From the NCBI RefSeq assembly GCF_040869035.1, contig NZ_CP162100.1:1054001-1118000 (forward strand): a stretch of 64,000 nucleotides of DNA, given 5' to 3'. Of the stretch, positions 1 through 64,000 are shown one piece after another (positions within the stretch are counted from its first letter, which is position 1; every line of letters begins with the position of its first letter). The notes beneath the pieces were generated by a model. That model ran no database searches and was not told the DNA's origin. It worked only from the letters and a program-made list of their open reading frames with translations. The DNA is from Vibrio sp. NTOU-M3 (GTDB taxonomy: Bacteria; Pseudomonadota; Gammaproteobacteria; Enterobacterales; Vibrionaceae). The translations under genes and the position numbers were made by a program.

Positions 1-616
1 CGACGCTACTGCCTTGCTGAATAGCGGTTAAGACATGTTGTAAGGGTAACCGATTGGCTGTATGCATTAATACACCACCACAAGCCGTAATAGGAAGGTG
101 CAATTCGCTGGCCAACGTTTGGCAATGATGAAGGCAGGTTTGGTCGCTATCTTTGAGGTGACGCTGTACACCAAGCCACAGCCGGGAGTGATGATGTTGA
201 CCGAGCCATTGGCCCCACTTGAGGTCGTCTTCTTTATGACTGGGAAGCCAGATTATGAAGCAGTGCCTGATGGACATGAGATCCCATTCAGATAGCTGGT
301 ATTGCCCTTTTTCAGAGCGTCGTCTTGCATTGGTGATGATCCGACACAGCTCTGCATAAGCTTGTCTGTTAGGGCAGAGGAGAACCACTTGGCATTCTTG
401 ATTGAGCCAAAACATGCTGCCGACAATCAGCTTAATCCCTAATTGATGTTGTTTAATGGCGCTGTAAGCACGGACAACCCCTGCGACAGAGCATTCATCG
501 GTGATCGCCAATGAGTGATAACGCAGAAAATCCGCTTGTAGGATCAGCTCCTCTGCATGGGAAGCACCGGTAAGAAATGAGAAATTAGTTTGGCAAAACA
601 GCTCGGCATAATTCAC
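1..616 (-). CDS. dnaE2: Error-prone DNA polymerase DnaE2, N-terminal part (cut by window edge)
   Basis: About 205 N-terminal residues are visible on the minus strand; the rest lies left of the window. DnaE2 (ImuC) is the SOS-induced alpha-subunit paralogue that does mutagenic translesion synthesis with ImuA and ImuB. The conserved opening of the PHP domain is readable: FSFLTGASHAEEL near residue 12, then HSLAITDECSVAGVVRAY near residue 34. The start is read as GTG at 616 because an AGGAG sequence lies at the right distance upstream (about 624-628) and the next ATG is out of frame. It begins 12 bp after the imuB stop, so it is the third gene of an imuA-imuB-dnaE2 operon controlled by the LexA box at 2720. 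Confidence 0.93.
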   Translation of the reverse strand, partial: MNYAELFCQTNFSFLTGASHAEELILQADFLRYHSLAITDECSVAGVVRAYSAIKQHQLGIKLIVGSMFWLNQECQVVLLCPNRQAYAELCRIITNARRRSEKGQYQLSEWDLMSIRHCFIIWLPSHKEDDLKWGQWLGQHHHSRLWLGVQRHLKDSDQTCLHHCQTLASELHLPITACGGVLMHTANRLPLQHVLTAIQQGSSV

Positions 617-628
617 TACTTGGGCTCC

Positions 629-2029
629 TTAACTGAATTGACCATGAAGAAACCAATGTTTGTCTTGATCGCGGAATACCCATAGCCACCGGCCTTGCTG
701 GCTTCGAGCAACAAAGTAATCACGAATAACACTATCGCCATCCCACCAACCGGTCACCAGTCGCTCTGGTCCCTGTATTAAGGTGACTTTTTCTGTTAAC
801 GATTCTGGTTCTGGCAACATAAGGCTCGGTCGTAGCCGCGTTACACGGCGTATTTGAGACGGGGCATGAGTTGGAGCACACAATACAGTGGCTTTTTCTG
901 GCCTAGGATCATCGGTTCGTGCAATTTTTCGTACTTGCTCCTTACCTAATTTGGCTTGCAACAATGCAATGAGTTCTAGCTCACTTTGTTGCCCTTGATG
1001 ACCACAAAATAAATCTTGTGCGTTGGCCTCAAGTTCGCCGCTACGCTCAATTTTGAGCGTTAGCCCTTGAACGGGTGCTTCGAGTTGCACCCGTTCAAGT
1101 GTGAGTTGGCATAAGGTCATCCAACGACTTGCTTGATAATCACCACACGCGGAGGTGAAGGTTATCTGGTTTGATTGACCATCTCTCTGATGTAACTGCA
1201 AAGAGAGCTCATAAGCGACTTGATTACGCAGGTTTAGAAAATGTTCCAGCTTATTCAATAAAATAGTAAGTGGCTTCTCTAGCCACTGAATATTCTCGAT
1301 ATCGAACAGCAGCGCTAGATAACTTTGAAAATGTTCAGGAGGATGATAGTACGTCACCGGGTGTTTAAATTGGCCCATTAAGCGACCAAGGTAATTGACA
1401 AGATCAATGTCAAAACGTCGCGCGACTTCCTGTAACGGTAGCGCCAGTAAATCAGCAAGTGTTTGGATGCCTACTCGGGATAGTGTCTCTACTTGTTTTA
1501 TCGTTAACTCAGTGGCAGCCAGTGGGAACGGCTGTATGCGTTCAAGTAGCTGCTGCTTATCTTCAGAGAGAAAATCTTGCTGTCCTTTTGCGAGCAAAAT
1601 TGCAGAATAGGGGGAAAAGCCGCATGCAAAATGATAGCGTAACTGCAAGGTATTCAGGTGCTGGGAGAGGATATCCCAATATTTCATTAGGCCACCATAA
1701 AGAGACAGCATATCCGTCACTTTTAACAAGATCCCCTGTGGTGGCATGAGTACGATGTCAGAGGTCACCAGATAGAGCCATTGAGCGATATCCGTTAAGG
1801 TTTGTTCTTCCACTTTTTCATCATAAGGATGGACTTGCAGGGAATGACACATTGCCGCAGCGCTGCCGAGGCCCATGCCTATTTTTATGCCTTGATCCAG
1901 TGCGTTTGGGTTTGCTTGAACCACGTGATGCGCTCGCCCATCCACAATGACTAAAGGGGATTGAGTTTGGTCAGAAAATAAGGCGTCCAACTGTAACGCC
2001 GGAAAATATAAATATAACCAGAGTTGCAT
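629..2029 (-). CDS. imuB: ImuB, Y-family polymerase-like protein of the SOS mutasome
   Basis: A 466-residue protein with the DinB/UmuC-like N-terminal region (YFPALQLDALF start, then GRAHHVVQANPNA) and the little-finger-type C-terminal half typical of ImuB. In characterised systems ImuB is catalytically inert and acts as a hub that links the beta clamp, ImuA and DnaE2 during damage-induced mutagenesis. It starts 2 bp after the end of imuA and is followed 12 bp later by dnaE2, so the three genes are almost certainly one transcript. Length and gene order match the family; the function is assigned from family and context. Confidence 0.93.
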   Translation of the reverse strand: MQLWLYLYFPALQLDALFSDQTQSPLVIVDGRAHHVVQANPNALDQGIKIGMGLGSAAAMCHSLQVHPYDEKVEEQTLTDIAQWLYLVTSDIVLMPPQGILLKVTDMLSLYGGLMKYWDILSQHLNTLQLRYHFACGFSPYSAILLAKGQQDFLSEDKQQLLERIQPFPLAATELTIKQVETLSRVGIQTLADLLALPLQEVARRFDIDLVNYLGRLMGQFKHPVTYYHPPEHFQSYLALLFDIENIQWLEKPLTILLNKLEHFLNLRNQVAYELSLQLHQRDGQSNQITFTSACGDYQASRWMTLCQLTLERVQLEAPVQGLTLKIERSGELEANAQDLFCGHQGQQSELELIALLQAKLGKEQVRKIARTDDPRPEKATVLCAPTHAPSQIRRVTRLRPSLMLPEPESLTEKVTLIQGPERLVTGWWDGDSVIRDYFVARSQQGRWLWVFRDQDKHWFLHGQFS

Positions 2030-2031
2030 GT

Positions 2032-2709
2032 TTAGCCTTGTTTTTGCATGGGAAAAGGAATAACGACGGGCGTTTTGCGCTGTAATGACAGCGAAGGCCA
2101 GCGCTCACTCATGTCTAAAATAAAGCTGCTGTGTGGCCAACCACCACGCCGCTTGGTGATACTGATCTCGAGTCCCTGTTCATGGGGTTGTAATCGAAGG
2201 CTTAAACTTACGGGAAGTGAAAACACATGCTTGCGCTGAGCTTTGAATAGAAACTGTAAGCAGCGCCCAGTCTCACTGGCAACCTGAAGCCTACGCGCCT
2301 GATGCACCTCAAGCTCTGAATGCCACAGCAATACATTGTCACAGGCACCGCTTTTTAGGCACTGTTCTGCTGCCCATAACGCTTCACGGTCAGTTTTGGG
2401 GTTGATAAAGAGAATGTGGTTACGATCGAGCCCTTCGCTTTCGAGTTGTTCAGCGCAAAGATAACCTGGCGGCTGAATAAATACGCTCAACCGTTGTTGT
2501 TGATTTTGGCGAAGGTGTGGCATGAGCAAGCGTAGTTCGCCAATGCCTGAAGGGGAGTCCACCTCAACAACACCTTGTTTAGGAAAACCACCTTGTAATT
2601 TTTCATCCAACAGACGAAAGCCAGTGGAGAAGAATTCTTGCGTGGTTTGATGGTATGACCCTTGCCAAACCCACTGTTTATTTTTCAGATGCTCAATCAA
2701 TTCATACAT
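2032..2709 (-). CDS. imuA: ImuA (SulA/RecA-like translesion synthesis accessory protein)
   Basis: A 225-residue protein with the RecA-like region expected of ImuA: FSTGFRLLDEKLQGGFPKQGVVEVDSPSGIGE near residues 28-58, in which the degenerate P-loop SPSGIGE replaces a full Walker A. ImuA partners ImuB and the DnaE2 polymerase in SOS mutagenesis. It is the first gene of the operon, and its start lies 10 bp from a perfect LexA box. The family is variously named SulA-like or ImuA; the imuB-dnaE2 neighbours decide for ImuA. Confidence 0.9.
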   Translation of the reverse strand: MYELIEHLKNKQWVWQGSYHQTTQEFFSTGFRLLDEKLQGGFPKQGVVEVDSPSGIGELRLLMPHLRQNQQQRLSVFIQPPGYLCAEQLESEGLDRNHILFINPKTDREALWAAEQCLKSGACDNVLLWHSELEVHQARRLQVASETGRCLQFLFKAQRKHVFSLPVSLSLRLQPHEQGLEISITKRRGGWPHSSFILDMSERWPSLSLQRKTPVVIPFPMQKQG

Positions 2710-2719
2710 AACAAAATAC

Positions 2720-2735
2720 CTGTATATTTATACAG
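2720..2735 (-). promoter_or_regulatory. LexA (SOS) box of the imuA-imuB-dnaE2 operon
   Basis: The 16-bp sequence CTGTATATTTATACAG fits the gammaproteobacterial LexA consensus CTG-N10-CAG (CTGT-N8-ACAG) with both half sites intact. It sits 10 bp upstream of the imuA start, where LexA would block transcription until DNA damage. Confidence 0.92.
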
Positions 2736-2784
2736 TATAATTCATTATAAAGAAGCGGCAAGAGGAAAAGAGAGGAATAAATAC

Positions 2785-2814
2785 AAAAACGCCTCGCAAA
2801 AAAGCAAGGCGTTG
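2785..2814 (-). terminator. Rho-independent terminator after yciK
   Basis: Read on the minus strand, AACGCCTTGC and GCGAGGCGTT flank a TTTTTT loop and are followed by a T run. It lies about 20 bp past the yciK stop and would separate yciK from the imu operon. Confidence 0.8.
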
Positions 2815-2836
2815 AATAAACGGAAAATCTTTTTAG

Positions 2837-3580
2837 TTATTTCTTTGGCTGCGCATCAATGCACTGGCCATGTACATCACGGCCTTCTGGCGCCATCAAA
2901 TAAAGGTAAAGTGGCATGATATCCAGTGGTGTTTTTAACAACTCAGCATCTTCTGCTGGGTAGGCTTTAGCACGCATTCCCGTACGGGTGCCACCTGGAT
3001 TAATTGCATTAACGCGTACGCTGGAGTCGCTCAGTTCATCTGCCAGAACTTGCATCATGCCTTCGGTTGCAAATTTAGACATAGCGTAAGTGCCCCAAAA
3101 AGCACGGCCGTCATGACCAACCGTTGAAGAGGTGAACACAAGGCGAGCGTCGTCTGATTTTTTCAATAAAGGTAACACCGCTTGAGTCATCATAAACTGA
3201 GCTTTAACGTTGACCTGCATGACATCGTCATAAGTATCTTCGCCAATTTGATCAAATGGGCTGATCACACCAAGTAAGCTGGCATTGTGTAACACGCCAT
3301 CTAAGCGGCCAAACTGTGCTTCGATGGTATCGACCATATCGAGGTAATTTTGTTTGGTTGCCCCTTTCATATCCAGTGGGATGATCGCTGCTTGTGGGTA
3401 ACCAGCCGCTTCAATTTCATCGTAGGTTTGTTCCAGCTTTTTCACTGTGCGGCCAAGAAGAATAACGGTTGCCCCATGTTGTGCATATGACAATGCTGCC
3501 TGTTTGCCGATGCCGTCACCTGCACCAGTGACTAAGATTACTTTGTCCTTGAGGGCTTGTTCAGAAACTGAATACTCCAC
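2837..3580 (-). CDS. yciK: YciK-family short-chain dehydrogenase/reductase
   Basis: A 247-residue classical SDR. The Rossmann nucleotide motif TGAGDGIG is at residues 18-25, the NAS motif (LHNASLLG) follows near residue 96, and the catalytic Tyr-x-x-x-Lys appears as TYAMSK near residue 165 after an SST serine motif. The C-terminal half carries the NPGGTRTGMR segment conserved in YciK. The physiological substrate of this family is not established. It is divergent from sohB with about 90 bp between starts, and no operon partner is evident. Confidence 0.9.
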   Translation of the reverse strand: MEYSVSEQALKDKVILVTGAGDGIGKQAALSYAQHGATVILLGRTVKKLEQTYDEIEAAGYPQAAIIPLDMKGATKQNYLDMVDTIEAQFGRLDGVLHNASLLGVISPFDQIGEDTYDDVMQVNVKAQFMMTQAVLPLLKKSDDARLVFTSSTVGHDGRAFWGTYAMSKFATEGMMQVLADELSDSSVRVNAINPGGTRTGMRAKAYPAEDAELLKTPLDIMPLYLYLMAPEGRDVHGQCIDAQPKK

Positions 3581-3669
3581 AGTTTGTGTCCTTATCGTTA
3601 TGTTCTACTTTAAGTATTTATGGCAAGGTGGTTACAATACACCAATTCGTTCATTTGGGGATAAAGACG

Positions 3670-4731
3670 TTGGAATTTTTATTGGACTATGGCCTGTTTT
3701 TGGCCAAGATTGTGACCGTCGTGGTCGCGCTTGTAGCGATTTTGGTGATTGCCAAAGCGGTTAGCGGAAAAAGCGGTGGTGCGAAAGGTGAATTGGAAAT
3801 CACCAACCTGACGGAAGCGCATAAACAGACAGTAGAGCAATTAGAACATCACCTTCATGATGACGCCTTTATTAAAGCGCGAGATAAAGCAGAAAAGAAA
3901 AGCGAGAAAGAAAAAAATAAGGCTCGCGAAAAAGAGATCAAGCAAGCTTCAAAAGAAGGTGCCTTGGACAGTAAGCGTGAACCACACCTGTTCGTTCTCG
4001 ATTTCAATGGCAGTATTGATGCAAAAGAAGTTGCAGCGCTGCGTGAAGAAGTGACGGCGATTTTAGCTGTGGCACGAGAAGGGGATGAAGTATTACTTCG
4101 CCTTGAGTCTGGTGGTGGTATGGTCCATGGCTATGGTTTGGCTTCTTCTCAGCTTGACCGCATTAAAGCGGCTGGCCTGCCTTTGACGATTGCCGTTGAT
4201 AAAGTTGCTGCGAGTGGTGGTTACATGATGGCGTGTATCGCCGATAAAATTGTGTCTGCACCGTTTGCTATTGTTGGCTCAATTGGTGTGATTGCTCAGT
4301 TGCCAAACTTTAACAAGTTACTGAAAAAACATGATATTGAGTTTGAACAACTGACGGCTGGCGAATACAAACGTACTTTAACTATGTTTGGTGAGAACAC
4401 AGACAAAGCTCGTGAGAAGTTCAAACAAGAACTGGAAGAGACGCATGGTTTATTTAAAGACTTTATTCGTGAGCGTCGTCCTGAGCTGGAACTAGATAAA
4501 GTTGCAACGGGTGAGCATTGGTTTGGTACCCAAGCACATGAACTTGGTCTTGTGGATGAAATCAAAACATCGGACGACATCGTTGTAGAAGCGTGTAAAG
4601 ACAAAACCGTATTAGCGATTCATTACGTTGCGAAGAAGAAACTGGCTGACAAGCTAGCCGGTGTTGCTGGTGAGGCCGCTGATAACGTACTGATGAAACT
4701 AATTAGTCGCGGTCAACGACCTATCGTTTAA
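3670..4731 (+). CDS. sohB: Protease SohB (inner-membrane S49 peptidase)
   Basis: A 353-residue SppA-like S49 serine protease anchored by one N-terminal transmembrane segment (LLDYGLFLAKIVTVVVALVAI in pieces). The catalytic region is clear: LRLESGGGMVHGYGLA, then DKVAASGGYMMA with the nucleophilic serine, and GSIGVIAQLPNF. SohB multicopy suppresses htrA defects in E. coli. The start is placed at TTG 3670 because the protein then begins with EFLLDYGLFLAKIV, which aligns with known SohB N termini; a GGGGA sequence lies at suitable distance. A longer open frame to 3586 exists but adds residues foreign to the family. Confidence 0.9.
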   Translation: MEFLLDYGLFLAKIVTVVVALVAILVIAKAVSGKSGGAKGELEITNLTEAHKQTVEQLEHHLHDDAFIKARDKAEKKSEKEKNKAREKEIKQASKEGALDSKREPHLFVLDFNGSIDAKEVAALREEVTAILAVAREGDEVLLRLESGGGMVHGYGLASSQLDRIKAAGLPLTIAVDKVAASGGYMMACIADKIVSAPFAIVGSIGVIAQLPNFNKLLKKHDIEFEQLTAGEYKRTLTMFGENTDKAREKFKQELEETHGLFKDFIRERRPELELDKVATGEHWFGTQAHELGLVDEIKTSDDIVVEACKDKTVLAIHYVAKKKLADKLAGVAGEAADNVLMKLISRGQRPIV

Positions 4732-4742
4732 TCGCGTTACGA

Positions 4743-5294
4743 CTAACGCCTGTCCAGTAGTGACAGGCGTTTTTCTATTAATGCAAATAATACCCCAGTG
4801 ACAGCGCCAGCAAGATGAGCTTCAACCGCAACTCTTGCCTCAATTAATGCGGCTGTGGAGGCTGACGGGCCAGCAAACTGTTCCCATAATACTTTTGCCG
4901 CAAGACCAATGAGAAGCAACCAACTGCTTTTGCGTCCTTGAATCACCTCTTGAATGGCAAAATAGCCAAACAGCCCATGCAGTACACCAGATAATCCAAC
5001 GTAGATGTTCATATTGGATAGGAAAATGGCAAAGCCAACACCAAGGCTGGTGGTGAATAAGGCAAACAACAGCGCTTTCGTTGAAGGTTTGAAAATATAG
5101 CTGATGACCCAAAGCCCCGCGAGATTCATTCCAAGGTGCGGAAAGTTGGTGTGGGTGAAATTTCCTGTTAGGATGCGCCACCACTCTCCTTGGTTTAGAG
5201 CGTGACGATTCCATTCACTCAATGTAGCCAATGGCTCGAACTGTAAGCCTAAACAAATTAAGCTGATAACGGATAACAGAAGATACAAATTCAC
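4743..5294 (-). CDS. rrtA: Rhombosortase (rhomboid-family intramembrane serine protease)
   Basis: A hydrophobic protein of about 183 residues with the rhomboid fold: HTNFPHLGMNLAGLW, the active serine in GLSGVLHGL and the histidine in EAHLAGAVTG. This short form matches rhombosortase, which cleaves GlyGly-CTERM proteins in Vibrio and relatives. No GlyGly-CTERM substrate is encoded nearby in the window. The GTG start at 5294 is preferred: translation then opens at the first membrane helix and no longer overlaps the divergent DTW gene. An ATG at 5351 is the alternative. Confidence 0.82.
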   Translation of the reverse strand: MNLYLLLSVISLICLGLQFEPLATLSEWNRHALNQGEWWRILTGNFTHTNFPHLGMNLAGLWVISYIFKPSTKALLFALFTTSLGVGFAIFLSNMNIYVGLSGVLHGLFGYFAIQEVIQGRKSSWLLLIGLAAKVLWEQFAGPSASTAALIEARVAVEAHLAGAVTGVLFALIEKRLSLLDRR

Positions 5295-5297
5295 TTT

Positions 5298-5909
5298 ATG
5301 TCTCGATATTGTACTCAGTGTGGAAAACCACACAATGCCTGCATTTGCCAATGGATAAAAAGCTTACCATCGAATGTAGAGCTGATTATTTTACAGCATC
5401 CGAGTGAAACAAAACGACCCATGGGTACCGCTCGAATACTGACTTTATCTCTGCCAAATAGCCATTGCTTTGTTGGAGAAGACTTTAGTCAACATGCTGA
5501 GCTAAATGCATTGCTAAATCAAGCGGATATGCAGCACTTTGTGTTGTATCCGGGAGAGAATGCGATTGAAGTGAATGAGGGGTTTAGTCACACGGATGAA
5601 AAGGTGGCTTTGCGGGTTATTTTACTTGATGGAACGTGGAAAAAAGCATACAAGATGTGGCAGCTATCAACCAATCTTCATGCTTTACCATTGCTCAAGT
5701 TGCCGAGTAATCTTGCAGGGAATTACCGTATTCGAAAAGCACCGAGTGATAACGCACTTTCTACCGTGGAAGCGGGTTTCCATATTTTAAGTTTGTTACA
5801 ACCTGAGCAAGATTTTACACCGCTTCTACATGCTTTTGATCAGATGATCGAATACCAAATCCAACAGATGCCCGCTGGTGTTTTTGAACGCAATTATCAG
5901 AAAAACTAG
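5298..5909 (+). CDS. tapT: DTW-domain tRNA-uridine aminocarboxypropyltransferase
   Basis: A 203-residue DTW-domain protein. The N-terminal zinc-ribbon cysteines are visible (YCTQCGKPHNACICQW), followed by the conserved LQHPSETKRPMGTAR segment and the signature LLDGTWKKAYKM. E. coli TapT (YfiP) uses S-adenosylmethionine to make acp3U at position 47 of tRNAs; this gene is assigned to that role by family. It is divergent from the rhombosortase with only a few bases between the starts. Confidence 0.87.
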   Translation: MSRYCTQCGKPHNACICQWIKSLPSNVELIILQHPSETKRPMGTARILTLSLPNSHCFVGEDFSQHAELNALLNQADMQHFVLYPGENAIEVNEGFSHTDEKVALRVILLDGTWKKAYKMWQLSTNLHALPLLKLPSNLAGNYRIRKAPSDNALSTVEAGFHILSLLQPEQDFTPLLHAFDQMIEYQIQQMPAGVFERNYQKN

Positions 5910-5916
5910 GCAGAGC

Positions 5917-6498
5917 TTACATGCTTACCACAGTGAGGAAGCGTCTAGGATAGCCACTTTTGTAGTAATTGGTTTCAGTGACGCCAAAGTGCTTTTTGGA
6001 AGATGAGCTATGAATGAAGCTGAGCTTTCCATCGCCAATTTCGGTAATAATGCCAGCATGACCCGGTTTTCGAATGTTAGGGTTGGTTCCGGTAAATACA
6101 ATTAAATCCCCAACTTTCGCATCTTCTAACGACACTTTATTGGCATACAAGCTCGGGTAGGCCGCCGTTGTGCGAGGTATGTTGATATCAAACTTTCGAT
6201 AGACGTATTGGATGTACCCGGAGCAATCGAATCCTTTCGGCGTGCTGCCGCCGTAGATGTACTGAGTACCCAAAAAGCGCCGTGCATAATCGATCATTTC
6301 CGTTTGTGGCTGCTCTTTTTCAAGTATTTTGACTATATCTACACTTTCACTTATCTCAATTGGCTGTAATTGAGTAAACATTGGTTCTGCTGCATGTTTA
6401 GTTTCTACGTGACTGGTTGGCTCTGAAGCCGTTGGTACGGCAGAGCAGGCGACAGAAAGTAAGGGTAATGGAAGCAGAGTTAAGTGTTTTAAGTTCAT
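5917..6498 (-). CDS. NlpC/P60-family cell-wall hydrolase lipoprotein
   Basis: About 193 residues. The protein opens with a lipoprotein signal (lipobox LLSVAC, cysteine near residue 18) and continues into an NlpC/P60 papain-like domain: FDCSGYIQYVYRK holds the catalytic cysteine and PGHAGIITEIG the histidine. Members cut D-Glu-mDAP bonds in peptidoglycan, so it should act on the outer-membrane face of the periplasm. The start at 6498 is chosen because it begins the signal peptide; the open frame extends to 6627 but would bury that signal. Confidence 0.85.
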   Translation of the reverse strand: MNLKHLTLLPLPLLSVACSAVPTASEPTSHVETKHAAEPMFTQLQPIEISESVDIVKILEKEQPQTEMIDYARRFLGTQYIYGGSTPKGFDCSGYIQYVYRKFDINIPRTTAAYPSLYANKVSLEDAKVGDLIVFTGTNPNIRKPGHAGIITEIGDGKLSFIHSSSSKKHFGVTETNYYKSGYPRRFLTVVSM

Positions 6499-6633
6499 AG
6501 AGCGAGATCGATTGACGGTAATTCTGCGCAATAAACTAACACGAGACGAGCAGTCGGTTGATAAGAGTTTTGTCAAAATGTCGATTGGAAAAAGAGTGGC
6601 ATGAACCACTCTTATCGATAAGTTCAACAGACC

Positions 6634-7956
6634 CTAGTATCCATGAGATGAAAACAGCTGCTGATGCAGTCTTTGAGCGTGACCGTCAGTCATGGATGAA
6701 ATGTGGTCAGAGATCACTCGTAGGCCATGCGTTTCATCACTACTGCTATGCCAACGCTGGCGTGGCTGCTCAGGTAACAAACGTTCAGGGTCGGCACTGA
6801 GTGCTTCAAAGATATCCATGATAATTTGCTGGCCTTTGTATTCCACCATTTGAACCTGTGGGATCTGAATGACATAGTGACTAACAAAGTGTTTCAGTAT
6901 CTCTAGTGCTTTTGCCATGGTCGGTTCAAGAAAGGCATTAAACGCGAGTAACTCGGAATGAAAAGCAGCTTCAACCGGCTTGATAGAGATACTGGTTAAT
7001 AAGGCATTGACCATGCCTCCGATGGCGTCTTTTCGTTGATAGTGCGTATCAGAAAAGAGCATCTCGCCGACAGAATCGATATGCGCTTCGAACCAAGGGT
7101 CGCCACACTCTGCCAGAGCACAAGCTGCGACTTCTTGCCATTGATTGCGAGTGACAAGGCCAAGCACAATTGCGTCTTCGAGATCATGAACACCGTAAGC
7201 AATATCGTCCGCAAGCTCCATAATTGAACAATCGAGAGATTTATAACGTGTTTTATGGTGTTGAGTTGCGGGGAGCGTTTCTTCTCGCATCTGACTAAAC
7301 GCGTCTTTGTCACTGTCTGAAAGCGGGGCAAGAACCCATTCAAACAACGCACTGTCACAGTCGTAGATTCCTTTGGCTGGCATCCAATCTTTCGCTTTAA
7401 GCTTACGCTGATGGAGAGCTGGTTCAGGTTGTTGGGAAGCACAAACTTGGCTAAGCAAGGCAGGGTATTTGATTAGCCCAAGTAAGGTTCGGCGTGCGAG
7501 ATTCATGCCGAAATGCTCGGTGTAAGGCTCAAGTTTGGTGACGATATGGAAAGTCTGTGCATTGCCTTCAAAGCCGCCGTGGTCGCGCATCATGTAATTG
7601 AGCGCTACTTCACCACCATGGCCATAAGCAGGGTGGCCGATATCGTGAGCTAAGCACAGGGAGTCAATCAGGCTATCACTCGGGAGCAAATCACGGAACT
7701 CAGGCTGTTTCTTTTTCAGTTGCGCCACAATGCCCGTACCGAGTTGTGCTGCCTCTAATGAATGAGTGAGCCGAGTGCGGTGGAAATCATCGACACTTTT
7801 ACCATGTACTTGGGTTTTTGCTTGCAAACGACGAAAAGCCGCCGAGTGTAGAATACGGGCACGATCGCGCTGATATGGACTGCGGTGGTCATCACGACGA
7901 ATTTTATGTTCGTCATCATGACGTTGATGCCATAAATCACTGATTTTAAAAGTCAT
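6634..7956 (-). CDS. Deoxyguanosinetriphosphate triphosphohydrolase-like protein (dGTPase)
   Basis: A 440-residue HD-domain dNTP triphosphohydrolase of the dGTPase family. The signatures are DFHRTRLTHSLEAAQ, the HD pair in LAHDIGHPAYGHGGE near residue 118, and ELADDIAYGVHDLEDAI in the middle. Enzymes of this family hydrolyse dGTP to deoxyguanosine and triphosphate, and some act in antiphage nucleotide depletion. Whether this chromosomal copy does so is unknown. The start at ATG 7956 is supported by AGAGGGAG upstream. It ends 135 bp from the start of the NlpC/P60 gene on the same strand. Confidence 0.88.
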   Translation of the reverse strand: MTFKISDLWHQRHDDEHKIRRDDHRSPYQRDRARILHSAAFRRLQAKTQVHGKSVDDFHRTRLTHSLEAAQLGTGIVAQLKKKQPEFRDLLPSDSLIDSLCLAHDIGHPAYGHGGEVALNYMMRDHGGFEGNAQTFHIVTKLEPYTEHFGMNLARRTLLGLIKYPALLSQVCASQQPEPALHQRKLKAKDWMPAKGIYDCDSALFEWVLAPLSDSDKDAFSQMREETLPATQHHKTRYKSLDCSIMELADDIAYGVHDLEDAIVLGLVTRNQWQEVAACALAECGDPWFEAHIDSVGEMLFSDTHYQRKDAIGGMVNALLTSISIKPVEAAFHSELLAFNAFLEPTMAKALEILKHFVSHYVIQIPQVQMVEYKGQQIIMDIFEALSADPERLLPEQPRQRWHSSSDETHGLRVISDHISSMTDGHAQRLHQQLFSSHGY

Positions 7957-8051
7957 GGGCAATCTCCCTCTGTTTTATCTTACCGTATACTCATGCAGCA
8001 AGGACTTCAAGTAGCAGAAGAGTATGGAATGTTTACCACTTGCAGTGCTTA

Positions 8052-9599
8052 CTAATCTTTCATACTCAAAATCAACATAGCGGCGACCGCGAGGAAGCCT
8101 GTCATCATCAGAAATACATCATTGTAGGCCATGATAGCGGCATCTCGCTGCATGATGCCAACCAGACTAGCCTGTGCCTGTTGTAGAGCCGTTGCAGCAT
8201 CGCTGCCAGATTGAATAAAGAAAGCCTGCTGTTGCTGAAGTGTCTGCCAGCCTAACTGACTAACGGTTGGCAACGATTCTTTAATATGAGCCAGATGCTC
8301 GCGGGTTTTGTTATCAAGCAAGGTCGCAATGATAGCGATACTAAATGCACCTCCGAGGTTGCGCATCACGTTCGTTAGTGTTGAAGCATCTGGTGTATCC
8401 GGTTTATTGATATTCTTCATCGCAACTAAGGAGAGTGGCACCATGATGAATGGACTACCAATAGCACGTAATACCATAGATAAAATCAGTTGTTGGCCAC
8501 CAAAATCGACGGTCATATGTGTATTCACAAAACAGCTTAATCCAAACATTGTAAAGCCAAATGTGACCAAATATTTAGGCTTAATAATCTGAGTTAGCTT
8601 TGGCACTAATGGGAAAATAAGCAACTGAGGAAATCCCATCCACATTAACACTTCACCAATCTCCATCGCGTTGTATTGCTGAATTTGAGTCAGATACATT
8701 GGTAGGACGTAGATGGACCCAAGAAGTGCCATCCCCAAAATCAGGTACGCAATGCAGGCCATCGCAAACTGACCATCACGCAATAATCTCAGATTTACCA
8801 GAGGCTTCTTGTGCTGTAACTCGTTAATGATGAAGTAGACCAAGCTAACAGCTGAGACAATACTGAGTGTAATAATAAAGCTTGAGCTGAACCATTCTTC
8901 ACGATTTCCTTCTTCTAGCACCACTTCAAGACACCCTAGGCCGAGCGCCATAGTGATGATGCCAAACCAGTCGGCTTTCTTTAGCAAACTCAGTTCTAGC
9001 TTTTCATCATCCAACCCATAGCGAATCATAGAGATCACCAACAGTGCTGGTGGAATGTTGATGTAAAAGATGTAGTGCCAAGATAGGTTCTCTGTCAGCC
9101 AACCGCCAAAAGTTGGCCCGATAGACGGGGCAAATGTGGCTGTTACGCCAAACAGAGCCATACCAACGGCTCGCTTGTTTAAGGGGAGCAGTTGCACGAC
9201 CAGTGAGAAGGCGAGGGGAATTAAAGCCCCGCCGCTAAAGCCCTGCATGGCCCGAAAGATGATCATCGAAGTCATGTTCCATGAGAAAGAACACAGCAGC
9301 GATGAAAGGGTAAAGATTGCCGTAGTCCAGGTTAGATAACGGCGCTTACCTAATGCTTTAGACAGCCAACCACTGAGAGGAATTGCGATCATCTCAGCAA
9401 CCAAATAGGAGGTAGAAATCCAAGAGCTTTCGTCGAGTGTCGCCGAAAGGGCCCCCTGAATATCCTTGAGTGATGAATTGGTGATTTGAATGTCTAAGAT
9501 CGCCATAAAGGCACCAATCAGGCCACCGAATAATGCTACCCAGTGGCGAACTGGTACTTCATCGGTTTCCACGTGAGCAATGACAGTAGCTTGGCTCAT
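8052..9599 (-). CDS. emrB: EmrB/QacA-type multidrug efflux MFS transporter
   Basis: A 515-residue DHA2-family transporter with about 14 predicted membrane helices. Family motifs are the opening LDIQITNSSLKDIQGALSA (motif D1-like), SGWLSKALGKRR (motif A) and GPTFGGWLTENLSWHYIF (motif C). With the HlyD-type adaptor 3 bp upstream in the transcript and an outer-membrane TolC-like channel encoded elsewhere, it would export hydrophobic toxicants across both membranes. A LysR regulator is divergently encoded next to the pair. Confidence 0.9.
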   Translation of the reverse strand: MSQATVIAHVETDEVPVRHWVALFGGLIGAFMAILDIQITNSSLKDIQGALSATLDESSWISTSYLVAEMIAIPLSGWLSKALGKRRYLTWTTAIFTLSSLLCSFSWNMTSMIIFRAMQGFSGGALIPLAFSLVVQLLPLNKRAVGMALFGVTATFAPSIGPTFGGWLTENLSWHYIFYINIPPALLVISMIRYGLDDEKLELSLLKKADWFGIITMALGLGCLEVVLEEGNREEWFSSSFIITLSIVSAVSLVYFIINELQHKKPLVNLRLLRDGQFAMACIAYLILGMALLGSIYVLPMYLTQIQQYNAMEIGEVLMWMGFPQLLIFPLVPKLTQIIKPKYLVTFGFTMFGLSCFVNTHMTVDFGGQQLILSMVLRAIGSPFIMVPLSLVAMKNINKPDTPDASTLTNVMRNLGGAFSIAIIATLLDNKTREHLAHIKESLPTVSQLGWQTLQQQQAFFIQSGSDAATALQQAQASLVGIMQRDAAIMAYNDVFLMMTGFLAVAAMLILSMKD

Positions 9600-9602
9600 T
9601 GC

Positions 9603-10664
9603 TTAGCCTCGTGTATCAATGGTTGCAACAACCGATAGACCAGGTAGTAATCGACCTTGGAGAGATTTTTGGTCTGGGATGGTGATTTTTACTGGTACGC
9701 GCTGAACGATTTTGGTGAAGTTACCAGTTGCATTTTCTGGTGGTAGTAGTGCAAATTTAGCACCAGTAGCTGGAGAAAAACTGTCAACCACACCTTCTAA
9801 GGATTGACCAGGGAAGGCATCCAGTTCAACGGTTACTTTTTGTCCTTTATGGATGCCATTTAACTGGGTTTCTTTAAAGTTGGCTTCAATCCACACGCCT
9901 TGTTGCGGAACCAAACTCATTAATGGTGAGCCTGCTTGAACTAACAAACCTTCACGAACACTGCGTTTACCAATGATGCCATCGGCAGGAGCATAGACCT
10001 TCGTGTAGTCGAGGTTTAGCTGAGCTTGTTCTAGTTGAGCCTGTGCTTCAGTGACAGATGCTTGTGCTTGTTCGATTTCGCTGCCAATCACAACTAACTG
10101 GTCATTAGCAGCAGAAAGATTAGCCTTTGCTTCCTCAAGTTCAGCAAGAGTCACCTTCTGTTGAGCCAGCATGCTGTCAAGCTCGTCCTGTGACGCGTAG
10201 TTGCGTTTTAGCAGACTACGAGAACGAGACACTTGTTGAGCGGCACGCTCGTATTCAGCACGAGCTGAATCTACTCGGCTTTCAGCCTGATTAATTTGGC
10301 TGCGCTGTAAGTTTTGTTGCGCGCTAAGGTTTTTAACACTCGATTGCGCTACTACGAGGTGTGCTTGGGACTGATCCAATGCCGCCTGATAGTCGCGGTC
10401 ATCAATTTGAACCAGCAACTGTCCCTGTTTTACCTGTTGGTTATCGGATACGTAAGACTTAACGATATAACCTGACACTTTAGGGCTGATGGTAGTGATA
10501 TCACCTTGAAGATAGGCATTGTCAGTGGATTCAAAATATTGCCCATAACCAAACCAATATCCACCACCCAGCAGACCAAATGACAGCATTAGTGCGGTTG
10601 CGATCAAAGGTGCTTTGTTGCGTTTGGACTTGGTTGTGCTGGTTGTTTGTTGGGTCTCTGCCAT
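9603..10664 (-). CDS. emrA: EmrA-type HlyD family membrane-fusion adaptor
   Basis: A 353-residue periplasmic adaptor. One N-terminal transmembrane anchor (residues about 18-38) is followed by half of a lipoyl domain (GDITTISPKVSGYIVKSY), a long alpha-helical hairpin rich in Q and A with heptad spacing (residues about 90-210), the second lipoyl half (LDYTKVYAPADGIIG) and a beta-barrel region. It bridges the EmrB pump to TolC. It is the first gene of an emrA-emrB operon, separated by about 130 bp from the divergent LysR gene. Confidence 0.9.
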   Translation of the reverse strand: MAETQQTTSTTKSKRNKAPLIATALMLSFGLLGGGYWFGYGQYFESTDNAYLQGDITTISPKVSGYIVKSYVSDNQQVKQGQLLVQIDDRDYQAALDQSQAHLVVAQSSVKNLSAQQNLQRSQINQAESRVDSARAEYERAAQQVSRSRSLLKRNYASQDELDSMLAQQKVTLAELEEAKANLSAANDQLVVIGSEIEQAQASVTEAQAQLEQAQLNLDYTKVYAPADGIIGKRSVREGLLVQAGSPLMSLVPQQGVWIEANFKETQLNGIHKGQKVTVELDAFPGQSLEGVVDSFSPATGAKFALLPPENATGNFTKIVQRVPVKITIPDQKSLQGRLLPGLSVVATIDTRG

Positions 10665-10794
10665 TTTGCACTCTTAAAGTTAACTGAATTTCGAATGTAA
10701 CGAATTGTAAATGAATTACATTGGTTGATAAGATAGGAAAAAAAGGAAACACTGTTGCAAAAATTTAACTAATAAAGTGTTTCTGGGAGGCTTT

Positions 10795-11691
10795 ATGGAT
10801 TTAAATTCAGTGACCGTATTTACCCAAGTTGTTGATTGTGGGAGTTTTACCCACGCAGCAGAGACACTGAACATGACAAAGTCAACGGTAAGTCGAAAGC
10901 TCGTTGAGTTAGAACAATATTTAGGTGTGAGATTGATCACGCGTTCAACGCGCAGTTTAGTACTGACTCCTGAAGGAGAAGCGTTTTATCAATCCAGCTT
11001 ACAGATGCTGGAAATTATGAATCAGGCTGAGCTGGAGGTTTCCGCCAATCAGGATCTGGTTCGCGGACCTCTTAACGTTGTTCTGCCAGTTGAATTAGGC
11101 CATCAGGTGCTGGGTAGCTATATCCACCAATTCCTACTCGATTATCCTCATGTAACAATGAACCTAGAATTGAGTAACCGTGAAGTGGATATTATTGGTG
11201 AAGGTATCGATCTTTACGCCCAAATCGGAGACCTTGAAGATTCTAATCTCGTCTCACGTTTTCTAACCTCTTCTAAACGAGCACTAGTGGCAAGTCCGAC
11301 GTACTTAGCTCAGTTTGGTGAAATCACTTCTCATCAGGACTTAACTGCTCCCCATCATTTGGTGGAAGTATTTAATAAGGCTGCTCGTTTGCCAAAGTGG
11401 CATCTGCAACCTGACAGTGGTGAGTCATACCATATTGACTTGCCGTATCGGTTACGAGTCAATACTATTACTGCCTGTTTAAAAGCCTGTATTGATGGTT
11501 TAGGTATTGCTGTGCTGCCGGAGTTTATCTGTCGCGAACACTTTGCTAGTGGTGCATTGGTTCATTTGTTGCCAGAGTATAGAATGCCGGAAGTGCAGGT
11601 GAGTTTGGTCTACGCAGACCGAAAGTTGGTGCCAAAACGCAAAAAAGTATTCATTGAGTACCTACTTAATGCGTTTCAGCAACGGATGTGA
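10795..11691 (+). CDS. LysR-family transcriptional regulator next to emrAB
   Basis: A 298-residue LysR protein. The winged HTH spans residues 1-60 (FTQVVDCGSFTHAAETLNMTKSTVSRKL in pieces), followed by the LysR substrate-binding domain. The subtype resembles the DsdA/AaeR-like group seen near efflux pumps. The start is ATG 10795 with GGGAGG directly upstream; an upstream in-frame GTG at 10777 has no such site. Being divergent from emrA, it probably controls the efflux genes and itself from the shared 130-bp region. Confidence 0.88.
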   Translation: MDLNSVTVFTQVVDCGSFTHAAETLNMTKSTVSRKLVELEQYLGVRLITRSTRSLVLTPEGEAFYQSSLQMLEIMNQAELEVSANQDLVRGPLNVVLPVELGHQVLGSYIHQFLLDYPHVTMNLELSNREVDIIGEGIDLYAQIGDLEDSNLVSRFLTSSKRALVASPTYLAQFGEITSHQDLTAPHHLVEVFNKAARLPKWHLQPDSGESYHIDLPYRLRVNTITACLKACIDGLGIAVLPEFICREHFASGALVHLLPEYRMPEVQVSLVYADRKLVPKRKKVFIEYLLNAFQQRM

Positions 11692-11709
11692 GTATTGGCT
11701 GAATATCAA

Positions 11710-12309
11710 TTAGCTGATTTCGTCTAGTGATAATTCGAAACTTGGTGCAAAGACATTAAGAAAATAGAGCATTTCTTCTGTTTCACGTTCTTTCAGCGAA
11801 ATATCAAGACGTTTTTTGGCCAGTGCATATTCGTGGTTTCCAGCGCTGAGCTCTTCTAGGCATTTTAGGTATGCACAAATGGTGTCAGCTTGTTTCACTA
11901 TTGCAGCGTCTTCACTATTCGCTTGATGGCTGAGCAAAAAGGGTGCGAAATCATCTTTGAATTCATCAGGCAGCATACCAAGTAGCTTTTTTTCCGCTGC
12001 AGCTTCGATTTTTTTGTATTCTTTGGCGATCTCAGGACTGTAATATTTAACTGGAGTGGGAAGGTCGCCCGTCAAGACTTCACTGGTGTCATGGTACATG
12101 CCTAAAATGGCAATTCGTTCCGGGTTCAGATTACCACCAAATTTTTTGTTTTTAATGAGTGCCAGAGCGTGAGCAACAAATGCAACTTGCAGGCTGTGTT
12201 CAGAGATATTTTCACTGGAAACTGAGCGCATAAGGGGCCAGCGCTGGATAAGCTTCATACGAGCAAGGTGGGCAAAAAAATGGCTTTCTTTCAGTGTGGG
12301 TTCGGACAT
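11710..12309 (-). CDS. yfbR: 5'-deoxynucleotidase YfbR
   Basis: A 199-residue HD-domain phosphohydrolase. Metal-binding signatures are [16 protein letters not shown] near residue 32 and [20 protein letters not shown] near residue 70. YfbR removes the 5' phosphate from deoxyribonucleoside monophosphates and takes part in nucleotide salvage. Length and the neighbouring alaA on the same strand match the E. coli arrangement. A good ribosome site (AGGAG) precedes the start. Confidence 0.92.
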
Positions 12310-12385
12310 CGTTTGACTCCTTGCTAAACGAAAAAGGATACTCCAAAGAGTATCCTTTTAGCATATGAAAGATCGAATCTGAATA

Positions 12386-13600
12386 CTACTGGCGATAAGT
12401 TGACAAGAAGCGCTCAAAGCGACCAATCGCCATTTCGAGATCCTCAACATGAGGCAATGTCACAATACGGAAGTGATCCGGCTTTGGCCAGTTGAAGCCA
12501 GTGCCTTGTACCAGCAGTACTTTTTCTTGAATCAAGAAATCGAGGACCATTTTTTGGTCATCTTTGATGTTGTACATCTTGGTATCAATTTTAGGGAATA
12601 GGTACATTGCTCCTTTGGGCTTGACGCAAGAGATCCCCGGAATCTGATTTACCAGCTCCCAAGCACGATCGCGTTGTTCAAGTAAGCGACCACCAGGCAA
12701 GATCAATTCATTAATGCTTTGGTAACCGCCTAGTGCCGTTTGCACTGCATGCTGCATCGGAACATTGGCACACAAACGCATGGATGCCAGCATTTCTAAG
12801 CCAGAAATATAACCTTGGGCCAAATGTTTTGGTCCGGTTAGGAACATCCAGCCGCTGCGAAAACCACAAACGCGATAGGCTTTAGATAGGCCGTTGAATG
12901 TGACGACGAGTACATCATCTGTAAGGCTAGCGACAGAAGTGTGGGTCGCACCGTCGTACAGAACCTTGTCGTAAATCTCATCTGCAAAAATGATCAACTT
13001 ATGTTGGCGAGCAATTTCGATCACTTCCAATAAGAAGTCACGGCTATATACCGCACCCGTAGGGTTATTTGGGTTGATCAAGACGATGCCACGCGTTTTC
13101 GGTGTGATTTTCTTTTTGATATCGTCGAGATCGGGATACCAGTCAGATTCTTCATCACAGAGGTAATGAACGGCGTTACCACCAGACAGCGAAACTGAGG
13201 CAGTCCAAAGTGGGTAATCTGGTGCTGGTACCAGCATTTCATCACCGTTGTTGAGCAGAGCTTGCATCGCCATCACAATCAGCTCAGATGCTCCGTTCCC
13301 GATGTAAACATCTTCCACGTCTAAAGAGCGGATACCTCGACGTTGGTAATATTGCACAACGGCTTTACGCGCAGAATAAAGGCCTTTCGAATCCGCATAA
13401 CCTTGAGATGTTGGGAGGTTACGGATGACATCAACCAAGATTTCATCAGGGGCGTCAAAACCAAATGGGGCAGGGTTACCGATATTTAGTTTCAGTATAT
13501 TATGCCCTTCTTCCTCCATGCGCTTAGCATGTTTCAATACTGGTCCGCGGATGTCATAGCAGACATTGTCGAGTTTTGACGACATTCCGATATTTTGCAT
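12386..13600 (-). CDS. alaA: Alanine transaminase AlaA
   Basis: A 404-residue class I/II PLP aminotransferase. The fold markers are GNGASELIVMAMQALLN, INPNNPTGAVYS, the FADEIYDKV aspartate and the PLP lysine in FNGLSKAYRVCGFRSGW near residue 240. E. coli AlaA makes alanine from pyruvate and glutamate. It lies upstream of yfbR in the same direction, as in E. coli, and the 218-bp gap to menF holds the divergent promoters. Confidence 0.92.
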   Translation of the reverse strand: MQNIGMSSKLDNVCYDIRGPVLKHAKRMEEEGHNILKLNIGNPAPFGFDAPDEILVDVIRNLPTSQGYADSKGLYSARKAVVQYYQRRGIRSLDVEDVYIGNGASELIVMAMQALLNNGDEMLVPAPDYPLWTASVSLSGGNAVHYLCDEESDWYPDLDDIKKKITPKTRGIVLINPNNPTGAVYSRDFLLEVIEIARQHKLIIFADEIYDKVLYDGATHTSVASLTDDVLVVTFNGLSKAYRVCGFRSGWMFLTGPKHLAQGYISGLEMLASMRLCANVPMQHAVQTALGGYQSINELILPGGRLLEQRDRAWELVNQIPGISCVKPKGAMYLFPKIDTKMYNIKDDQKMVLDFLIQEKVLLVQGTGFNWPKPDHFRIVTLPHVEDLEMAIGRFERFLSTYRQ

Positions 13601-13818
13601 TGTGTAAAACCCAAAAATGAATTAATTTCTTTATTAAACTACAACAAAAAAAGGTTTGATAGAATAAAAATCTACTTTGTAGCGTTATTTAAACGTCCCT
13701 TTATCTGGTGGCTATCACAGGATTCTGCAAAAGATTGAGTACATCCTTGATTTGAGAAGGGTCTAACAATAGAGTAGCGTTCAAATTCTATCGAAATCTC
13801 CTGTAAGACGAGGCTGAT

Positions 13819-15126
13819 TTGTCACACTTTCATCAAGCCGTCATTGAACTTATTGAGCGTGTAAAGGATGCAAAAGACGGCACTAGCCGTTTGGTTCAAG
13901 TTCTTAAGGAAAAACCTGACTTTGCCTTTATTGATTGGTTGGACGCGCAACCGATATTTCCCAAATTTTACTGGCAATCTCGTGATACTCGTGAAGAGGT
14001 TGTTGCTCTAGGACAACTGCACACATTTACTGACCCTGCACCAGCTTATACTGTACTTGCTGAAGATCAGCGAGTTTGGGGAGGCCGTTCCTTCGACGGT
14101 CAGACAGATAAAAATCGCCGCTGCATGTCTTCATTTTTCTTCTTACCGCAAGTGGAGTTGATCCGCTTTGATAATACATGGTCTATTGCGGTGAATCTCA
14201 ATGGAGAGCGGCATCGCACCTTATCAAGTCTGAATAAACTACAAGTTGATGTGACCCCTCTGGCTCCTGTTTCCGCACATATCTGCAATATTACGCATGT
14301 ACCACAACAGCCACAGTGGAACGAGTTAGTGGAACGTGTATTAACAGGGATTGAGCAACAGGCGTTTAAAAAGGTGGTGTTGGCACGTAAAACAACCGTT
14401 GATCTCGATGGCCCACTGTGTCCGGCTCAACTGTTGAAAGCCAGTTATCAAAATAACCATCATAGTTTCCACTTTCTTCTGGCTCTTGACCAAAAACATG
14501 CTTTTATTGGGTCAACGCCTGAGCGTCTATACTCTCGTCAAGGTCAAGAATTACATACTGAAGCGTTGGCTGGCACGATTGGTCGTGGGGTGAATGCGCA
14601 ACAAGATATGGATCTGGCCAACTGGTTGTCGCAAGACAGTAAGAATTTGAATGAAAACCAGTATGTGGTGGATGATATTATTGAGCGCCTTACGCCACAC
14701 TCAGAAAAGGTTCATGTTGAATCAGAAGCTCGCTTGGTTCGTTTGCGTAAAGTGCAGCACTTAAAACGCAGTATTCATGCCACACTTAATCCTGGGGTGA
14801 ATGGTGTTCAGCTACTTAGTACGCTTCAACCAACGGCAGCTGTTGCTGGCTTACCTCGGCAAGAGTCTATCGATTTTATTCGTCAGAATGAACCTTTTGC
14901 CAGAGGTTGGTATGCAGGTTCGATTGGTTATATCAGTCATAAAAAAGCAGAATTTTGCGTCGCAATCCGAAGTGCGTTGATCGTTGATGAGCAGCTCCAA
15001 TTGTTTGCCGGAGCTGGCATTGTTCCCGGCTCGGTTGCGAAGCATGAATGGCAGGAATTAGATAAAAAAATGTCGACCTTATTGTCGCTAATCTCGGAGA
15101 ATGCCCCGCTGGGAGTGGCTTCATGA
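13819..15126 (+). CDS. menF: Isochorismate synthase MenF
   Basis: A 435-residue chorismate-utilising enzyme that turns chorismate into isochorismate at the start of menaquinone synthesis. The anthranilate-synthase-I-like core is clear: VVLARKTTVDLDG, FIGSTPERLYSR, TEALAGTIGRG and the C-terminal AGAGIVPGSVAKHEWQEL. The start is TTG 13819 with ACGAGG a few bases upstream. Its stop overlaps the menD start by 4 bp, the usual sign of coupled translation in the men operon. Confidence 0.92.
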   Translation: MSHFHQAVIELIERVKDAKDGTSRLVQVLKEKPDFAFIDWLDAQPIFPKFYWQSRDTREEVVALGQLHTFTDPAPAYTVLAEDQRVWGGRSFDGQTDKNRRCMSSFFFLPQVELIRFDNTWSIAVNLNGERHRTLSSLNKLQVDVTPLAPVSAHICNITHVPQQPQWNELVERVLTGIEQQAFKKVVLARKTTVDLDGPLCPAQLLKASYQNNHHSFHFLLALDQKHAFIGSTPERLYSRQGQELHTEALAGTIGRGVNAQQDMDLANWLSQDSKNLNENQYVVDDIIERLTPHSEKVHVESEARLVRLRKVQHLKRSIHATLNPGVNGVQLLSTLQPTAAVAGLPRQESIDFIRQNEPFARGWYAGSIGYISHKKAEFCVAIRSALIVDEQLQLFAGAGIVPGSVAKHEWQELDKKMSTLLSLISENAPLGVAS

Positions 15127-16832
15127 GTACCAACCAAGCGGTATTAAACCGTATATGGTCACAAACCATTCTTGAAGAGTTAAGTCGATTAGGTGTCTGT
15201 GATATTTGTGTGGCGCCAGGTTCTCGCTCAACCCCTCTTACTTTGGAAGCGGCTGCAAACCCCAAATTAACCATGCACACACATTTTGATGAGCGTGGTT
15301 TAGGCTTTTTAGCGTTAGGGCTTGCCAAATCAAGTCAGCGCCCTGTTGCAGTTGTCGTCACATCCGGTACTGCAGTGGCTAATTTATTACCAGCGATTGC
15401 GGAATCACATCTAACGGGTGAGAAGTTAGTTGTGTTGACTGCCGACCGCCCCGCGGAATTAGTTGGTTGCGGCGCGAATCAAGCCATCGACCAACAAGGC
15501 ATTTATTCATCTCATGTGACAGCAGCCCTTAATTTGCCAACCCCAGCTTTGCATACACCGTTGAAATGGCTGCTCACTTCGATTGATCAAGTCATGCAAA
15601 AGCAAGCGCAAGACAGTGGCAGTATTCATATCAATTGTCCTTTTCCTGAGCCGTTATACAGCTCGGAATCTAAATCGATATTTCAACACTATTTAGATAC
15701 CGTTAGTCATTGGTGGCAAAGTAATCAGCCTTACTGTCAGCGTATATTGGCGGAGTCCGGTCAGATCTTCGATACGGCTTCATTTGCCGAGAAAAAAGGT
15801 TTATTGATTGTCGGTAGTGTTTCGATTGAAGAAGCGAAGCGAGTACAACAACTTGCGGATGAAGCGGGCTGGCCTCTATTGTGCGATCCACAATCTGGTA
15901 TTTCGAGTGAATGGGCACATTTTGATTTGTGGCTGCAACGGCAAGAATGGGCTGACAAGCTTAATGAGTGTGATTTGGTGGTGCAGTTTGGTTCTCGGTT
16001 GGTATCAAAGAGGCTGAATCACTGGCTCAAACAGCGAGTTGAAAATAGCGATTGTGAGTACCATTACATCGAGCACGCTCATGGTCGAAATAATCAAGAT
16101 CATCTGCCACAGTACCATCATGTGTGTGATATCCAGCAATGGCTTGCAGCGAATGACAACTGGCAACAAAGTGTTACGACTCGTGGTTGGGCTGATGACC
16201 TTCGTAAAGTTGCCAGTGCTACCCTCAGTACCGCCAAAATCATGCTAGCGGATGAATCTTCATTATCTGAAGCGGTATTGGCACTGTCTTTAGCCAATGT
16301 GCCTCCCCATACACAACTCTTTATTGGCAATAGCCTGTTTGTACGATTAACCGACATGTTTAGTCGGTTGCCGGGGAGGGCGGTATACAGCAATCGCGGC
16401 GCTTCGGGTATTGATGGGCTTATCGCGACTGCAAGTGGGGTTATACGACATACTAAAGTGCCGACTTTAGTGGTAGTGGGCGATACTTCGCTACTGTATG
16501 ATCTTAACTCTTTGGCGTTGTTTACTCATGAACCAACACCAGCGGTTATTGTGGTCACGAATAATGATGGCGGTGCTATTTTTGATTTGCTGCCAGTACC
16601 AAACGTGCAAAAGCAAGCGTTGTATCAGATGCCTCATGGCTATCAATTTGCTGGTGCGGCGAATCAGTTCCAGATCCCTTATTGCTGTCCTCAAACATTA
16701 GATGAATGTTCAAGTATGATCGAACAACATCTAGGGACAGGCCACGGACCACTATTAATTGAGGTAATGACGCCTCCTGAACAAGCTTCAAACCATATTA
16801 AACAGGTGGTACGTCATCTCCATGCTCTATAG
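15123..16832 (+). CDS. menD: SEPHCHC synthase MenD
   Basis: A 569-residue thiamine-diphosphate enzyme that joins 2-oxoglutarate and isochorismate to give SEPHCHC. It shows the ThDP-enzyme layout: CVAPGSRSTPLTLEA at the N terminus, a second region GTAVANLLPAIAESH with the TADRPAEL motif, and a C-terminal ThDP-binding part VVGDTSLLYDLNSLAL ... NNDGGAIFDLLP. It overlaps menF by 4 bp and menH by 11 bp, so the genes are one operon. Confidence 0.94.
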   Translation: MSTNQAVLNRIWSQTILEELSRLGVCDICVAPGSRSTPLTLEAAANPKLTMHTHFDERGLGFLALGLAKSSQRPVAVVVTSGTAVANLLPAIAESHLTGEKLVVLTADRPAELVGCGANQAIDQQGIYSSHVTAALNLPTPALHTPLKWLLTSIDQVMQKQAQDSGSIHINCPFPEPLYSSESKSIFQHYLDTVSHWWQSNQPYCQRILAESGQIFDTASFAEKKGLLIVGSVSIEEAKRVQQLADEAGWPLLCDPQSGISSEWAHFDLWLQRQEWADKLNECDLVVQFGSRLVSKRLNHWLKQRVENSDCEYHYIEHAHGRNNQDHLPQYHHVCDIQQWLAANDNWQQSVTTRGWADDLRKVASATLSTAKIMLADESSLSEAVLALSLANVPPHTQLFIGNSLFVRLTDMFSRLPGRAVYSNRGASGIDGLIATASGVIRHTKVPTLVVVGDTSLLYDLNSLALFTHEPTPAVIVVTNNDGGAIFDLLPVPNVQKQALYQMPHGYQFAGAANQFQIPYCCPQTLDECSSMIEQHLGTGHGPLLIEVMTPPEQASNHIKQVVRHLHAL

Positions 16833-17616
16833 TCAGCTTCACCATTTTTCAGCGGTTCAGGAGCAGCCAGCGGTTGTATTCCTACATGGTTTATTGGGAA
16901 GTGGTGATGACTGGCTAGAGACATTAAACCTTCTTCCTGACTATGCTTGCCTATGCATTGATCTACCGGGTCATGGACAAAGTAATGGCATAATCTGCCA
17001 AGGCTTTGAGCATTGTTGCGACATGATTGTTGATGCAATCAGTTCTCATTTTCCTCCTGAGATGCCCATCATTTTGGTGGGCTATTCTATGGGAGCGCGC
17101 ATCGCGATGCATGGTTTAGCTCATGATTGCTTTTCAAGGCTCAATATTTGCTTATCACTACTTGAGGGCGGCAACTTTGGTCTCGATACGGTGTCTGATA
17201 AACAAGCGCGTTGGGAAAATGATGTGCGTTGGGCAGAACGTTTTTGCCGTGAGCCTATCGAGCAAGTGCTTGCTGATTGGTATCAACAAGCGGTATTTGC
17301 AGAACTCACTTGCGAGCGAAGACAAGCGGTAATCGCTAAACGTAGCAAGAATAATGCGGCTCAAGTTGCCAGCATGCTAAAAGCAACCTCATTGGCTAAA
17401 CAGGATTATTTGCTGGATAGGTTAAAGATAACTTCGGTACCTATCCATTATATTTTCGGCGATAAAGACGTGAAGTTCCGCCAAATGGCAGAACAGAGCG
17501 GACTTGCCTTCACTCAAGTGAATGCCGCAGGACACAATGCTCATCAAGAGCAACCAGCGGCTTTTTCTGAGCTTATTCGCCATCACATAAGACTCATGTA
17601 TGAGTCAATCAGATAG
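16822..17616 (+). CDS. menH: SHCHC synthase MenH
   Basis: A 264-residue alpha/beta hydrolase. The oxyanion motif VFLHGLLGSGDDW is near residue 20, the nucleophile elbow is GYSMGARIA near residue 87, and the catalytic histidine sits in AAGHNAHQEQP near the end. MenH removes pyruvate from SEPHCHC to form SHCHC. It overlaps menD by 11 bp. In other vibrios menB follows it; here menC follows after 122 bp. Confidence 0.92.
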   Translation: MLYSQLHHFSAVQEQPAVVFLHGLLGSGDDWLETLNLLPDYACLCIDLPGHGQSNGIICQGFEHCCDMIVDAISSHFPPEMPIILVGYSMGARIAMHGLAHDCFSRLNICLSLLEGGNFGLDTVSDKQARWENDVRWAERFCREPIEQVLADWYQQAVFAELTCERRQAVIAKRSKNNAAQVASMLKATSLAKQDYLLDRLKITSVPIHYIFGDKDVKFRQMAEQSGLAFTQVNAAGHNAHQEQPAAFSELIRHHIRLMYESIR

Positions 17617-17738
17617 AAATGGGACATTCCATGACAAGAGCTACCACCATACCATCCTCTTTTCCTCCCTCGAGACCTTCGATGAAAAATAGATAAATAA
17701 CGTTAGGTCTACTACAACAATAGAATTGGGGAAGAGAA

Positions 17739-18728
17739 ATGATAAAGTCAGCGAAACTGTACCGTTACCTGCTGCCTATGGACAGCGGTGTGATACTTAG
17801 AGAACAAAGACTAACTGAACGAGAAGGCTTTATTGTTCAGTTAGAACATGAAGGAAAAATAGGGAGAGGAGAGATTGCGCCTCTGCCTGGTTTCAGTATT
17901 GAAAGTGCAGAAGAAGCATGTACTCAGACTCTTGAGCAACTTAAGCGCTGGGCTGCTGGTGAGGCATTTGACTATGAAGAGCTTTATCCATCGGTTGCAT
18001 TTGGTTTGTCGATGGCAGAGCTTGAGCTAAGTGGTCAATTACCGCCAGAAGGCAATTATACGGCTGCGCCACTTTGCAGTGGTGATCCTGACGAACTGAT
18101 TCCTAAGTTAGATCAGATGCAGGGCAAGAAGGTCGCTAAAATCAAAGTAGGTTTGTATGAAGCCATTCGTGATGGTTTGATTGTTTCTCTGTTTTTAGAA
18201 TCGATTCCAGACTTAACATTACGCTTAGATGCTAACCGTGCATGGACGGCAGAGAAAGCGCAGCAATTTGCCAAGCACGTTGTTCCTACATTACGTCAAC
18301 GCATAGCGTTCATAGAAGAGCCATGCCAAGTGCCGGGTGACAGCTTTTCATTTGCAATTGATACCGGCATTCCTATCGCTTGGGATGAAACGTTGCAGCA
18401 TGCGATTCGCAGCGATGATTTTCGTTTAGAAAATCTAACCGGTGCCAAAGCAATCGTGATCAAACCCACCTTGATTGGATCAGTAGAGCGTTGTATTGCA
18501 CTTATTGAAAGAGCGAAAGAGTTGGGGATCACGTCGGTGATCAGTTCAAGCATTGAATCAAGTTTTGGCCTGACTCAACTGGCACGTTTGGCTAAATGGC
18601 AACTGCCAGATGAAGTGCCAGGTTTAGATACCGTAGGCTTGTTTGCTCAGCAGCTTGAAGTTGAATGGCCAGGGTGTGAGCTTCCGCTCTCTCCATTGGC
18701 AGAACAAACGCTAATTTGGCAGTCTTAA
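17739..18728 (+). CDS. menC: o-succinylbenzoate synthase MenC
   Basis: A 329-residue enolase-superfamily enzyme that dehydrates SHCHC to o-succinylbenzoate. The catalytic lysine pair is in VAKIKVGLYE near residue 132, the metal ligands are in RLDANRAW, FIEEP and WDETL, and the second lysine is in AIVIKPTLIGS. GGGGAAGAGA upstream supports ATG 17739. It overlaps menE at TAATG. Confidence 0.92.
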   Translation: MIKSAKLYRYLLPMDSGVILREQRLTEREGFIVQLEHEGKIGRGEIAPLPGFSIESAEEACTQTLEQLKRWAAGEAFDYEELYPSVAFGLSMAELELSGQLPPEGNYTAAPLCSGDPDELIPKLDQMQGKKVAKIKVGLYEAIRDGLIVSLFLESIPDLTLRLDANRAWTAEKAQQFAKHVVPTLRQRIAFIEEPCQVPGDSFSFAIDTGIPIAWDETLQHAIRSDDFRLENLTGAKAIVIKPTLIGSVERCIALIERAKELGITSVISSSIESSFGLTQLARLAKWQLPDEVPGLDTVGLFAQQLEVEWPGCELPLSPLAEQTLIWQS

Positions 18729-20098
18729 TGAGTACATCTCCTCTAACAAAATGGGCGCAACAGCGCCCATCTTCATTAGCATTGCTCACAGAAAACCACC
18801 AGTATTGTTGGCAGGAGCTGAAGGAGCGGGTGGATGCCTATGCTGCGCAAATAACTCTGCGTGGACTAAAGCAAGGGGATGTGCTGACCTGCATTGGAAA
18901 AAATACGCCGGAAATGGTGATGGTTTATTTGGCGTGTCTTGAGCTTGGTGTGATTTGCGCGCTGACCATGCCACAACCCGATGAAGTGCTACAAAACAAG
19001 CTCGACACCCTCTATTCAAGACCGCCACATTTATGGTGGTCGGGGCACGCTTCTCTTCGTTACACATCAAACAGCATTGAACTTAGCAGCTCATCATTGG
19101 CTCATTCTTCATTCGATAGTTATCTGCCAGACAACCCTGCTTCGCTAGTATTTACCTCAGGATCTACGGGTAAACCGAAAGCGGTGCTTCATACTTCGGC
19201 ACAACATCTGGCGTCTGCTTCGGGGTTATTAGAAAGATTTCGATTTACTGAGCAGCACACTTGGTTGTTAAGCCTTCCTCTGTATCACGTTTCCGGGTTG
19301 GCGATTGTGTATCGCTGGTTATTTGCCGGAGCCTGCTTAAAGGTGGGTTGCGGGGAATTGCTCAAAGATATTCAGGGTGTAACTCATGCATCCTTGGTTG
19401 CTACTCAGTTAAAACGTTTGCTAGAAAGTGGTATCGACACCGAACTGAGCCATGTTTTACTCGGGGGGAGTCATGTTCCTCAAGAGCTTAGTTTAGCCGC
19501 GGCGGAACGTGGAATTGAAACTTGGCTTGGTTACGGTATGACTGAGGCTGCTTCAACGGTGACAGCAAAGCAAATCAATGATCATCACAGTGCAGGTTGC
19601 GTGTTGCCAAGGAGAGGAGTCAAGCTGAAGGAAAAACGCATTTTTATCAAAGGTGAGACGTTAGCAAAGGGCTACTATCACCAAGGTATGGTGACGCCAT
19701 TAACCTCTGATGAATGGTTCGATACTAAAGACCTAGGGGAATGGCGAAATAATGAGCTAGTGATCATTGGCCGAGCTGACAACCAATTTATTTCTGGTGG
19801 CGAGAATATCCACTGTGAGGAAATTGAAGCAGTATTGAATTCACATGAACAGGTTGCCCAAGCGATCGTGATTCCAGTTGCTGATATAGAGTTTGGTACT
19901 CGTCCTGTGGCGGTTGTGCAAACATCAATACCTATAGTGAAAGCAGAGTTCGATGCGTTTCTTTCTGACAAATTGGTGAAGTTTAAATGGCCGATGGCGT
20001 ACTATGTCATGCCAAAATCGTTATTGGAAACGGGAATAAAAGTATCTCGACAAGCGGTTAAAGATTGGTTGGAAAAAGAAGTGCAAAACAGTGACTAG
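18728..20098 (+). CDS. menE: o-succinylbenzoate-CoA ligase MenE
   Basis: A 456-residue ANL-superfamily acyl-CoA synthetase. The P-loop-like AMP motif is LVFTSGSTGKPKAVLHTS near residue 140, followed by the GYGMTEAAST motif and the hinge/C-terminal motifs WFDTKDLGEW and IIGRADNQFISGGENI. It activates o-succinylbenzoate with CoA, the step just before the naphthoate ring closure by MenB. Start ATG 18728 overlaps the menC stop (TAATG); an in-frame TTG at 18716 is the alternative. It is the last gene of the men operon and is followed by a terminator. Confidence 0.92.
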   Translation: MSTSPLTKWAQQRPSSLALLTENHQYCWQELKERVDAYAAQITLRGLKQGDVLTCIGKNTPEMVMVYLACLELGVICALTMPQPDEVLQNKLDTLYSRPPHLWWSGHASLRYTSNSIELSSSSLAHSSFDSYLPDNPASLVFTSGSTGKPKAVLHTSAQHLASASGLLERFRFTEQHTWLLSLPLYHVSGLAIVYRWLFAGACLKVGCGELLKDIQGVTHASLVATQLKRLLESGIDTELSHVLLGGSHVPQELSLAAAERGIETWLGYGMTEAASTVTAKQINDHHSAGCVLPRRGVKLKEKRIFIKGETLAKGYYHQGMVTPLTSDEWFDTKDLGEWRNNELVIIGRADNQFISGGENIHCEEIEAVLNSHEQVAQAIVIPVADIEFGTRPVAVVQTSIPIVKAEFDAFLSDKLVKFKWPMAYYVMPKSLLETGIKVSRQAVKDWLEKEVQNSD

Positions 20099-20121
20099 TT
20101 GTAGTTGCACTTCGGGGGGGA

Positions 20122-20152
20122 AGGGCGAAGGTGACTCGCCCTAATTTTTATT
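20122..20152 (+). terminator. Rho-independent terminator of the men operon
   Basis: AGGGCGA and TCGCCCT form a 7-bp stem around a short loop and are followed by AATTTTTATTT. It lies 24 bp after the menE stop and just before the end of the convergent PTS gene. Confidence 0.82.
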
Positions 20153-20158
20153 TAATGG

Positions 20159-21619
20159 TTACGCAAGAACGTTTTTCATTTGCTCAGCGACTTTATCTAC
20201 CTTACCTAAACCGACGATAACTTGAAGACCAGTTTTACCGACCGGTACAACCCCAGCAGCACCCAACTGTTTAAGTTTATTGCTATCAGCGAGTGATGAA
20301 TCTTTCACGCCAAGGCGAAGACGAGTAATACAGTTGTCCACCTCTGTGATGTTTTCCGCACCACCAATGGCTGCAATGTATTGTTTCGCAAGATCTTCAA
20401 GTTGCTCTGGTGACTCGTCTTTGTCTCCAGCCATGTCTTCACCACGACCTGGAGTTTTCAGGTTAAATTTGATGATAACGAAGCGGAATACAGCGTAGTA
20501 AACCACGAAGAATACGAGGCCCAGTGGAATTAGCATGTACCACTGTGTCGCCAACGGGTTTTGACTTGATAAAACGAAGTCAACAAGACCTGCTGAGAAG
20601 CCAAAGCCAGCAATCCATTGCATTGTTGCCGCAATGTACATTGAAATGCCCATAAGCACCGCGTGAACGAAGTACAATGCTGGCGCTAGGAACATAAAGC
20701 TGAATTCAAGTGGTTCAGTGATACCAGTGAAGAAAGACGCCATTGCACCTGCAAGCATAATAGAGAAGACATTGTCTTTATTCTTTTTGTCTGCACAGTG
20801 GTACATCGCCAGAGCCGCACCCGGTAGACCAAACATCATAATTGGGAAGAAACCAGCTTGATACATACCAGTTTTACCAATAACGGCAGTTCCATTAGTA
20901 ATCGACTGAGCACCACCTAAGAAGTTTGGAATGTCGTTAATACCAACCACATCAAACCAGAAAACAGGGTAGAGCGCATGGTGCATGCCAATAGTCAGAG
21001 TTAGTCGGTTGAAAAAGCCGAACAGGCCCGCACCAACAGCACCCATAGACTCAAGTTGAGTACCAAAGACGATAAGACCATCGTAGATGATTGGCCAGAT
21101 GTACAGCAAGATAAACGCCAAAACCATGCCAGCAATTGACGTTAGGATAGGCACCAAACGTTTACCACTGAAGAACGCCAATGCTTTTGGTAATTCAACG
21201 GAAGAATAACGGTTATAAATTTCTGCTGAGATAATACCAACGATAATACCGACAAACTGGTTGCTGATCTTATTGAACGCTGCTGGAACTTCGTCTGCGC
21301 TAACGCCAAGCAGCTGAGTTACTGAATCAGGGGATAGCAACGTGGTCAAAACCATAAAGCTAATAAAGCCAGCTAACGCTGCGGAACCATTCTTGTCTTT
21401 ACTTAAGCCAAATGCGACACCGACGGCAAATAGGATGGCCATGTTGTCGATAATGGCGCCACCAGATTTGATCAAGAAAGCAGCTAATACATTATCCGCT
21501 CCCCAACCTGTTGGATCGAGCCAATAACCGATCCCCATTAATATTGCCGCTGCAGGCAGTGTGGCCACAGGGACCATCAGCGCCTTGCCGACTTTTTGCA
21601 TATACCCAAGAATATTCAT
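20159..21619 (-). CDS. NagE-like PTS permease, EIIC-EIIB of the glucose/N-acetylglucosamine family
   Basis: A 486-residue phosphotransferase permease. The N-terminal EIIC membrane domain (residues about 1-375; opening GYMQKVGKALMVPVATLPA, sugar-site GITEPLEFSFMFLAP) is joined by a charged linker to a C-terminal EIIB domain with the phosphorylatable cysteine in VDNCITRLRLGV. There is no EIIA domain, so a soluble EIIA-Glc type partner is needed. The opening segment is closer to NagE than to PtsG, so GlcNAc is likely, but glucose cannot be excluded. A LysR gene is divergent from it. Confidence 0.82.
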   Translation of the reverse strand: MNILGYMQKVGKALMVPVATLPAAAILMGIGYWLDPTGWGADNVLAAFLIKSGGAIIDNMAILFAVGVAFGLSKDKNGSAALAGFISFMVLTTLLSPDSVTQLLGVSADEVPAAFNKISNQFVGIIVGIISAEIYNRYSSVELPKALAFFSGKRLVPILTSIAGMVLAFILLYIWPIIYDGLIVFGTQLESMGAVGAGLFGFFNRLTLTIGMHHALYPVFWFDVVGINDIPNFLGGAQSITNGTAVIGKTGMYQAGFFPIMMFGLPGAALAMYHCADKKNKDNVFSIMLAGAMASFFTGITEPLEFSFMFLAPALYFVHAVLMGISMYIAATMQWIAGFGFSAGLVDFVLSSQNPLATQWYMLIPLGLVFFVVYYAVFRFVIIKFNLKTPGRGEDMAGDKDESPEQLEDLAKQYIAAIGGAENITEVDNCITRLRLGVKDSSLADSNKLKQLGAAGVVPVGKTGLQVIVGLGKVDKVAEQMKNVLA

Positions 21620-21794
21620 GTTTACCCCTAATGAATTATTTGTTTATTCATTTATTTTTCTAATGAGTAATAATATTGGTTTTGATTTTTACCCATCGCT
21701 AAATTAATAACGGCGCATATTTGAAACATTTTTCGCGCTGTAAACAAACGAAAGAAAGAGTAATATGGATTAAAATTTTTAATGCGTTAATGTC

Positions 21795-22676
21795 ATGGCA
21801 AAACAACAATCACTTCTTAGAAATCTACACACATTCAATGTGGCATCACGAACACTCAGCTTTACGCTTGCAGCAAAAGAGCTTCACCTAACGCAAGGTG
21901 CAGTAAGCCATCGGATAAAAGTACTGGAATCAGAATTGGGTTTTAATTTGTTTGTTCGAGGCATTCGCAAATTAGAGTTGACCGAGGAAGGGAAACGATT
22001 TCAGGCCACCTTGTCTAGTTCATTAAATAAAATTTTTACTGAAATAAATGACATTAAATCGCTAGATGAGGGGGGGGAATTGAACATTGCGACCTCTCTC
22101 GGCTTTGCAAATGGTTGGTTGCTACCAAAGCTTGCAGACTTTAAAACACAATACCCCAAGTTCAATCTGAATATCTTTGCGCAGGAAAACAATCAAGACT
22201 TGGTCGAAAATAACATTGATGTTGCGATTTTTTATGCTTCGGAACATCATGCCAATATGCATCGTAAGCGCTTATTGAATGAAAAGTACATCCCAGTATG
22301 CAGCCCACAATATGCTGAAGAATTAGGTTTATATAAAAAAGGATTAGAGTCACTCCATGAGGTGAACTTTATTCATGCTTTAGGCTCGGAAGTGTGGCAA
22401 CAATGGGTTGAGCACATGAAACTAAAGGTGGACGTATTTAAGCATTCATACAGCGTAAGTTATCGTGAAATGGGGATCACATGTGCCCGCAATCATCTGG
22501 GTGTTGCAATGGGGCGATATCAATTTGTAAAGCCTCTTATTGAATCAGGCGAGTTAGTTTCCCCTTATCCTTATATGGATACGGAGCTAGGTTATGATGT
22601 GATGTACCCAGTGGGTGCGGACGGAAGACCTAAGGTGAAGGTATTTATTAACTGGTTAGAGGAACAACTTAGTTAA
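21795..22676 (+). CDS. LysR-family regulator, GcvA-like
   Basis: A 293-residue LysR protein. The HTH is in residues 8-65 (FTLAAKELHLTQGAVSHRIK), and the binding domain has the GcvA-type features LFVRGIRKLELTEEG and LGVAMGRYQFV. It is divergent from the NagE-like permease with 175 bp between, making that gene its first candidate target. No inducer can be inferred from the sequence. Confidence 0.86.
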   Translation: MAKQQSLLRNLHTFNVASRTLSFTLAAKELHLTQGAVSHRIKVLESELGFNLFVRGIRKLELTEEGKRFQATLSSSLNKIFTEINDIKSLDEGGELNIATSLGFANGWLLPKLADFKTQYPKFNLNIFAQENNQDLVENNIDVAIFYASEHHANMHRKRLLNEKYIPVCSPQYAEELGLYKKGLESLHEVNFIHALGSEVWQQWVEHMKLKVDVFKHSYSVSYREMGITCARNHLGVAMGRYQFVKPLIESGELVSPYPYMDTELGYDVMYPVGADGRPKVKVFINWLEEQLS

Positions 22677-22775
22677 TTTTGATATTTGATAGTACAAAAG
22701 CGAATTTTGTAACCTTATAACCCTGACTCATAATGATTTAGAAATTTAATGGAATCAGATATAAGAGTCAGGGAT

Positions 22776-22949
22776 ATGAAAGCAATGATTATCGTGGCGG
22801 TGCTCATTCAAATTGTGATTGCGATTCAGAGCGAAGGGCTTGCGCGCGCGCTTGCCGAACTGACGGCCTTTATATTGGTAGTGATGTTGGTGCTAGAAAA
22901 AAAGAAAACGACACAACCCCAATCTGAACGCGTGTTAAGCGAAGAGTAA
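22776..22949 (+). CDS. Small membrane protein, hypothetical
   Basis: A 57-residue protein with two hydrophobic stretches (residues about 3-15 and 25-38) and a charged, probably cytosolic tail ([16 protein letters not shown]). The start is taken at ATG 22776; an upstream ATG at 22749 would add nine charged residues before the first membrane segment and has no ribosome site. It ends head-on against the yeiH gene, overlapping it by 15 bp. No family is recognised. Confidence 0.55.
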
Positions 22950-23858
22950 CCATGCTAATGAGCAACTCGAGATAAGTCCCCACATCGTTACGCCAAAAAT
23001 AAGCGGTTTGGTTCCTGCCGATTTGATTTTTTCTACTGAAATTCCACAACCAATCAAAAATAAACAAACAATCAACGCTTTTTTTGCGAAGCTAAATATC
23101 AATTGATAGGTTTGTTCAAATTGCGGTAATACGTCACTAATCGCGATGGCGATGCAATAAAAAAGAATAAAGTAAGGTACGGTGATTTTCTTTGAATCAT
23201 TACGGAAAATCATGGCACTCACCAGTGCGACGGGAATAATCCACAATGCGCGTGCCAGTTTGAGTGTCGTCGCTGTTGTTAAAGCTTCTTCCCCATATGC
23301 AGATGCCGCTCCAACCACAGAAGATGTGTCATGAATTGCGATAGCAGCCCAAGTCCCGAAGGTTTGCTGGTCGAGGGCTAAGGCATGACCAATTACAGGA
23401 AAGACAAAAAGGGCGATAGAGTTAAGGACAAATACGGTGGCTAAAGCTAAGCCAATTTGCTCGTCCTCAGCTTTGATTGCTGGGGCAATGGCTGCAATAG
23501 CACTTCCTCCACAAATCGCGGTACCCGATGAAATAAGGTAGCCCGTTTTTTTATCCAGCCCTAAGGCTTTTGTAAGTCCCCACCCGAAGAGAAGTGTTCC
23601 AATAATAGTTGCAACTACTAAGCCAATACCATCTGCAGTAACGGCTAGCGCTTGATCAAAGTGAATCCCAAAACCCAGCCCAACAATGGAGTAGGCTAAA
23701 AGTTTTTTAGTGATTGATGACAATGCGATTCCGCTTGGTATCAATCCGAGGCTGGCAAGAAAAAAACCAATGACCAATGCCATCGGTGAAGAAGCGTAGG
23801 GCGAAAGACAAAACCCGATGGCAAGGACAAACGGAATGGTTTGTTTTAATGATTTCAT
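22935..23858 (-). CDS. yeiH: YeiH/UPF0324-family membrane protein, putative sulfate exporter
   Basis: About 307 residues with roughly nine to ten membrane helices. Family markers are [36 protein letters not shown] and [19 protein letters not shown]. The family is annotated as putative sulfate exporter without direct proof of substrate. The start at 23858 begins just before the first hydrophobic helix; the open frame continues 17 codons upstream to 23909, which is the alternative. Confidence 0.82.
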
Positions 23859-23955
23859 TAACTTATTACTAAAACTAAAAGAGACGGGATTGTACAAAGA
23901 GCCATACAATCAGTAAGTATCAATGTTTTGAACAAATGTTCAGGATCGCTGAACG

Positions 23956-25830
23956 TTATCGCCATTCACCTCGTAGGGTGAGGACTTTATCGTGCATGAC
24001 TTGCGTGGTAGCCAACTCAGGTTGAACTGGTTCCCCTGCTTCAATTTCTAGCTTAGACCAGAAGCGAGTGGGAAGCCCTTTACAAGCACTGCCTTTATAG
24101 CGGCTGAAATAACTGCCCCACAGTCCTTTTAACGCCATTGGAATGACCGGAACGGGGCTGCGACGCAATATGATGTCCATTCCTCGCATAAAGTCATTCA
24201 TCTCGCCATCAGCAGTGAGACGTCCTTCAGGGAAAATACACACAATGTGCCCTTCTTGAAGCGCTTGTTCTACGTCAGTAAAGGCTTTTCTTATGGAGCC
24301 TTTGCGCGTCGCTGATATCGGGATAACCCCCGCTCGCTTAAGAAAGCGCCTTAAAGGAGGGAGGTTGGCATAATCTTCTTCCATCACAAAGCGGATCAGT
24401 CGAGGACACACGGCACTTAATAATAATGCATCCATGTAACTTACATGGTTGCAAACGACAAGAGCGCCCCCCTTCTCGGGTAAGTGGTGTAGATTTTTGT
24501 GGTTCACGCGGTACATGGTATGGGTAAGAATCCAAACCAAGAAACGAACCACAAAGACAGGAACTTGCAAGAAGAGATAACTAGCGACAAGAAAGTTTAA
24601 AATTGTCAGCGTGGTAAATAACTGAGGAATAGACAGTTCAAGGAGACTTAAACAGACGATACCTAAAACCGCACTACCAACCATGAACAGAGAGTTATAA
24701 ATATTGAGTGCGGCGATAACTTGTGCACGTTCCGTGACTTTTGCCCGTTGTTGCATCAGTGCATATAAGGGAACGATGAATACGCCTCCTGATGCGCCAA
24801 GCAATAATAGGTATGCAAATAGTGGCCATAAATCTTGGTAACTGACAAAATCAGAGAAATTCTGAAAGGTCGGGAGTTGCTCAGGAATGCTGGTGGCCAT
24901 TAAAAAACCGAATACCGTGATGCCAAAGCTGCCAATCGGCACGATGCCGATTTCGATACGATGATTCGACAGTTTGTCGCATGCCAATGAGCCCGCGGCA
25001 ATGCCAATAGAAAAGAGTGCGAGTAAAAACGACACCGCACTCTCATTTCCATTGAGATAAAGTTTGGTGAAGTTTGGAAACTGAGTTAAGTATGCCGCTC
25101 CCAAGAACCAAAACCAGCTGATGGCCATGATTGACTGGAAGACCACTCGATCAGATTTGGCAATCGAGATGGTTTTTCTGGTGTGTTGAATCGGTTGCCA
25201 GCGGAATTTTAATTCAGGTGCACAGGCTGGTGCTAATGGAATTGAACGGCTGGATAGGTAGCCAAGCAACGCAAATAAAATTACGCATCCAGCGGCTATG
25301 TATTTTGCGTTATCAGCGGAGGCAATGATTCCTGCACCAATAGTACCGAGTAAAATGGCGAGAAAAGTACCGGTTTCGACTAGAGCATTACCGGGAACCA
25401 GTTCTTTTGGGTTGAGCTGCTGGGGTAGCAGTGCGTATTTCACTGGGCCAAAAAAAGCAGATTGCGTCCCCATCAAAAAAAGTAGCAGCAATAAAATAGC
25501 GTAACTTTCGGTGATGAAACCAATGGCACCAAGGCACATAATGCCAATTTCAGCCAGTTTGACTTTGCGAATAAACCAAGACTTTTCGTACTTATCGGCT
25601 AAAACACCCGCTGAGGCTGAAAATAAGAAAAAGGGCAGTATAAATAAGCCAGCAGCAAGATTGATAAATAAATGGCTTGAGACGGGCAGTGCATTTGCTC
25701 CCGCAAAGGCAACAAATAACAGCAGAACATTCTTAAAAATGTTGTCGTTAAATGCGCCAAAAAACTGCGTAATAAAATAGGGTAAGAAGCGCTTTTGCGC
25801 TAACAGAGAGGCTTGATTGTGGTGTGGCAT
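23956..25830 (-). CDS. LplT-like MFS transporter fused to a PlsC-type acyltransferase
   Basis: A 624-residue two-domain protein. Residues about 10-410 form an MFS transporter resembling the lysophospholipid flippase LplT (start FLPYFITQFFGAFNDNIFKN). Residues about 430-624 are a PlsC-type 1-acylglycerol-3-phosphate acyltransferase with NHVSYMD (HX4D motif) and FPEGRLTADGEM. The fusion suggests a single protein that flips a lysolipid across the inner membrane and reacylates it, like LplT plus Aas in enterobacteria but lacking the Aas AMP-ligase domain. A TetR gene lies upstream on the same strand with a 15-bp gap. Confidence 0.87.
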   Translation of the reverse strand: MPHHNQASLLAQKRFLPYFITQFFGAFNDNIFKNVLLLFVAFAGANALPVSSHLFINLAAGLFILPFFLFSASAGVLADKYEKSWFIRKVKLAEIGIMCLGAIGFITESYAILLLLLFLMGTQSAFFGPVKYALLPQQLNPKELVPGNALVETGTFLAILLGTIGAGIIASADNAKYIAAGCVILFALLGYLSSRSIPLAPACAPELKFRWQPIQHTRKTISIAKSDRVVFQSIMAISWFWFLGAAYLTQFPNFTKLYLNGNESAVSFLLALFSIGIAAGSLACDKLSNHRIEIGIVPIGSFGITVFGFLMATSIPEQLPTFQNFSDFVSYQDLWPLFAYLLLLGASGGVFIVPLYALMQQRAKVTERAQVIAALNIYNSLFMVGSAVLGIVCLSLLELSIPQLFTTLTILNFLVASYLFLQVPVFVVRFLVWILTHTMYRVNHKNLHHLPEKGGALVVCNHVSYMDALLLSAVCPRLIRFVMEEDYANLPPLRRFLKRAGVIPISATRKGSIRKAFTDVEQALQEGHIVCIFPEGRLTADGEMNDFMRGMDIILRRSPVPVIPMALKGLWGSYFSRYKGSACKGLPTRFWSKLEIEAGEPVQPELATTQVMHDKVLTLRGEWR

Positions 25831-25845
25831 TGCATTTCCTTATGC

Positions 25846-26436
25846 TTACCAATTAGCCAAGTAATTCGAGAGCAGATTTTCGATTAACTCTTTTCCATCA
25901 ATTGGTTCGGCGGCAAAGAACTTATCATCAACACTCAATAGTGTAATACCGTGAACGCCAGACCATAAAACGCGGCTTGCTTGAAGCACTTCTGAATCGG
26001 TACGCTGAGGAGCGAGTACTTTCAATAGCCCTTCCAGCATTGCCGTCATATGATCAATACGTTCCGCTTGCCATTCAGGCAATGCCTCACCATTCATATT
26101 GTGTTCAAAGATCAGCTGCCAGCGATGTGGGTGCTTCTGGGCAAAATCATGGTAGCAATATGCCAGTTCATAAAGTGCAGATTGCGGATCTTGGCAACCA
26201 GCAACCACTTTACGTGCGTCTTGTGATAATTCGTCTAATGTTTGCGCGACGGCATGGAGCAACAGAAGATTATAGTTCCCAAATACATTCACTAAAGTAC
26301 TAGGTACATAGCCAATCATATTTGCGATTTTTCTCAAGCTCAGCTCATGATAAGAGTGTTCGTTGAGAAATTCTTTGACAGTGTCTAGTGTAAGGGCAAT
26401 AAGCTCCTCACGAGTATGATCGTTTCTACGCGCCAT
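25846..26436 (-). CDS. TetR-family transcriptional regulator
   Basis: A 196-residue TetR protein. The N-terminal HTH is at residues 10-55 (LSLRKIANMIGYVPSTLVNVFGN), followed by the helical ligand domain containing HPHRWQLIFEHNM. The start is ATG 26436; the eight extra codons up to 26460 overlap a likely operator. It precedes the LplT-PlsC gene by 15 bp in the same direction, so it probably represses itself and that gene in response to a lipid-like ligand, an inference from context. Confidence 0.85.
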   Translation of the reverse strand: MARRNDHTREELIALTLDTVKEFLNEHSYHELSLRKIANMIGYVPSTLVNVFGNYNLLLLHAVAQTLDELSQDARKVVAGCQDPQSALYELAYCYHDFAQKHPHRWQLIFEHNMNGEALPEWQAERIDHMTAMLEGLLKVLAPQRTDSEVLQASRVLWSGVHGITLLSVDDKFFAAEPIDGKELIENLLSNYLANW

Positions 26437-26453
26437 GGTTAAATTATTAATAA

Positions 26454-26466
26454 TGAACAACGTTCA
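26454..26466. promoter_or_regulatory. Candidate operator of the TetR regulator
   Basis: TGAACAACGTTCA is an inverted repeat (5-bp arms, 3-bp centre) located 18 bp upstream of the TetR start, a position that fits autoregulation. Binding is inferred from position and symmetry only. Confidence 0.5.
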
Positions 26467-26622
26467 ATATTTTAATGACCGATCAAGAGAAGCGTCAACT
26501 TGAATAGTGTAATCTTTGCAATATTCTGATACATGTATTGGCTTTTCGCATATTTCATTATCAAGCGTGTGGGGCTATGATTACCCTGCCTCTAAAAGTA
26601 AACCTAAACCCTAAGGAAAAAT

Positions 26623-27492
26623 ATGAAACGGCTTTTTTCCCTTGTTGCCTTGCTGATGGTTTCAGTTGCCATAACTCCAATCGCTGAAGCGAAGAAGTTT
26701 GGTGGTGGTAAATCATTTGGTAAGAGCTATAAAACCGCTCCTGCCCCTAAGCAGCAACAACAAAACACAAATAACATCGGAAAAGATCAAACAACGAAGA
26801 CCCAAAGCTCAACGAAAAAAGGGTTGATGGGAGGCTTGCTAGGCGGATTGCTTGCTGGCGGTCTATTGGCTGCATTCTTCGGTGGTGCGTTTGAAGGAAT
26901 CCAGTTTATGGATATCCTGATCATTGGCTTGATTGCTTTCGTCATCTTTAAATTGATGAGAGGAATGCTAGGTGCTAAGCAAGGTAGTATGAATCAGCAT
27001 CGTCAGCAGCCTGCATTTGGTGGTCAATCACCAAAATTTGAACAACCAAATGTGCATAATTTCGAACAGAATGCTGGTGCTTCAAACGGTGGTTTTGGTG
27101 GTACGACGGATGTTCCACATAACTACCCACCAGGTTTTGACAAAGCAGCTTTCGTTGAAGGTGCTCGTGAGCATTACCGCATTCTTCAAGGTGCGTGGAA
27201 CCACAATCAGTTAGAAAAAATTGAAGAATACGTTTCGCCGAGCTTATTAGAAGATCTTAAGGCAGAGCGTGCAAAACTTGATGGTGAACAGCATACTGAC
27301 GTCATGTATGTTGATGCGGACATTGTTCGTGCTGATTACGATGCAAACAAAGCTCAACTGAGTTTGCAGTTTAGTGGCCGCTATCGTGATGCGGTTGAAG
27401 GTATCGAAGAGAATATTGAAGATATTTGGCACCTAGAGCGTGATCTCACAACTCCAAATGCACCTTGGTTGATTGTTGGTATTCAAGGCTAA
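26623..27492 (+). CDS. Tim44-like domain membrane protein
   Basis: A 289-residue protein with a signal peptide (cut after the first ~22 residues, ...AEA/KKFGGGK), a G/K/Q-rich low-complexity linker, two hydrophobic segments (GLLGGLLAGGLLAAFFGG and DILIIGLIAFVIF) and a C-terminal Tim44-like domain (residues about 165-289, NYPPGFDKAAFVEGAREHYR). Bacterial members are of unknown function. It stands alone, with a strong terminator after it. Confidence 0.85.
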   Translation: MKRLFSLVALLMVSVAITPIAEAKKFGGGKSFGKSYKTAPAPKQQQQNTNNIGKDQTTKTQSSTKKGLMGGLLGGLLAGGLLAAFFGGAFEGIQFMDILIIGLIAFVIFKLMRGMLGAKQGSMNQHRQQPAFGGQSPKFEQPNVHNFEQNAGASNGGFGGTTDVPHNYPPGFDKAAFVEGAREHYRILQGAWNHNQLEKIEEYVSPSLLEDLKAERAKLDGEQHTDVMYVDADIVRADYDANKAQLSLQFSGRYRDAVEGIEENIEDIWHLERDLTTPNAPWLIVGIQG

Positions 27493-27513
27493 ATTTAACA
27501 GATAGTTCGTAAT

Positions 27514-27545
27514 AAAACGCCCGGAGATATCCGGGCGTTTTTTTA
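27514..27545 (+). terminator. Rho-independent terminator after the Tim44-like gene
   Basis: AAAACGCCCGG and CCGGGCGTTTT form an 11-bp stem around AGATAT and are followed by a T run. Confidence 0.92.
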
Positions 27546-27606
27546 TTGAGTATTTTTACGGCTTAGTCATACTGAATAAGTACACAAAACAAATAAGGAA
27601 AGTAAA

Positions 27607-27924
27607 GTGGCTGAATTTAAGTATAAAAACTTGTCTCAACAACAACAGGACTCTCTAGATGCTGCCGTGTTTCGCCGTTTGCTAAAACATCTTGATGACA
27701 ATAAGGATGTCCAGAATATTGATTTGATGATCCTAGCTGGTTTCTGTCGTAACTGTTTCAGTAAGTGGTATAAGGCAGAGGCTGAATCGCAAAACTTATC
27801 ACTTGATATTGATGATGCGCGAGAACGAGTTTATGGCATGACTTATGATGAGTGGAAACAAAACCATCAACCAGCAGCCACACCAGAGCAGCTTGCTGCA
27901 TTCGAAGCCCGCCAGAAGAAATAG
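27607..27924 (+). CDS. DUF1244-family protein
   Basis: A 105-residue soluble protein with GTG start at 27607, preceded by AAGGAAAG. The central block LMILAGFCRNCFSKWYKAEAE and the following DDARERVYGMTYDEWK segment match the DUF1244 family. The function is unknown. It sits between the Tim44-like gene and an acyltransferase with no overlap, so it is likely transcribed alone. Confidence 0.82.
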   Translation: MAEFKYKNLSQQQQDSLDAAVFRRLLKHLDDNKDVQNIDLMILAGFCRNCFSKWYKAEAESQNLSLDIDDARERVYGMTYDEWKQNHQPAATPEQLAAFEARQKK

Positions 27925-28077
27925 CTAGCGTTCTGGCTTCTAAGGAAAGCTTATGTTCGTCTTACATGCAAGATGTATGTTAAATAGTGAGAGAATAAGT
28001 GGACCATCTCTATTGAATCTACTTTAATGCAGCGCTGTTTCATTTCAGTGGGTTCATTAGTGAGGAGCTAATTAAGA

Positions 28078-29076
28078 ATGGTTAAAAGTAGAGATCTAAC
28101 GATTGATAGTTTAAGGGGCTTCGCATGTCTTTTAGTTGTGGTCTATCATGTTATCGGTAATGTCCCTAGTAACGGGTTACGAATAGAAGATGGTTTAATT
28201 AGGGATTTTAATAATACTATTAACTATATCCATATGCCACTTTTCACTTTATTATCCGGTATTGTTTATGACTTTCGTCCATTTTCAGGAGGTTTTGGAG
28301 CTTTTGTTAAAGATAAGTTTTTGCGCTTATTAGTACCAATGTTTATTGTGGGTACTTTTTTTGCGGTTGTCCAGTTCTTAATGCCTGGAACAAGTTCTGG
28401 TGAGTATAACTGGCAACTTCTTCATATATTACCTGTAGGCCATTTCTGGTATTTAGAATCAATCTTTACTGTTTTTATAATTGTAGCAATTGTTGAATTT
28501 TTAGGACTGTTAAAGAAGGTAGGCTTATTTTCTATAGTATTTTGTTTAAGTATTTTGGCATCAGTGCTTAGTTTTGGAAGTAAATATTTTGCAATAGATA
28601 GTGCATTTTATTTATTACCATTTTTCCTTATAGGTATAGCTATTCATCGATTTGAACTGTTGAAGAATGTAAACTCAATTATTGGCTTAGTATTTATTGT
28701 TACTGCATGTGTTGGGTATTACTTTTTCGAAATAGAGGGAAGAAACTCGTTGTCTGGGTTAGCTTTTAGTATTGTAATTTCGATTGGATTTTTAGCTCTA
28801 AGAATAGAAAATAAAATTTTGGCTAAGGTTGGTTTCTATTCTTATACTATCTATTTGTTCCATGTATTTTTTACCTCGGCAGCTCGAATGGTTGGCAATA
28901 AGCTAGGAATTGATGACTTAACGATTTCTATCTTATGTGGTATGTTTGCTGGTGTTTGTGGCCCAATTTTGGTTGAACTAATTTGTGATGGAACAAACTT
29001 AACTAGGAAATTATGTTTAGGAAAAAGAAAAACGACAATTGATAGGCTTTGGTTGTCATCTCGCTTTGCTCGTTAA
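28078..29076 (+). CDS. Acyltransferase 3 family membrane protein (AT-rich, possibly acquired)
   Basis: A 332-residue polytopic protein opening with DLTIDSLRGFACLLVVVYHV, which carries the conserved arginine and the active-site histidine of the acyltransferase-3 family, followed by IHMPLFTLLSG and about nine further helices. Such proteins acylate surface polysaccharides or peptidoglycan. The gene is visibly more AT-rich than its neighbours and has no functional partner beside it, which suggests late acquisition. The acyl acceptor cannot be predicted. Confidence 0.82.
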   Translation: MVKSRDLTIDSLRGFACLLVVVYHVIGNVPSNGLRIEDGLIRDFNNTINYIHMPLFTLLSGIVYDFRPFSGGFGAFVKDKFLRLLVPMFIVGTFFAVVQFLMPGTSSGEYNWQLLHILPVGHFWYLESIFTVFIIVAIVEFLGLLKKVGLFSIVFCLSILASVLSFGSKYFAIDSAFYLLPFFLIGIAIHRFELLKNVNSIIGLVFIVTACVGYYFFEIEGRNSLSGLAFSIVISIGFLALRIENKILAKVGFYSYTIYLFHVFFTSAARMVGNKLGIDDLTISILCGMFAGVCGPILVELICDGTNLTRKLCLGKRKTTIDRLWLSSRFAR

Positions 29077-29140
29077 TCTAGGTAAATAGTAATATCAGCC
29101 ATATTTCATTCATTTTTAAAAAGTAAAAATTTCATAGTTG

Positions 29141-29170
29141 CTCCTCTTCTATAAGACAAAGGAAGAGGAG
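29141..29170. repeat. Inverted repeat between the acyltransferase and a lipoprotein gene
   Basis: CTCCTCTTC and GAAGAGGAG are perfect 9-bp arms around a 12-bp loop. It lies between convergent genes and could end transcription, but it lacks a clean T run on either strand. Confidence 0.45.
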
Positions 29171-29248
29171 TGAGTTCTTATATAATATTAAAGTGCATCA
29201 TAGAAAAACTTAGATTTAATAATGAAGTTTTATATCGCTATTTAAGAG

Positions 29249-29608
29249 TTATATTCCCAAAGATAAATTATACTTTATAGCGCCTGAAGTGGTGAGCTCA
29301 AACTGCCAATTTTGGTAATAATAAGTATCAGGTTTGTTTGATACTGGCTTGAGTTTTCTCAGGAAATCAGCGACTCCAGAAGGAGGAATGGTAAAATGGC
29401 CAGTGGAAGTGTTTAAGTCTAGGTCGTTACGAATTTCTAATTGTACTGTGGTTGGTGGCAATATATCTGGTAACCAGCCCCGTTCAAATAGCTTATCTTC
29501 CTTAGCTTGTTGGTAAGTATTGTAGTGACTGGTCACAACATCAGAGCAGCCAGTGATCAGAAAAGCCAAAATTAAGGTTAGTAGGCGCATAGATTTTGTT
29601 CTTGTCAT
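29249..29608 (-). CDS. Small predicted lipoprotein, hypothetical
   Basis: A 119-residue protein with a lipoprotein signal (LILAFLITGC, cysteine at about residue 21). The mature part has no recognised domain; it is short and moderately charged, with a beta-rich look near its C terminus (YYYQNWQFELTTSGAIKY). An internal ATG six codons later (29590) is an equally possible start. No operon partner is visible. Confidence 0.65.
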   Translation of the reverse strand: MTRTKSMRLLTLILAFLITGCSDVVTSHYNTYQQAKEDKLFERGWLPDILPPTTVQLEIRNDLDLNTSTGHFTIPPSGVADFLRKLKPVSNKPDTYYYQNWQFELTTSGAIKYNLSLGI

Positions 29609-29714
29609 ATTAAGAACATACAGATTAGCGAAAAAGGCGTTATATATAAATGCGGATTATTTTGTTTTTGTTGTTATCTGCCGTTTGTATTATTTATCTG
29701 TGGCTCTATGAGAG

Positions 29715-29745
29715 AAAAAACGCCGGACATGCCGGCGTTTTTTTT
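29715..29745. terminator. Bidirectional terminator
   Basis: AAACGCCGGCATGCCGGCGTTT-like pairing: the arms ACGCCGG and CCGGCGT have an A run on one side and a T run on the other, so it can act on both strands. It lies directly after the NlpE-like gene end. Confidence 0.85.
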
Positions 29746-29750
29746 GATGA

Positions 29751-30701
29751 TTATTTTTGCTTTTTCAGATTGTAAAGCGGAGCTAGGTCACCTGTGATTT
29801 TCTCACCGTTCACATCTAGTTTCATCAGTGAATTTTCACCAACCAAGTACTGGTTTGCAGCTTGGTCTTCAGACTCTAGTGTCACGATGTTACCTTGTTT
29901 ACTCCAAGTGAAGTGGCCTTGTGATTTGAACTCTGCGTTTTCTTTACCTTGATAAACTTGAGTTAAAGAGTAAGTCATATCAGGGTTTAGTGTTAATGTT
30001 GTTTGGATACCTACACAATCTGCGCAAGGTACAGTACCTGTGTATGTTCCGTCCCAATCGATGCTCACACGTGCCGAGTCCGCTGAATTATCAAGTGTCA
30101 TTTTATCAATCACCTGATCGGTTTCTGTTACAACGGCTTCCTGAACATTTGCTGCTTTCTCTGCCACTGCATCTGCTGCATTTGTCGTGGTTTCAGCCAC
30201 AGCATCGACTGCTGCTGCGGTTGTTTCTGCTACAGCTTGTGTTGCGTTTGAAGCGGTTTCTTGTGCTGAATCGGCAACGTTTGCTGTCGCTTCTGATACA
30301 GAGCCTACAGCTGCTGCTGTTGTTTCTACTGCGCTTGCTGCTGTGTCTTTAACTGCATCCGCAGCATTGGTTGTTGCTTCCGATACAGTGTCGACTGTTG
30401 CCGATGTTGTTTCTGCAACAGCATCAACCGTTGTCGTCGCACCTTCCTTCAGTACTTCTGCTGTTTTTTCTGCACCATCTTTTACCGCTGTTGCTGTATC
30501 CGATGCCGCTTCTTTGATCACATCCACTGAGTCACCTGCTACTTCTTTGGCTTTTTCAGCAGAAATGGTTGCGATCTCTTGTGTTTGCTCAAGGATGGTT
30601 GTTGAAGACTCAGTCGCTGGCGCTTCTGGTTTATCTGCTGCGGTGTCGCAACCTGCAATTGCAATTGTCAGTACTGCAAGGGCTAGAGCATGCTTTTTCA
30701 T
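29751..30701 (-). CDS. NlpE-domain lipoprotein with long alanine/threonine-rich repeat region
   Basis: A 316-residue lipoprotein. The lipobox is IAIAGC near residue 18. Residues about 40-205 form a long Ala/Val/Thr/Glu-rich stretch with recurring units such as TNAADAV and ETTAAAVDAV, likely an amphipathic helical rod. The C-terminal 100 residues are an NlpE N-domain type beta barrel: WDGTYTGTVPCADCVGI with the CxxC pair. NlpE signals envelope stress to Cpx in E. coli; whether this protein does is unknown. ATG 30701 is chosen because AGAGGA lies 6 bp upstream; the ATG at 30707 abuts that site. Confidence 0.8.
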   Translation of the reverse strand: MKKHALALAVLTIAIAGCDTAADKPEAPATESSTTILEQTQEIATISAEKAKEVAGDSVDVIKEAASDTATAVKDGAEKTAEVLKEGATTTVDAVAETTSATVDTVSEATTNAADAVKDTAASAVETTAAAVGSVSEATANVADSAQETASNATQAVAETTAAAVDAVAETTTNAADAVAEKAANVQEAVVTETDQVIDKMTLDNSADSARVSIDWDGTYTGTVPCADCVGIQTTLTLNPDMTYSLTQVYQGKENAEFKSQGHFTWSKQGNIVTLESEDQAANQYLVGENSLMKLDVNGEKITGDLAPLYNLKKQK

Positions 30702-30928
30702 CTTCATTCCTCTTATTCTATTAATGATTTCCAATCATATGGATTGTGTTGACTTTATTATCTATATGAAGGCATATGCAGCGTCATGCGCTTGTCATTA
30801 ATTATTCTGAGCCTGTCAGTTTGTTGTGAGTGAATGTCAAGAAAAGTGAGGCGTTGTAAAAACTGCAGAGAGTATCAATTTTGACATGGTTGAGCCGAAC
30901 AAAGTCCATCATGTTCGGCTTGATGTCG

Positions 30929-32830
30929 CTAATGTAGTTTGCCAGTGAAGCCGATATCAGTTTCACTTTTTAATTTATCAAGAAATTGGTTGAAGTATGG
31001 AATGTCATCAACCGCAATTTTTTGTGCAGGAATGGTCAGTTGAGTTTCAACTCTTACCGACTTGTTGTTTAAGGCTTTGACAGTACGAACGAGACTTCCA
31101 AAGTCATGCTGGTAGTTCAAAGTCGGTGGATATAAGGTTAGCCGCCAAGGGCTATCTGACAAATCGAAGGTGTATGATGAGGTAACATTTAGTCCCGAAA
31201 ACCACTCATCATAGTGTTCATTGGTTAGCTGCATACTATCAAGTTCGAAGTAAATCCAAGCATCATTCTCAACATAATATGCGTTTTCATTCGTTTCCAA
31301 AATGGGGTCGAAAGTCGTGACGGATGTGAATATCAGATTTTCATCCATCCCATCTGCATTGGGAGGAAGAAACTGAGGGATGTTCATTGAGGAAACGATA
31401 TCAGCGTACTCTTTTTTTAGGAATGTTTGTGTTTCGTCGTCGTTCATTCCTTGCAGTCGCCCACGATAGTAAGCCGCATATTCTCCTTTGTAATTCCGAT
31501 TTTGCTCTTCAGTTTGGCTTCCATCTTGATGGAAAGTGATCGCGCTGTCTTGTTCGTATTGCCAGCGATAAAGGTTGTGACGTAACGGCTCTGGTTTTGC
31601 GCCCATTTTCAATGCCAGAGATGCTTTTCCCTGAACCCAACGAGGTGTGTATTTCCAGTTAGTTTGCGTGTCTGTAGGGTCGAGACACACAGATTGTTTT
31701 TCATGCTCGAAACACACCACGACGTGGTTGAAATGATTCATTGATGGCTGAAGTAGCTTATTGGCATCATAGCGATCTGTGTCTACCAGGACGAGTGTTG
31801 ATGGAATTCCAATTTGTTCTAACATTGCCTTAAGCAGTACCGATTTATCCTTGCAGTCTCCATATCGGTTTGAAATGGTTTCAGCTAAAGAATGAGGAAC
31901 GATAGCGTGATCGGCTTCAGACATTGATACATAACGGATATCTCGTGCAACAAATTCAAGGATACGTTTGATCTTATCATCGGTTGTCGGACTGTCGGTG
32001 AGAACATTTTTGACTACCTGAGAAAGGCCTTGTGTTTGGCTTGTCGCTTGCGACATCGCATTTGATGCTCGCTGGATTACTTGATCCCAATGATTGAGCT
32101 CGCTGACTTCAATTCTACCAATGATATCTTGCCAGTAAGTATTTTTGTCTCCGATGTAGCTTGGGATGTTGTTACCCTTGCACTCGAGCGAAGATGCTTC
32201 TTTTGTGCATTGGACTTGATCGCTTGAATGACGCCAATGTATATCGTCATCTTCATCCCAATGAAAACTAGCAGAATAAGTGGTTATAGGGTAGCTGCGT
32301 TGTGTATATAACTCGACAGACCAATTCGATATATTCTCATTGCGATCAGTCTCGATTTCATACTCTATAACAGAAAGGCTGCCTTCCTCTAACCCTTGGA
32401 ATGGGATGATCAGTTCTTGTTGATCGGTAAATGTGTCAGCGGTATTAGTATCAAGTAAACGCGTTTTTTGTGGAGAGAAATGTTGAATGGCACCGCTTGG
32501 TGCCATGGTCGCTGCGTATAGCACACGTACATTTTGGCTATTTTTATCAAAGTATACTGACTTTGAACCGTACTCATCCGTATCAACAAACGTAGGGAAA
32601 TAGCGAATATCCTTAACACGCTGTACGACTTTTTGAGCACTTATTACAAAATCTCGTTGTAGCAGCAATTGCACCATACTCGATTTATCTTCAGCTTGTC
32701 CCAGAAGTTGTTTTCCTTGCTCAAAAGCTGGCAGCGCATTATCCGGCTCTAGTTGCCAGCGGACGGGTTCAGAGGCGAAAGCTGAGCTTATCGAGATGAG
32801 TCCTAATATCCAGTAAGTTGTTTTTTTCAT
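30929..32830 (-). CDS. DUF3857/transglutaminase-like secreted protein
   Basis: A 633-residue protein with a signal peptide (cleavage after AFA near residue 19), an N-terminal DUF3857 beta domain (residues about 55-240) and a transglutaminase-like cysteine-protease fold: NRYGDCKDKSVLLKAML holds the cysteine, NHFNHVVVCFE the histidine and CLDPTD the aspartate. The triad is intact. Its periplasmic substrate is unknown. It overlaps the upstream membrane-protein gene by 4 bp, so the two are translationally coupled. Confidence 0.85.
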   Translation of the reverse strand: MKKTTYWILGLISISSAFASEPVRWQLEPDNALPAFEQGKQLLGQAEDKSSMVQLLLQRDFVISAQKVVQRVKDIRYFPTFVDTDEYGSKSVYFDKNSQNVRVLYAATMAPSGAIQHFSPQKTRLLDTNTADTFTDQQELIIPFQGLEEGSLSVIEYEIETDRNENISNWSVELYTQRSYPITTYSASFHWDEDDDIHWRHSSDQVQCTKEASSLECKGNNIPSYIGDKNTYWQDIIGRIEVSELNHWDQVIQRASNAMSQATSQTQGLSQVVKNVLTDSPTTDDKIKRILEFVARDIRYVSMSEADHAIVPHSLAETISNRYGDCKDKSVLLKAMLEQIGIPSTLVLVDTDRYDANKLLQPSMNHFNHVVVCFEHEKQSVCLDPTDTQTNWKYTPRWVQGKASLALKMGAKPEPLRHNLYRWQYEQDSAITFHQDGSQTEEQNRNYKGEYAAYYRGRLQGMNDDETQTFLKKEYADIVSSMNIPQFLPPNADGMDENLIFTSVTTFDPILETNENAYYVENDAWIYFELDSMQLTNEHYDEWFSGLNVTSSYTFDLSDSPWRLTLYPPTLNYQHDFGSLVRTVKALNNKSVRVETQLTIPAQKIAVDDIPYFNQFLDKLKSETDIGFTGKLH

Positions 32831-33885
32831 AATGCGCGGAACTGTTTCGCTATGGTTAGAAAATCGGGTTTATGTGCTTGTTGAGAGTAGCGGGGGGCGT
32901 CCATTACTCCTAATAACTCGTATGTTTTTTCATCGGTTTCAACCGTTGTAATGAATGCGGTGGTGCTGTTGTCTTGTTTTGTGCCTTCACAGGTCATCAA
33001 CGCTTTTATGTGTAGGGTTTTGCCAATAAAGTGCCTGCTTTGGCGGCAATCAGATATGTTGATATTGTTTATAAACCAGTCATGTCGATCACTGAAATGA
33101 TCGTCTAACGTTTCTAGTTTTGTATATTCAAATAATAAGACGTAAGTTTGACCAATAGGTCCTTTAAATTCAGCAATGGCTTCGCCGTTTGAAAAAGACC
33201 CCGACTCTACACGTAGCCACTGATTTCCATAGAAAGTAATTTTTACTTTGCCATTTTCGTCAATGTAGTAATCATCTTGTTGATATTGTGCTAAGTCTTT
33301 TACGAACAAAGGTTCAAGAATTGCAAAACCAAACAAAGCGGTTATGAGTGGTACGGTCACGCATGCAGTAATCCATTCAAAGATATTGTAGCGAGCTTTC
33401 CCTTTCTTCTTTGTATTTGGTATTCGGTTGGATGTCAGTGAGATACGTTGGCAAACCAGTGTGAATGTAAAAACCCAAATGATATATAATGCGGCGTCTA
33501 GCCAAACGGCTGTTTCCCATTTTGATGTGATGGAATAATAAAGGCATATCGTAGAAGAGATCCAAGCACTTATGATGAAACGCTGCCTATTAGCTTGAAT
33601 GCCAAAAGTCGTTTCAATATCTTGCAGCTTCTTATCTAAGCGTTGCAAGCCAAATGCTTGCGAAAGAAAAATGAAGGGAACAAAAAACCACATCCATGGT
33701 GTAAACGGGATTTTTATCACTTGGTTTAGCTCTTTTGTTCGTCGAACTAAGTAAATGGCAGCGTAGAGACCAAGCGTTCCGAAGTTCAGAAAAAACTCCC
33801 ACCAGAATGAACGGTACTGTCGGACCGTTATTTGAGATTGAGAAGGCTCAGTTTCAGTGGTATGAGTAGGTAGTTTGTCGTCCAT
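32827..33885 (-). CDS. Polytopic membrane protein, hypothetical
   Basis: A 352-residue protein with about five membrane segments in its first 200 residues (for example FFLNFGTLGLYAAIYLV near 30 and WMWFFVPFIFLSQAF near 65), then a soluble C-terminal domain of about 150 residues probably outside the cytosol. The first segment looks like the opening of DUF4234/DUF898-type proteins. No function is recognised. The 4-bp overlap with the transglutaminase-like gene suggests the two proteins work together. Confidence 0.7.
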   Translation of the reverse strand: MDDKLPTHTTETEPSQSQITVRQYRSFWWEFFLNFGTLGLYAAIYLVRRTKELNQVIKIPFTPWMWFFVPFIFLSQAFGLQRLDKKLQDIETTFGIQANRQRFIISAWISSTICLYYSITSKWETAVWLDAALYIIWVFTFTLVCQRISLTSNRIPNTKKKGKARYNIFEWITACVTVPLITALFGFAILEPLFVKDLAQYQQDDYYIDENGKVKITFYGNQWLRVESGSFSNGEAIAEFKGPIGQTYVLLFEYTKLETLDDHFSDRHDWFINNINISDCRQSRHFIGKTLHIKALMTCEGTKQDNSTTAFITTVETDEKTYELLGVMDAPRYSQQAHKPDFLTIAKQFRAL

Positions 33886-34055
33886 GATGATTAATGCGTT
33901 TTCTGAATGTTCCTTTAAATTAAGTGGTTACACATTCAGCATCAAGGGAATCTGTTTGGTTTGGTGACGTGTGTGGAAGTCTAATGCTGAGTTTAGATAT
34001 CACTAAAGTTTACTATCACCAAATATAGACTGTTGAGCTATTTCGAGAGCATCAA

Positions 34056-34086
34056 ACAAAAAAGACTCCCAGTAGGGAGCCTTTTA
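34056..34086 (-). terminator. Terminator after the cysteine-metabolism gene
   Basis: On the minus strand GGCTCCC-TACT-GGGAGTC is followed by TTTTTTG, 17 bp after the stop. Confidence 0.88.
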
Positions 34087-34102
34087 GGACTAAACTTCTG
34101 AT

Positions 34103-35173
34103 TTACTGATCCAACTGTCCTGTTGCTTGAAACACTTCCAACTTAGCCATATATGGCTGAAGATCGGCGATATTCTGATTGAGCCATTCATCGTTGTAGT
34201 AGGTATCGAGGTAGCGTTCTCCACTGTCACACAATAGAGTGACAATCGAACCGGTTTCGCCACGTTGCTTCATTTCACTCGCAAGCTGTAATACACCATA
34301 CAAATTGGTTCCGGTGGATGCACCTGCTTTCCGACCCAAAATTTTCTCTAGCCAGTGGATGGTTGCGATGCTTGCGGCATCTGGAATAGTGCGCATTTCA
34401 TCAATGACACCGGGAATAAAGCTTGGCTCAACTCGTGGGCGGCCAATACCCTCGATCTTGCTACCACACTGACCAGTAAGTTGAGCATTTCCTGTTTTGT
34501 AGTAGTCGTGGAAAACCGAGTTTTCAGGGTCAACCACACACAACTTAGTGTCATGTTTTTGATAACGAATAAAACGGCCAATGGTTGCTGATGTGCCTCC
34601 TGTTCCCGGGCTCATCACAACCCAAGCTGGAATCGGGTGATCTTCCATTTCCATTTGGTTAAAGATTGAGTTGGCAATATTGTTGTTGCCACGCCAGTCA
34701 GTTGCTCGTTCAGCATAAGTAAATTGGTCCATGTAATGGCCGTTTAATTCTTTCGCTAAGCGATGAGATTCAGCATAGATTTGATCTGAACGATCAACTA
34801 AATGAGCTTTACCGCCGTAAAATTCAATCTGTTCAATTTTTTTACGGGCAGTGCATTTAGGCATGACGGCAATAAAAGGCAACCCTAATAAGCGAGCGAA
34901 ATACGCTTCAGAAACAGCTGTACTACCTGAAGAAGACTCAATGATCGGTGTATTTGGACCAACCCAGCCGTTACAAATTGCGTATAGAAACAGTGAACGT
35001 GCAAGTCGGTGTTTGAGAGAGCCTGTTGGATGGGTGCTTTCATCTTTTAAATAAATGTCGATGCCATCGACGCAAGGAAGGTCAAGCTTGATCAAGTGAG
35101 TATCGGCAGAGCGCTGATAATCTGCTTCAATTTTACGAACGGCGTTGTTAATCCAGTTATGATCGGTACACAT
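34103..35173 (-). CDS. PLP-dependent cysteine synthase/desulfhydrase family enzyme
   Basis: A 356-residue fold-type II PLP enzyme. The PLP lysine is in [11 protein letters not shown] near residue 53, the asparagine-type loop is [15 protein letters not shown], and the phosphate loop is [13 protein letters not shown]. The sequence resembles the Cds1-type cysteine desulfhydrases more than CysK or CysM. The divergent Lrp-family regulator 124 bp away resembles DecR, which controls cysteine degradation in E. coli. Together this suggests cysteine breakdown to sulfide, pyruvate and ammonia; cysteine synthesis is the alternative. Confidence 0.82.
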
Positions 35174-35297
35174 GATGTTTTCCTCAAGCTTCGTTATGAT
35201 GATAATTTACCTATTCTTGTAGAGAAAAACTTTGCTTCTTTGTTTGTTGTTTGGTTTAAATGGAGAAAAATATTCTCTTTTATTGAGGTTGTGAAGG

Positions 35298-35756
35298 ATG
35301 GAATTGGATAAGATTGACCGAAAAATACTCGCACTATTGCAAGACGATGGTACTTTGTCGCTGAACGAGCTAGCTGAATCAGTAAATCTAACCACCACGC
35401 CTTGCTGGAAGCGGTTGAAAAAATTGGAAGAATCTGGCGTTATTGCAAAGCGGGTTGCGTTGCTGAACCCTGAGCTCCTAGATTTGTCCTTTACGGCATT
35501 TGTTTTGGTAAAAACAAGTGATCATTCACACGAGTGGTATAGCCAATTTGTGGAAACGGCTTCCGAGTTCCCCGAAGTCATGGAATTTTATCGTATGGCA
35601 GGAGAATACGACTACATGATGAAGGTGCTGGTTAGAGATATGAAGTGTTTTGATGAATTTTACAAAAAGTTGGTTAATTCGGTGGATGGAATTTCTAATG
35701 TGACCTCAACATTCGCTATGGAACCTCTCAAATACACCACTGCACTGCCGATATAA
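35298..35756 (+). CDS. Lrp/AsnC-family regulator, DecR-like
   Basis: A 152-residue Lrp protein. The HTH covers residues 1-60 ([42 protein letters not shown]), followed by the RAM ligand domain ([22 protein letters not shown]). The [12 protein letters not shown] helix is typical of DecR/CyuR, which senses cysteine. It is divergent from the cysteine synthase/desulfhydrase-like gene, its likely target. Confidence 0.87.
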
Positions 35757-35781
35757 AAAAGTGCCCAGCTATGAGCCGGGC
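35754..35781 (-). terminator. Terminator of tesB
   Basis: On the minus strand GCCCGGCT-CAT-AGCTGGGC (one G-U pair) is followed by ACTTTTTT. It sits between the convergent Lrp and tesB genes. Confidence 0.75.
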
Positions 35782-35786
35782 GTTGT

Positions 35787-36650
35787 CTATTTATGATTGA
35801 AGCGCATAACACCTTCTTGAACGGCAGACGCAACTAAGTCACCATGACGATTGTATATTTCGCCTCGCACTAAACCTCGGGTATTGCTGGCTGTCGGGCT
35901 TTCAATCGCGTAAAGCAGCCAATCATCTAGCTTAAAGGGGCGGTGGAACCAAATAGAATGATCAATCGTTGCCACCTGAAAATTTGGTGTCATCAATGAC
36001 ACTTCATGTGGATGTAGTGCTGTCACCAGAAATCCCCAATCGGATGCGTAAGCTAACAAGTATTGATGAATCAATTGGTTGTCTGGCATCTCGCCATTTG
36101 CACGGATCCATAAATACTGTTTTGGTTCCGCCTTATGAGGTTTGAGCGGGTTAACTACGGTTACAGGACGCATTTCAATGGGCTTTTCACCACAAAATAC
36201 TTTCTTGATTTTTTCTGGTAAATAATCAGAAATCCGGGCTGCTAGTTCAGACTCTGATGCAAAGTTTTCTGGGCCGGGGATATCAGGCATGGCATTTTGG
36301 TGTTCAAATCCAGGCGCTTCGCCATGATAAGAGGCCGTGAGATAGAAAATGGGTCTGCCATTTTGAATTGCTTTTACTCGTCTTGTGCTGAAGCTCTTCC
36401 CGTCTCTTAAATTTTCAACATCATAGATGATGGGTTTTTCAGGATCGCCAGGATAGAGAAAGTAGCTGTGAAATGAGTGTACAGTGCGATCGGGATCGAC
36501 GGTATAACGGGCTGCAGAAAGTGCTTGTCCAATGACTTGCCCACCATAAACCTGAGGCAAGCCAAGGTTTTCACTTTGGCCACGAAATAAACCTTCTTCC
36601 AGTTTCTCTAGTTGTAACAGGTTTAGCAGTTCGGTTAGTGGTTTACTCAT
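35787..36650 (-). CDS. tesB: Acyl-CoA thioesterase II TesB
   Basis: A 287-residue double-hotdog thioesterase. Diagnostic segments are [24 protein letters not shown] near residue 20, [17 protein letters not shown] and the C-terminal [18 protein letters not shown]. It hydrolyses medium- and long-chain acyl-CoAs. The tesB-ybaY-atl-ffs order that follows matches the E. coli neighbourhood. Confidence 0.94.
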
Positions 36651-36867
36651 GTCGATTCTCGTTTGCTTTTGACCTATTTATTATTGTACGGTTTTGTACG
36701 AGTTGAAAACAAATGTTTGATTTATAAGTAGCAGGATTGAATGTTCTTATTTTTGATACGAGAAAAATAACAGAGTCAAAATCTCGTCAATAGATAAAAA
36801 CTGTTCATGACAAGAGCAAATTCTATACCTATAATCTGCCTGAATTAAATAATTGAAGAGAGGCTTT

Positions 36868-37299
36868 ATGAAAAAGGCACTAGTAGCAATAATGTCGGTT
36901 GTATTTGGTTTGGCTCTATTTGGTTGTCAGTCATCATCAGACTCAAATGTTGATGAGGCGAAAGTACAATCTATTACAGGTACGATTGCATACCGTGAGC
37001 GTATTGCTTTACCAGATAGCGCTATCGTCACTGTTACCCTTGAAGATATTTCTTTAGCAGATGCACCATCAAAAGTGATTGCTAAACATCGTTTTGAAAC
37101 AAATGGTGCGCAGGTGCCTTTCAATTTTGATCTTGCTTATGATCAGAACAAAATCGAAGCACGTCATACATACAGCGTTCGCGCTCGCATCGAAGTTGAT
37201 GGAAAACTTCGCTTTACAACTGATACGGTTTACCCTGTGATCACAGATGCAAACCAGACGCAGAAAGTAGACTTACGTCTGGTTGGTGTTCGAGGCTAA
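36868..37299 (+). CDS. ybaY: YbaY-family lipoprotein
   Basis: A 143-residue lipoprotein with lipobox LALFGC at about residue 20. The mature domain (SITGTIAYRERIALPDSAIV, then VPFNFDLAYDQNKI) matches the YbaY family, all-beta proteins of unknown role in the envelope. GAAGAGAGG supports the ATG at 36868 rather than the in-frame TTG at 36853. Confidence 0.86.
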   Translation: MKKALVAIMSVVFGLALFGCQSSSDSNVDEAKVQSITGTIAYRERIALPDSAIVTVTLEDISLADAPSKVIAKHRFETNGAQVPFNFDLAYDQNKIEARHTYSVRARIEVDGKLRFTTDTVYPVITDANQTQKVDLRLVGVRG

Positions 37300-37318
37300 C
37301 CTAACACCTTATTCAATA

Positions 37319-37347
37319 TAAAATGGCAGCTCTAGGGCTGCCATTTG
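37319..37347. terminator. Terminator between ybaY and the alkyltransferase-like gene
   Basis: AAATGGCAGC-TCTAGG-GCTGCCATTT forms a perfect 10-bp stem between two convergent genes. It overlaps the last codons of the minus-strand gene. Confidence 0.75.
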
Positions 37348-37634
37348 TAGTTTTTCAGCCTTACTTTTCCCACTTCACTGACTTCAACCCCTTCGCTTTG
37401 TAGCGCATTTCTCTGTCGTTCCATTGCATTCCCTGTCAAAGAGATCTGTCCTTGACTATTAATGACTCGATACCACGGTAACTTGCTATCTTTAGGAAGA
37501 TTTCCTAATGCCTTACCAACGTGACGAGCGTAACCCGGATAGCCGGCCATCTTTGCAATATCACCGTAAGTTGTTACTTTCCCATAGGGAATTTGGTGAA
37601 TCACAGCAAAGATTTGTGAGAGAAATTGATCCAT
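37332..37634 (-). CDS. Alkyltransferase-like protein (ATL, YbaZ/Atl1 type)
   Basis: A 100-residue protein with the DNA-binding half of O6-alkylguanine transferases: IPYGKVTTYGDIA and the recognition segment YARHVGKALGNLPKD. The active-site PCHRV motif of true alkyltransferases reads PWYRV, so the acceptor cysteine is replaced by tryptophan. ATL proteins bind O6-alkylguanine without repairing it and channel it to nucleotide excision repair. The E. coli homologue lies in the same tesB-ybaY-ffs context. Confidence 0.9.
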   Translation of the reverse strand: MDQFLSQIFAVIHQIPYGKVTTYGDIAKMAGYPGYARHVGKALGNLPKDSKLPWYRVINSQGQISLTGNAMERQRNALQSEGVEVSEVGKVRLKNYKWQP

Positions 37635-37728
37635 ACTGGTTTTGTCCTAAGTCGTTAACCAAGTAAGGATACTTGGCTTGTCGCTTTGATGGAATATTGA
37701 AGCACAAAGGGTATCAAAAGGAGAGGGC

Positions 37729-38469
37729 ATGGTATTTTCTACACTACAATTTGTGATAACCACGTTACTTGCTATCGTGTGTGCTCGAGCTTTTAGTCTC
37801 AGTCAGGGAGATATCCCAGTACTGGCTATGGTCATTCCTGCTTTGTGGATGCTGCCCTATGGCGGTATTAAAGGCTTGGTGTTGCTTGCGGCTATGACGT
37901 TGTATGGGCTAACTCTACCTTATCAACCTATTCCCCTTTCTGTGAGTGTGTGGATTCTATTCCCATTATTGATGGTGGTTTTTTCTAGGCGCAGCAGTAT
38001 TGGTGTTGTATTAACGGCTGCATTAATAGTGTTGACGTTGGAAGTGGGCATTATGGTGACACAATCTGCGGGAAAATTATCAGGTACCCCACTGGTAACA
38101 GTATTGCAGGTAGCGTCTGTTATCGTGATCTGGTGGGCCGCTTCTCATTGGAAGCCTTCATACAAACACAGTTGGTGGGTGTTAGCTCTGATAATCCCTT
38201 TGTGGTTGGCTGATTTGTCTTATGCGGTATTAGTCGCGTTAAGCATCACAGGTATGATGGCCTCAATGGAAAGTTTGACAAAACTAACCAGCTTTCGATG
38301 GAACAAACTGTTGTGCTGGACGCTTCCTACCGTTGGCTTTGCCGCACTTGTTGTGACTCCGTCAATCGATGTTCCTAATCCCGTGTTTGTTGTTTGGTTG
38401 TGTTTATTAGGCACGGCATGGATGACAGACTATATTTTGCGCTCTGCTGAAGAGTACGATGGGGAATAA
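37729..38469 (+). CDS. Polytopic membrane protein, hypothetical
   Basis: A 246-residue very hydrophobic protein with about seven to eight membrane helices and few charged residues until the short acidic tail (SAEEYDGE). AAAGGAGA precedes the ATG. No family motif is recognised. It lies between the alkyltransferase-like gene and ffs and is probably a chromosomal gene of the host lineage rather than part of the transposon. Confidence 0.75.
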   Translation: MVFSTLQFVITTLLAIVCARAFSLSQGDIPVLAMVIPALWMLPYGGIKGLVLLAAMTLYGLTLPYQPIPLSVSVWILFPLLMVVFSRRSSIGVVLTAALIVLTLEVGIMVTQSAGKLSGTPLVTVLQVASVIVIWWAASHWKPSYKHSWWVLALIIPLWLADLSYAVLVALSITGMMASMESLTKLTSFRWNKLLCWTLPTVGFAALVVTPSIDVPNPVFVVWLCLLGTAWMTDYILRSAEEYDGE

Positions 38470-38577
38470 TGCTTTTGAATACCGGCTGCGTTTCATGCGA
38501 GAAGTAGTTAGATTAGTCTAATTTGCTTATTTGCTGCCCACTTAGCGCTGAATTAGGCATTTATTGCGATTGAGCCC

Positions 38578-38606
38578 TTGCATTGCATCACGTGATAATG
38601 AATAAT
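38578..38606 (+). promoter_or_regulatory. Probable sigma-70 promoter of ffs
   Basis: TTGCAT and AATAAT are separated by 17 bp. Transcription would start near 38613, leaving a leader of about 30 nt that, as in E. coli 4.5S RNA, would be removed by processing. Confidence 0.5.
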
Positions 38607-38644
38607 CTCCGCACTCTTCGGGAAACTGAAGAAAACAAATCGAT

Positions 38645-38748
38645 GGAGGCCCTGGTCCTCCCGCAACAATAGCTCGTGAACTCGGTCAGGTCCGGAAGGA
38701 AGCAGCCGCAGCGTGTGACTTGTGTGCCGGGATGTGGCTGGGGCCTTC
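38645..38748 (+). ncRNA. ffs: 4.5S RNA of the signal recognition particle
   Basis: The conserved domain IV loop is present (GGTCAGGTCCGGAAGGAAGC around 38685-38703), as are the flanking CTCCCGCAAC and GTGTGCCGGGATG blocks. The ends pair: GGAGGCCC at 38645 with GGGCCTTC at 38741, giving the usual terminal stem. With Ffh it targets membrane proteins to the Sec translocon and is essential. The transposon begins about 10 bp beyond its 3' end, so the gene itself stays intact. It is also the target of the element's own guide. Confidence 0.95.
38688..38705 (+). other. Protospacer in ffs matched by the element's homing guide
   Basis: These 18 bases equal the guide at 61804-61821 except at guide positions 6, 12 and 18. 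The two bases 5' of it are TC, a relaxed I-F3 PAM. Its 3' edge is 48 bp from the start of the inferred target-site duplication at 38754, the spacing expected for I-F3 insertion. Confidence 0.85.
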
Positions 38749-38753
38749 GCCCA

Positions 38754-38758
38754 TCTGA
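38754..38758. other. Inferred 5-bp target-site duplication (one copy)
   Basis: TCTGA lies immediately before the first TGT of the element. Tn7-like elements duplicate 5 bp; the second copy would be beyond the window, so this is inferred from the position of the end only. Confidence 0.5.
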
Positions 38759-38815
38759 TGTTTGCAACATATGTTCGCATAAATTGCAGAATAGTTTGCA
38801 AATTTGCATTATAAG
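38759..38815. repeat. Transposon end (ffs-proximal) with TnsB-type binding repeats
   Basis: The terminus reads TGTTTGCAACATATG, with the TGT end of Tn7-like elements. Two imperfect 21-bp direct repeats follow, beginning GTTCGCATAAATTGCAG at 38773 and GTTTGCAAATTTGCATT at 38794. Spaced 21-bp repeats at both ends are the TnsB binding sites of this family. It corresponds to the Tn7 right end, next to the target gene and tnsA. Confidence 0.75.
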
Positions 38816-38832
38816 CTTTCATAGACTATTTT

Positions 38833-38852
38833 TTGTTGTATGTTTACAACAA
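38833..38852. repeat. Inverted repeat just upstream of tnsA
   Basis: TTGTTGTA and TACAACAA are perfect 8-bp arms around TGTT, ending 13 bp before the tnsA ATG. It could be an operator or an mRNA hairpin limiting tnsA translation; no T run follows, so it is not a terminator. Confidence 0.5.
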
Positions 38853-38865
38853 AAGTGACTTGGCT

Positions 38866-39489
38866 ATGTTTGATCAAACTAAGAAATCATCTCACGTACA
38901 CAACATCTGTAAGTTCATGAGCTTGAAGAATGATGCTGTTATTCGTACTCTCTCTATTCTGGAGTTCGATTTCTGTTTTCACCTCGAATACAACCCAAAC
39001 ATCAAAAGTTTTATCTCTCAACCTTTTGGCTTTCATTACCAATTCAATAATCGTAAATGTCGATATACCCCAGATTTTTTAGTGACGGATCACAAGGGGC
39101 AATCAACATTCTTCGAGGTCAAACACTCTAGCCAGATTCTTAAACCTGATTTTAGGGAGCGCTTTGAAGAAAAGCAGAGAGTAGCGTTGAGTGAGTTCAA
39201 CAGACGGCTAGTTTTAGTTACTGAGAAGCAAATCAGGATGGGGCCAACGCTAGATAACTTTAAGTTGTTACACCGCTACTCAGGATTACGCACAGTGACC
39301 GAATTTCAAAAGCGAGTTTTGGCATTTATTCAACGCAAGCAAATGGTGAAGTTGCAAGAGGTGTCTTTGTATTTTGGTCTATCAGAGCAAGACACACTTA
39401 TCTCTACTCTACCTTGGATCTCTTCGGGGCACGTTAAAACAGACCTCAACACGATTGGCTTTGGTCTAGAAACTTGCGTTTGGTGCTAA
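38866..39489 (+). CDS. tnsA: TnsA, Tn7-like transposition endonuclease
   Basis: A 207-residue protein of the TnsA family, which cuts the 5' strands at the transposon ends so that the element moves by cut-and-paste. The PD-(D/E)xK core is visible: acidic residues at 33-41 (LEFDFCFHLEYNP), D70 in YTPDFLV and E84-V-K86 in FFEVKHS. The C-terminal part is the TnsC/TnsB-contacting region. ATG 38866 is preferred over an in-frame TTG at 38833 that lies inside the inverted repeat. It ends 2 bp before tnsB; tnsA-tnsB-tnsC form one operon reading away from ffs. Confidence 0.93.
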   Translation: MFDQTKKSSHVHNICKFMSLKNDAVIRTLSILEFDFCFHLEYNPNIKSFISQPFGFHYQFNNRKCRYTPDFLVTDHKGQSTFFEVKHSSQILKPDFRERFEEKQRVALSEFNRRLVLVTEKQIRMGPTLDNFKLLHRYSGLRTVTEFQKRVLAFIQRKQMVKLQEVSLYFGLSEQDTLISTLPWISSGHVKTDLNTIGFGLETCVWC

Positions 39490-39491
39490 CT

Positions 39492-41357
39492 ATGCCACCT
39501 GACTCTAATAATATATTTGGGTTCTTTGATGAGTTTGAAGCGTCAGAAGAAGAATCGCAATTGCTCCCAAAAGAGCTAATTCTAGAACCCATTGAAATAT
39601 CATCGACCATAGATAGCTTGCCAGCAAAAATTCAGGAAGAGGTTCTTCGCCGCATAAAAGTGATTACTTTTGTGGAGAAGCGCTTGAAAGGTGGGTGGAC
39701 TGAGAAAAACTTGAACCCCATCTTAAGTCTCGTTGAGTCAGAATTACAGCTTACTCCCCCTAGTTGGCGGACTGTAGCAACTTGGAAAAAATCCTACTCT
39801 GAAGCAGGTAGAGAACCATGGGCACTTATTCCGAAGCATACGTTTAAGGGCAACCGCCAGAAAGAAATCGATTCGCAATCCTTGATTGACGAGGCAATTC
39901 AGAACGTATACCTGACACGTGAACGACTTAGTGTTGCAGAAGCATACCGATATTATAAGAGTCGAGTAATTCAAATAAATCGAGAGATTGTTGAAGGAAA
40001 AATCAAGCCGATTAGCCAGCGTGCATTTTACAATCGAATAAATGAGTTACCCCCTTATGAAGTGGCGATTGCGAGATTTGGTAAACGATATGCAGATCGG
40101 GAGTATCGGTCGGTTGGTCAGCAAGTGGCTGCGACCAAACCAATGGAATATGTCGAAATTGACCATACCCCAGTTCCAGTGATTTTGATTGACGATGAGC
40201 TAGATATTCCTTTGGGCCGCCCCTATTTGACGATGCTTTATGACCGTTTCAGTAAGTGCATTGTTGGTTTCAGTATCAACTTTAGAGAGCCAAGCTTTGA
40301 CTCTGTTAGAAAGGCTCTGTTGAATTCACTTTTGGAGAAAAGCTGGCTTAAAGCAAAGTATCCATCGATTGAGAATGAGTGGCCTTGCCACGGTAAGATT
40401 GATTGTTTAGTTGTCGATAACGCTACCGAGTTTTGGAGTCAAAGCTTGGAAGATTCGTTAAGGCCTTTGGTGTCAGACATTCAATACAGTCAAGCAGCGA
40501 AGCCTTGGCAAAAGTCAGGGATCGAAAAGTTGTTCGATCAAATGAATAAAGGGTTAGTTAACGCGCTGCCTGGAAAAACTTTCACCAATCCTACTCAACT
40601 ACAAGATTACAATCCAAAGAAGGATGCGGTGGTCAGGGTATCGGTATTTCTTGAATTACTTCATAAATGGATTGTCGACTATTACCACATGACGCCTGAT
40701 TCTAGAGAGCGCGAGATCCCATACCACAAGTGGCACCAATCGAAATGGACGCCGTCTTACTATGATGGTGCTGAGAAGGAGCAACTCAGAGTAGAGTTAG
40801 GATTGCTTAGACACAGGACGATTGGAGTGGCCGGGATCAGGCTGCATAACTTACGCTATCAGTCCGCCGAGCTTATTGAATACCGGAAATATTGCACACC
40901 TAATAATGGCAACAAGCTCTTTGTTAAGACAAAAACAGATCCTTCTGATATCAGCTACATTCATGTTTACCTAGAATCAGAAAAGAAGTACATAAAAGTT
41001 CCAGCAGTAGACAACAGCGGGTATACAAACGGACTTTCACTTTTTGAACACCAGCGCATACAAAAAGTACGCAGACTGAACACCAAGGATCTTGCTGATG
41101 ATGAGGCTCTTGCGGATACATTTCTATATATGAAAAAACGTATCCAGGAAGAAACCGATAGATTCCGTCGTGTTAAAAGTAGCAAGCCCAATCTTCCTAA
41201 AACAGGTAACACTTCGAAATTAGCAAAGTTTAATGATGTCGGATCTGAGGGACCAAGCTCGATCAACGTGACTCCTGTTAGGCTCAAATCTGAGGTTGTT
41301 TCCGATGCCTCAGAGCACTTAGATGACGATGATTTTGAAGATATTGAAGGGTATTAA
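39492..41357 (+). CDS. tnsB: TnsB, DDE transposase of the Tn7-like element
   Basis: A 621-residue rve/DDE transposase that binds the end repeats and joins 3' ends to the target. The catalytic triad is readable as D224 (EIDHTPVPV), D309 (CLVVDNATEFW) and E345 (AKPWQKSGIEKLF). N-terminal HTH regions precede the core, and the C-terminal tail (after about residue 560) is polar and flexible, as is usual for the TnsC-binding part. Start ATG 39492 lies 2 bp after the tnsA stop. The length matches the family and the reading frame is intact. Confidence 0.95.
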   Translation: MPPDSNNIFGFFDEFEASEEESQLLPKELILEPIEISSTIDSLPAKIQEEVLRRIKVITFVEKRLKGGWTEKNLNPILSLVESELQLTPPSWRTVATWKKSYSEAGREPWALIPKHTFKGNRQKEIDSQSLIDEAIQNVYLTRERLSVAEAYRYYKSRVIQINREIVEGKIKPISQRAFYNRINELPPYEVAIARFGKRYADREYRSVGQQVAATKPMEYVEIDHTPVPVILIDDELDIPLGRPYLTMLYDRFSKCIVGFSINFREPSFDSVRKALLNSLLEKSWLKAKYPSIENEWPCHGKIDCLVVDNATEFWSQSLEDSLRPLVSDIQYSQAAKPWQKSGIEKLFDQMNKGLVNALPGKTFTNPTQLQDYNPKKDAVVRVSVFLELLHKWIVDYYHMTPDSREREIPYHKWHQSKWTPSYYDGAEKEQLRVELGLLRHRTIGVAGIRLHNLRYQSAELIEYRKYCTPNNGNKLFVKTKTDPSDISYIHVYLESEKKYIKVPAVDNSGYTNGLSLFEHQRIQKVRRLNTKDLADDEALADTFLYMKKRIQEETDRFRRVKSSKPNLPKTGNTSKLAKFNDVGSEGPSSINVTPVRLKSEVVSDASEHLDDDDFEDIEGY

Positions 41358-41358
41358 T

Positions 41359-42420
41359 TTGAATTTAACACCAAAGCAGCTTGAGCAGCTAAAGTCCTTT
41401 GAAACCAGCTTTATCGAGTATCCCGCGATAACTGAAATCTACTCCATTTTCGATCAACTTCGTTTCAATCACTCTTTAGGTGGTGAACCAGAGTCTTTCT
41501 TGTTAACTGGTGAGGCCGGAAGTGGAAAGACGGCTCTGATCAACCACTACTTATCACGCTTTCAATCAGGTTCAACTTGGGAAAAGCAGCCAGTATTAAG
41601 CACTAGAGTACCAAGCCGTATCAATGAACAGAATACGCTGACCCAATTTTTGGTTGATTTAGATTGTAAATCAGGAGGAAGAGGGGTTCGGCGACGTAAT
41701 GAAATTGCGCTTGGCGAAGCGGTTGTAAAGCAACTTAAACGTAAATCTGTTGAGCTGATTATTGTTAATGAAATTCAAGAGCTTGTTGAGTTTTCAACCG
41801 CAGAACAGAGACAAGTTATTGCCAACACATTCAAATATATAAGTGAAGAAGCAAGAGTCTCGTTTGTGCTAGTGGGTATGCCTTATGCTGATGTGATAGC
41901 GACAGAACCACAATGGAACTCGCGGCTAAGCTGGAGGAGAAAGATACATTATTTCAAGTTGTTGAAAGCGAATAGTCATTCGAGTAGAACGGCATCTTAT
42001 GGGGTTGACTTAGAACAAAAAAAGCATTTCGCCAGATTTGTCGCGGGTTTGAGTTCAAGGATGGGCTTTGATGAGCCACCAGTACTTACAAAGAATGAAC
42101 TGCTATATCCTTTGTTTGCAATGTGCCGAGGAGAATGTCGAGCGTTAAAACACTTCTTGAAAGACGCGTTGCTTATGAGCTTCAACGACAATGCGGATAC
42201 GATCGACCGAGCAATATTGTCACGCACTTTTGTATTTAAGTTCCCCTACCTAGATAACCCGTTTGATCGTCCTTTAGAGCAGCTTAGTCTTCATCAAATT
42301 GACTCTGGTTCTGTTTACAACTTAAATGCGATCACCACTGAAGATAAAATAGTGGCTCCTCGTTTTACTGACGCCATTCCGTTGAGCATGCTATTGAGTA
42401 AAAATGGGCTTAAAACTTAG
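41359..42420 (+). CDS. tnsC: TnsC, AAA+ regulator of transposition
   Basis: A 353-residue AAA+ ATPase that links the TniQ-Cascade target complex to TnsA/TnsB. Walker A is GEAGSGKT at residues 51-58, Walker B is LIIVNEIQEL near residue 135, and a sensor-like LVGMPYAD follows. The start is TTG 41359, one base after the tnsB stop, because GAAGGG lies 7 bp upstream; an in-frame ATG at 41323 overlaps tnsB and has no ribosome site. It is convergent with the Xre gene, 3 bp apart. Confidence 0.93.
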   Translation: MNLTPKQLEQLKSFETSFIEYPAITEIYSIFDQLRFNHSLGGEPESFLLTGEAGSGKTALINHYLSRFQSGSTWEKQPVLSTRVPSRINEQNTLTQFLVDLDCKSGGRGVRRRNEIALGEAVVKQLKRKSVELIIVNEIQELVEFSTAEQRQVIANTFKYISEEARVSFVLVGMPYADVIATEPQWNSRLSWRRKIHYFKLLKANSHSSRTASYGVDLEQKKHFARFVAGLSSRMGFDEPPVLTKNELLYPLFAMCRGECRALKHFLKDALLMSFNDNADTIDRAILSRTFVFKFPYLDNPFDRPLEQLSLHQIDSGSVYNLNAITTEDKIVAPRFTDAIPLSMLLSKNGLKT

Positions 42421-42423
42421 AGG

Positions 42424-42726
42424 CTACTTTTCACGGTTTAGGCTATCCAACAGCACCGCTTTCTCTTCATCACTCATTTTGTCAATCACGCAAGCCAGTT
42501 CCGCGCTTAATTCGTTTCTACAGAAAAAGTAGTTTAGTGGTACGTCTAACTCTTCAGCCATTCGTTCGAGCGTGCCAAGATCGGGTACATGTCTACCTTT
42601 TTCATAATGGTTCATCCGTCCACTTGCAGAGCTTTGTTCCATACCAATTTTCACACCCAAGTCTTTTTGGGTGATTTTGGCTTTTTTACGCGCTGCTTTG
42701 AGCCTCGCTGGGATTGGGTTTTCCAC
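42424..42726 (-). CDS. Xre-family repressor of the CRISPR-transposon
   Basis: A 100-residue protein with an Xre-type HTH at residues 8-62 (RLKAARKKAKITQKDLGVKIG, then NHYEKGRHVPDLGTLERMA) and a short acidic C-terminal helix. Xre regulators of type I-F3 transposons are known to control tniQ-cas expression. Here the same 17-bp palindrome occurs twice in its own promoter region and once at tniQ, which ties it to both. The start codon is GTG at 42726. An ACTTAGA half site overlaps that start. Confidence 0.87.
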   Translation of the reverse strand: MENPIPARLKAARKKAKITQKDLGVKIGMEQSSASGRMNHYEKGRHVPDLGTLERMAEELDVPLNYFFCRNELSAELACVIDKMSDEEKAVLLDSLNREK

Positions 42727-42756
42727 TTAGACATTCTTTTTTTGTACCTATAGATA

Positions 42757-42773
42757 ACTTAGATTGTCTAAGT
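42757..42773. promoter_or_regulatory. Xre operator 1 (xre / 181-aa gene intergenic region)
   Basis: ACTTAG-ATTGT-CTAAGT; the symmetry extends to AACTTAGA/TCTAAGTT. It lies 30 bp upstream of xre and 57 bp upstream of the divergent gene. Confidence 0.8.
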
Positions 42774-42790
42774 TTTACTTATTTTTGTAT

Positions 42791-42807
42791 ACTTAGCAAT
42801 CCTAAGT
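42791..42807. promoter_or_regulatory. Xre operator 2 (xre / 181-aa gene intergenic region)
   Basis: ACTTAG-CAATC-CTAAGT, with the same arm sequence and 5-bp centre as operator 1 and the tniQ operator. It is 22 bp upstream of the 181-aa gene start and 34 bp (about three helical turns) from operator 1. Confidence 0.78.
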
Positions 42808-42829
42808 TTTTGTTGATTGTGCTAGTAAT

Positions 42830-43375
42830 ATGAAGAAAGTAATCAGAATTAATCCCCATATGTTTAACCTGTTGATTGAAAAAGGAATGGATGACTTTTC
42901 AGTTATAGATGCTAGGGATGCTTTACTAAACAGTAGTGTGATCTTCCCGAGTAAGGATGACGCTCGAAAGTATATTTATAAGCAACTGCTATCATTTGAG
43001 GAGAAAGGTTGGCTTTCCACTATTGGGACTCACAGATTGAAACGTTACCATCAGACTAGTGAGTTCAAAGCGCTCACAGTCGAGCCCCGAGCGGATAGAA
43101 AGAGTAAAGCTAACGTTGATCCAATAGCGATTCAAACTGCTGATACACCTCTAACAGTATTGGAGCAAGAGAAAAAACAATATGAAGGAGAGCTTGAGAT
43201 TACGCTAGGAGAGATAGAGGAATATCAGTCGCTATTGACGCGTTTCCCACACAGTAAACAAAAGATGCAACCCTTATTTAACGTAGCGAGAGAGCGATCA
43301 GCCAAGTTATTAGGCAAAATCAATGCACTAACCAATTGGATCAAAGTGGCACAAGACAAGGCTCAACAATGTTAA
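42830..43375 (+). CDS. 181-aa protein of a two-gene helicase module, unknown family
   Basis: A 181-residue basic protein. The N-terminal half (about residues 1-75) is mixed alpha/beta and could be a winged-helix DNA-binding domain (VIFPSKDDARKYIYKQLLSFEEKGWL). The C-terminal half is a predicted coiled coil (residues about 110-175, LEQEKKQYEGELEITLGEIEE in pieces). No family is recognised. It overlaps the helicase gene by 7 bp, so the two are translationally coupled, and its promoter region holds the two Xre operators. Confidence 0.72.
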   Translation: MKKVIRINPHMFNLLIEKGMDDFSVIDARDALLNSSVIFPSKDDARKYIYKQLLSFEEKGWLSTIGTHRLKRYHQTSEFKALTVEPRADRKSKANVDPIAIQTADTPLTVLEQEKKQYEGELEITLGEIEEYQSLLTRFPHSKQKMQPLFNVARERSAKLLGKINALTNWIKVAQDKAQQC

Positions 43376-44751
43376 GAGTGTGGCAAACCGACTGTGCACA
43401 GCTGGCCATCAAGAAATTTGCATCCAATAGTCGACCGCATTTCTTCTGCCAAGCCACTCCGGGTGCAGGTAAAACCGTTATGGCTGCCGAGGTGGCAAGA
43501 CGGTTATTTGAAGAAGGTATGATTGACTTAGTGCTCTGTTTTTCGCCATCTTTGTCCGTAGCTGAAGGGATGCAAAAAACGTTTGCATGGAAATTAGAGT
43601 GCTCATTTAACGGAGGGTTAGGTTCTCTGGGAGGATCTTATACTTACCAATCGATCCGTTTTTTTGACGATAACTTTTGGAACACTATCAGCAAACATCG
43701 AGTCTTAGTCGTATTTGATGAAATTCATCATTGTTCTTTTGAAGAAGATGGTCGATCAAACTCTTGGGGTGTAGAGATAGTTTCAAAGATACAAGGACTT
43801 GCACGATATACGCTGGCATTATCAGGCACTCCTTGGCGTTCAGATAGACTGCCGATTGTGATGGCAGAATATTCTGACCCGGAAGGGATGCTTATTTGCG
43901 ATTATCAATATGGTTTAAAGCAAGCTGTTATAGACGGAGTTTGTCGCCAACCGAACATTGCCTTAATCGATAACGAGCATTTGAGTATTACGTCTGGCGG
44001 CAATAGACAACATTTTGCGTCCATTTTGGAATGCCTTAAACAATCAGATGTTTCTTATCAAAGCGTCATTCACAATGAAGAAGCGATGCATTACATCTTG
44101 AGTAGTGGCTGCCAAAAGTTAGCAGAGATCAGGCAGTTTTCTCCAAACGCAGGTGGATTAGTGGTCGCTGCTTCTATCAAGCACGCGAAAGATATTCAAA
44201 AACGCTTGGTCGAGCGGTTTAATCAATCAGCCAGCATTGTGACTTATCACCATGTAAACCCACTAAGTGAAATTGAATCTTTTCGACACTCGAATGTTCA
44301 GTGGATAGTCAGTGTTGGGATGATAAGTGAAGGTACCGATATCCCAAGGCTTCAGGTTTGCTGTCATATGAGCTCAGTGAAAACAGAACTCTATTTCAGA
44401 CAGGTCCTTGGAAGAATATTAAGAGTTAACGACTCACTGAACCAAGAAGCATGGTTGTATACCTTTGCTGAAGAAAGTTTGATTGGGTTTGCTGAAAGAA
44501 TTGAACAGGATATTCCTGATAGCTGTATGTTCCTTAAACAAGAAGAAAGTGCGCAGAAGGCTGTCGATGAACCTATTTCATTATCAAGCACGCTAAGTGA
44601 TCGAATCCAATCAAGTTATTCCCAACCGAGCACACTGAGTTGGGAAAATATTTCCGATGTCATTGATTCAAATAATTCAGACAAGGCCGCGTTATATGAC
44701 GAATTGCGATTGGGACAGTTTAAACAACGTGTCATCGCCGCATTCACTTAA
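43369..44751 (+). CDS. Superfamily-2 DEAD/DEAH-box helicase, cargo
   Basis: A 460-residue SF2 helicase. Motif I is ATPGAGKTVMAAEVA near residues 28-42, motif II is VVFDEIHHC (DEIH) near 115, motif III is LSGTPWRS near 150, and motifs V-VI are GMISEGTDIPRLQV and QVLGRILRVND. No nuclease or methylase domain is fused. With the upstream 181-aa gene it makes a compact two-gene module. It could be a defence system or help the transposon; the sequence does not decide. It ends tail-to-tail with the GIY-YIG gene, overlapping by 4 bp. Confidence 0.85.
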   Translation: MLRVWQTDCAQLAIKKFASNSRPHFFCQATPGAGKTVMAAEVARRLFEEGMIDLVLCFSPSLSVAEGMQKTFAWKLECSFNGGLGSLGGSYTYQSIRFFDDNFWNTISKHRVLVVFDEIHHCSFEEDGRSNSWGVEIVSKIQGLARYTLALSGTPWRSDRLPIVMAEYSDPEGMLICDYQYGLKQAVIDGVCRQPNIALIDNEHLSITSGGNRQHFASILECLKQSDVSYQSVIHNEEAMHYILSSGCQKLAEIRQFSPNAGGLVVAASIKHAKDIQKRLVERFNQSASIVTYHHVNPLSEIESFRHSNVQWIVSVGMISEGTDIPRLQVCCHMSSVKTELYFRQVLGRILRVNDSLNQEAWLYTFAEESLIGFAERIEQDIPDSCMFLKQEESAQKAVDEPISLSSTLSDRIQSSYSQPSTLSWENISDVIDSNNSDKAALYDELRLGQFKQRVIAAFT

Positions 44752-45614
44752 ACGGATTCGGCTTCAATCTCTTTCAACGTTTTACCAGAAGTGTCTCTCC
44801 AGTAATCGGGGCCGCTGCAAGGATAACCAAGTAAGACGGCGGCGGCTTGCGAGGCACTTGTAAAGAGAATCTCTTCAGAGGCGACGAGATGATCGCCTGA
44901 TGGCGTCAGAATCCCTTTTTCTTTGAGGTTACTGCGTAGCCTCGCATAGCCTTTAGACAAACTAGGCTGTACGGTGGTTAGCGCTTGAGAGCCTTTCAAC
45001 ACAACAATGCCTTCATCAGTGAGCATTGCTTTAGCATCCACTTTTTTGACCTTAAGCTGTAATACAGTATTTTCTGGTTCGTTTGTTTGAGGATGAGAGG
45101 TTAGAGATACCCTTGGCTCCAATAATTTATGACCTAGGGAACCAATAACAGTCCGAATATTATCAATGAATGTCTCCATTGCATCCCTTTCGCCTCTGGG
45201 TAGTGAGGACGCAGGCGGTAGCTTGTCATTATCAAGATCGTATCGTTTTGATTCTAAGATGATTTCGATTAAACGAGCTTCGAGATACTTAACGTGTGCT
45301 TTTGTTAAGTTTTCATCTTTGTTGGTAAAGCAAATCGCTTCATTCCAAAATTCTTTGCCCGCTAAGTGTTGCGACAATCGTTTTTGAATGTGCTCAGCCT
45401 CCCCAACATAAACAAGGCTATTACCACTCTCTGCATTGTATCCGAATAAAAAATATACGCCGGGGCGATGAGTTTCTTCCCATTCAGAGAGTTCTTTGAT
45501 GTGTACTCTGGGTACGGCAATCGCTTGACCTGTCCAGTTGACAATTTCCGCATGTCGAATACCTGTTACAGAGCCATTCGCTAGGTATATTTTGAGCTGC
45601 GTTCCTCTTGTCAT
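44748..45614 (-). CDS. GIY-YIG nuclease with DUF4357 domain
   Basis: A 288-residue protein. Residues about 50-140 form a GIY-YIG domain: PGVYFLFGY and VYVGEAEHIQKRLSQH with the arginine, and the glutamate in KYLEARLIE. The C-terminal about 70 residues (AAAVLLGYPCSGPDYWRD) are DUF4357, often found in proteins beside type I restriction systems. Members may act in restriction or modification-dependent defence. It is divergent from hsdM, with a 200-bp region between them. Confidence 0.84.
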   Translation of the reverse strand: MTRGTQLKIYLANGSVTGIRHAEIVNWTGQAIAVPRVHIKELSEWEETHRPGVYFLFGYNAESGNSLVYVGEAEHIQKRLSQHLAGKEFWNEAICFTNKDENLTKAHVKYLEARLIEIILESKRYDLDNDKLPPASSLPRGERDAMETFIDNIRTVIGSLGHKLLEPRVSLTSHPQTNEPENTVLQLKVKKVDAKAMLTDEGIVVLKGSQALTTVQPSLSKGYARLRSNLKEKGILTPSGDHLVASEEILFTSASQAAAVLLGYPCSGPDYWRDTSGKTLKEIEAESV

Positions 45615-45816
45615 CGTCGTTCACTTTCTCACAAAAATCGATGCAATAGATACTAGCTAACTGAATAAAAAATAGCACTTTTATTTATAATTAATTCAAT
45701 GTGATGCACATTAACGTAAAACTGAGTTTGTATGGTAAAATCGTGCGATAAATCGATACATCATTAAGTTGTTTTCTTGCTGTTAAGAGACGAACAATTT
45801 ACCAAAGAGAATCACC

Positions 45817-47427
45817 ATGCTAACAGGCAAAATTCGTAATCAGATCGACCAAGTTTGGGAAATGTTTTGGACAGGCGGCGTCGCTAACCCCATCTCAGTG
45901 ATTGAGCAGATCTCCTACCTGCTGTTTATTCGTCGTTTAGACGAACTGCAAAAGACCGCAGAGCGTCGTAGCCAAGCCACAGGTCTACCGCTAACTAACC
46001 CAACCTTTGGCCCAGACGAGCAAGCCCTGCGCTGGAGTAACTTCAAAGATAAAGATCCAGACGTCATGATGGAAGTCGTCCGTGATCGTGTATTCCCCAA
46101 AATCAAAACGCTGCAAAACGAAGGTAGTTTTGCCGAGCACATGAAAGATGCGATTTTCATGATCCCATCGGCCAAACTACTCGATCAGGTCGTGCAATTG
46201 CTCAGCGCCATTAACATGGACGACAAAGACACCAAGGGCGATTTATACGAATACCTGCTCGGTAAGCTGCAACAATCGGGTGTAAACGGTCAGTTTCGTA
46301 CCCCACGAAATATCATCCGAATGATGGTCGAGTTAATGCAGCCCAAAGTGGGCGATACCATTTGTGATCCCTCATCAGGGACTTGTGGTTTCTTGATGGC
46401 GGCGGTTGAGTACGTTGAAGAGCATCACGCGAAAGAAGTCAACAAACCGGAAAACCGTAAGCACTTTAATAATGAAATGTTTACTGGCTTTGACTTTGAT
46501 AGACACATGCTGCGCATCGGTGTCATGAACATGCTACTGCATGGGATTGAGAACCCATCGGTGCATTACCGTGATAGCTTGCAAGATCAAGGCAATGAGA
46601 ATATCTCAGAAGCCTACAGCCTCATCCTGGCTAACCCCCCATTCAAAGGCTCGGTGGATTTTGACATCGTCGCACCAGATTTGCTGCGTGCACTGGGTAA
46701 GAACCCTATTGTTAAAAAATCGGCCCCTAAGTTCAAAACCGAAATCGATGAACAGGGCAACGAAATTCAAGTTGAGGTGAAACAGAAGGGTCCAACCGAA
46801 AAGTCTGAACTGCTGTTTTTAGCCTTGATTCTGCGTATGCTCAAAGTCGGTGGCCGAGCAGCGGTGATTGTGCCGGATGGCGTTCTTTTTGGCTCCACCA
46901 AATCTCATAAGAGCATTCGTGAGAAAATCGTTAACGAGCAGAAGCTGGAAGCGGTGATCTCTTTACCTTCAGGGGTGTTCAAGCCGTATGCAGGAGTAAG
47001 TACTGCGATTCTTATCTTCACCAAAACCAACAGTGGCGGTACAGATAACGTTTGGTTCTACGATATGCAGGCCGATGGTTACTCACTGGATGATAAGCGC
47101 TCACCGCTTTTCAAGGATGGTGAAACACCCACGCACGAGCAAAGCAATATTGCCGATATCATCGCTCGCTTTAAAACCCTCACCAATGCCGACAATACGC
47201 CGAACAGCGATAGCCCAGAATACCAGCGTAAGAGAACCGAGCAGAGCTTTATGGTGCCGGTATCAAACATCACCAATAACGACTTCGATCTAAGCATCAA
47301 CCGCTACAAAGAAGTGGTGTATGAAGAGGTACAATACGATGCGCCGCAAGATATTCTGAAGCGAATTAAAACCCTGCAAGAGAAGATGGCGAAGGGTGTG
47401 GTTGAGTTAGAAGGGTTGCTTAAATGA
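45817..47427 (+). CDS. hsdM: Type I restriction-modification methyltransferase HsdM
   Basis: A 536-residue N6-adenine methyltransferase. The HsdM N-terminal helical domain (IEQISYLLFIRRLDE) is followed by the SAM-binding motif DPSSGTCGFLMAA near residue 182 and the catalytic motif LANPPFKG near residue 272. It works with HsdS to methylate host sites and with HsdR to restrict foreign DNA. The 3' end overlaps hsdS by 4 bp. It is GC-richer than the RT gene that follows the restriction genes, which suggests separate origins. Confidence 0.94.
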   Translation: MLTGKIRNQIDQVWEMFWTGGVANPISVIEQISYLLFIRRLDELQKTAERRSQATGLPLTNPTFGPDEQALRWSNFKDKDPDVMMEVVRDRVFPKIKTLQNEGSFAEHMKDAIFMIPSAKLLDQVVQLLSAINMDDKDTKGDLYEYLLGKLQQSGVNGQFRTPRNIIRMMVELMQPKVGDTICDPSSGTCGFLMAAVEYVEEHHAKEVNKPENRKHFNNEMFTGFDFDRHMLRIGVMNMLLHGIENPSVHYRDSLQDQGNENISEAYSLILANPPFKGSVDFDIVAPDLLRALGKNPIVKKSAPKFKTEIDEQGNEIQVEVKQKGPTEKSELLFLALILRMLKVGGRAAVIVPDGVLFGSTKSHKSIREKIVNEQKLEAVISLPSGVFKPYAGVSTAILIFTKTNSGGTDNVWFYDMQADGYSLDDKRSPLFKDGETPTHEQSNIADIIARFKTLTNADNTPNSDSPEYQRKRTEQSFMVPVSNITNNDFDLSINRYKEVVYEEVQYDAPQDILKRIKTLQEKMAKGVVELEGLLK

Positions 47428-48641
47428 AGCTAGTAACTTTAGATTCTGTCTTGACTTTTCACCGAGGTATTACGTTTAAGCCTGATGATAAGGTTGAGGT
47501 TGGTAGCAGTGAATCAGTAGTATGTCTTCGAACAAAAAACATCCAAAAAGAGCTTGATGAAAGTGATTTGCTAGCAGTCCCATCAAGCTTCGTTAAGCGT
47601 GATGAATTATATGTAAATCAAGGTGATATTCTTATTTCAACCGCCAATAGTTGGGAGTTGGTTGGAAAATGTGTGCGTGTTGTAAAAACGCGATACAAAT
47701 CAACTATTGGTGGCTTCATTTCACTGTTACGCCCTAAATCTGAGCTAATTGATCCCGATTATTTATTTAGATTTTTATCTATGGATGAGACTCAAGAGCG
47801 CATTCGTCATCTAGGAAAGAAAACCACAAATATTTCAAACTTAGATCGAGTGAGGTTCTTACAGCTACAAATCCCACTCCCCCCACTAGAAACCCAAAAG
47901 AAAATCGCGGCGGTGCTCGAAAAAGCCGACCAACTGCGTAAATACGGTAAGCTTTTGGAGCAAGAGCTAAACAGCCTCGCTCAGTCAGTGTTTATTGATA
48001 TGTTTGGTGATCCGGTAACGAACCCGAAGGGGTGGGATAAAACACAACTGTCAGCAATTGTCGATGAGTTCTTAGGTGGGAAAAGCTTAGTTGCTGCTGA
48101 TGACCAAAATACAGAGTACAAAAATCGAGTTCTAAAGATTAGCGCTGTAACATCAGGTGAATTTAAGCCTAGAGAGTCTAAACCACTGCCTAATGATTAT
48201 GAACCTCAAGTTGAGCACTTTGTTAAAGCAGGAGATTTGTTATTTAGCCGGGCTAATACGACAGAGTTGGTAGGTGCGACAACAATGGTTTTTGATGAGC
48301 ATACAGGCTTAGTTCTACCCGATAAGCTATGGCGTTTTGTATGGAAAGACGAGAAGTCACTTTCTCCAGTATTCATATGGCAACAGTTATGCGAAGCTGG
48401 TGTTAGAAAGGAAATTAGTAAACTTTCATCCGGTTCTGGCGGCTCAATGAAGAACATCTCGAAAGGGAAGTTAAATACTCTTCAAATAATTTTTCCTCCT
48501 TTGGAGTTACAACAAAAATTTGAACGTATTTATCTGAAACTAAGAGTTGAACTGAGCAATAACCAACAGCAAATTAAATTTGCCGATCAAGCTTTCAACG
48601 CCCTTATGCAAAAAGCCTTTAAAGGCGAGCTAACACTATAA
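47424..48641 (+). CDS. hsdS: Type I restriction specificity subunit HsdS
   Basis: A 405-residue subunit with the usual two target-recognition domains (residues about 1-145 and 200-345), each followed by a conserved helical region: LPPLETQKKIAAVLEKADQLR near 155 and FPPLELQQKFERIYLKL near 355. The two TRDs set a bipartite recognition sequence that cannot be read from the gene. It overlaps hsdM by 4 bp; hsdR follows after 39 bp. Confidence 0.93.
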   Translation: MKLVTLDSVLTFHRGITFKPDDKVEVGSSESVVCLRTKNIQKELDESDLLAVPSSFVKRDELYVNQGDILISTANSWELVGKCVRVVKTRYKSTIGGFISLLRPKSELIDPDYLFRFLSMDETQERIRHLGKKTTNISNLDRVRFLQLQIPLPPLETQKKIAAVLEKADQLRKYGKLLEQELNSLAQSVFIDMFGDPVTNPKGWDKTQLSAIVDEFLGGKSLVAADDQNTEYKNRVLKISAVTSGEFKPRESKPLPNDYEPQVEHFVKAGDLLFSRANTTELVGATTMVFDEHTGLVLPDKLWRFVWKDEKSLSPVFIWQQLCEAGVRKEISKLSSGSGGSMKNISKGKLNTLQIIFPPLELQQKFERIYLKLRVELSNNQQQIKFADQAFNALMQKAFKGELTL

Positions 48642-48680
48642 CGAATACTAAAAAGAATAATGATATAAAAAGGAATTTCA

Positions 48681-51600
48681 ATGTCAGAGACGGTTGATTC
48701 AAAAGACGCTCAAGGCTCTATTGTTCACAAGAGTAACTTTGCGTTTATGGACGTTGCCCGCAGCGGTGGCAGCGATGTATACACCACGCGTTGTGCCGAA
48801 ATACAAACTCGCGCCAAAAATGCGGAGCGCAACATCAAGACCGATCCGCGCATTGCTGGTTTCTATGCCCGCAATGCCTTGGAGTTAATGGTTGAAACCG
48901 TATTTGACATTGATAACTGGCTAGCCCGTCCTCGCCATGATGCGACTTTAATGTCGCTGATCCATGACAGTGGCTTTAAGCAAAGCCTCACCACCAACCT
49001 ATTTCCTAAGCTCAAGCTGGTGATTAAGCTGGGTAACGAGGCGGTACACAGCAAAACCACACTGCCACAGCGTGATGCCCTGCAAGCGGTGAAAGAGCTG
49101 CACCATGTACTGTATTGGTTTATTCGCACTTACACCCCTAATCTTGATCGCAGTCAGTTTGTGGTTCCGCCTTTTGATGAAGCGTTGATCCCGCAACAAG
49201 TCTCAATTGATGCGGCAGTGGCGACCAAAGCACTAAGCAGCATCAAACGGGTTCAAGAGCTAGAGAAGCTGCTAGAGCAAGAGGATAAAGTCGGGCGTGA
49301 CGCTTACCTCAAGCAGCTCAAAGAAAACGAGGCGCTCAAAGCCGCAAACCAAACCTTACTGGAGCAGATAGAACACGCCAAGCAAAGTGCGCAAAAAGTC
49401 ACCGATGCCCACGATTATAACGAGGCAGAAACACGCACGTATCTTATTGATGTGCTTCTCCATGAAGCAGGTTGGAAACTCGAGCATAAGCGAGACCGTG
49501 AATACCCTGTATCTGGCATGCCCATTTCGCAGGCCAACCCTAATGGCAATGGCTTTGTTGACTACGTTCTATGGGGAGATGACGGTACAGCGTTAGCGGT
49601 TGTTGAAGCCAAACGCACTCACCGCCGAGCCGAAGATGGGCAACAACAAGCCAAGCTTTACGCCGATTGTTTAGAAAAACAGTGTGGTGTGCGTCCGGTG
49701 ATTTTTTACACCAACGGCTATGAAACGTATCTGTGGGATGACCATTTTTACTCGCCACGTCAAGTTCAAGGCTTTTACACCAAAGCCGAACTTGAGCTTA
49801 TGGTAAAACGCCGCACCGACCGCAAACCTTTCTTTGAAAATGGCCAACCGAACAGCAATCTGGTGATTAACAACGACATCACCAACCGCCATTATCAAAA
49901 ATCGGCCATCACCAAACTATTGCAAGACTTTGAGCTAGAACATGAGCGCAAAGGGCTATTCGTGATGGCGACGGGGACGGGCAAAACTCGTACCGTGATC
50001 AGCCTTGTCGATTTATTGGTGAAGAATAATTGGGTTAAGAACATTCTGTTTCTTGCTGACCGTAATGCACTACTGACCCAAGCCAAGAAGAACTTTGTTA
50101 AGCTACTGCCTCGTGTCAGTTGCTCAATTCTTGACTCCAGCCAAAGCAAAAACAACATTGATAGTCGTTTGTACTTCTCGACATACCCAACCATGAAGAA
50201 TTTGCTTGATCGTGGCGCGAATGAGCGACCCTTTGGCGTCGGTCATTTCGATTTAATCGTGGTGGATGAAGCGCACCGTTCGGTCTACTCTAAATATCGT
50301 CAAATCTTTGAGTATTTTGATGGCTTCTTAGTGGGCTTAACCGCGACCCCCAAAGATGAAGTTGAAAAAGACACTTATGGCATTTTTGACCTGCAAAAAG
50401 GAATGCCAACCTACGCTTATGAAGACGAAAAAGCGTATGACCAAGGTTTTCTTGTGCCGCCAACCAAGATTTCTGTCGCGACCAAGTTCCTACGTGAAGG
50501 TGTGAAGTACAAAGACTTATCACCAGAAGAGCAAGAAGAGTGGGAAAACAAAGCTGAGCTGCAAGACAGAGATGAAGTATTGCCATCGGAGGTTAACAAG
50601 TTCTTATTTAACCAAGATACTGCCGAGAAGATGTTTGCTCAGTTAATGAGTAAAGACGAACGTGGCGGTATCCATGTTGAAGGTGGTGATGTGATTGGCA
50701 AAACCATCATCTTTGCTGCTAACAATGATCATGCGCTTTTCCTTGAGAAAATGTTCAATAAGAACTATCCCAAGTGGGCTGGCAAGCTAGCGCGAGTGAT
50801 CACCTTCAAAGAAACTTATGCTCAAAGCTTAATTGATGAATTCAGCGGCGACGAGAACGAACGTAAAGACTTTGACCCGAAAAACCCTACCTGCCGGATT
50901 GCTATTTCGGTCGACATGCTTGATACCGGGATCGACGTGCCTGAAGTGGTTAACCTAGTGTTCTACAAAGTGGTGCGCTCTAAAGTCAAATTCACCCAGA
51001 TGATTGGCCGCGGAACACGTTTGTGTAAAGACCTGTTTGGTCCGAATGACGATAAGAAAACGTTTAAGGTGTTTGATTACTGTCAGAACTTTGAATACTT
51101 CGATGCGAACCCGGAAGGTTTACCTGTAGGCGTCGCGAAACCCGTGACTCAACAGGTGTTCGAAAAACGCGTTTTACTCAGCACATTACTTAACAGCAAG
51201 TTGAATAATGAAGATTTCCGCGAACAAAACCCAGAAGACTGCGAGCGCTATTCTGAGTTAAACCGTTACCAACTGGATATGTTGCATCACATTGTCAGCG
51301 GGATGAATCTCGATAACTTTATCGTAAGGCCGAAGCGTCGAGCGATTGAGCCGTTTTTAGACCGTAAGTATTGGGATAGCATTGATGATGCGAAGTTTAC
51401 TGAGCTAGAGGATCAGATTTCACAGCTGCCAACGGAAGCGGAAGCCTTTAATTCTGATGAGCAACTTAATCACCTATCACACCGCTTTGATAGCTTAGTG
51501 TTAACCATGCAGTTAGACCTGTTAGAGAAAGGGATGATCGCTGAAACGCTTCGTGGAAGAGTGATCGAGTTCGCCGAGCAGTTAGAAGCCAAATCAACCA

Positions 51601-52310
51601 TTCCAGCAGTACAGGCTCAGTTAGCGCTCATTCAAGATGTTCAGACTCAAGAATTTTGGCAAGACATCCACTTAGTCACGCTGGAAGAGCTACGCCGTAA
51701 ATTACGCAATCTCATGTTTGCGTTGGACAAAGATAAAAAAGAGATGGTGTACACCAACTTTGAAGACGAAGTTCAAGGTGTCCATGACGTGACCAACGTA
51801 TACAAGAGCCCGAGTGTTGATTTGGCCCAGTACCGCAAAAAAATTGAGCTCTATATTAAAGGCCACCAAGATCATTTAACAATCCAAAAGTTAAAGCGCA
51901 ATAAGGCCATCACACAAGCAGATTTGGATGTTTTAGAAGGATTGCTATTGGAAGCGAGTGGGATTAGCGATGTTGAAACTTACCGTGAGAAAATCTTACA
52001 AGAGAAGCCTCTAGGTACCTTTATTCGCCAATTAGTCGGTTTAGATCAGAATGCGGCTAGAGAAGCATTTAGTGCCTTTCTCGATGAAGCGTCTTATAAC
52101 GCTGAACAGATTGAATTCATCGACCAAGTGATCGATTACCTCGTCAACAACGGGATTCTCGATATGTCACAACTTTTCGAGCCACCCTTTACTGATAACC
52201 ACGGCGAAAGCGCCTACGGCTTTTTTGATGAAGGCACCGTAGTGGAGTTGTTTGGGGTGATTCGCAAAGTGAACGCGAATGCCGTGGTTGCAGATAGCCA
52301 GAGTGCATAG
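48681..52310 (+). CDS. hsdR: Type I restriction endonuclease subunit HsdR
   Basis: A 1209-residue motor nuclease. An N-terminal DUF4145 domain (residues about 25-150) and a coiled coil precede the HSDR_N nuclease region with VVEAKRTHR near residue 305. The SF2 helicase follows with MATGTGKTRT near 428, VVDEAHRS near 527, GLTATPKDE and GRGTRLCKDLFG, then an EcoEI-type C-terminal domain. It translocates and cuts unmethylated DNA with HsdM and HsdS. All motifs appear intact. Confidence 0.94.
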   Translation: MSETVDSKDAQGSIVHKSNFAFMDVARSGGSDVYTTRCAEIQTRAKNAERNIKTDPRIAGFYARNALELMVETVFDIDNWLARPRHDATLMSLIHDSGFKQSLTTNLFPKLKLVIKLGNEAVHSKTTLPQRDALQAVKELHHVLYWFIRTYTPNLDRSQFVVPPFDEALIPQQVSIDAAVATKALSSIKRVQELEKLLEQEDKVGRDAYLKQLKENEALKAANQTLLEQIEHAKQSAQKVTDAHDYNEAETRTYLIDVLLHEAGWKLEHKRDREYPVSGMPISQANPNGNGFVDYVLWGDDGTALAVVEAKRTHRRAEDGQQQAKLYADCLEKQCGVRPVIFYTNGYETYLWDDHFYSPRQVQGFYTKAELELMVKRRTDRKPFFENGQPNSNLVINNDITNRHYQKSAITKLLQDFELEHERKGLFVMATGTGKTRTVISLVDLLVKNNWVKNILFLADRNALLTQAKKNFVKLLPRVSCSILDSSQSKNNIDSRLYFSTYPTMKNLLDRGANERPFGVGHFDLIVVDEAHRSVYSKYRQIFEYFDGFLVGLTATPKDEVEKDTYGIFDLQKGMPTYAYEDEKAYDQGFLVPPTKISVATKFLREGVKYKDLSPEEQEEWENKAELQDRDEVLPSEVNKFLFNQDTAEKMFAQLMSKDERGGIHVEGGDVIGKTIIFAANNDHALFLEKMFNKNYPKWAGKLARVITFKETYAQSLIDEFSGDENERKDFDPKNPTCRIAISVDMLDTGIDVPEVVNLVFYKVVRSKVKFTQMIGRGTRLCKDLFGPNDDKKTFKVFDYCQNFEYFDANPEGLPVGVAKPVTQQVFEKRVLLSTLLNSKLNNEDFREQNPEDCERYSELNRYQLDMLHHIVSGMNLDNFIVRPKRRAIEPFLDRKYWDSIDDAKFTELEDQISQLPTEAEAFNSDEQLNHLSHRFDSLVLTMQLDLLEKGMIAETLRGRVIEFAEQLEAKSTIPAVQAQLALIQDVQTQEFWQDIHLVTLEELRRKLRNLMFALDKDKKEMVYTNFEDEVQGVHDVTNVYKSPSVDLAQYRKKIELYIKGHQDHLTIQKLKRNKAITQADLDVLEGLLLEASGISDVETYREKILQEKPLGTFIRQLVGLDQNAAREAFSAFLDEASYNAEQIEFIDQVIDYLVNNGILDMSQLFEPPFTDNHGESAYGFFDEGTVVELFGVIRKVNANAVVADSQSA

Positions 52311-52327
52311 GATTTAATTGATAGAAA

Positions 52328-55300
52328 ATGAAATTACTTGATAGAAAATATTACAATCTTCAGCCAAAATGGTCCTATATAAGTGATAAGTATATATTAG
52401 GGTTAGCATGGAAAAAGTCTGATGGATTTATTAGAAGCCATAACTGGTATGCTGACTTATTGTCGTTAGATAATACTACTTTTAGTATTGGTAATAAGAT
52501 TGATTATTGGTCAAATAAAATTAAAGAACCTAATTTTAGCAATAATGAATTGCATTTAATCCCTGCACCTAAATCTGCAAAGTGGTTTATTGAAAAGGCA
52601 AAGAAAAGTCAAAAACCAAAGTGGACTCAAAAGAAAGAAGATCGAAAACTTCGGCCATTAGCGAATATTGATATTGAAGACCAGACTATTGCAACTGCAA
52701 TTACAATGTGTCTTGCAGATGCCCTTGAAACAAGGCAAAAAAATTGTTCCCTGATAGAGCAAGACTATACAGATCATATTACTAATTGTGTCGTAAGTTA
52801 TGGTAACCGTTTGTTGTGTGATTGGGAAAACGGCGTTGCTAGATTTAGATGGGGAGGGAGTGAATTTTATAGGAAATACTCTTCTGACTATCGAGCTTTT
52901 TTACAAAGACCTATATCAATTGGTCGAGAGACACAAAAAAAAGTGAGTACTGCTGACGAAGTTTATATCGTAAATATAGATCTGAAAAACTTTTTTGGCT
53001 CAATAAAAATAGATTTGTTATTTGACCAGCTGGAACGAATAGCATCGAAACATTATGAGAATGAGAATAAATCAAACTATGTGCATGATTCAATGTTTTG
53101 GATTAGAGCAAAGAGTGTATTTAGTTGGGACTGGTCAACAGACTCAAAAAAAATTGCTGATAGTTTAGATATACCAACATCGGTAGGTTTACCGCAAGGT
53201 TTAGCATCTTCAGGAGCTTTATCTAATGCGTACTTGATTGGCTTTGATGAAAAAATAGTAGAAAAAGTAGGAAGTGAAATAAGTGACAGTAAAATTAAAT
53301 TACATGACTACTGTAGGTATGTTGATGACCTTCGATTTGTAGTTTCTGGTGAGTCTATAGATAAAGAACATATAAAGAACACTATTGAAAATTTTGTTCA
53401 AGAGTTTTTAGATGAAGATTTGCATCAAAATAGTGATGACACTGCTTCAGAACAACAAGTATTAAAAATAAATGATTCTAAAACTCAAGTTTTCGAACTA
53501 GCAGACTTAGATAATTGGAGTAGTTTGACAAATAGGGTTAACGAATTACAAGATCATATTGGCCCATCTGGTGTGCCAGATAGAGATACCCTAGAGTCAA
53601 GTATACCTGCACTCCAACAATTACTTCAAATAGAATCTGATGATGTTCTCCAAGAATTCGAAAAAGAATTCTCAGATCTTAGTGTAGGCAATGCTATTAA
53701 AATTGAATCAATTAGAAAGTTTTCTGCTAATAGATTAAGTTCAACTTTTATAGAAAAAAGAAAAATTTTGTCAGAAACAGAGAAAATTCAACAAGATAAT
53801 GAGTCTCGTGTTATCGCTAAAAAGCTACTGTCAACTTGGTTGAAAGATCCATCCGTGATGGTTTTACTTCGCAAAGCTATAGAAATAAATCCATCGGTGT
53901 CTCTTTATGAAAAAATATTCGAACAGGTAGTAAGTAGGGTATTAAGTAGAGGAAGTGTAGAAGATAAATATATCATGATTTATATCATGTCTGATATATT
54001 TAGGAGCTCTGTAGATCTTTACCGAAAATTAGATTCTAGTAGAGTAAAAAATTATAAATATTTTATTAGCCTAATTACCTCTCTTGCACAGAAAATCTTA
54101 TCAAGTCGAGCTAGGCTTCCAGAATATATAAACTCTCAAGCATTGTTTTATCTTATTGTTGTTAAGCAGCCATTCTTTGATACGAAGAAAACTACACCAA
54201 GAATTGAAAGGCTTCATAAGGTATTAATGAAGCAACGCTTGATGGATATTGATGAAGATGATGGGTATTTATTTGAGCTTGCCTCTCAAATCAATGATGA
54301 CTATCAAAGCAATGTGACATTTTTACTTTCTCATTCTGAACATAGTCTGGCGTTAGATAAAATTATAGAAATGTATGCATTCCATGGCGGTAAATTTTGG
54401 CTTTTTCTTTGGGAAGAAATGTCAAGGGTGAACACAGAAAGATATCTTGAAAAGTATCGTTGGGCCATTCCAACTTTAAATAAAAAAACTAAACCTAGTG
54501 GTACTAGTCATTTTCTTTCATCAATTACTAGCTTTGATGATAACCCATTCAAGTATGAGCACTCTTTATTGAAATTAGGCATTGAATTGGCGAAAAAAAT
54601 AAGAGATGGTGAGCCAGGAGAGTGGTTACATAGATCTCCTCATGAAATTAAAGTTAACTTACATGGAACCCAGTCTTGGGGGGATATTTGGAAAAGTTAT
54701 ACAGAAATAAAATGCGAATTGGAACCTAAAGGGCAAGACTATTTTGACCCTAGATATAAGACGCCAGACTGGTTAACTAGCTCTTCGGACTATGCAGAAG
54801 AGTTAACTGAAACTGATGAGCAGAGAGTTTATTGGATTTGCAGCTTACTAAGAGGTGCTGCACTAGGTAATGTTGATTACACACAAAGAAATGACTTGAA
54901 ACCGGATGAACTAAAATATTCTGGAATTCGAACTCAATGGCTTAAAAGACGAATGGGAATGTTGCATTCGCCAGAGTCTATAGTTGGTACGTACGGTACT
55001 ATTAGTGATTGGTTTGCACATCTGCTCCAACATGGCCTTCAGTGGCCAGGATTTTCTTCTTCATATATTGAAGAAGATGAGATACTTTCTATTAAGAACT
55101 TAGATGATTTTGCAAATTGTTTGAAGAAGAGGTTGGAAAAGTTAGAGACTTATGTGTGTAGGTCTTCTGATGTACCATCTTTACCTACGGTTATGAATAG
55201 ACCTGAGCTAAAGAAAGATCTATTCAGAGTTGTGACAGTGCAGCAGTTATTTCCTAAGGACAAAGACTTTCACTTATCTGATGTAACTCTCGATCATCCT

Positions 55301-56068
55301 AATATTAGATGGAAGCACCGTGAGCATTTGGCAGAGATATGTAAGTTAACAGAACAAACCTTGAGTGCAAAATTAAGAACAGAATCGCGAGATTACGAAA
55401 GTACAGCAGATTTGATCGTTTTTTCTGAGGTTGCTGTTCATCCTGATGATGAGGACATTATTCGAGGACTAGCACTCAGAACTAAAGCTATAGTTTTTGC
55501 TGGTTTTGTATTTACTAAACATGATGACCAAATTGTTAACAAGGCTCGCTGGATAATTCCGGACAAAGCCGAGTTTGGTATGCAGTGGCGCATTCGAGAT
55601 CAAGGTAAATACCATATGACGGATGGTGAATTATCGTTAGGAGTTAGGAGCTATAGACCGTGTCAGCACATCATTGAAATCTTGGGTAGTCCAGAAGGAC
55701 CCTTTAAGATAACTGGCGCTATTTGTTATGATGCAACGGATATTCAATTAGCTGCTGACTTGAGAGACAAAACTGATATGTTTGTAATTGCAGCACACAA
55801 TAAAGATGTAAATACATTTGACAATATGGCTTCCGCTCTTCAATGGCACATGTATCAGCACATTGTGATTACCAATACTGGCGAATATGGTGGCTCTACA
55901 ATGCAGGCGCCTTATAAAGAGAGCTACCATAAGTTGATCTCGCATGCTCATGGAGCCAACCAGATAGCGATTAGTACTGCTGATATTGACCTTGCTGCAT
56001 TTAGACGAAGAGTAAAAGAATACAAAAAAACAAAAGCTCAGCCTGCTGGCTTTGCTCGAAAACATTAA
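52328..56068 (+). CDS. Defence-associated reverse transcriptase fused to nitrilase (DRT type 1-like)
   Basis: A 1246-residue protein, AT-rich relative to its neighbours. The RT domain (residues about 60-400) shows motif A VNIDLKNFFGS near 218, motif B GLPQGLASSGALSNAYL near 288 and motif C YCRYVDDLRF near 328. A long helical middle region follows. The C terminus (about 1020-1240) is nitrilase-like: FSEVAVH (Glu), a lysine in the NKARWIIPD region and GAICYDATD (Cys). The RT-nitrilase pairing defines the UG1/DRT type 1 antiphage family, usually with a small membrane protein; one follows after 8 bp. The active sites look intact. Confidence 0.87.
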   Translation: MKLLDRKYYNLQPKWSYISDKYILGLAWKKSDGFIRSHNWYADLLSLDNTTFSIGNKIDYWSNKIKEPNFSNNELHLIPAPKSAKWFIEKAKKSQKPKWTQKKEDRKLRPLANIDIEDQTIATAITMCLADALETRQKNCSLIEQDYTDHITNCVVSYGNRLLCDWENGVARFRWGGSEFYRKYSSDYRAFLQRPISIGRETQKKVSTADEVYIVNIDLKNFFGSIKIDLLFDQLERIASKHYENENKSNYVHDSMFWIRAKSVFSWDWSTDSKKIADSLDIPTSVGLPQGLASSGALSNAYLIGFDEKIVEKVGSEISDSKIKLHDYCRYVDDLRFVVSGESIDKEHIKNTIENFVQEFLDEDLHQNSDDTASEQQVLKINDSKTQVFELADLDNWSSLTNRVNELQDHIGPSGVPDRDTLESSIPALQQLLQIESDDVLQEFEKEFSDLSVGNAIKIESIRKFSANRLSSTFIEKRKILSETEKIQQDNESRVIAKKLLSTWLKDPSVMVLLRKAIEINPSVSLYEKIFEQVVSRVLSRGSVEDKYIMIYIMSDIFRSSVDLYRKLDSSRVKNYKYFISLITSLAQKILSSRARLPEYINSQALFYLIVVKQPFFDTKKTTPRIERLHKVLMKQRLMDIDEDDGYLFELASQINDDYQSNVTFLLSHSEHSLALDKIIEMYAFHGGKFWLFLWEEMSRVNTERYLEKYRWAIPTLNKKTKPSGTSHFLSSITSFDDNPFKYEHSLLKLGIELAKKIRDGEPGEWLHRSPHEIKVNLHGTQSWGDIWKSYTEIKCELEPKGQDYFDPRYKTPDWLTSSSDYAEELTETDEQRVYWICSLLRGAALGNVDYTQRNDLKPDELKYSGIRTQWLKRRMGMLHSPESIVGTYGTISDWFAHLLQHGLQWPGFSSSYIEEDEILSIKNLDDFANCLKKRLEKLETYVCRSSDVPSLPTVMNRPELKKDLFRVVTVQQLFPKDKDFHLSDVTLDHPNIRWKHREHLAEICKLTEQTLSAKLRTESRDYESTADLIVFSEVAVHPDDEDIIRGLALRTKAIVFAGFVFTKHDDQIVNKARWIIPDKAEFGMQWRIRDQGKYHMTDGELSLGVRSYRPCQHIIEILGSPEGPFKITGAICYDATDIQLAADLRDKTDMFVIAAHNKDVNTFDNMASALQWHMYQHIVITNTGEYGGSTMQAPYKESYHKLISHAHGANQIAISTADIDLAAFRRRVKEYKKTKAQPAGFARKH

Positions 56069-56076
56069 GAGGTATT

Positions 56077-56553
56077 ATGGATACATTAGTTAAGCTTGCT
56101 ACAATTTTTTCTCCTTTAATAAGTGCTGGTGTTGCTATTTGGGCTATTTGCGTCGCAACTAAGACTATTCAAGAAAATAAAGAGATTGCGAAAAAATCTG
56201 TTGCTGACACGGCTTATCACACATATTTACAGCTAGCAATGGATCACCCCGACTTTGCTAAGGGTTATATCGCAGATGCAAGAAATGAAAAGGATCCTAT
56301 TTATGACAAATATGTTTGGTATATAGCCCGAATGATGTTTTGTTTTGAACAGATAGCAGAGGTAGAAGGAAACCTTAAAGACAGCACTTGGTATAAAACT
56401 TTAATCAAGCACGTTGGTTTTCACTTAGAGCACTTTGATAAATCCAATGCCGTAGAGGAGGAGTTATATATTCAACCTCTCTTAGATATTATTCTCTTAA
56501 GTCTTCAAAAAAAACGACATAGAAATGTGACTCCAAGCAAAAAGTGTTGTTAA
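56077..56553 (+). CDS. Small membrane protein partnering the RT-nitrilase
   Basis: A 158-residue protein with one N-terminal membrane helix (residues about 6-27, FSPLISAGVAIWAICVATK) and a soluble helical domain. It starts 8 bp after the RT-nitrilase stop, so it is cotranscribed. DRT type 1 loci carry such a short membrane protein; homology to the known one has not been tested here. Confidence 0.7.
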   Translation: MDTLVKLATIFSPLISAGVAIWAICVATKTIQENKEIAKKSVADTAYHTYLQLAMDHPDFAKGYIADARNEKDPIYDKYVWYIARMMFCFEQIAEVEGNLKDSTWYKTLIKHVGFHLEHFDKSNAVEEELYIQPLLDIILLSLQKKRHRNVTPSKKCC

Positions 56554-56567
56554 AACGAGTGGTTTTT

Positions 56568-56597
56568 TTGGTTTTTACTTAAATTCACCACCATAAT
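56568..56597 (+). promoter_or_regulatory. Probable promoter of tniQ-cas
   Basis: TTGGTT and CATAAT are spaced by 18 bp. The start site would fall near 56604, inside the Xre operator, so bound repressor would block it. Confidence 0.4.
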
Positions 56598-56631
56598 AAA
56601 ACTTAGATAATCTAAGTTTTATTATGGTGGT
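56587..56631. repeat. Perfect 45-bp inverted repeat before tniQ
   Basis: Positions 56587-56608 pair without mismatch with 56610-56631 around one central base. The right arm ends two bases before the tniQ start codon and contains its probable ribosome-binding sequence (GGTGG). Confidence 0.88.
56601..56617. promoter_or_regulatory. Xre operator 3, at the tniQ-cas promoter
   Basis: ACTTAG-ATAAT-CTAAGT, the same palindrome as the two operators beside xre, located at the centre of the 45-bp inverted repeat and 16 bp before the tniQ start. Confidence 0.82.
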
Positions 56632-56633
56632 AT

Positions 56634-57845
56634 GTGAAAACGGACATTCAACTTTACCCTGACGAATCGCTTGAAAGCTTCTTGTTGCGCTTATCGCAAG
56701 AACAAGGCTACGAGCGATTTTCTCATTTTGCTGAAGACATCTGGTTTGACACGTTGGATCAGCATGAAGCGATTCCCGGTGCTTTCCCTCTTGAGCTCAA
56801 CCGAATCAATATCTACCACGCGCAAACCACAAGCCAAATGCGGGTGCGAGTGCTTATCCATCTTGAGAACCAATTAAAACTCAATAACTTTGGTGCACTT
56901 CGTCTTGCGTTGTCACATTCAAAAGCTCAATTTTCTCCCGCATACAAAGCCGTTCATCGGTTGGGTTCTGATTATCCTTTTGTTTTTCTTGCTAAACGCT
57001 TCACGCCTATTTGCCCCTTATGTATTAGTGAGGCCCCATACATTCGCCAGCTGTGGCAATTTATCTCTTACCAAGTTTGTGAGCGCCATAGCTGTAAATT
57101 GGTTCATCACTGCCCAGAGTGCCAATCGAGATTGGAGTACCAAACCACTGAGAGTATTAGCCTGTGCGAATGCGGTTTTGAACTCCGCAACTCACCGGTT
57201 GCAGATGCGCCAGTGGCTGCGCTACTGGTTGCTCGATGGTTGTCAGGAAATGACTCAAAACCTTTGGGATTATTGAATGCTAAAATGACGCTCTCTGAGC
57301 GCTATGGCTTTTTACTATGGTACGTTAATCGTTACGGCGATATTGAGAACATCAGTTTTGATTCATTTGTTGAGTATTGTGCTTGTTGGCCAAGAGTGCT
57401 GGAGGAGGAACTCGATGAGTTGGTAAACAAAGCCGATCTCATTCGAATCAAAGATTGGAAAAAGACGTTTTTCAATGAGGTTTTTGGCGCTTTGCTTAAA
57501 GATTGCCGCCAGTTACCAAGTAGGCAGTTAGAGCGTAATAGCGTGCTCACTCAAGTGTTAGCCTACTTTACAAAGTTAATGGCAACACTACCTTCAAGCA
57601 GCAAAGGGAATGTAGGCGATGTGCTGTTAAGCCCGTTAGAAGCTTCTACATTACTTTCTTGCACAACGGATGAGGTGTATCGGTTGTATGAGTTTGGTGA
57701 AATTAAAGCAGCGATTAGGCCGCGGATGCATACCAAAATTGCCAGTCATGAATCGGCGTTCACCCTAAGAAGTGTCATCGAAACAAAGCTGACTCGAATG
57801 TGCTCTGAAAATGACGGTTTAAGCGTATACCTACCTGAGTGGTAA
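56634..57845 (+). CDS. tniQ: TniQ (TnsD-like) targeting protein of the I-F3 transposon
   Basis: A 403-residue TniQ. The TniQ domain begins at residue 6 (YPDESLESFLLRL). Zinc-binding residues are visible at C127/C130, C149/H152, C160/C163 and C178/C180. TniQ binds the PAM-distal end of Cascade and recruits TnsC. Start is GTG 56634, as the overlapping ATG is out of frame. It is the first gene of tniQ-cas8/5-cas7-cas6, its stop lying 2 bp before the cas8/5 start. This is the only TniQ-type protein in the visible part of the element. Confidence 0.93.
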   Translation: MKTDIQLYPDESLESFLLRLSQEQGYERFSHFAEDIWFDTLDQHEAIPGAFPLELNRINIYHAQTTSQMRVRVLIHLENQLKLNNFGALRLALSHSKAQFSPAYKAVHRLGSDYPFVFLAKRFTPICPLCISEAPYIRQLWQFISYQVCERHSCKLVHHCPECQSRLEYQTTESISLCECGFELRNSPVADAPVAALLVARWLSGNDSKPLGLLNAKMTLSERYGFLLWYVNRYGDIENISFDSFVEYCACWPRVLEEELDELVNKADLIRIKDWKKTFFNEVFGALLKDCRQLPSRQLERNSVLTQVLAYFTKLMATLPSSSKGNVGDVLLSPLEASTLLSCTTDEVYRLYEFGEIKAAIRPRMHTKIASHESAFTLRSVIETKLTRMCSENDGLSVYLPEW

Positions 57846-57847
57846 TT

Positions 57848-59935
57848 ATGACGAAATTAAGTGATCTACTAGCAATTGAAGACGAAGCAATAAAACAAAC
57901 GGCTCTAAAAAAGATGTTCATGCCCTATATAGAAGACGTTTGTGTTGATGGGTATGAACAAGAAACGTTGACGATTTTGCTTAATCTCAGTTCAAGCCAT
58001 CAAGCTGATAGATGCTTGGATTGGTTGGATGTAGCTCGGGCTCAAAGGTATTTAAAAGACCGCGAAAACTTAGATGCCTCTCTTGCTGAAATCCAGTGGT
58101 TCCACACACATAACCTAAAGTTTCCAGACTGTCGTGTTAAGGACCAGCGGATAATTGCGCGGCCTCTTTCTACAGCCGAGGAGTTTATTTCAAGTGCAGT
58201 ATTGGATCAGCGATTGGGATGGGCTCATAACTCTGCTGTCTATCGTCATACATTGTGGTTACTGAATCCTTTTAAATGGCAATCACAGCCAGTGTGTGTT
58301 CTTTCGCTTATTCAGCAGAAAAATCCAGTTTGGCTTGATCTGCTTACAGAATTTGGCTTGGATGTGAAGTCACTTGCTCGCTTACAACGTGCAATTGAAG
58401 AACAGCTTCCTGAGAATAGTTTTCCCGACAGTGTTAGTACTTACAGTAAGCAATTACGGTTTCCTTGGGGGGATGATTATGTTTCGATCACCCCCGTTGT
58501 GAGTCACGCTCTTCAGTGCGAACTAGAAATAAGAGCGCGAAGTACAGAAAACAAGTTCAGTTTTGTCTCTTCGTCACTGCCTAATTCCGCCAGTATTGGG
58601 AACCTGTGTGGCAGTTTGGGTGGGTATATGAGAGTCCTAAATTACCCGCTAGGTGTTAAGCAGGCCAAGGGTGGGACGTTAACGGAAAACCGTCAAAAGA
58701 GAGGTCATTACTTTGATGACTATCAGGTAACTAACGCCAAAATTTGTCAGGTACTAAATCGCCTAATTGGATCTGAGCCAGCCAAAACACAGCGGCAAAG
58801 AGAAAGAGCTCGTCAGGTGAGGAGTAAGATTTTACGAAAGCAGATAGCCTTATGGATGCTTCCACTCATTGAATTAAGAGATATCGCCGAATCTGAACCC
58901 AATCAGGTGCAACTAGAGCATGACGATACCTTAGCTCAAGCTTTTTTGTCGTTACCAGAATTGGAGCTTGGCTCTTTGGCTGGTGAGTTTAACCGACGCT
59001 TACATCTCGCGTTTCAAAATAATATCTATTCTGCCAAGTTTGCTTATCATCCCAAATTGATGCAGGTAGCTAAAGCCCAAGTGACATGGGTGCTTGAGCA
59101 ACTTAGTAACCCAATTAACAATCAAGATATGGTGACGGGGGAGCAATATATCTACCTGACGTCAATGAGAGTACAAGATGCGGCAGCGATGAGTAATCCT
59201 TGTTTGTGTGGTGTGCCGTCTTTGACGGCCATTTGGGGATTCATGCACGATTATCAAAGGAAATTTAATCAATTAGTTAACAATGGTTCCCCAGTTGAGT
59301 TTTCGAGTTTCGCTTTTTATGTTCGAAACGAGAATATTCAATCAACAGCGAAGCTTACTGAACCTAATTCAGTCACCAAAGCCAGAACGGTTTCTAATGC
59401 GAAACGACCGACCATTCGTAGTGAACGATTGGCGGACCTAGAAATAGACTTAGTTATCAGAGTTCATAGTGAAAGCCGAATTTCAGATTTTAGATCAGCG
59501 CTTAAAACGGCCCTTCCCGTTGCTTTCGCCGGAGGGGCATTATACCAACCACAGCTATCGATGCAGATTGAGTGGCTTAGAACATTTACAGGCAGGAGTG
59601 AACTTTTCCATGTTTTAAAAGGATTACCTGCATACGGGCGATGGTTATACCCAAGTGAAAAGCAACCTACTAATTTTGATGAGTTAGAGCGGTTGCTCAC
59701 TCAAGACGATGATAACTTGCCCGTTTCTCTTGGTTACCATTTATTAGAGCATCCAACTAAGAGGGGTAACGCAATCACAGGTTGTCATGCTTATGCGGAG
59801 AATGCGATAGGGCTAGCTAAGCGAATAAACCCGATAGAGGTCCGTTTTAGTGGACGAGATCACTTTTTAAACCACGCCTTTTGGTCGATAGAATGCAGTA
59901 GCGAAACTATTCTTATAAAAAACTATAGGGATTAA
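57848..59935 (+). CDS. cas8f: Cas8f-Cas5f fusion, large subunit of type I-F3 Cascade
   Basis: A 695-residue protein at the operon position of the natural Cas8f/Cas5f fusion of transposon-encoded I-F systems. The middle contains a Csy2/Cas5-like stretch (GSLGGYMRVLNYPLGVKQ, then RKQIALWMLPLIELRDI). It recognises the PAM and the 5' handle of the crRNA. There is no Cas2/3 effector nearby, so the complex binds but does not degrade. Start ATG 57848 follows the tniQ stop by 2 bp. Confidence 0.9.
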   Translation: MTKLSDLLAIEDEAIKQTALKKMFMPYIEDVCVDGYEQETLTILLNLSSSHQADRCLDWLDVARAQRYLKDRENLDASLAEIQWFHTHNLKFPDCRVKDQRIIARPLSTAEEFISSAVLDQRLGWAHNSAVYRHTLWLLNPFKWQSQPVCVLSLIQQKNPVWLDLLTEFGLDVKSLARLQRAIEEQLPENSFPDSVSTYSKQLRFPWGDDYVSITPVVSHALQCELEIRARSTENKFSFVSSSLPNSASIGNLCGSLGGYMRVLNYPLGVKQAKGGTLTENRQKRGHYFDDYQVTNAKICQVLNRLIGSEPAKTQRQRERARQVRSKILRKQIALWMLPLIELRDIAESEPNQVQLEHDDTLAQAFLSLPELELGSLAGEFNRRLHLAFQNNIYSAKFAYHPKLMQVAKAQVTWVLEQLSNPINNQDMVTGEQYIYLTSMRVQDAAAMSNPCLCGVPSLTAIWGFMHDYQRKFNQLVNNGSPVEFSSFAFYVRNENIQSTAKLTEPNSVTKARTVSNAKRPTIRSERLADLEIDLVIRVHSESRISDFRSALKTALPVAFAGGALYQPQLSMQIEWLRTFTGRSELFHVLKGLPAYGRWLYPSEKQPTNFDELERLLTQDDDNLPVSLGYHLLEHPTKRGNAITGCHAYAENAIGLAKRINPIEVRFSGRDHFLNHAFWSIECSSETILIKNYRD

Positions 59936-59941
59936 TCGCTT

Positions 59942-60973
59942 ATGGAACTTTGCACTCAGTTGAACTATGTCCGATCACTTTCTGCTGGCAAAGCTTATTT
60001 CTACTATCTATCCGAAAGTGGTGAGATGTGCCCCCTTAATGTAGATAGAACCCGATTGCGCGCACCAAAAGGGAGTTATTCAGAAGCATATAAGGGGAAC
60101 AAGTTCGTCGAGAAGAATGTTGCCCCCCAAGACTTGGCCTATTCGAACCCGCAGTTCATCGAAGAGTGCTATGTAAAGCCCGGCGTTGATGAAATCTATT
60201 GCGCATTTTCACTTCGAATTCGAGCCAATTCGTTAACACCGGATATGTGTAGTGATGATGAAGCACGCAGAAAACTGTCTATGCTTGCTAAAATTTATAA
60301 AGATCTCAACGGATACAAAGAGTTAGCCCATCGTTATGCGAAGAACATCCTGCTTGGTACTTGGTTATGGCGAAATCGTCAATGTAGAAATATCACTATT
60401 GAAGTGACGACCAGTGAATTGGATACCTTTGTTGTCGAACATGCTCAAAAACTCTCTTGGTATGGTCATTGGGATGGTGATTCAACAGAATGCTTAGAAA
60501 GGCTTACAGCCTATCTGGAGCGAGCATTGTCTGACCCAACCGAATACTTCTACATGGACGTCAAAGCGAAAATGCAGGTTGGCTGGGGAGATGAGGTTTA
60601 CCCAAGCCAAGAGTTTTTGGATAGTCGAGAAGATGGACTCCCTACTAAGCAGCTAGCCAAAATAGATCTTTTAAGCGGAAAAGAAACCGTCGCGTTTCAC
60701 GGACAAAAAGTTGGTGCCGCGTTGCAATCGATTGATGATTGGTGGCATGAAAACGCAGATAAGCCATTAAGAGTGAATGAATATGGCGCTGACCGAGAAT
60801 ACGTAATAGCAAGGCGACACGTAACCCATGGAAATGACTTTTACCAATTAGTTAGAAATACAGAGAGTTGGATTGAGACAATGACAGCTTCTCAGACCAT
60901 CCCAAATGATGTGCACTTTATTATGTCTGTCTTGATCAAAGGCGGCCTCTTCAATTGTTCCAAAGCGAAGTAA
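59942..60973 (+). CDS. cas7f: Cas7f (Csy3), crRNA backbone subunit
   Basis: A 343-residue Csy3-family protein: NYVRSLSAGKAYFYYLS at the start, GTWLWRNRQCRNI near residue 140, and EVYPSQEFLD in the thumb region. Multiple copies coat the spacer, each kinking one base out every six. It starts 6 bp after cas8/5f. The complex needed for the short guide would hold fewer copies than one for a 32-nt guide. Confidence 0.94.
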   Translation: MELCTQLNYVRSLSAGKAYFYYLSESGEMCPLNVDRTRLRAPKGSYSEAYKGNKFVEKNVAPQDLAYSNPQFIEECYVKPGVDEIYCAFSLRIRANSLTPDMCSDDEARRKLSMLAKIYKDLNGYKELAHRYAKNILLGTWLWRNRQCRNITIEVTTSELDTFVVEHAQKLSWYGHWDGDSTECLERLTAYLERALSDPTEYFYMDVKAKMQVGWGDEVYPSQEFLDSREDGLPTKQLAKIDLLSGKETVAFHGQKVGAALQSIDDWWHENADKPLRVNEYGADREYVIARRHVTHGNDFYQLVRNTESWIETMTASQTIPNDVHFIMSVLIKGGLFNCSKAK

Positions 60974-60979
60974 GGAATA

Positions 60980-61588
60980 ATGATGATAAAGCGTTACTAC
61001 TTCTTAATACGTTACATACCTGCACAAGCCGATCATGAATTATTGGCAGGACGGTGTATATCCCAAATGCACTTGTTTATGGTCAATAACCGACAAGCAA
61101 TGAATAGGGTTGGTGTGAGCTTCCCTGATTGGAATGAATCTACAGTTGGCCAAACAATTGCCTTTGTTTCTGAAGACAAAGAGATGATGATTGGACTTTC
61201 TTTTCAGCCCTATTTCTCTTTGATGGTGAAAGAAGGTTTATTCGAACTATCGAGTATCTGTGAGGTACCGGAGAACTTGGGGGAAGTAAGGTTTGTTCGC
61301 AACCAAACGATTAACAAGAGCTTTTTAGGCTCGAAGAAACGGCGAATTAAACGTAGCATGGTGAGAGCCGAGCTTTCTGGGGCTGAACAACGATTACCAG
61401 TAACGAACGAAGACCGTGTCATCGATAGTTTTCATCGAATACCAATCTCCAGCGGTTCATCTGGGGAAGATTATATGTTGTTTGTACAAAAGGAGTTTGT
61501 CGGTGAGCGTGGTGGAGCAAACTTCAATAGCTATGGTTTAGCCACCAATCAAGAAAGAAGAGGAACGGTGCCTGACTTACGCTGTTAA
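60980..61588 (+). CDS. cas6f: Cas6f (Csy4), crRNA-processing endoribonuclease
   Basis: A 202-residue Csy4. The catalytic histidine is H31 (QMHLFMVNN), followed by RVGVSFPDWN, which matches the RIGVSFPD segment of known Csy4. It cleaves each repeat after its stem-loop and stays on the 3' hairpin. The array begins 128 bp downstream. Confidence 0.92.
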   Translation: MMIKRYYFLIRYIPAQADHELLAGRCISQMHLFMVNNRQAMNRVGVSFPDWNESTVGQTIAFVSEDKEMMIGLSFQPYFSLMVKEGLFELSSICEVPENLGEVRFVRNQTINKSFLGSKKRRIKRSMVRAELSGAEQRLPVTNEDRVIDSFHRIPISSGSSGEDYMLFVQKEFVGERGGANFNSYGLATNQERRGTVPDLRC

Positions 61589-61716
61589 CCCTTTTTTGAA
61601 AACTCTTGTTCAGATAAATAGAAACAATGAGTTACAATATTTAAATTTTATAGGGTATTTTCCCGATTTGTGACTTTAAGCACGCAGAATCAGAGACTTG
61701 ATAACTATGCTTTATA

Positions 61717-61849
61717 GTCACCTGTCGCATAGACAGCCAAGAATCAAAAAGGGCAAGTTCTCATCTCTTAAAAAAGTGACCTGCCGCATAGGCAGCCAAG
61801 AATAGGTCAGGAAGAAAGCAACCTACCTGTTGAACAAGCAGTTAATAAT
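61717..61849 (+). CRISPR. I-F3 CRISPR array: three repeats, with a short homing guide
   Basis: Repeats (28 nt) lie at 61717-61744, 61776-61803 and 61822-61849. The second starts GTGACCTGCCGCATAGGCAG, ending CCAAGAAT; the first differs by compensating changes in the stem (CTGTC/GACAG). The third is degenerate, with 17 of its last 25 bases matching the second and a stem of CTGTT with AGCAG kept. Spacer 1 is 31 nt (61745-61775) of unknown target. Spacer 2 is only 18 nt (61804-61821) and matches ffs. There is no adaptation gene, so the array is probably static. Confidence 0.93.
61804..61821 (+). other. Short self-homing guide against ffs
   Basis: The guide AGGTCAGGAAGAAAGCAA matches ffs 38688-38705 at 15 of 18 positions; mismatches fall at 6, 12 and 18, the bases flipped out by Cas7. 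A 32-nt reading adds 14 bases of which only a few match. Confidence 0.85.
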
Positions 61850-61850
61850 C

Positions 61851-61886
61851 AAAACCATCAAGTTTTCTCTTGGTGGTTTTTTGTTT
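61851..61886 (+). terminator. Terminator after the CRISPR array
   Basis: AACCATCAAG and CTTGGTGGTT pair (one G-U) around TTTTCT and are followed by a T run (TTTTTTGTTT). It begins 2 bases after the last repeat and would end the pre-crRNA. Confidence 0.85.
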
Positions 61887-61898
61887 AAAAGGCTCCCC

Positions 61899-62378
61899 AT
61901 GTATTTAAAAAGACTTGAAGCTATTGATGTTAATTTCAATCACTATGAGGTAGGACTTGAACGATATGTTAGGTGTACTTGGGGCCTGAACATGTATAGG
62001 CATCATGTGTTTCGTGCAAACCTGCCAGACACATTTGTGTTGGAGATCAACCGAATCAATGAATCTATGGGTATTGCGGTAGAATCCATTGATTTGAAAG
62101 AGTATAGAGACAATTTTAGGTCGTCAAAAAAGCTGAACAAGTCTATTAAAGAAAATGAATATCCTCGTTGGATTTGGTTTTACGGTGTTGAAGCGTTAAA
62201 GGACACGAACTTTGCAGGTTGGTTACGTAGTCGGCTAACAGTTCGATCAACAGAGAACTTACGAGTTATCTTTGTTGTTGAGTCTAGTGACGATTATCGA
62301 GATGTTTTTTGTGATTACAGGGTACCTTTCTATCAATCTACAACATTACTACAAACGGATATTGACGACTTAAATTAG
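61899..62378 (+). CDS. 159-aa protein downstream of the array, unknown
   Basis: A 159-residue protein, ATG 61899 with AAAAGG just upstream. An in-frame TTG at 61830 would start inside the degenerate repeat and read through the terminator, so it is rejected. The sequence is mixed alpha/beta with no recognised motif; the end (RVIFVVESSDDYRDVF) looks like a beta-strand-helix unit. It follows the tniQ-cas-array unit on the same strand. It may be a cargo gene or an uncharacterised accessory. Confidence 0.65.
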   Translation: MYLKRLEAIDVNFNHYEVGLERYVRCTWGLNMYRHHVFRANLPDTFVLEINRINESMGIAVESIDLKEYRDNFRSSKKLNKSIKENEYPRWIWFYGVEALKDTNFAGWLRSRLTVRSTENLRVIFVVESSDDYRDVFCDYRVPFYQSTTLLQTDIDDLN

Positions 62379-63032
62379 GATTGTCGATGATTCAGGTAGT
62401 TTGGGTTAGAACATAATTCTGATGCTCAGCTCAGGGCTCGTGGGTAAAACTACTATCCGTGTGCACATGTACGCATGTTCAGAAAAAATTTTGTATAAAA
62501 TGAATCCAACACTTCAGAGTGGAGGTGAGTGATTTTCCCAAATTTCAGTCACTATTGGCATCGCTTCATGATATGTCGTTTTGCGATCTGGAAGTAAGAA
62601 AGGTAGATGTCGCCCGAAGTTCGTAAAACGTTTTTGTGCAGAACCTTAGCAGTTGGCACGTCGTAACTCAGAAGTGCCTCGCTTCGTGTTAGAGAAAGTC
62701 TACCCAATCAGTCTTACCTCAAGAGCTTTCGATAGATTTTATAATGCCAAATGAGATGTACGTCAAAACACTCAATCATGTTGTACTTTCTTGTTCTTGA
62801 TTATGTGAGATATGATAATGCCATTTTAAACAGCAGGTTACACTGAAGCTCAGCGCTGAGTGGAAGCGCGAAAAGTTCCAAAGTGGCATGTTTAATTTTC
62901 CCATTTGGGGAGCAAGTGAACTGTAGATTTCTCAATGCAGCTAGGTTGTAACTTCTAAGTATTGATGCGAACGCAACCTGTATCGTAGCCATAAAGCAGT
63001 GCTTGGAAGGCAATAGACAAAGTAGATACCAA
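62379..63032. other. 654-bp stretch without a convincing gene
   Basis: Short open pieces on the + strand (for example GTG near 62521, about 35 codons) are interrupted by stops in every frame, so a decayed gene is possible. A 104-codon minus-strand frame at 62801-63115 overlaps the following gene start and has no recognisable domain. No TnsB-type repeats and no second TCTGA next to a TGT/ACA end were seen, so the far transposon end is not here. Confidence 0.5.
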
Positions 63033-64000
63033 ATGAAACTAAACATAGACGATCCACGTGAACTATACCGCGGGGTTAATACTGAACTGGATGGCATTAT
63101 CGGTGCGCTGTCCACCGAGTCAGATGATGAGCAATTGAACGGAGCTCAGCGTGAGGCCCATTCTTTGCTCCAAGAACATCGCTCAAACCTTCAGGGGCAA
63201 CTGGAGGCACTTGAGACAAATGCCGAATGGGATACATTCACTATCGCGTTTTATGGAGAAACGGGTGCGGGAAAATCCACCATCATAGAGACCCTGAGGG
63301 TATTGCTGAAAGAAGCCAGCAAACTGAAAGATCAGGAAGCGTTCCGGGAATTTCAGAACAAACATGAGTTGACGGCTGAAGCACTGGACAGGCTCCACCA
63401 TGAGGCAGAGCGACTCGGCCGGGAACTTGAAGAACTCAGCGATAAATATGAAAAAACATCTGCTAAATATGAACAGCTAAGTGTGGAATCCAGTAACAAG
63501 ATTGCCCAATATCGTGAGCTGATACTGGACCAAAAGCGAATGGCGCCCTTGTGGCAGAAGTTTCTGCACCTGTTTTGGAAAACGGAAGAGGAGCTGGGCT
63601 TTGCGCGTGAAAAGCTACAGTTGCTCAAGATCGAAACAGAATGCGAGAGCGAGCTGTCGGCACTGAACGAACAGAAAACGGGACTGGAAATTCAGTTGGC
63701 TGAAACCAGGAACAAACTGCAGGAGTTTAGAGATCGCCTGCCAGAGCTTGAAGCGCTGTCTGATGGCGGAATTATCGGAGATGGCCGTTCCGATTTTACT
63801 CGAATTACGCAACGATTCGACTTAAGCGTAGGTGGCCAGGAATTTGCTCTACTCGATGTGCCAGGAATAGAAGGTACCGAACGCCTGATCGCAGAAGAGA
63901 TTGAAAAAGCCCTTCAGGCAGCCCATGCGGTGTTCTACGTCACGAACCAGCCCGCACCTCCACAAACGGGGGATCAGGAGCGACGGAAAGGTACTCTCGA
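63033..64000 (+). CDS. P-loop GTPase with coiled-coil insertion, partial (runs off window)
   Basis: The first 322 residues are visible, without a stop. The P-loop is FYGETGAGKST (residues 73-83) and the DxxG motif is LLDVPGIEG (273-281). Between them, residues about 95-240 are a long coiled coil. The G4/G5 motifs would lie past the window. The layout resembles dynamin-like or LeoA-like bacterial GTPases, some of which serve in defence; the family is not certain. Composition is GC-richer than the preceding 1 kb. An in-frame TTG at 63003 is an alternative start. Confidence 0.78.
   Translation, partial: MKLNIDDPRELYRGVNTELDGIIGALSTESDDEQLNGAQREAHSLLQEHRSNLQGQLEALETNAEWDTFTIAFYGETGAGKSTIIETLRVLLKEASKLKDQEAFREFQNKHELTAEALDRLHHEAERLGRELEELSDKYEKTSAKYEQLSVESSNKIAQYRELILDQKRMAPLWQKFLHLFWKTEEELGFAREKLQLLKIETECESELSALNEQKTGLEIQLAETRNKLQEFRDRLPELEALSDGGIIGDGRSDFTRITQRFDLSVGGQEFALLDVPGIEGTERLIAEEIEKALQAAHAVFYVTNQPAPPQTGDQERRKGTL

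Follow-up and report, generated by a model that had tools for sequence, protein, structure and literature searches.

The element behind ffs

The window, i.e., the whole stretch of 64,000 nucleotides that was analyzed, contains a Tn7-like I-F3 CRISPR transposon directly behind ffs, comprised of tnsABC, cargo genes, tniQ, cas8/5-cas7-cas6 and an array of three repeats. Its features are as follows.

38650..38746, +, ffs, small SRP RNA gene and attachment gene (Rfam RF00169, 73 bits)
38686..38687, +, TC in the PAM position, adjoining the protospacer (sequence)
38688..38707, +, protospacer of the homing guide, 20 nt, mismatches at 6, 12 and 18 (sequence comparison)
38751..38755, +, 5-bp target-site duplication CCATC, also outside the other end (read by eye)
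38756..38766, +, tnsA-proximal transposon end, TGATGTTTGCA, 68 bp from protospacer nt 1
38833..39489, +, tnsA (Pfam PF08722)
39474..41357, +, tnsB (Pfam PF09299 and position)
41323..42420, +, tnsC (Pfam PF05621 TniB)
56634..57845, +, tniQ (Pfam PF06527)
57839..59935, +, cas8/5 (Pfam Cas_Csy2 in the C-terminal half; probable fusion from its length and the gene order)
59942..60973, +, cas7 (csy3; Pfam PF09615, NCBIfam TIGR02566)
60980..61588, +, cas6 (csy4; Pfam PF09618, NCBIfam TIGR02563)
61717..61744, +, CRISPR repeat 1 (sequence)
61745..61775, +, spacer 1, 31 nt (sequence)
61776..61803, +, CRISPR repeat 2 (sequence)
61804..61821, +, homing spacer, 18 nt (pairing extends to 61823, 20 nt)
61822..61849, +, degenerate third repeat, stem CTGTT/AGCAG (17/28 identical to repeat 2, five of five hairpin pairs kept)
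61851..61880, +, terminator-like hairpin closing the array (sequence and folding)

The gene set of an I-F3 CAST (tnsA, tnsB, tnsC, tniQ, cas8/5, cas7 and cas6) is complete in this one element, and the effector genes identified in the window are those of Cascade; a profile search of the genome of the window (G000) with the I-F Cas2/3 profile TIGR02562 gave no match. As in other I-F3 elements, the homing guide matches the gene adjoining the tnsA-proximal end, and a 5-bp duplication (CCATC) lies at both ends. The element departs from the usual I-F3 arrangement in its homing spacer of 18 nt, which pairs over 20 nt instead of forming a guide of about 32 nt, and in having inserted 68 bp, rather than about 80 bp, from the protospacer's PAM-side end. 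Among these traits, the ffs attachment site alone points to a possible place in the I-F3b branch (PMC11406308; this and the other PMC sources are cited from excerpts).

The far transposon end falls beyond the window, near position 67339 if its numbering is continued, and is followed by CCATC again. A transposon end at the TGT at 38759 was rejected, since the far end and the duplicated CCATC place the end at TGATG, 38756; the duplication search for this locus (L255) had used the TGT end, three bases off, and CCATC was therefore read by eye. In about twenty relatives, the ffs-adjoining transposon end (38756-38800 in the window) has the sequence TGAAGCCTGCAAT...ATTGCAGGCTTTC. This terminator-like hairpin, immediately after ffs, could replace the terminator of ffs itself in many relatives. 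The cargo between tnsC and tniQ includes a defence-like type I restriction-modification set (45817-52310) and a defence-like protein of 1246 aa with a reverse-transcriptase domain (52328-56068).

The short homing guide and its match to ffs

A sequence-only reading had proposed that the degenerate third repeat sets the last spacer at 18 nt, and this is confirmed by the hairpin-bearing repeat at 61822-61849. Among the 127,944 28-mers of both window strands, only four combine at least 17 identities with the full stem; three are the array repeats and the fourth lies elsewhere (20498 in the scan). The same reading had the match to ffs covering exactly 18 bases, which proved too short by two: the CC of repeat 3 carries the match to 20 nt, with 17/20 positions matching from 38688 and pairing lost after nt 20. 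Its mismatches at positions 6, 12 and 18 were borne out as the sole mismatches within these 20 nt. Apart from this guide and ffs itself, no 20-mer in the whole window reaches 15/20 to the ffs core.

The comparison was extended to 50 short-guide genomes (their definition is given in the next section). TC occupies the PAM position in 50/50, and the atypical repeat begins with CC, extending the pairing to 20 nt, in 49/50. When each guide was set against ffs from the same genome, 16/50 had 6, 12 and 18 as their only mismatched positions up to nt 20, and identity at these three positions occurs in one, none and one of the 50, respectively. At the non-flipped positions between 21 and 32, long guides pair at a mean of 7.3/10 and short guides at 2.9, the short ones stopping after nt 20.

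These data bear on the idea that the short spacer is a relic in decay, with the elements kept at ffs through descent or a different targeting protein. Such an idea draws on the coverage of the Pfam scan, which took in 18 of the 65 window ORFs of at least 100 aa, and on the part of the element that lies outside the window; however, the ORFs scanned contain only one TniQ, and the insertion distances described below are constant within a few bp in nearly all measured cases. Moreover, positions 1-2, 5, 8, 9, 11 and 16 match in 50/50 short guides (G-U allowed), while position 12 never matches and position 18 does so once. This pattern implies selection on pairing, not decay, and makes a relic highly unlikely.

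Short spacing in related elements

Searches with Cas6 gave matches in 65/227 genomes of the genus, 71/296 of the family, 28/394 of the order, and 9/52 and 25/152 of two further groups, the sets partly overlapping; the Cas6 of Tn6900, used as a query for related loci, found one locus. Genomes with ffs-like guides were tabled (71), and the guide could be read in 70 of them. The spacing is 18 nt in 39 genomes, 19 nt in nine (two of these calls rest on a weak stem placed by hand) and 20 nt in six; it is 30-34 nt in 15 and unclear in one. Stem places were set by hand in G706, G264, G248, G033 and G697. The short spacing (18-20 nt) was found in 54/70 genomes. The sequence-only reading had named, as possible counterevidence, related elements with no third repeat and a match to ffs extending to 32 nt; relatives with 30-34-nt ffs guides do exist, but they come from separate lineages whose insertions lie about 12 bp farther from the target, and were counted as support for the short reading. 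An assignment of 32-nt guides to L048-L056 was rejected, because the repeat detector had overlooked their last repeats and the guides are 19-20 nt on reading; one genome with two full-length-looking ffs guides (G426) was left out of the table.

The terminal repeats allow the opposite reading of the array to be weighed, namely that Cas6 ignores the degenerate repeat, so that a guide of at least 32 nt runs into repeat 3 and forms a normal six-Cas7 complex with a mismatched PAM-distal third. Repeat 3 is indeed merely 17/28 identical to repeat 2, homing guides do have PAM-distal mismatches, and the 46-nt crRNA (61796-61841), folded alone, is predicted to prefer pairing between guide and repeat 3 over the Cas6 hairpin, which would be disrupted (z -1.8; window sequence only). 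On the other hand, the third-repeat hairpin stands at a fixed place among relatives, with one pair doubly changed from U-A to C-G in 5/33 rows, and it is kept in the terminal repeats of both guide-length classes. The alignment took in 33 of the 39 distinct short terminal repeats, and its 100% stem pairing is by construction, as the finder required five pairs; the finder failed in three of 68 rows (G264, G248 and G292). Since the insertion distances, too, fit a complex ending near nt 20, read-through of the third repeat is improbable.

Insertion distance and guide length

The distance D, in bases, separates protospacer nt 1 from the transposon end and was counted where ffs and the array lie on one contig. 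With short guides (n = 46), D is 68-75 with a mean of 68.9 (68 in 30, 69 in seven, 70 in one, 71 in four, 72 in three and 75 in one); with long guides (n = 13) it is 79-84 with a mean of 80.5, so that the two classes do not overlap. A Mann-Whitney test on D treats the genomes as independent and thus overstates significance. On a Cas6 tree of 73 rows, three changes of length class are needed and two independent pairs differ in guide length; both pairs agree with the shift (2/2, sign test p = 0.5), too few for significance. In the window's end type, D is flat across spacings of 18, 19 and 20 nt (means 68.1, 68.3 and 68.0; n = 24, 9 and 1), as expected if all of these guides hold the same number of Cas7 copies, i.e., share one common complex size. 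In this comparison, the short spacing is conserved and goes together with insertion distance.

Eleven of the 70 rows were left out of the count: G042 (no ffs match found), G086 (contig ends), G292 (unclear), G170 (decayed, cas6 broken), six with ffs and array on different contigs (G213, G166, G147, G215 and G096, with D 68 each, and G387, with D 83), and G695 (33 nt, scripted D = 72), also on another contig, whose matched end is without transposase-like sites. Eight D values came from end strings named by hand (G051, G144, G275, G265, G291, G257, G697 and G033). Duplications were found in 8/17 elements tried, two of them by eye or with a corrected end, and none in the examined stretch for the other nine. 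The outlier G301 combines an 18-nt spacer and a 5-bp duplication with D = 75, and counts against the model given below.

The shift in distance might instead be due to the transposase lineage, as TGT-type ends occur in 13/13 long-guide ffs insertions and another type occurs in 34/46 short-guide ones. However, short guides with TGT-type ends (n = 12) give D 68-75, still below the 13 long ones, and the window's end type gives 68-69 with the 34 short guides at ffs but 79 with a 32-nt plasmid spacer (next section). Two TnsABC modules, whose TnsB proteins are about 36-39% identical, both occur with short guides, and both lie below the long class in D. Together with a difference of 14 bp between elements with similar TnsB at another landing site, this renders the transposase lineage a very doubtful cause. 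In the tns regions of L129-L143, two distant TnsABC modules accompany tniQ-cas modules that are close relatives of one another, which points to an exchange of modules.

Contrasts at other landing sites

The 3′ end of an AraC-type gene is a second attachment site and the landing place in G021 and G190. The G021 element has a 32-nt guide, D 83 and the duplication GCGTT; that of G190, whose far end lies outside the examined stretch, has a 22-nt guide, which pairs with the target up to nt 20 apart from positions 12, 13 and 18, and D 69. The TnsB proteins at this site are 73% identical, yet D differs by 14 bp.

The plasmid pTHAF190c_c of Vibrio sp. THAF190c carries an element with an 18-nt ffs spacer, an end of the window's type and proteins 81-93% identical to those of the window. 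Its landing site is a cytosine methyltransferase gene, matched by the element's own spacer 1 (32 nt) at only 23/32 positions next to the PAM CC; D is 79 and AAAAG is duplicated. Among shuffled versions of this spacer, 0/10,000 match the landing stretch as well, and the best of 300 over the 39-kb stretch reaches 22. The element, with cas8/5 now in two frames, may no longer be active. The spacers of pVpen (G116 C3) gave no landing match, the best reaching 19-20 of 32. Taken together, the distances at ffs, at the AraC site and on the plasmid indirectly support the shortened Cascade proposed by the sequence-only reading, with a Cas7 number deduced from guide length.

A proposed smaller complex for homing

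Relatives with short guides insert closer to the target by about 12 bases, which suggests homing by a smaller guide complex. It appears quite likely that the TniQ-Cascade built on the homing crRNA would contain about four Cas7 copies, not six, and that the insertion point would thereby move inward by about 12 bp. A feasible model may be that Cas6 cuts at the third repeat, degenerate yet still folded, and that the last spacer-repeat unit yields a crRNA of about 46 nt (8-nt handle, 18-nt spacer and 20-nt 3′ part), of which 20 nt could pair with ffs. The short guide would hold about four Cas7 copies in place of six, so that Cas6, TniQ and everything downstream would be shifted about 12 bp toward the PAM and TnsABC would insert about 68-72 bp, and not about 80, from the start of the protospacer. 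With the 31-34-nt spacers in these arrays, the ordinary larger complex would form for other targets, giving one cas operon two effector sizes.

Shortened spacers reportedly gave little or no integration in another I-F3 system (Klompe, 2019). The wording of a review on this result is ambiguous in the excerpt available (PMC10188703). In VchCAST, mismatches PAM-distal to the seed abolish transposition, and a 20-nt guide would thus need a changed check (PMC13345079). The proposed dimensions are consistent with published ones: a 20-nt match with four Cas7 copies fits the type I-F1 rule by which length is 6N-4, N being the number of Cas7 copies (PMC7296934), and the published structure places insertion 82 bp from the PAM, a 32-nt guide plus 50 for the TniQ, TnsC and TnsB footprints, from which subtraction of 12 nt of guide predicts a D of 70 (PMC13345079).

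It is also tempting to speculate, with about even confidence, that one operon serves two effector sizes, a six-Cas7 form for plasmids and a four-Cas7 form for homing, with guide length as a molecular ruler for landing; the short form may also be useless to resident I-F1 immunity, and short guides at two attachment sites would represent a repeated solution. The benefit is perhaps that an immune I-F1 Cas2/3 would be unable to act on such a short R-loop. An I-F1-type Cas2/3 was found in 7/75 genomes searched, four of them with short guides (G098, G071, G301 and G051), one with a long guide and two added for their I-F1-like Cas6; its presence in short-guide genomes shows coexistence, not function.

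Relation to known systems

The closest known likeness is AsCAST/Tn6900 of A. salmonicida, which shares with the window tnsABC, tniQ, cas8/5-7-6, an atypical last repeat and an ffs guide with a TC PAM and mismatches at every sixth base. By contrast, the array of pS44-1 (L004), whose element we take to be Tn6900, has a full-length ffs spacer with its last stem at nt 38 (by eye), whereas the stem in the window is at nt 24. The gene ffs is the attachment gene of I-F3b and of AsCAST (PMC11406308, PMC12774636). In type V-K CASTs, the spacer of the homing crRNA is likewise truncated, to about 17 nt (PMC12719977, PMC11406308), but their effector is the single protein Cas12k with a tracrRNA-type guide, unlike a multi-subunit Cascade whose length follows the guide. 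In its excerpts, one review groups V-K and most I-F3 elements as systems with short homing spacers, its sole length example being V-K. Engineered I-F1 Cascades with spacers shortened by 12 nt to 20 nt resemble the proposed complex, as four Cas7 copies were predicted for them and R-loop length follows spacer length; they are, however, laboratory constructs for defence in which Cas2/3 was not triggered, and the window element is natural and tied to transposition (PMC7296934). Thus, short homing spacers in V-K elements and mismatched ones in I-F3 elements are already known from these excerpts; a full-text literature search, beyond whose reach the likeliest primary papers lay, found no account of I-F3 homing guides that are shortened and accompanied by a shift in insertion.

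If the model holds, it would describe a natural type I effector that differs in size between two jobs of one element, readable from the landing place. How TniQ and TnsC check that an R-loop is complete when the PAM-distal third is missing becomes a testable question, and tools for RNA-guided integration may gain a guide format that is shorter and possibly private.

Additional ffs copies

In five relatives, L149, L150, L151 and L153 (G275, G265, G291 and G257) and L047 (G210), the element apparently carries an ffs-like gene for SRP RNA of its own, a second copy placed a few hundred bases past the array, with a changed protospacer in its core; Rfam scores the second copy in all five. A 30-nt-guide element (G706:C1:1986275-2009445) is flanked by two ffs copies.
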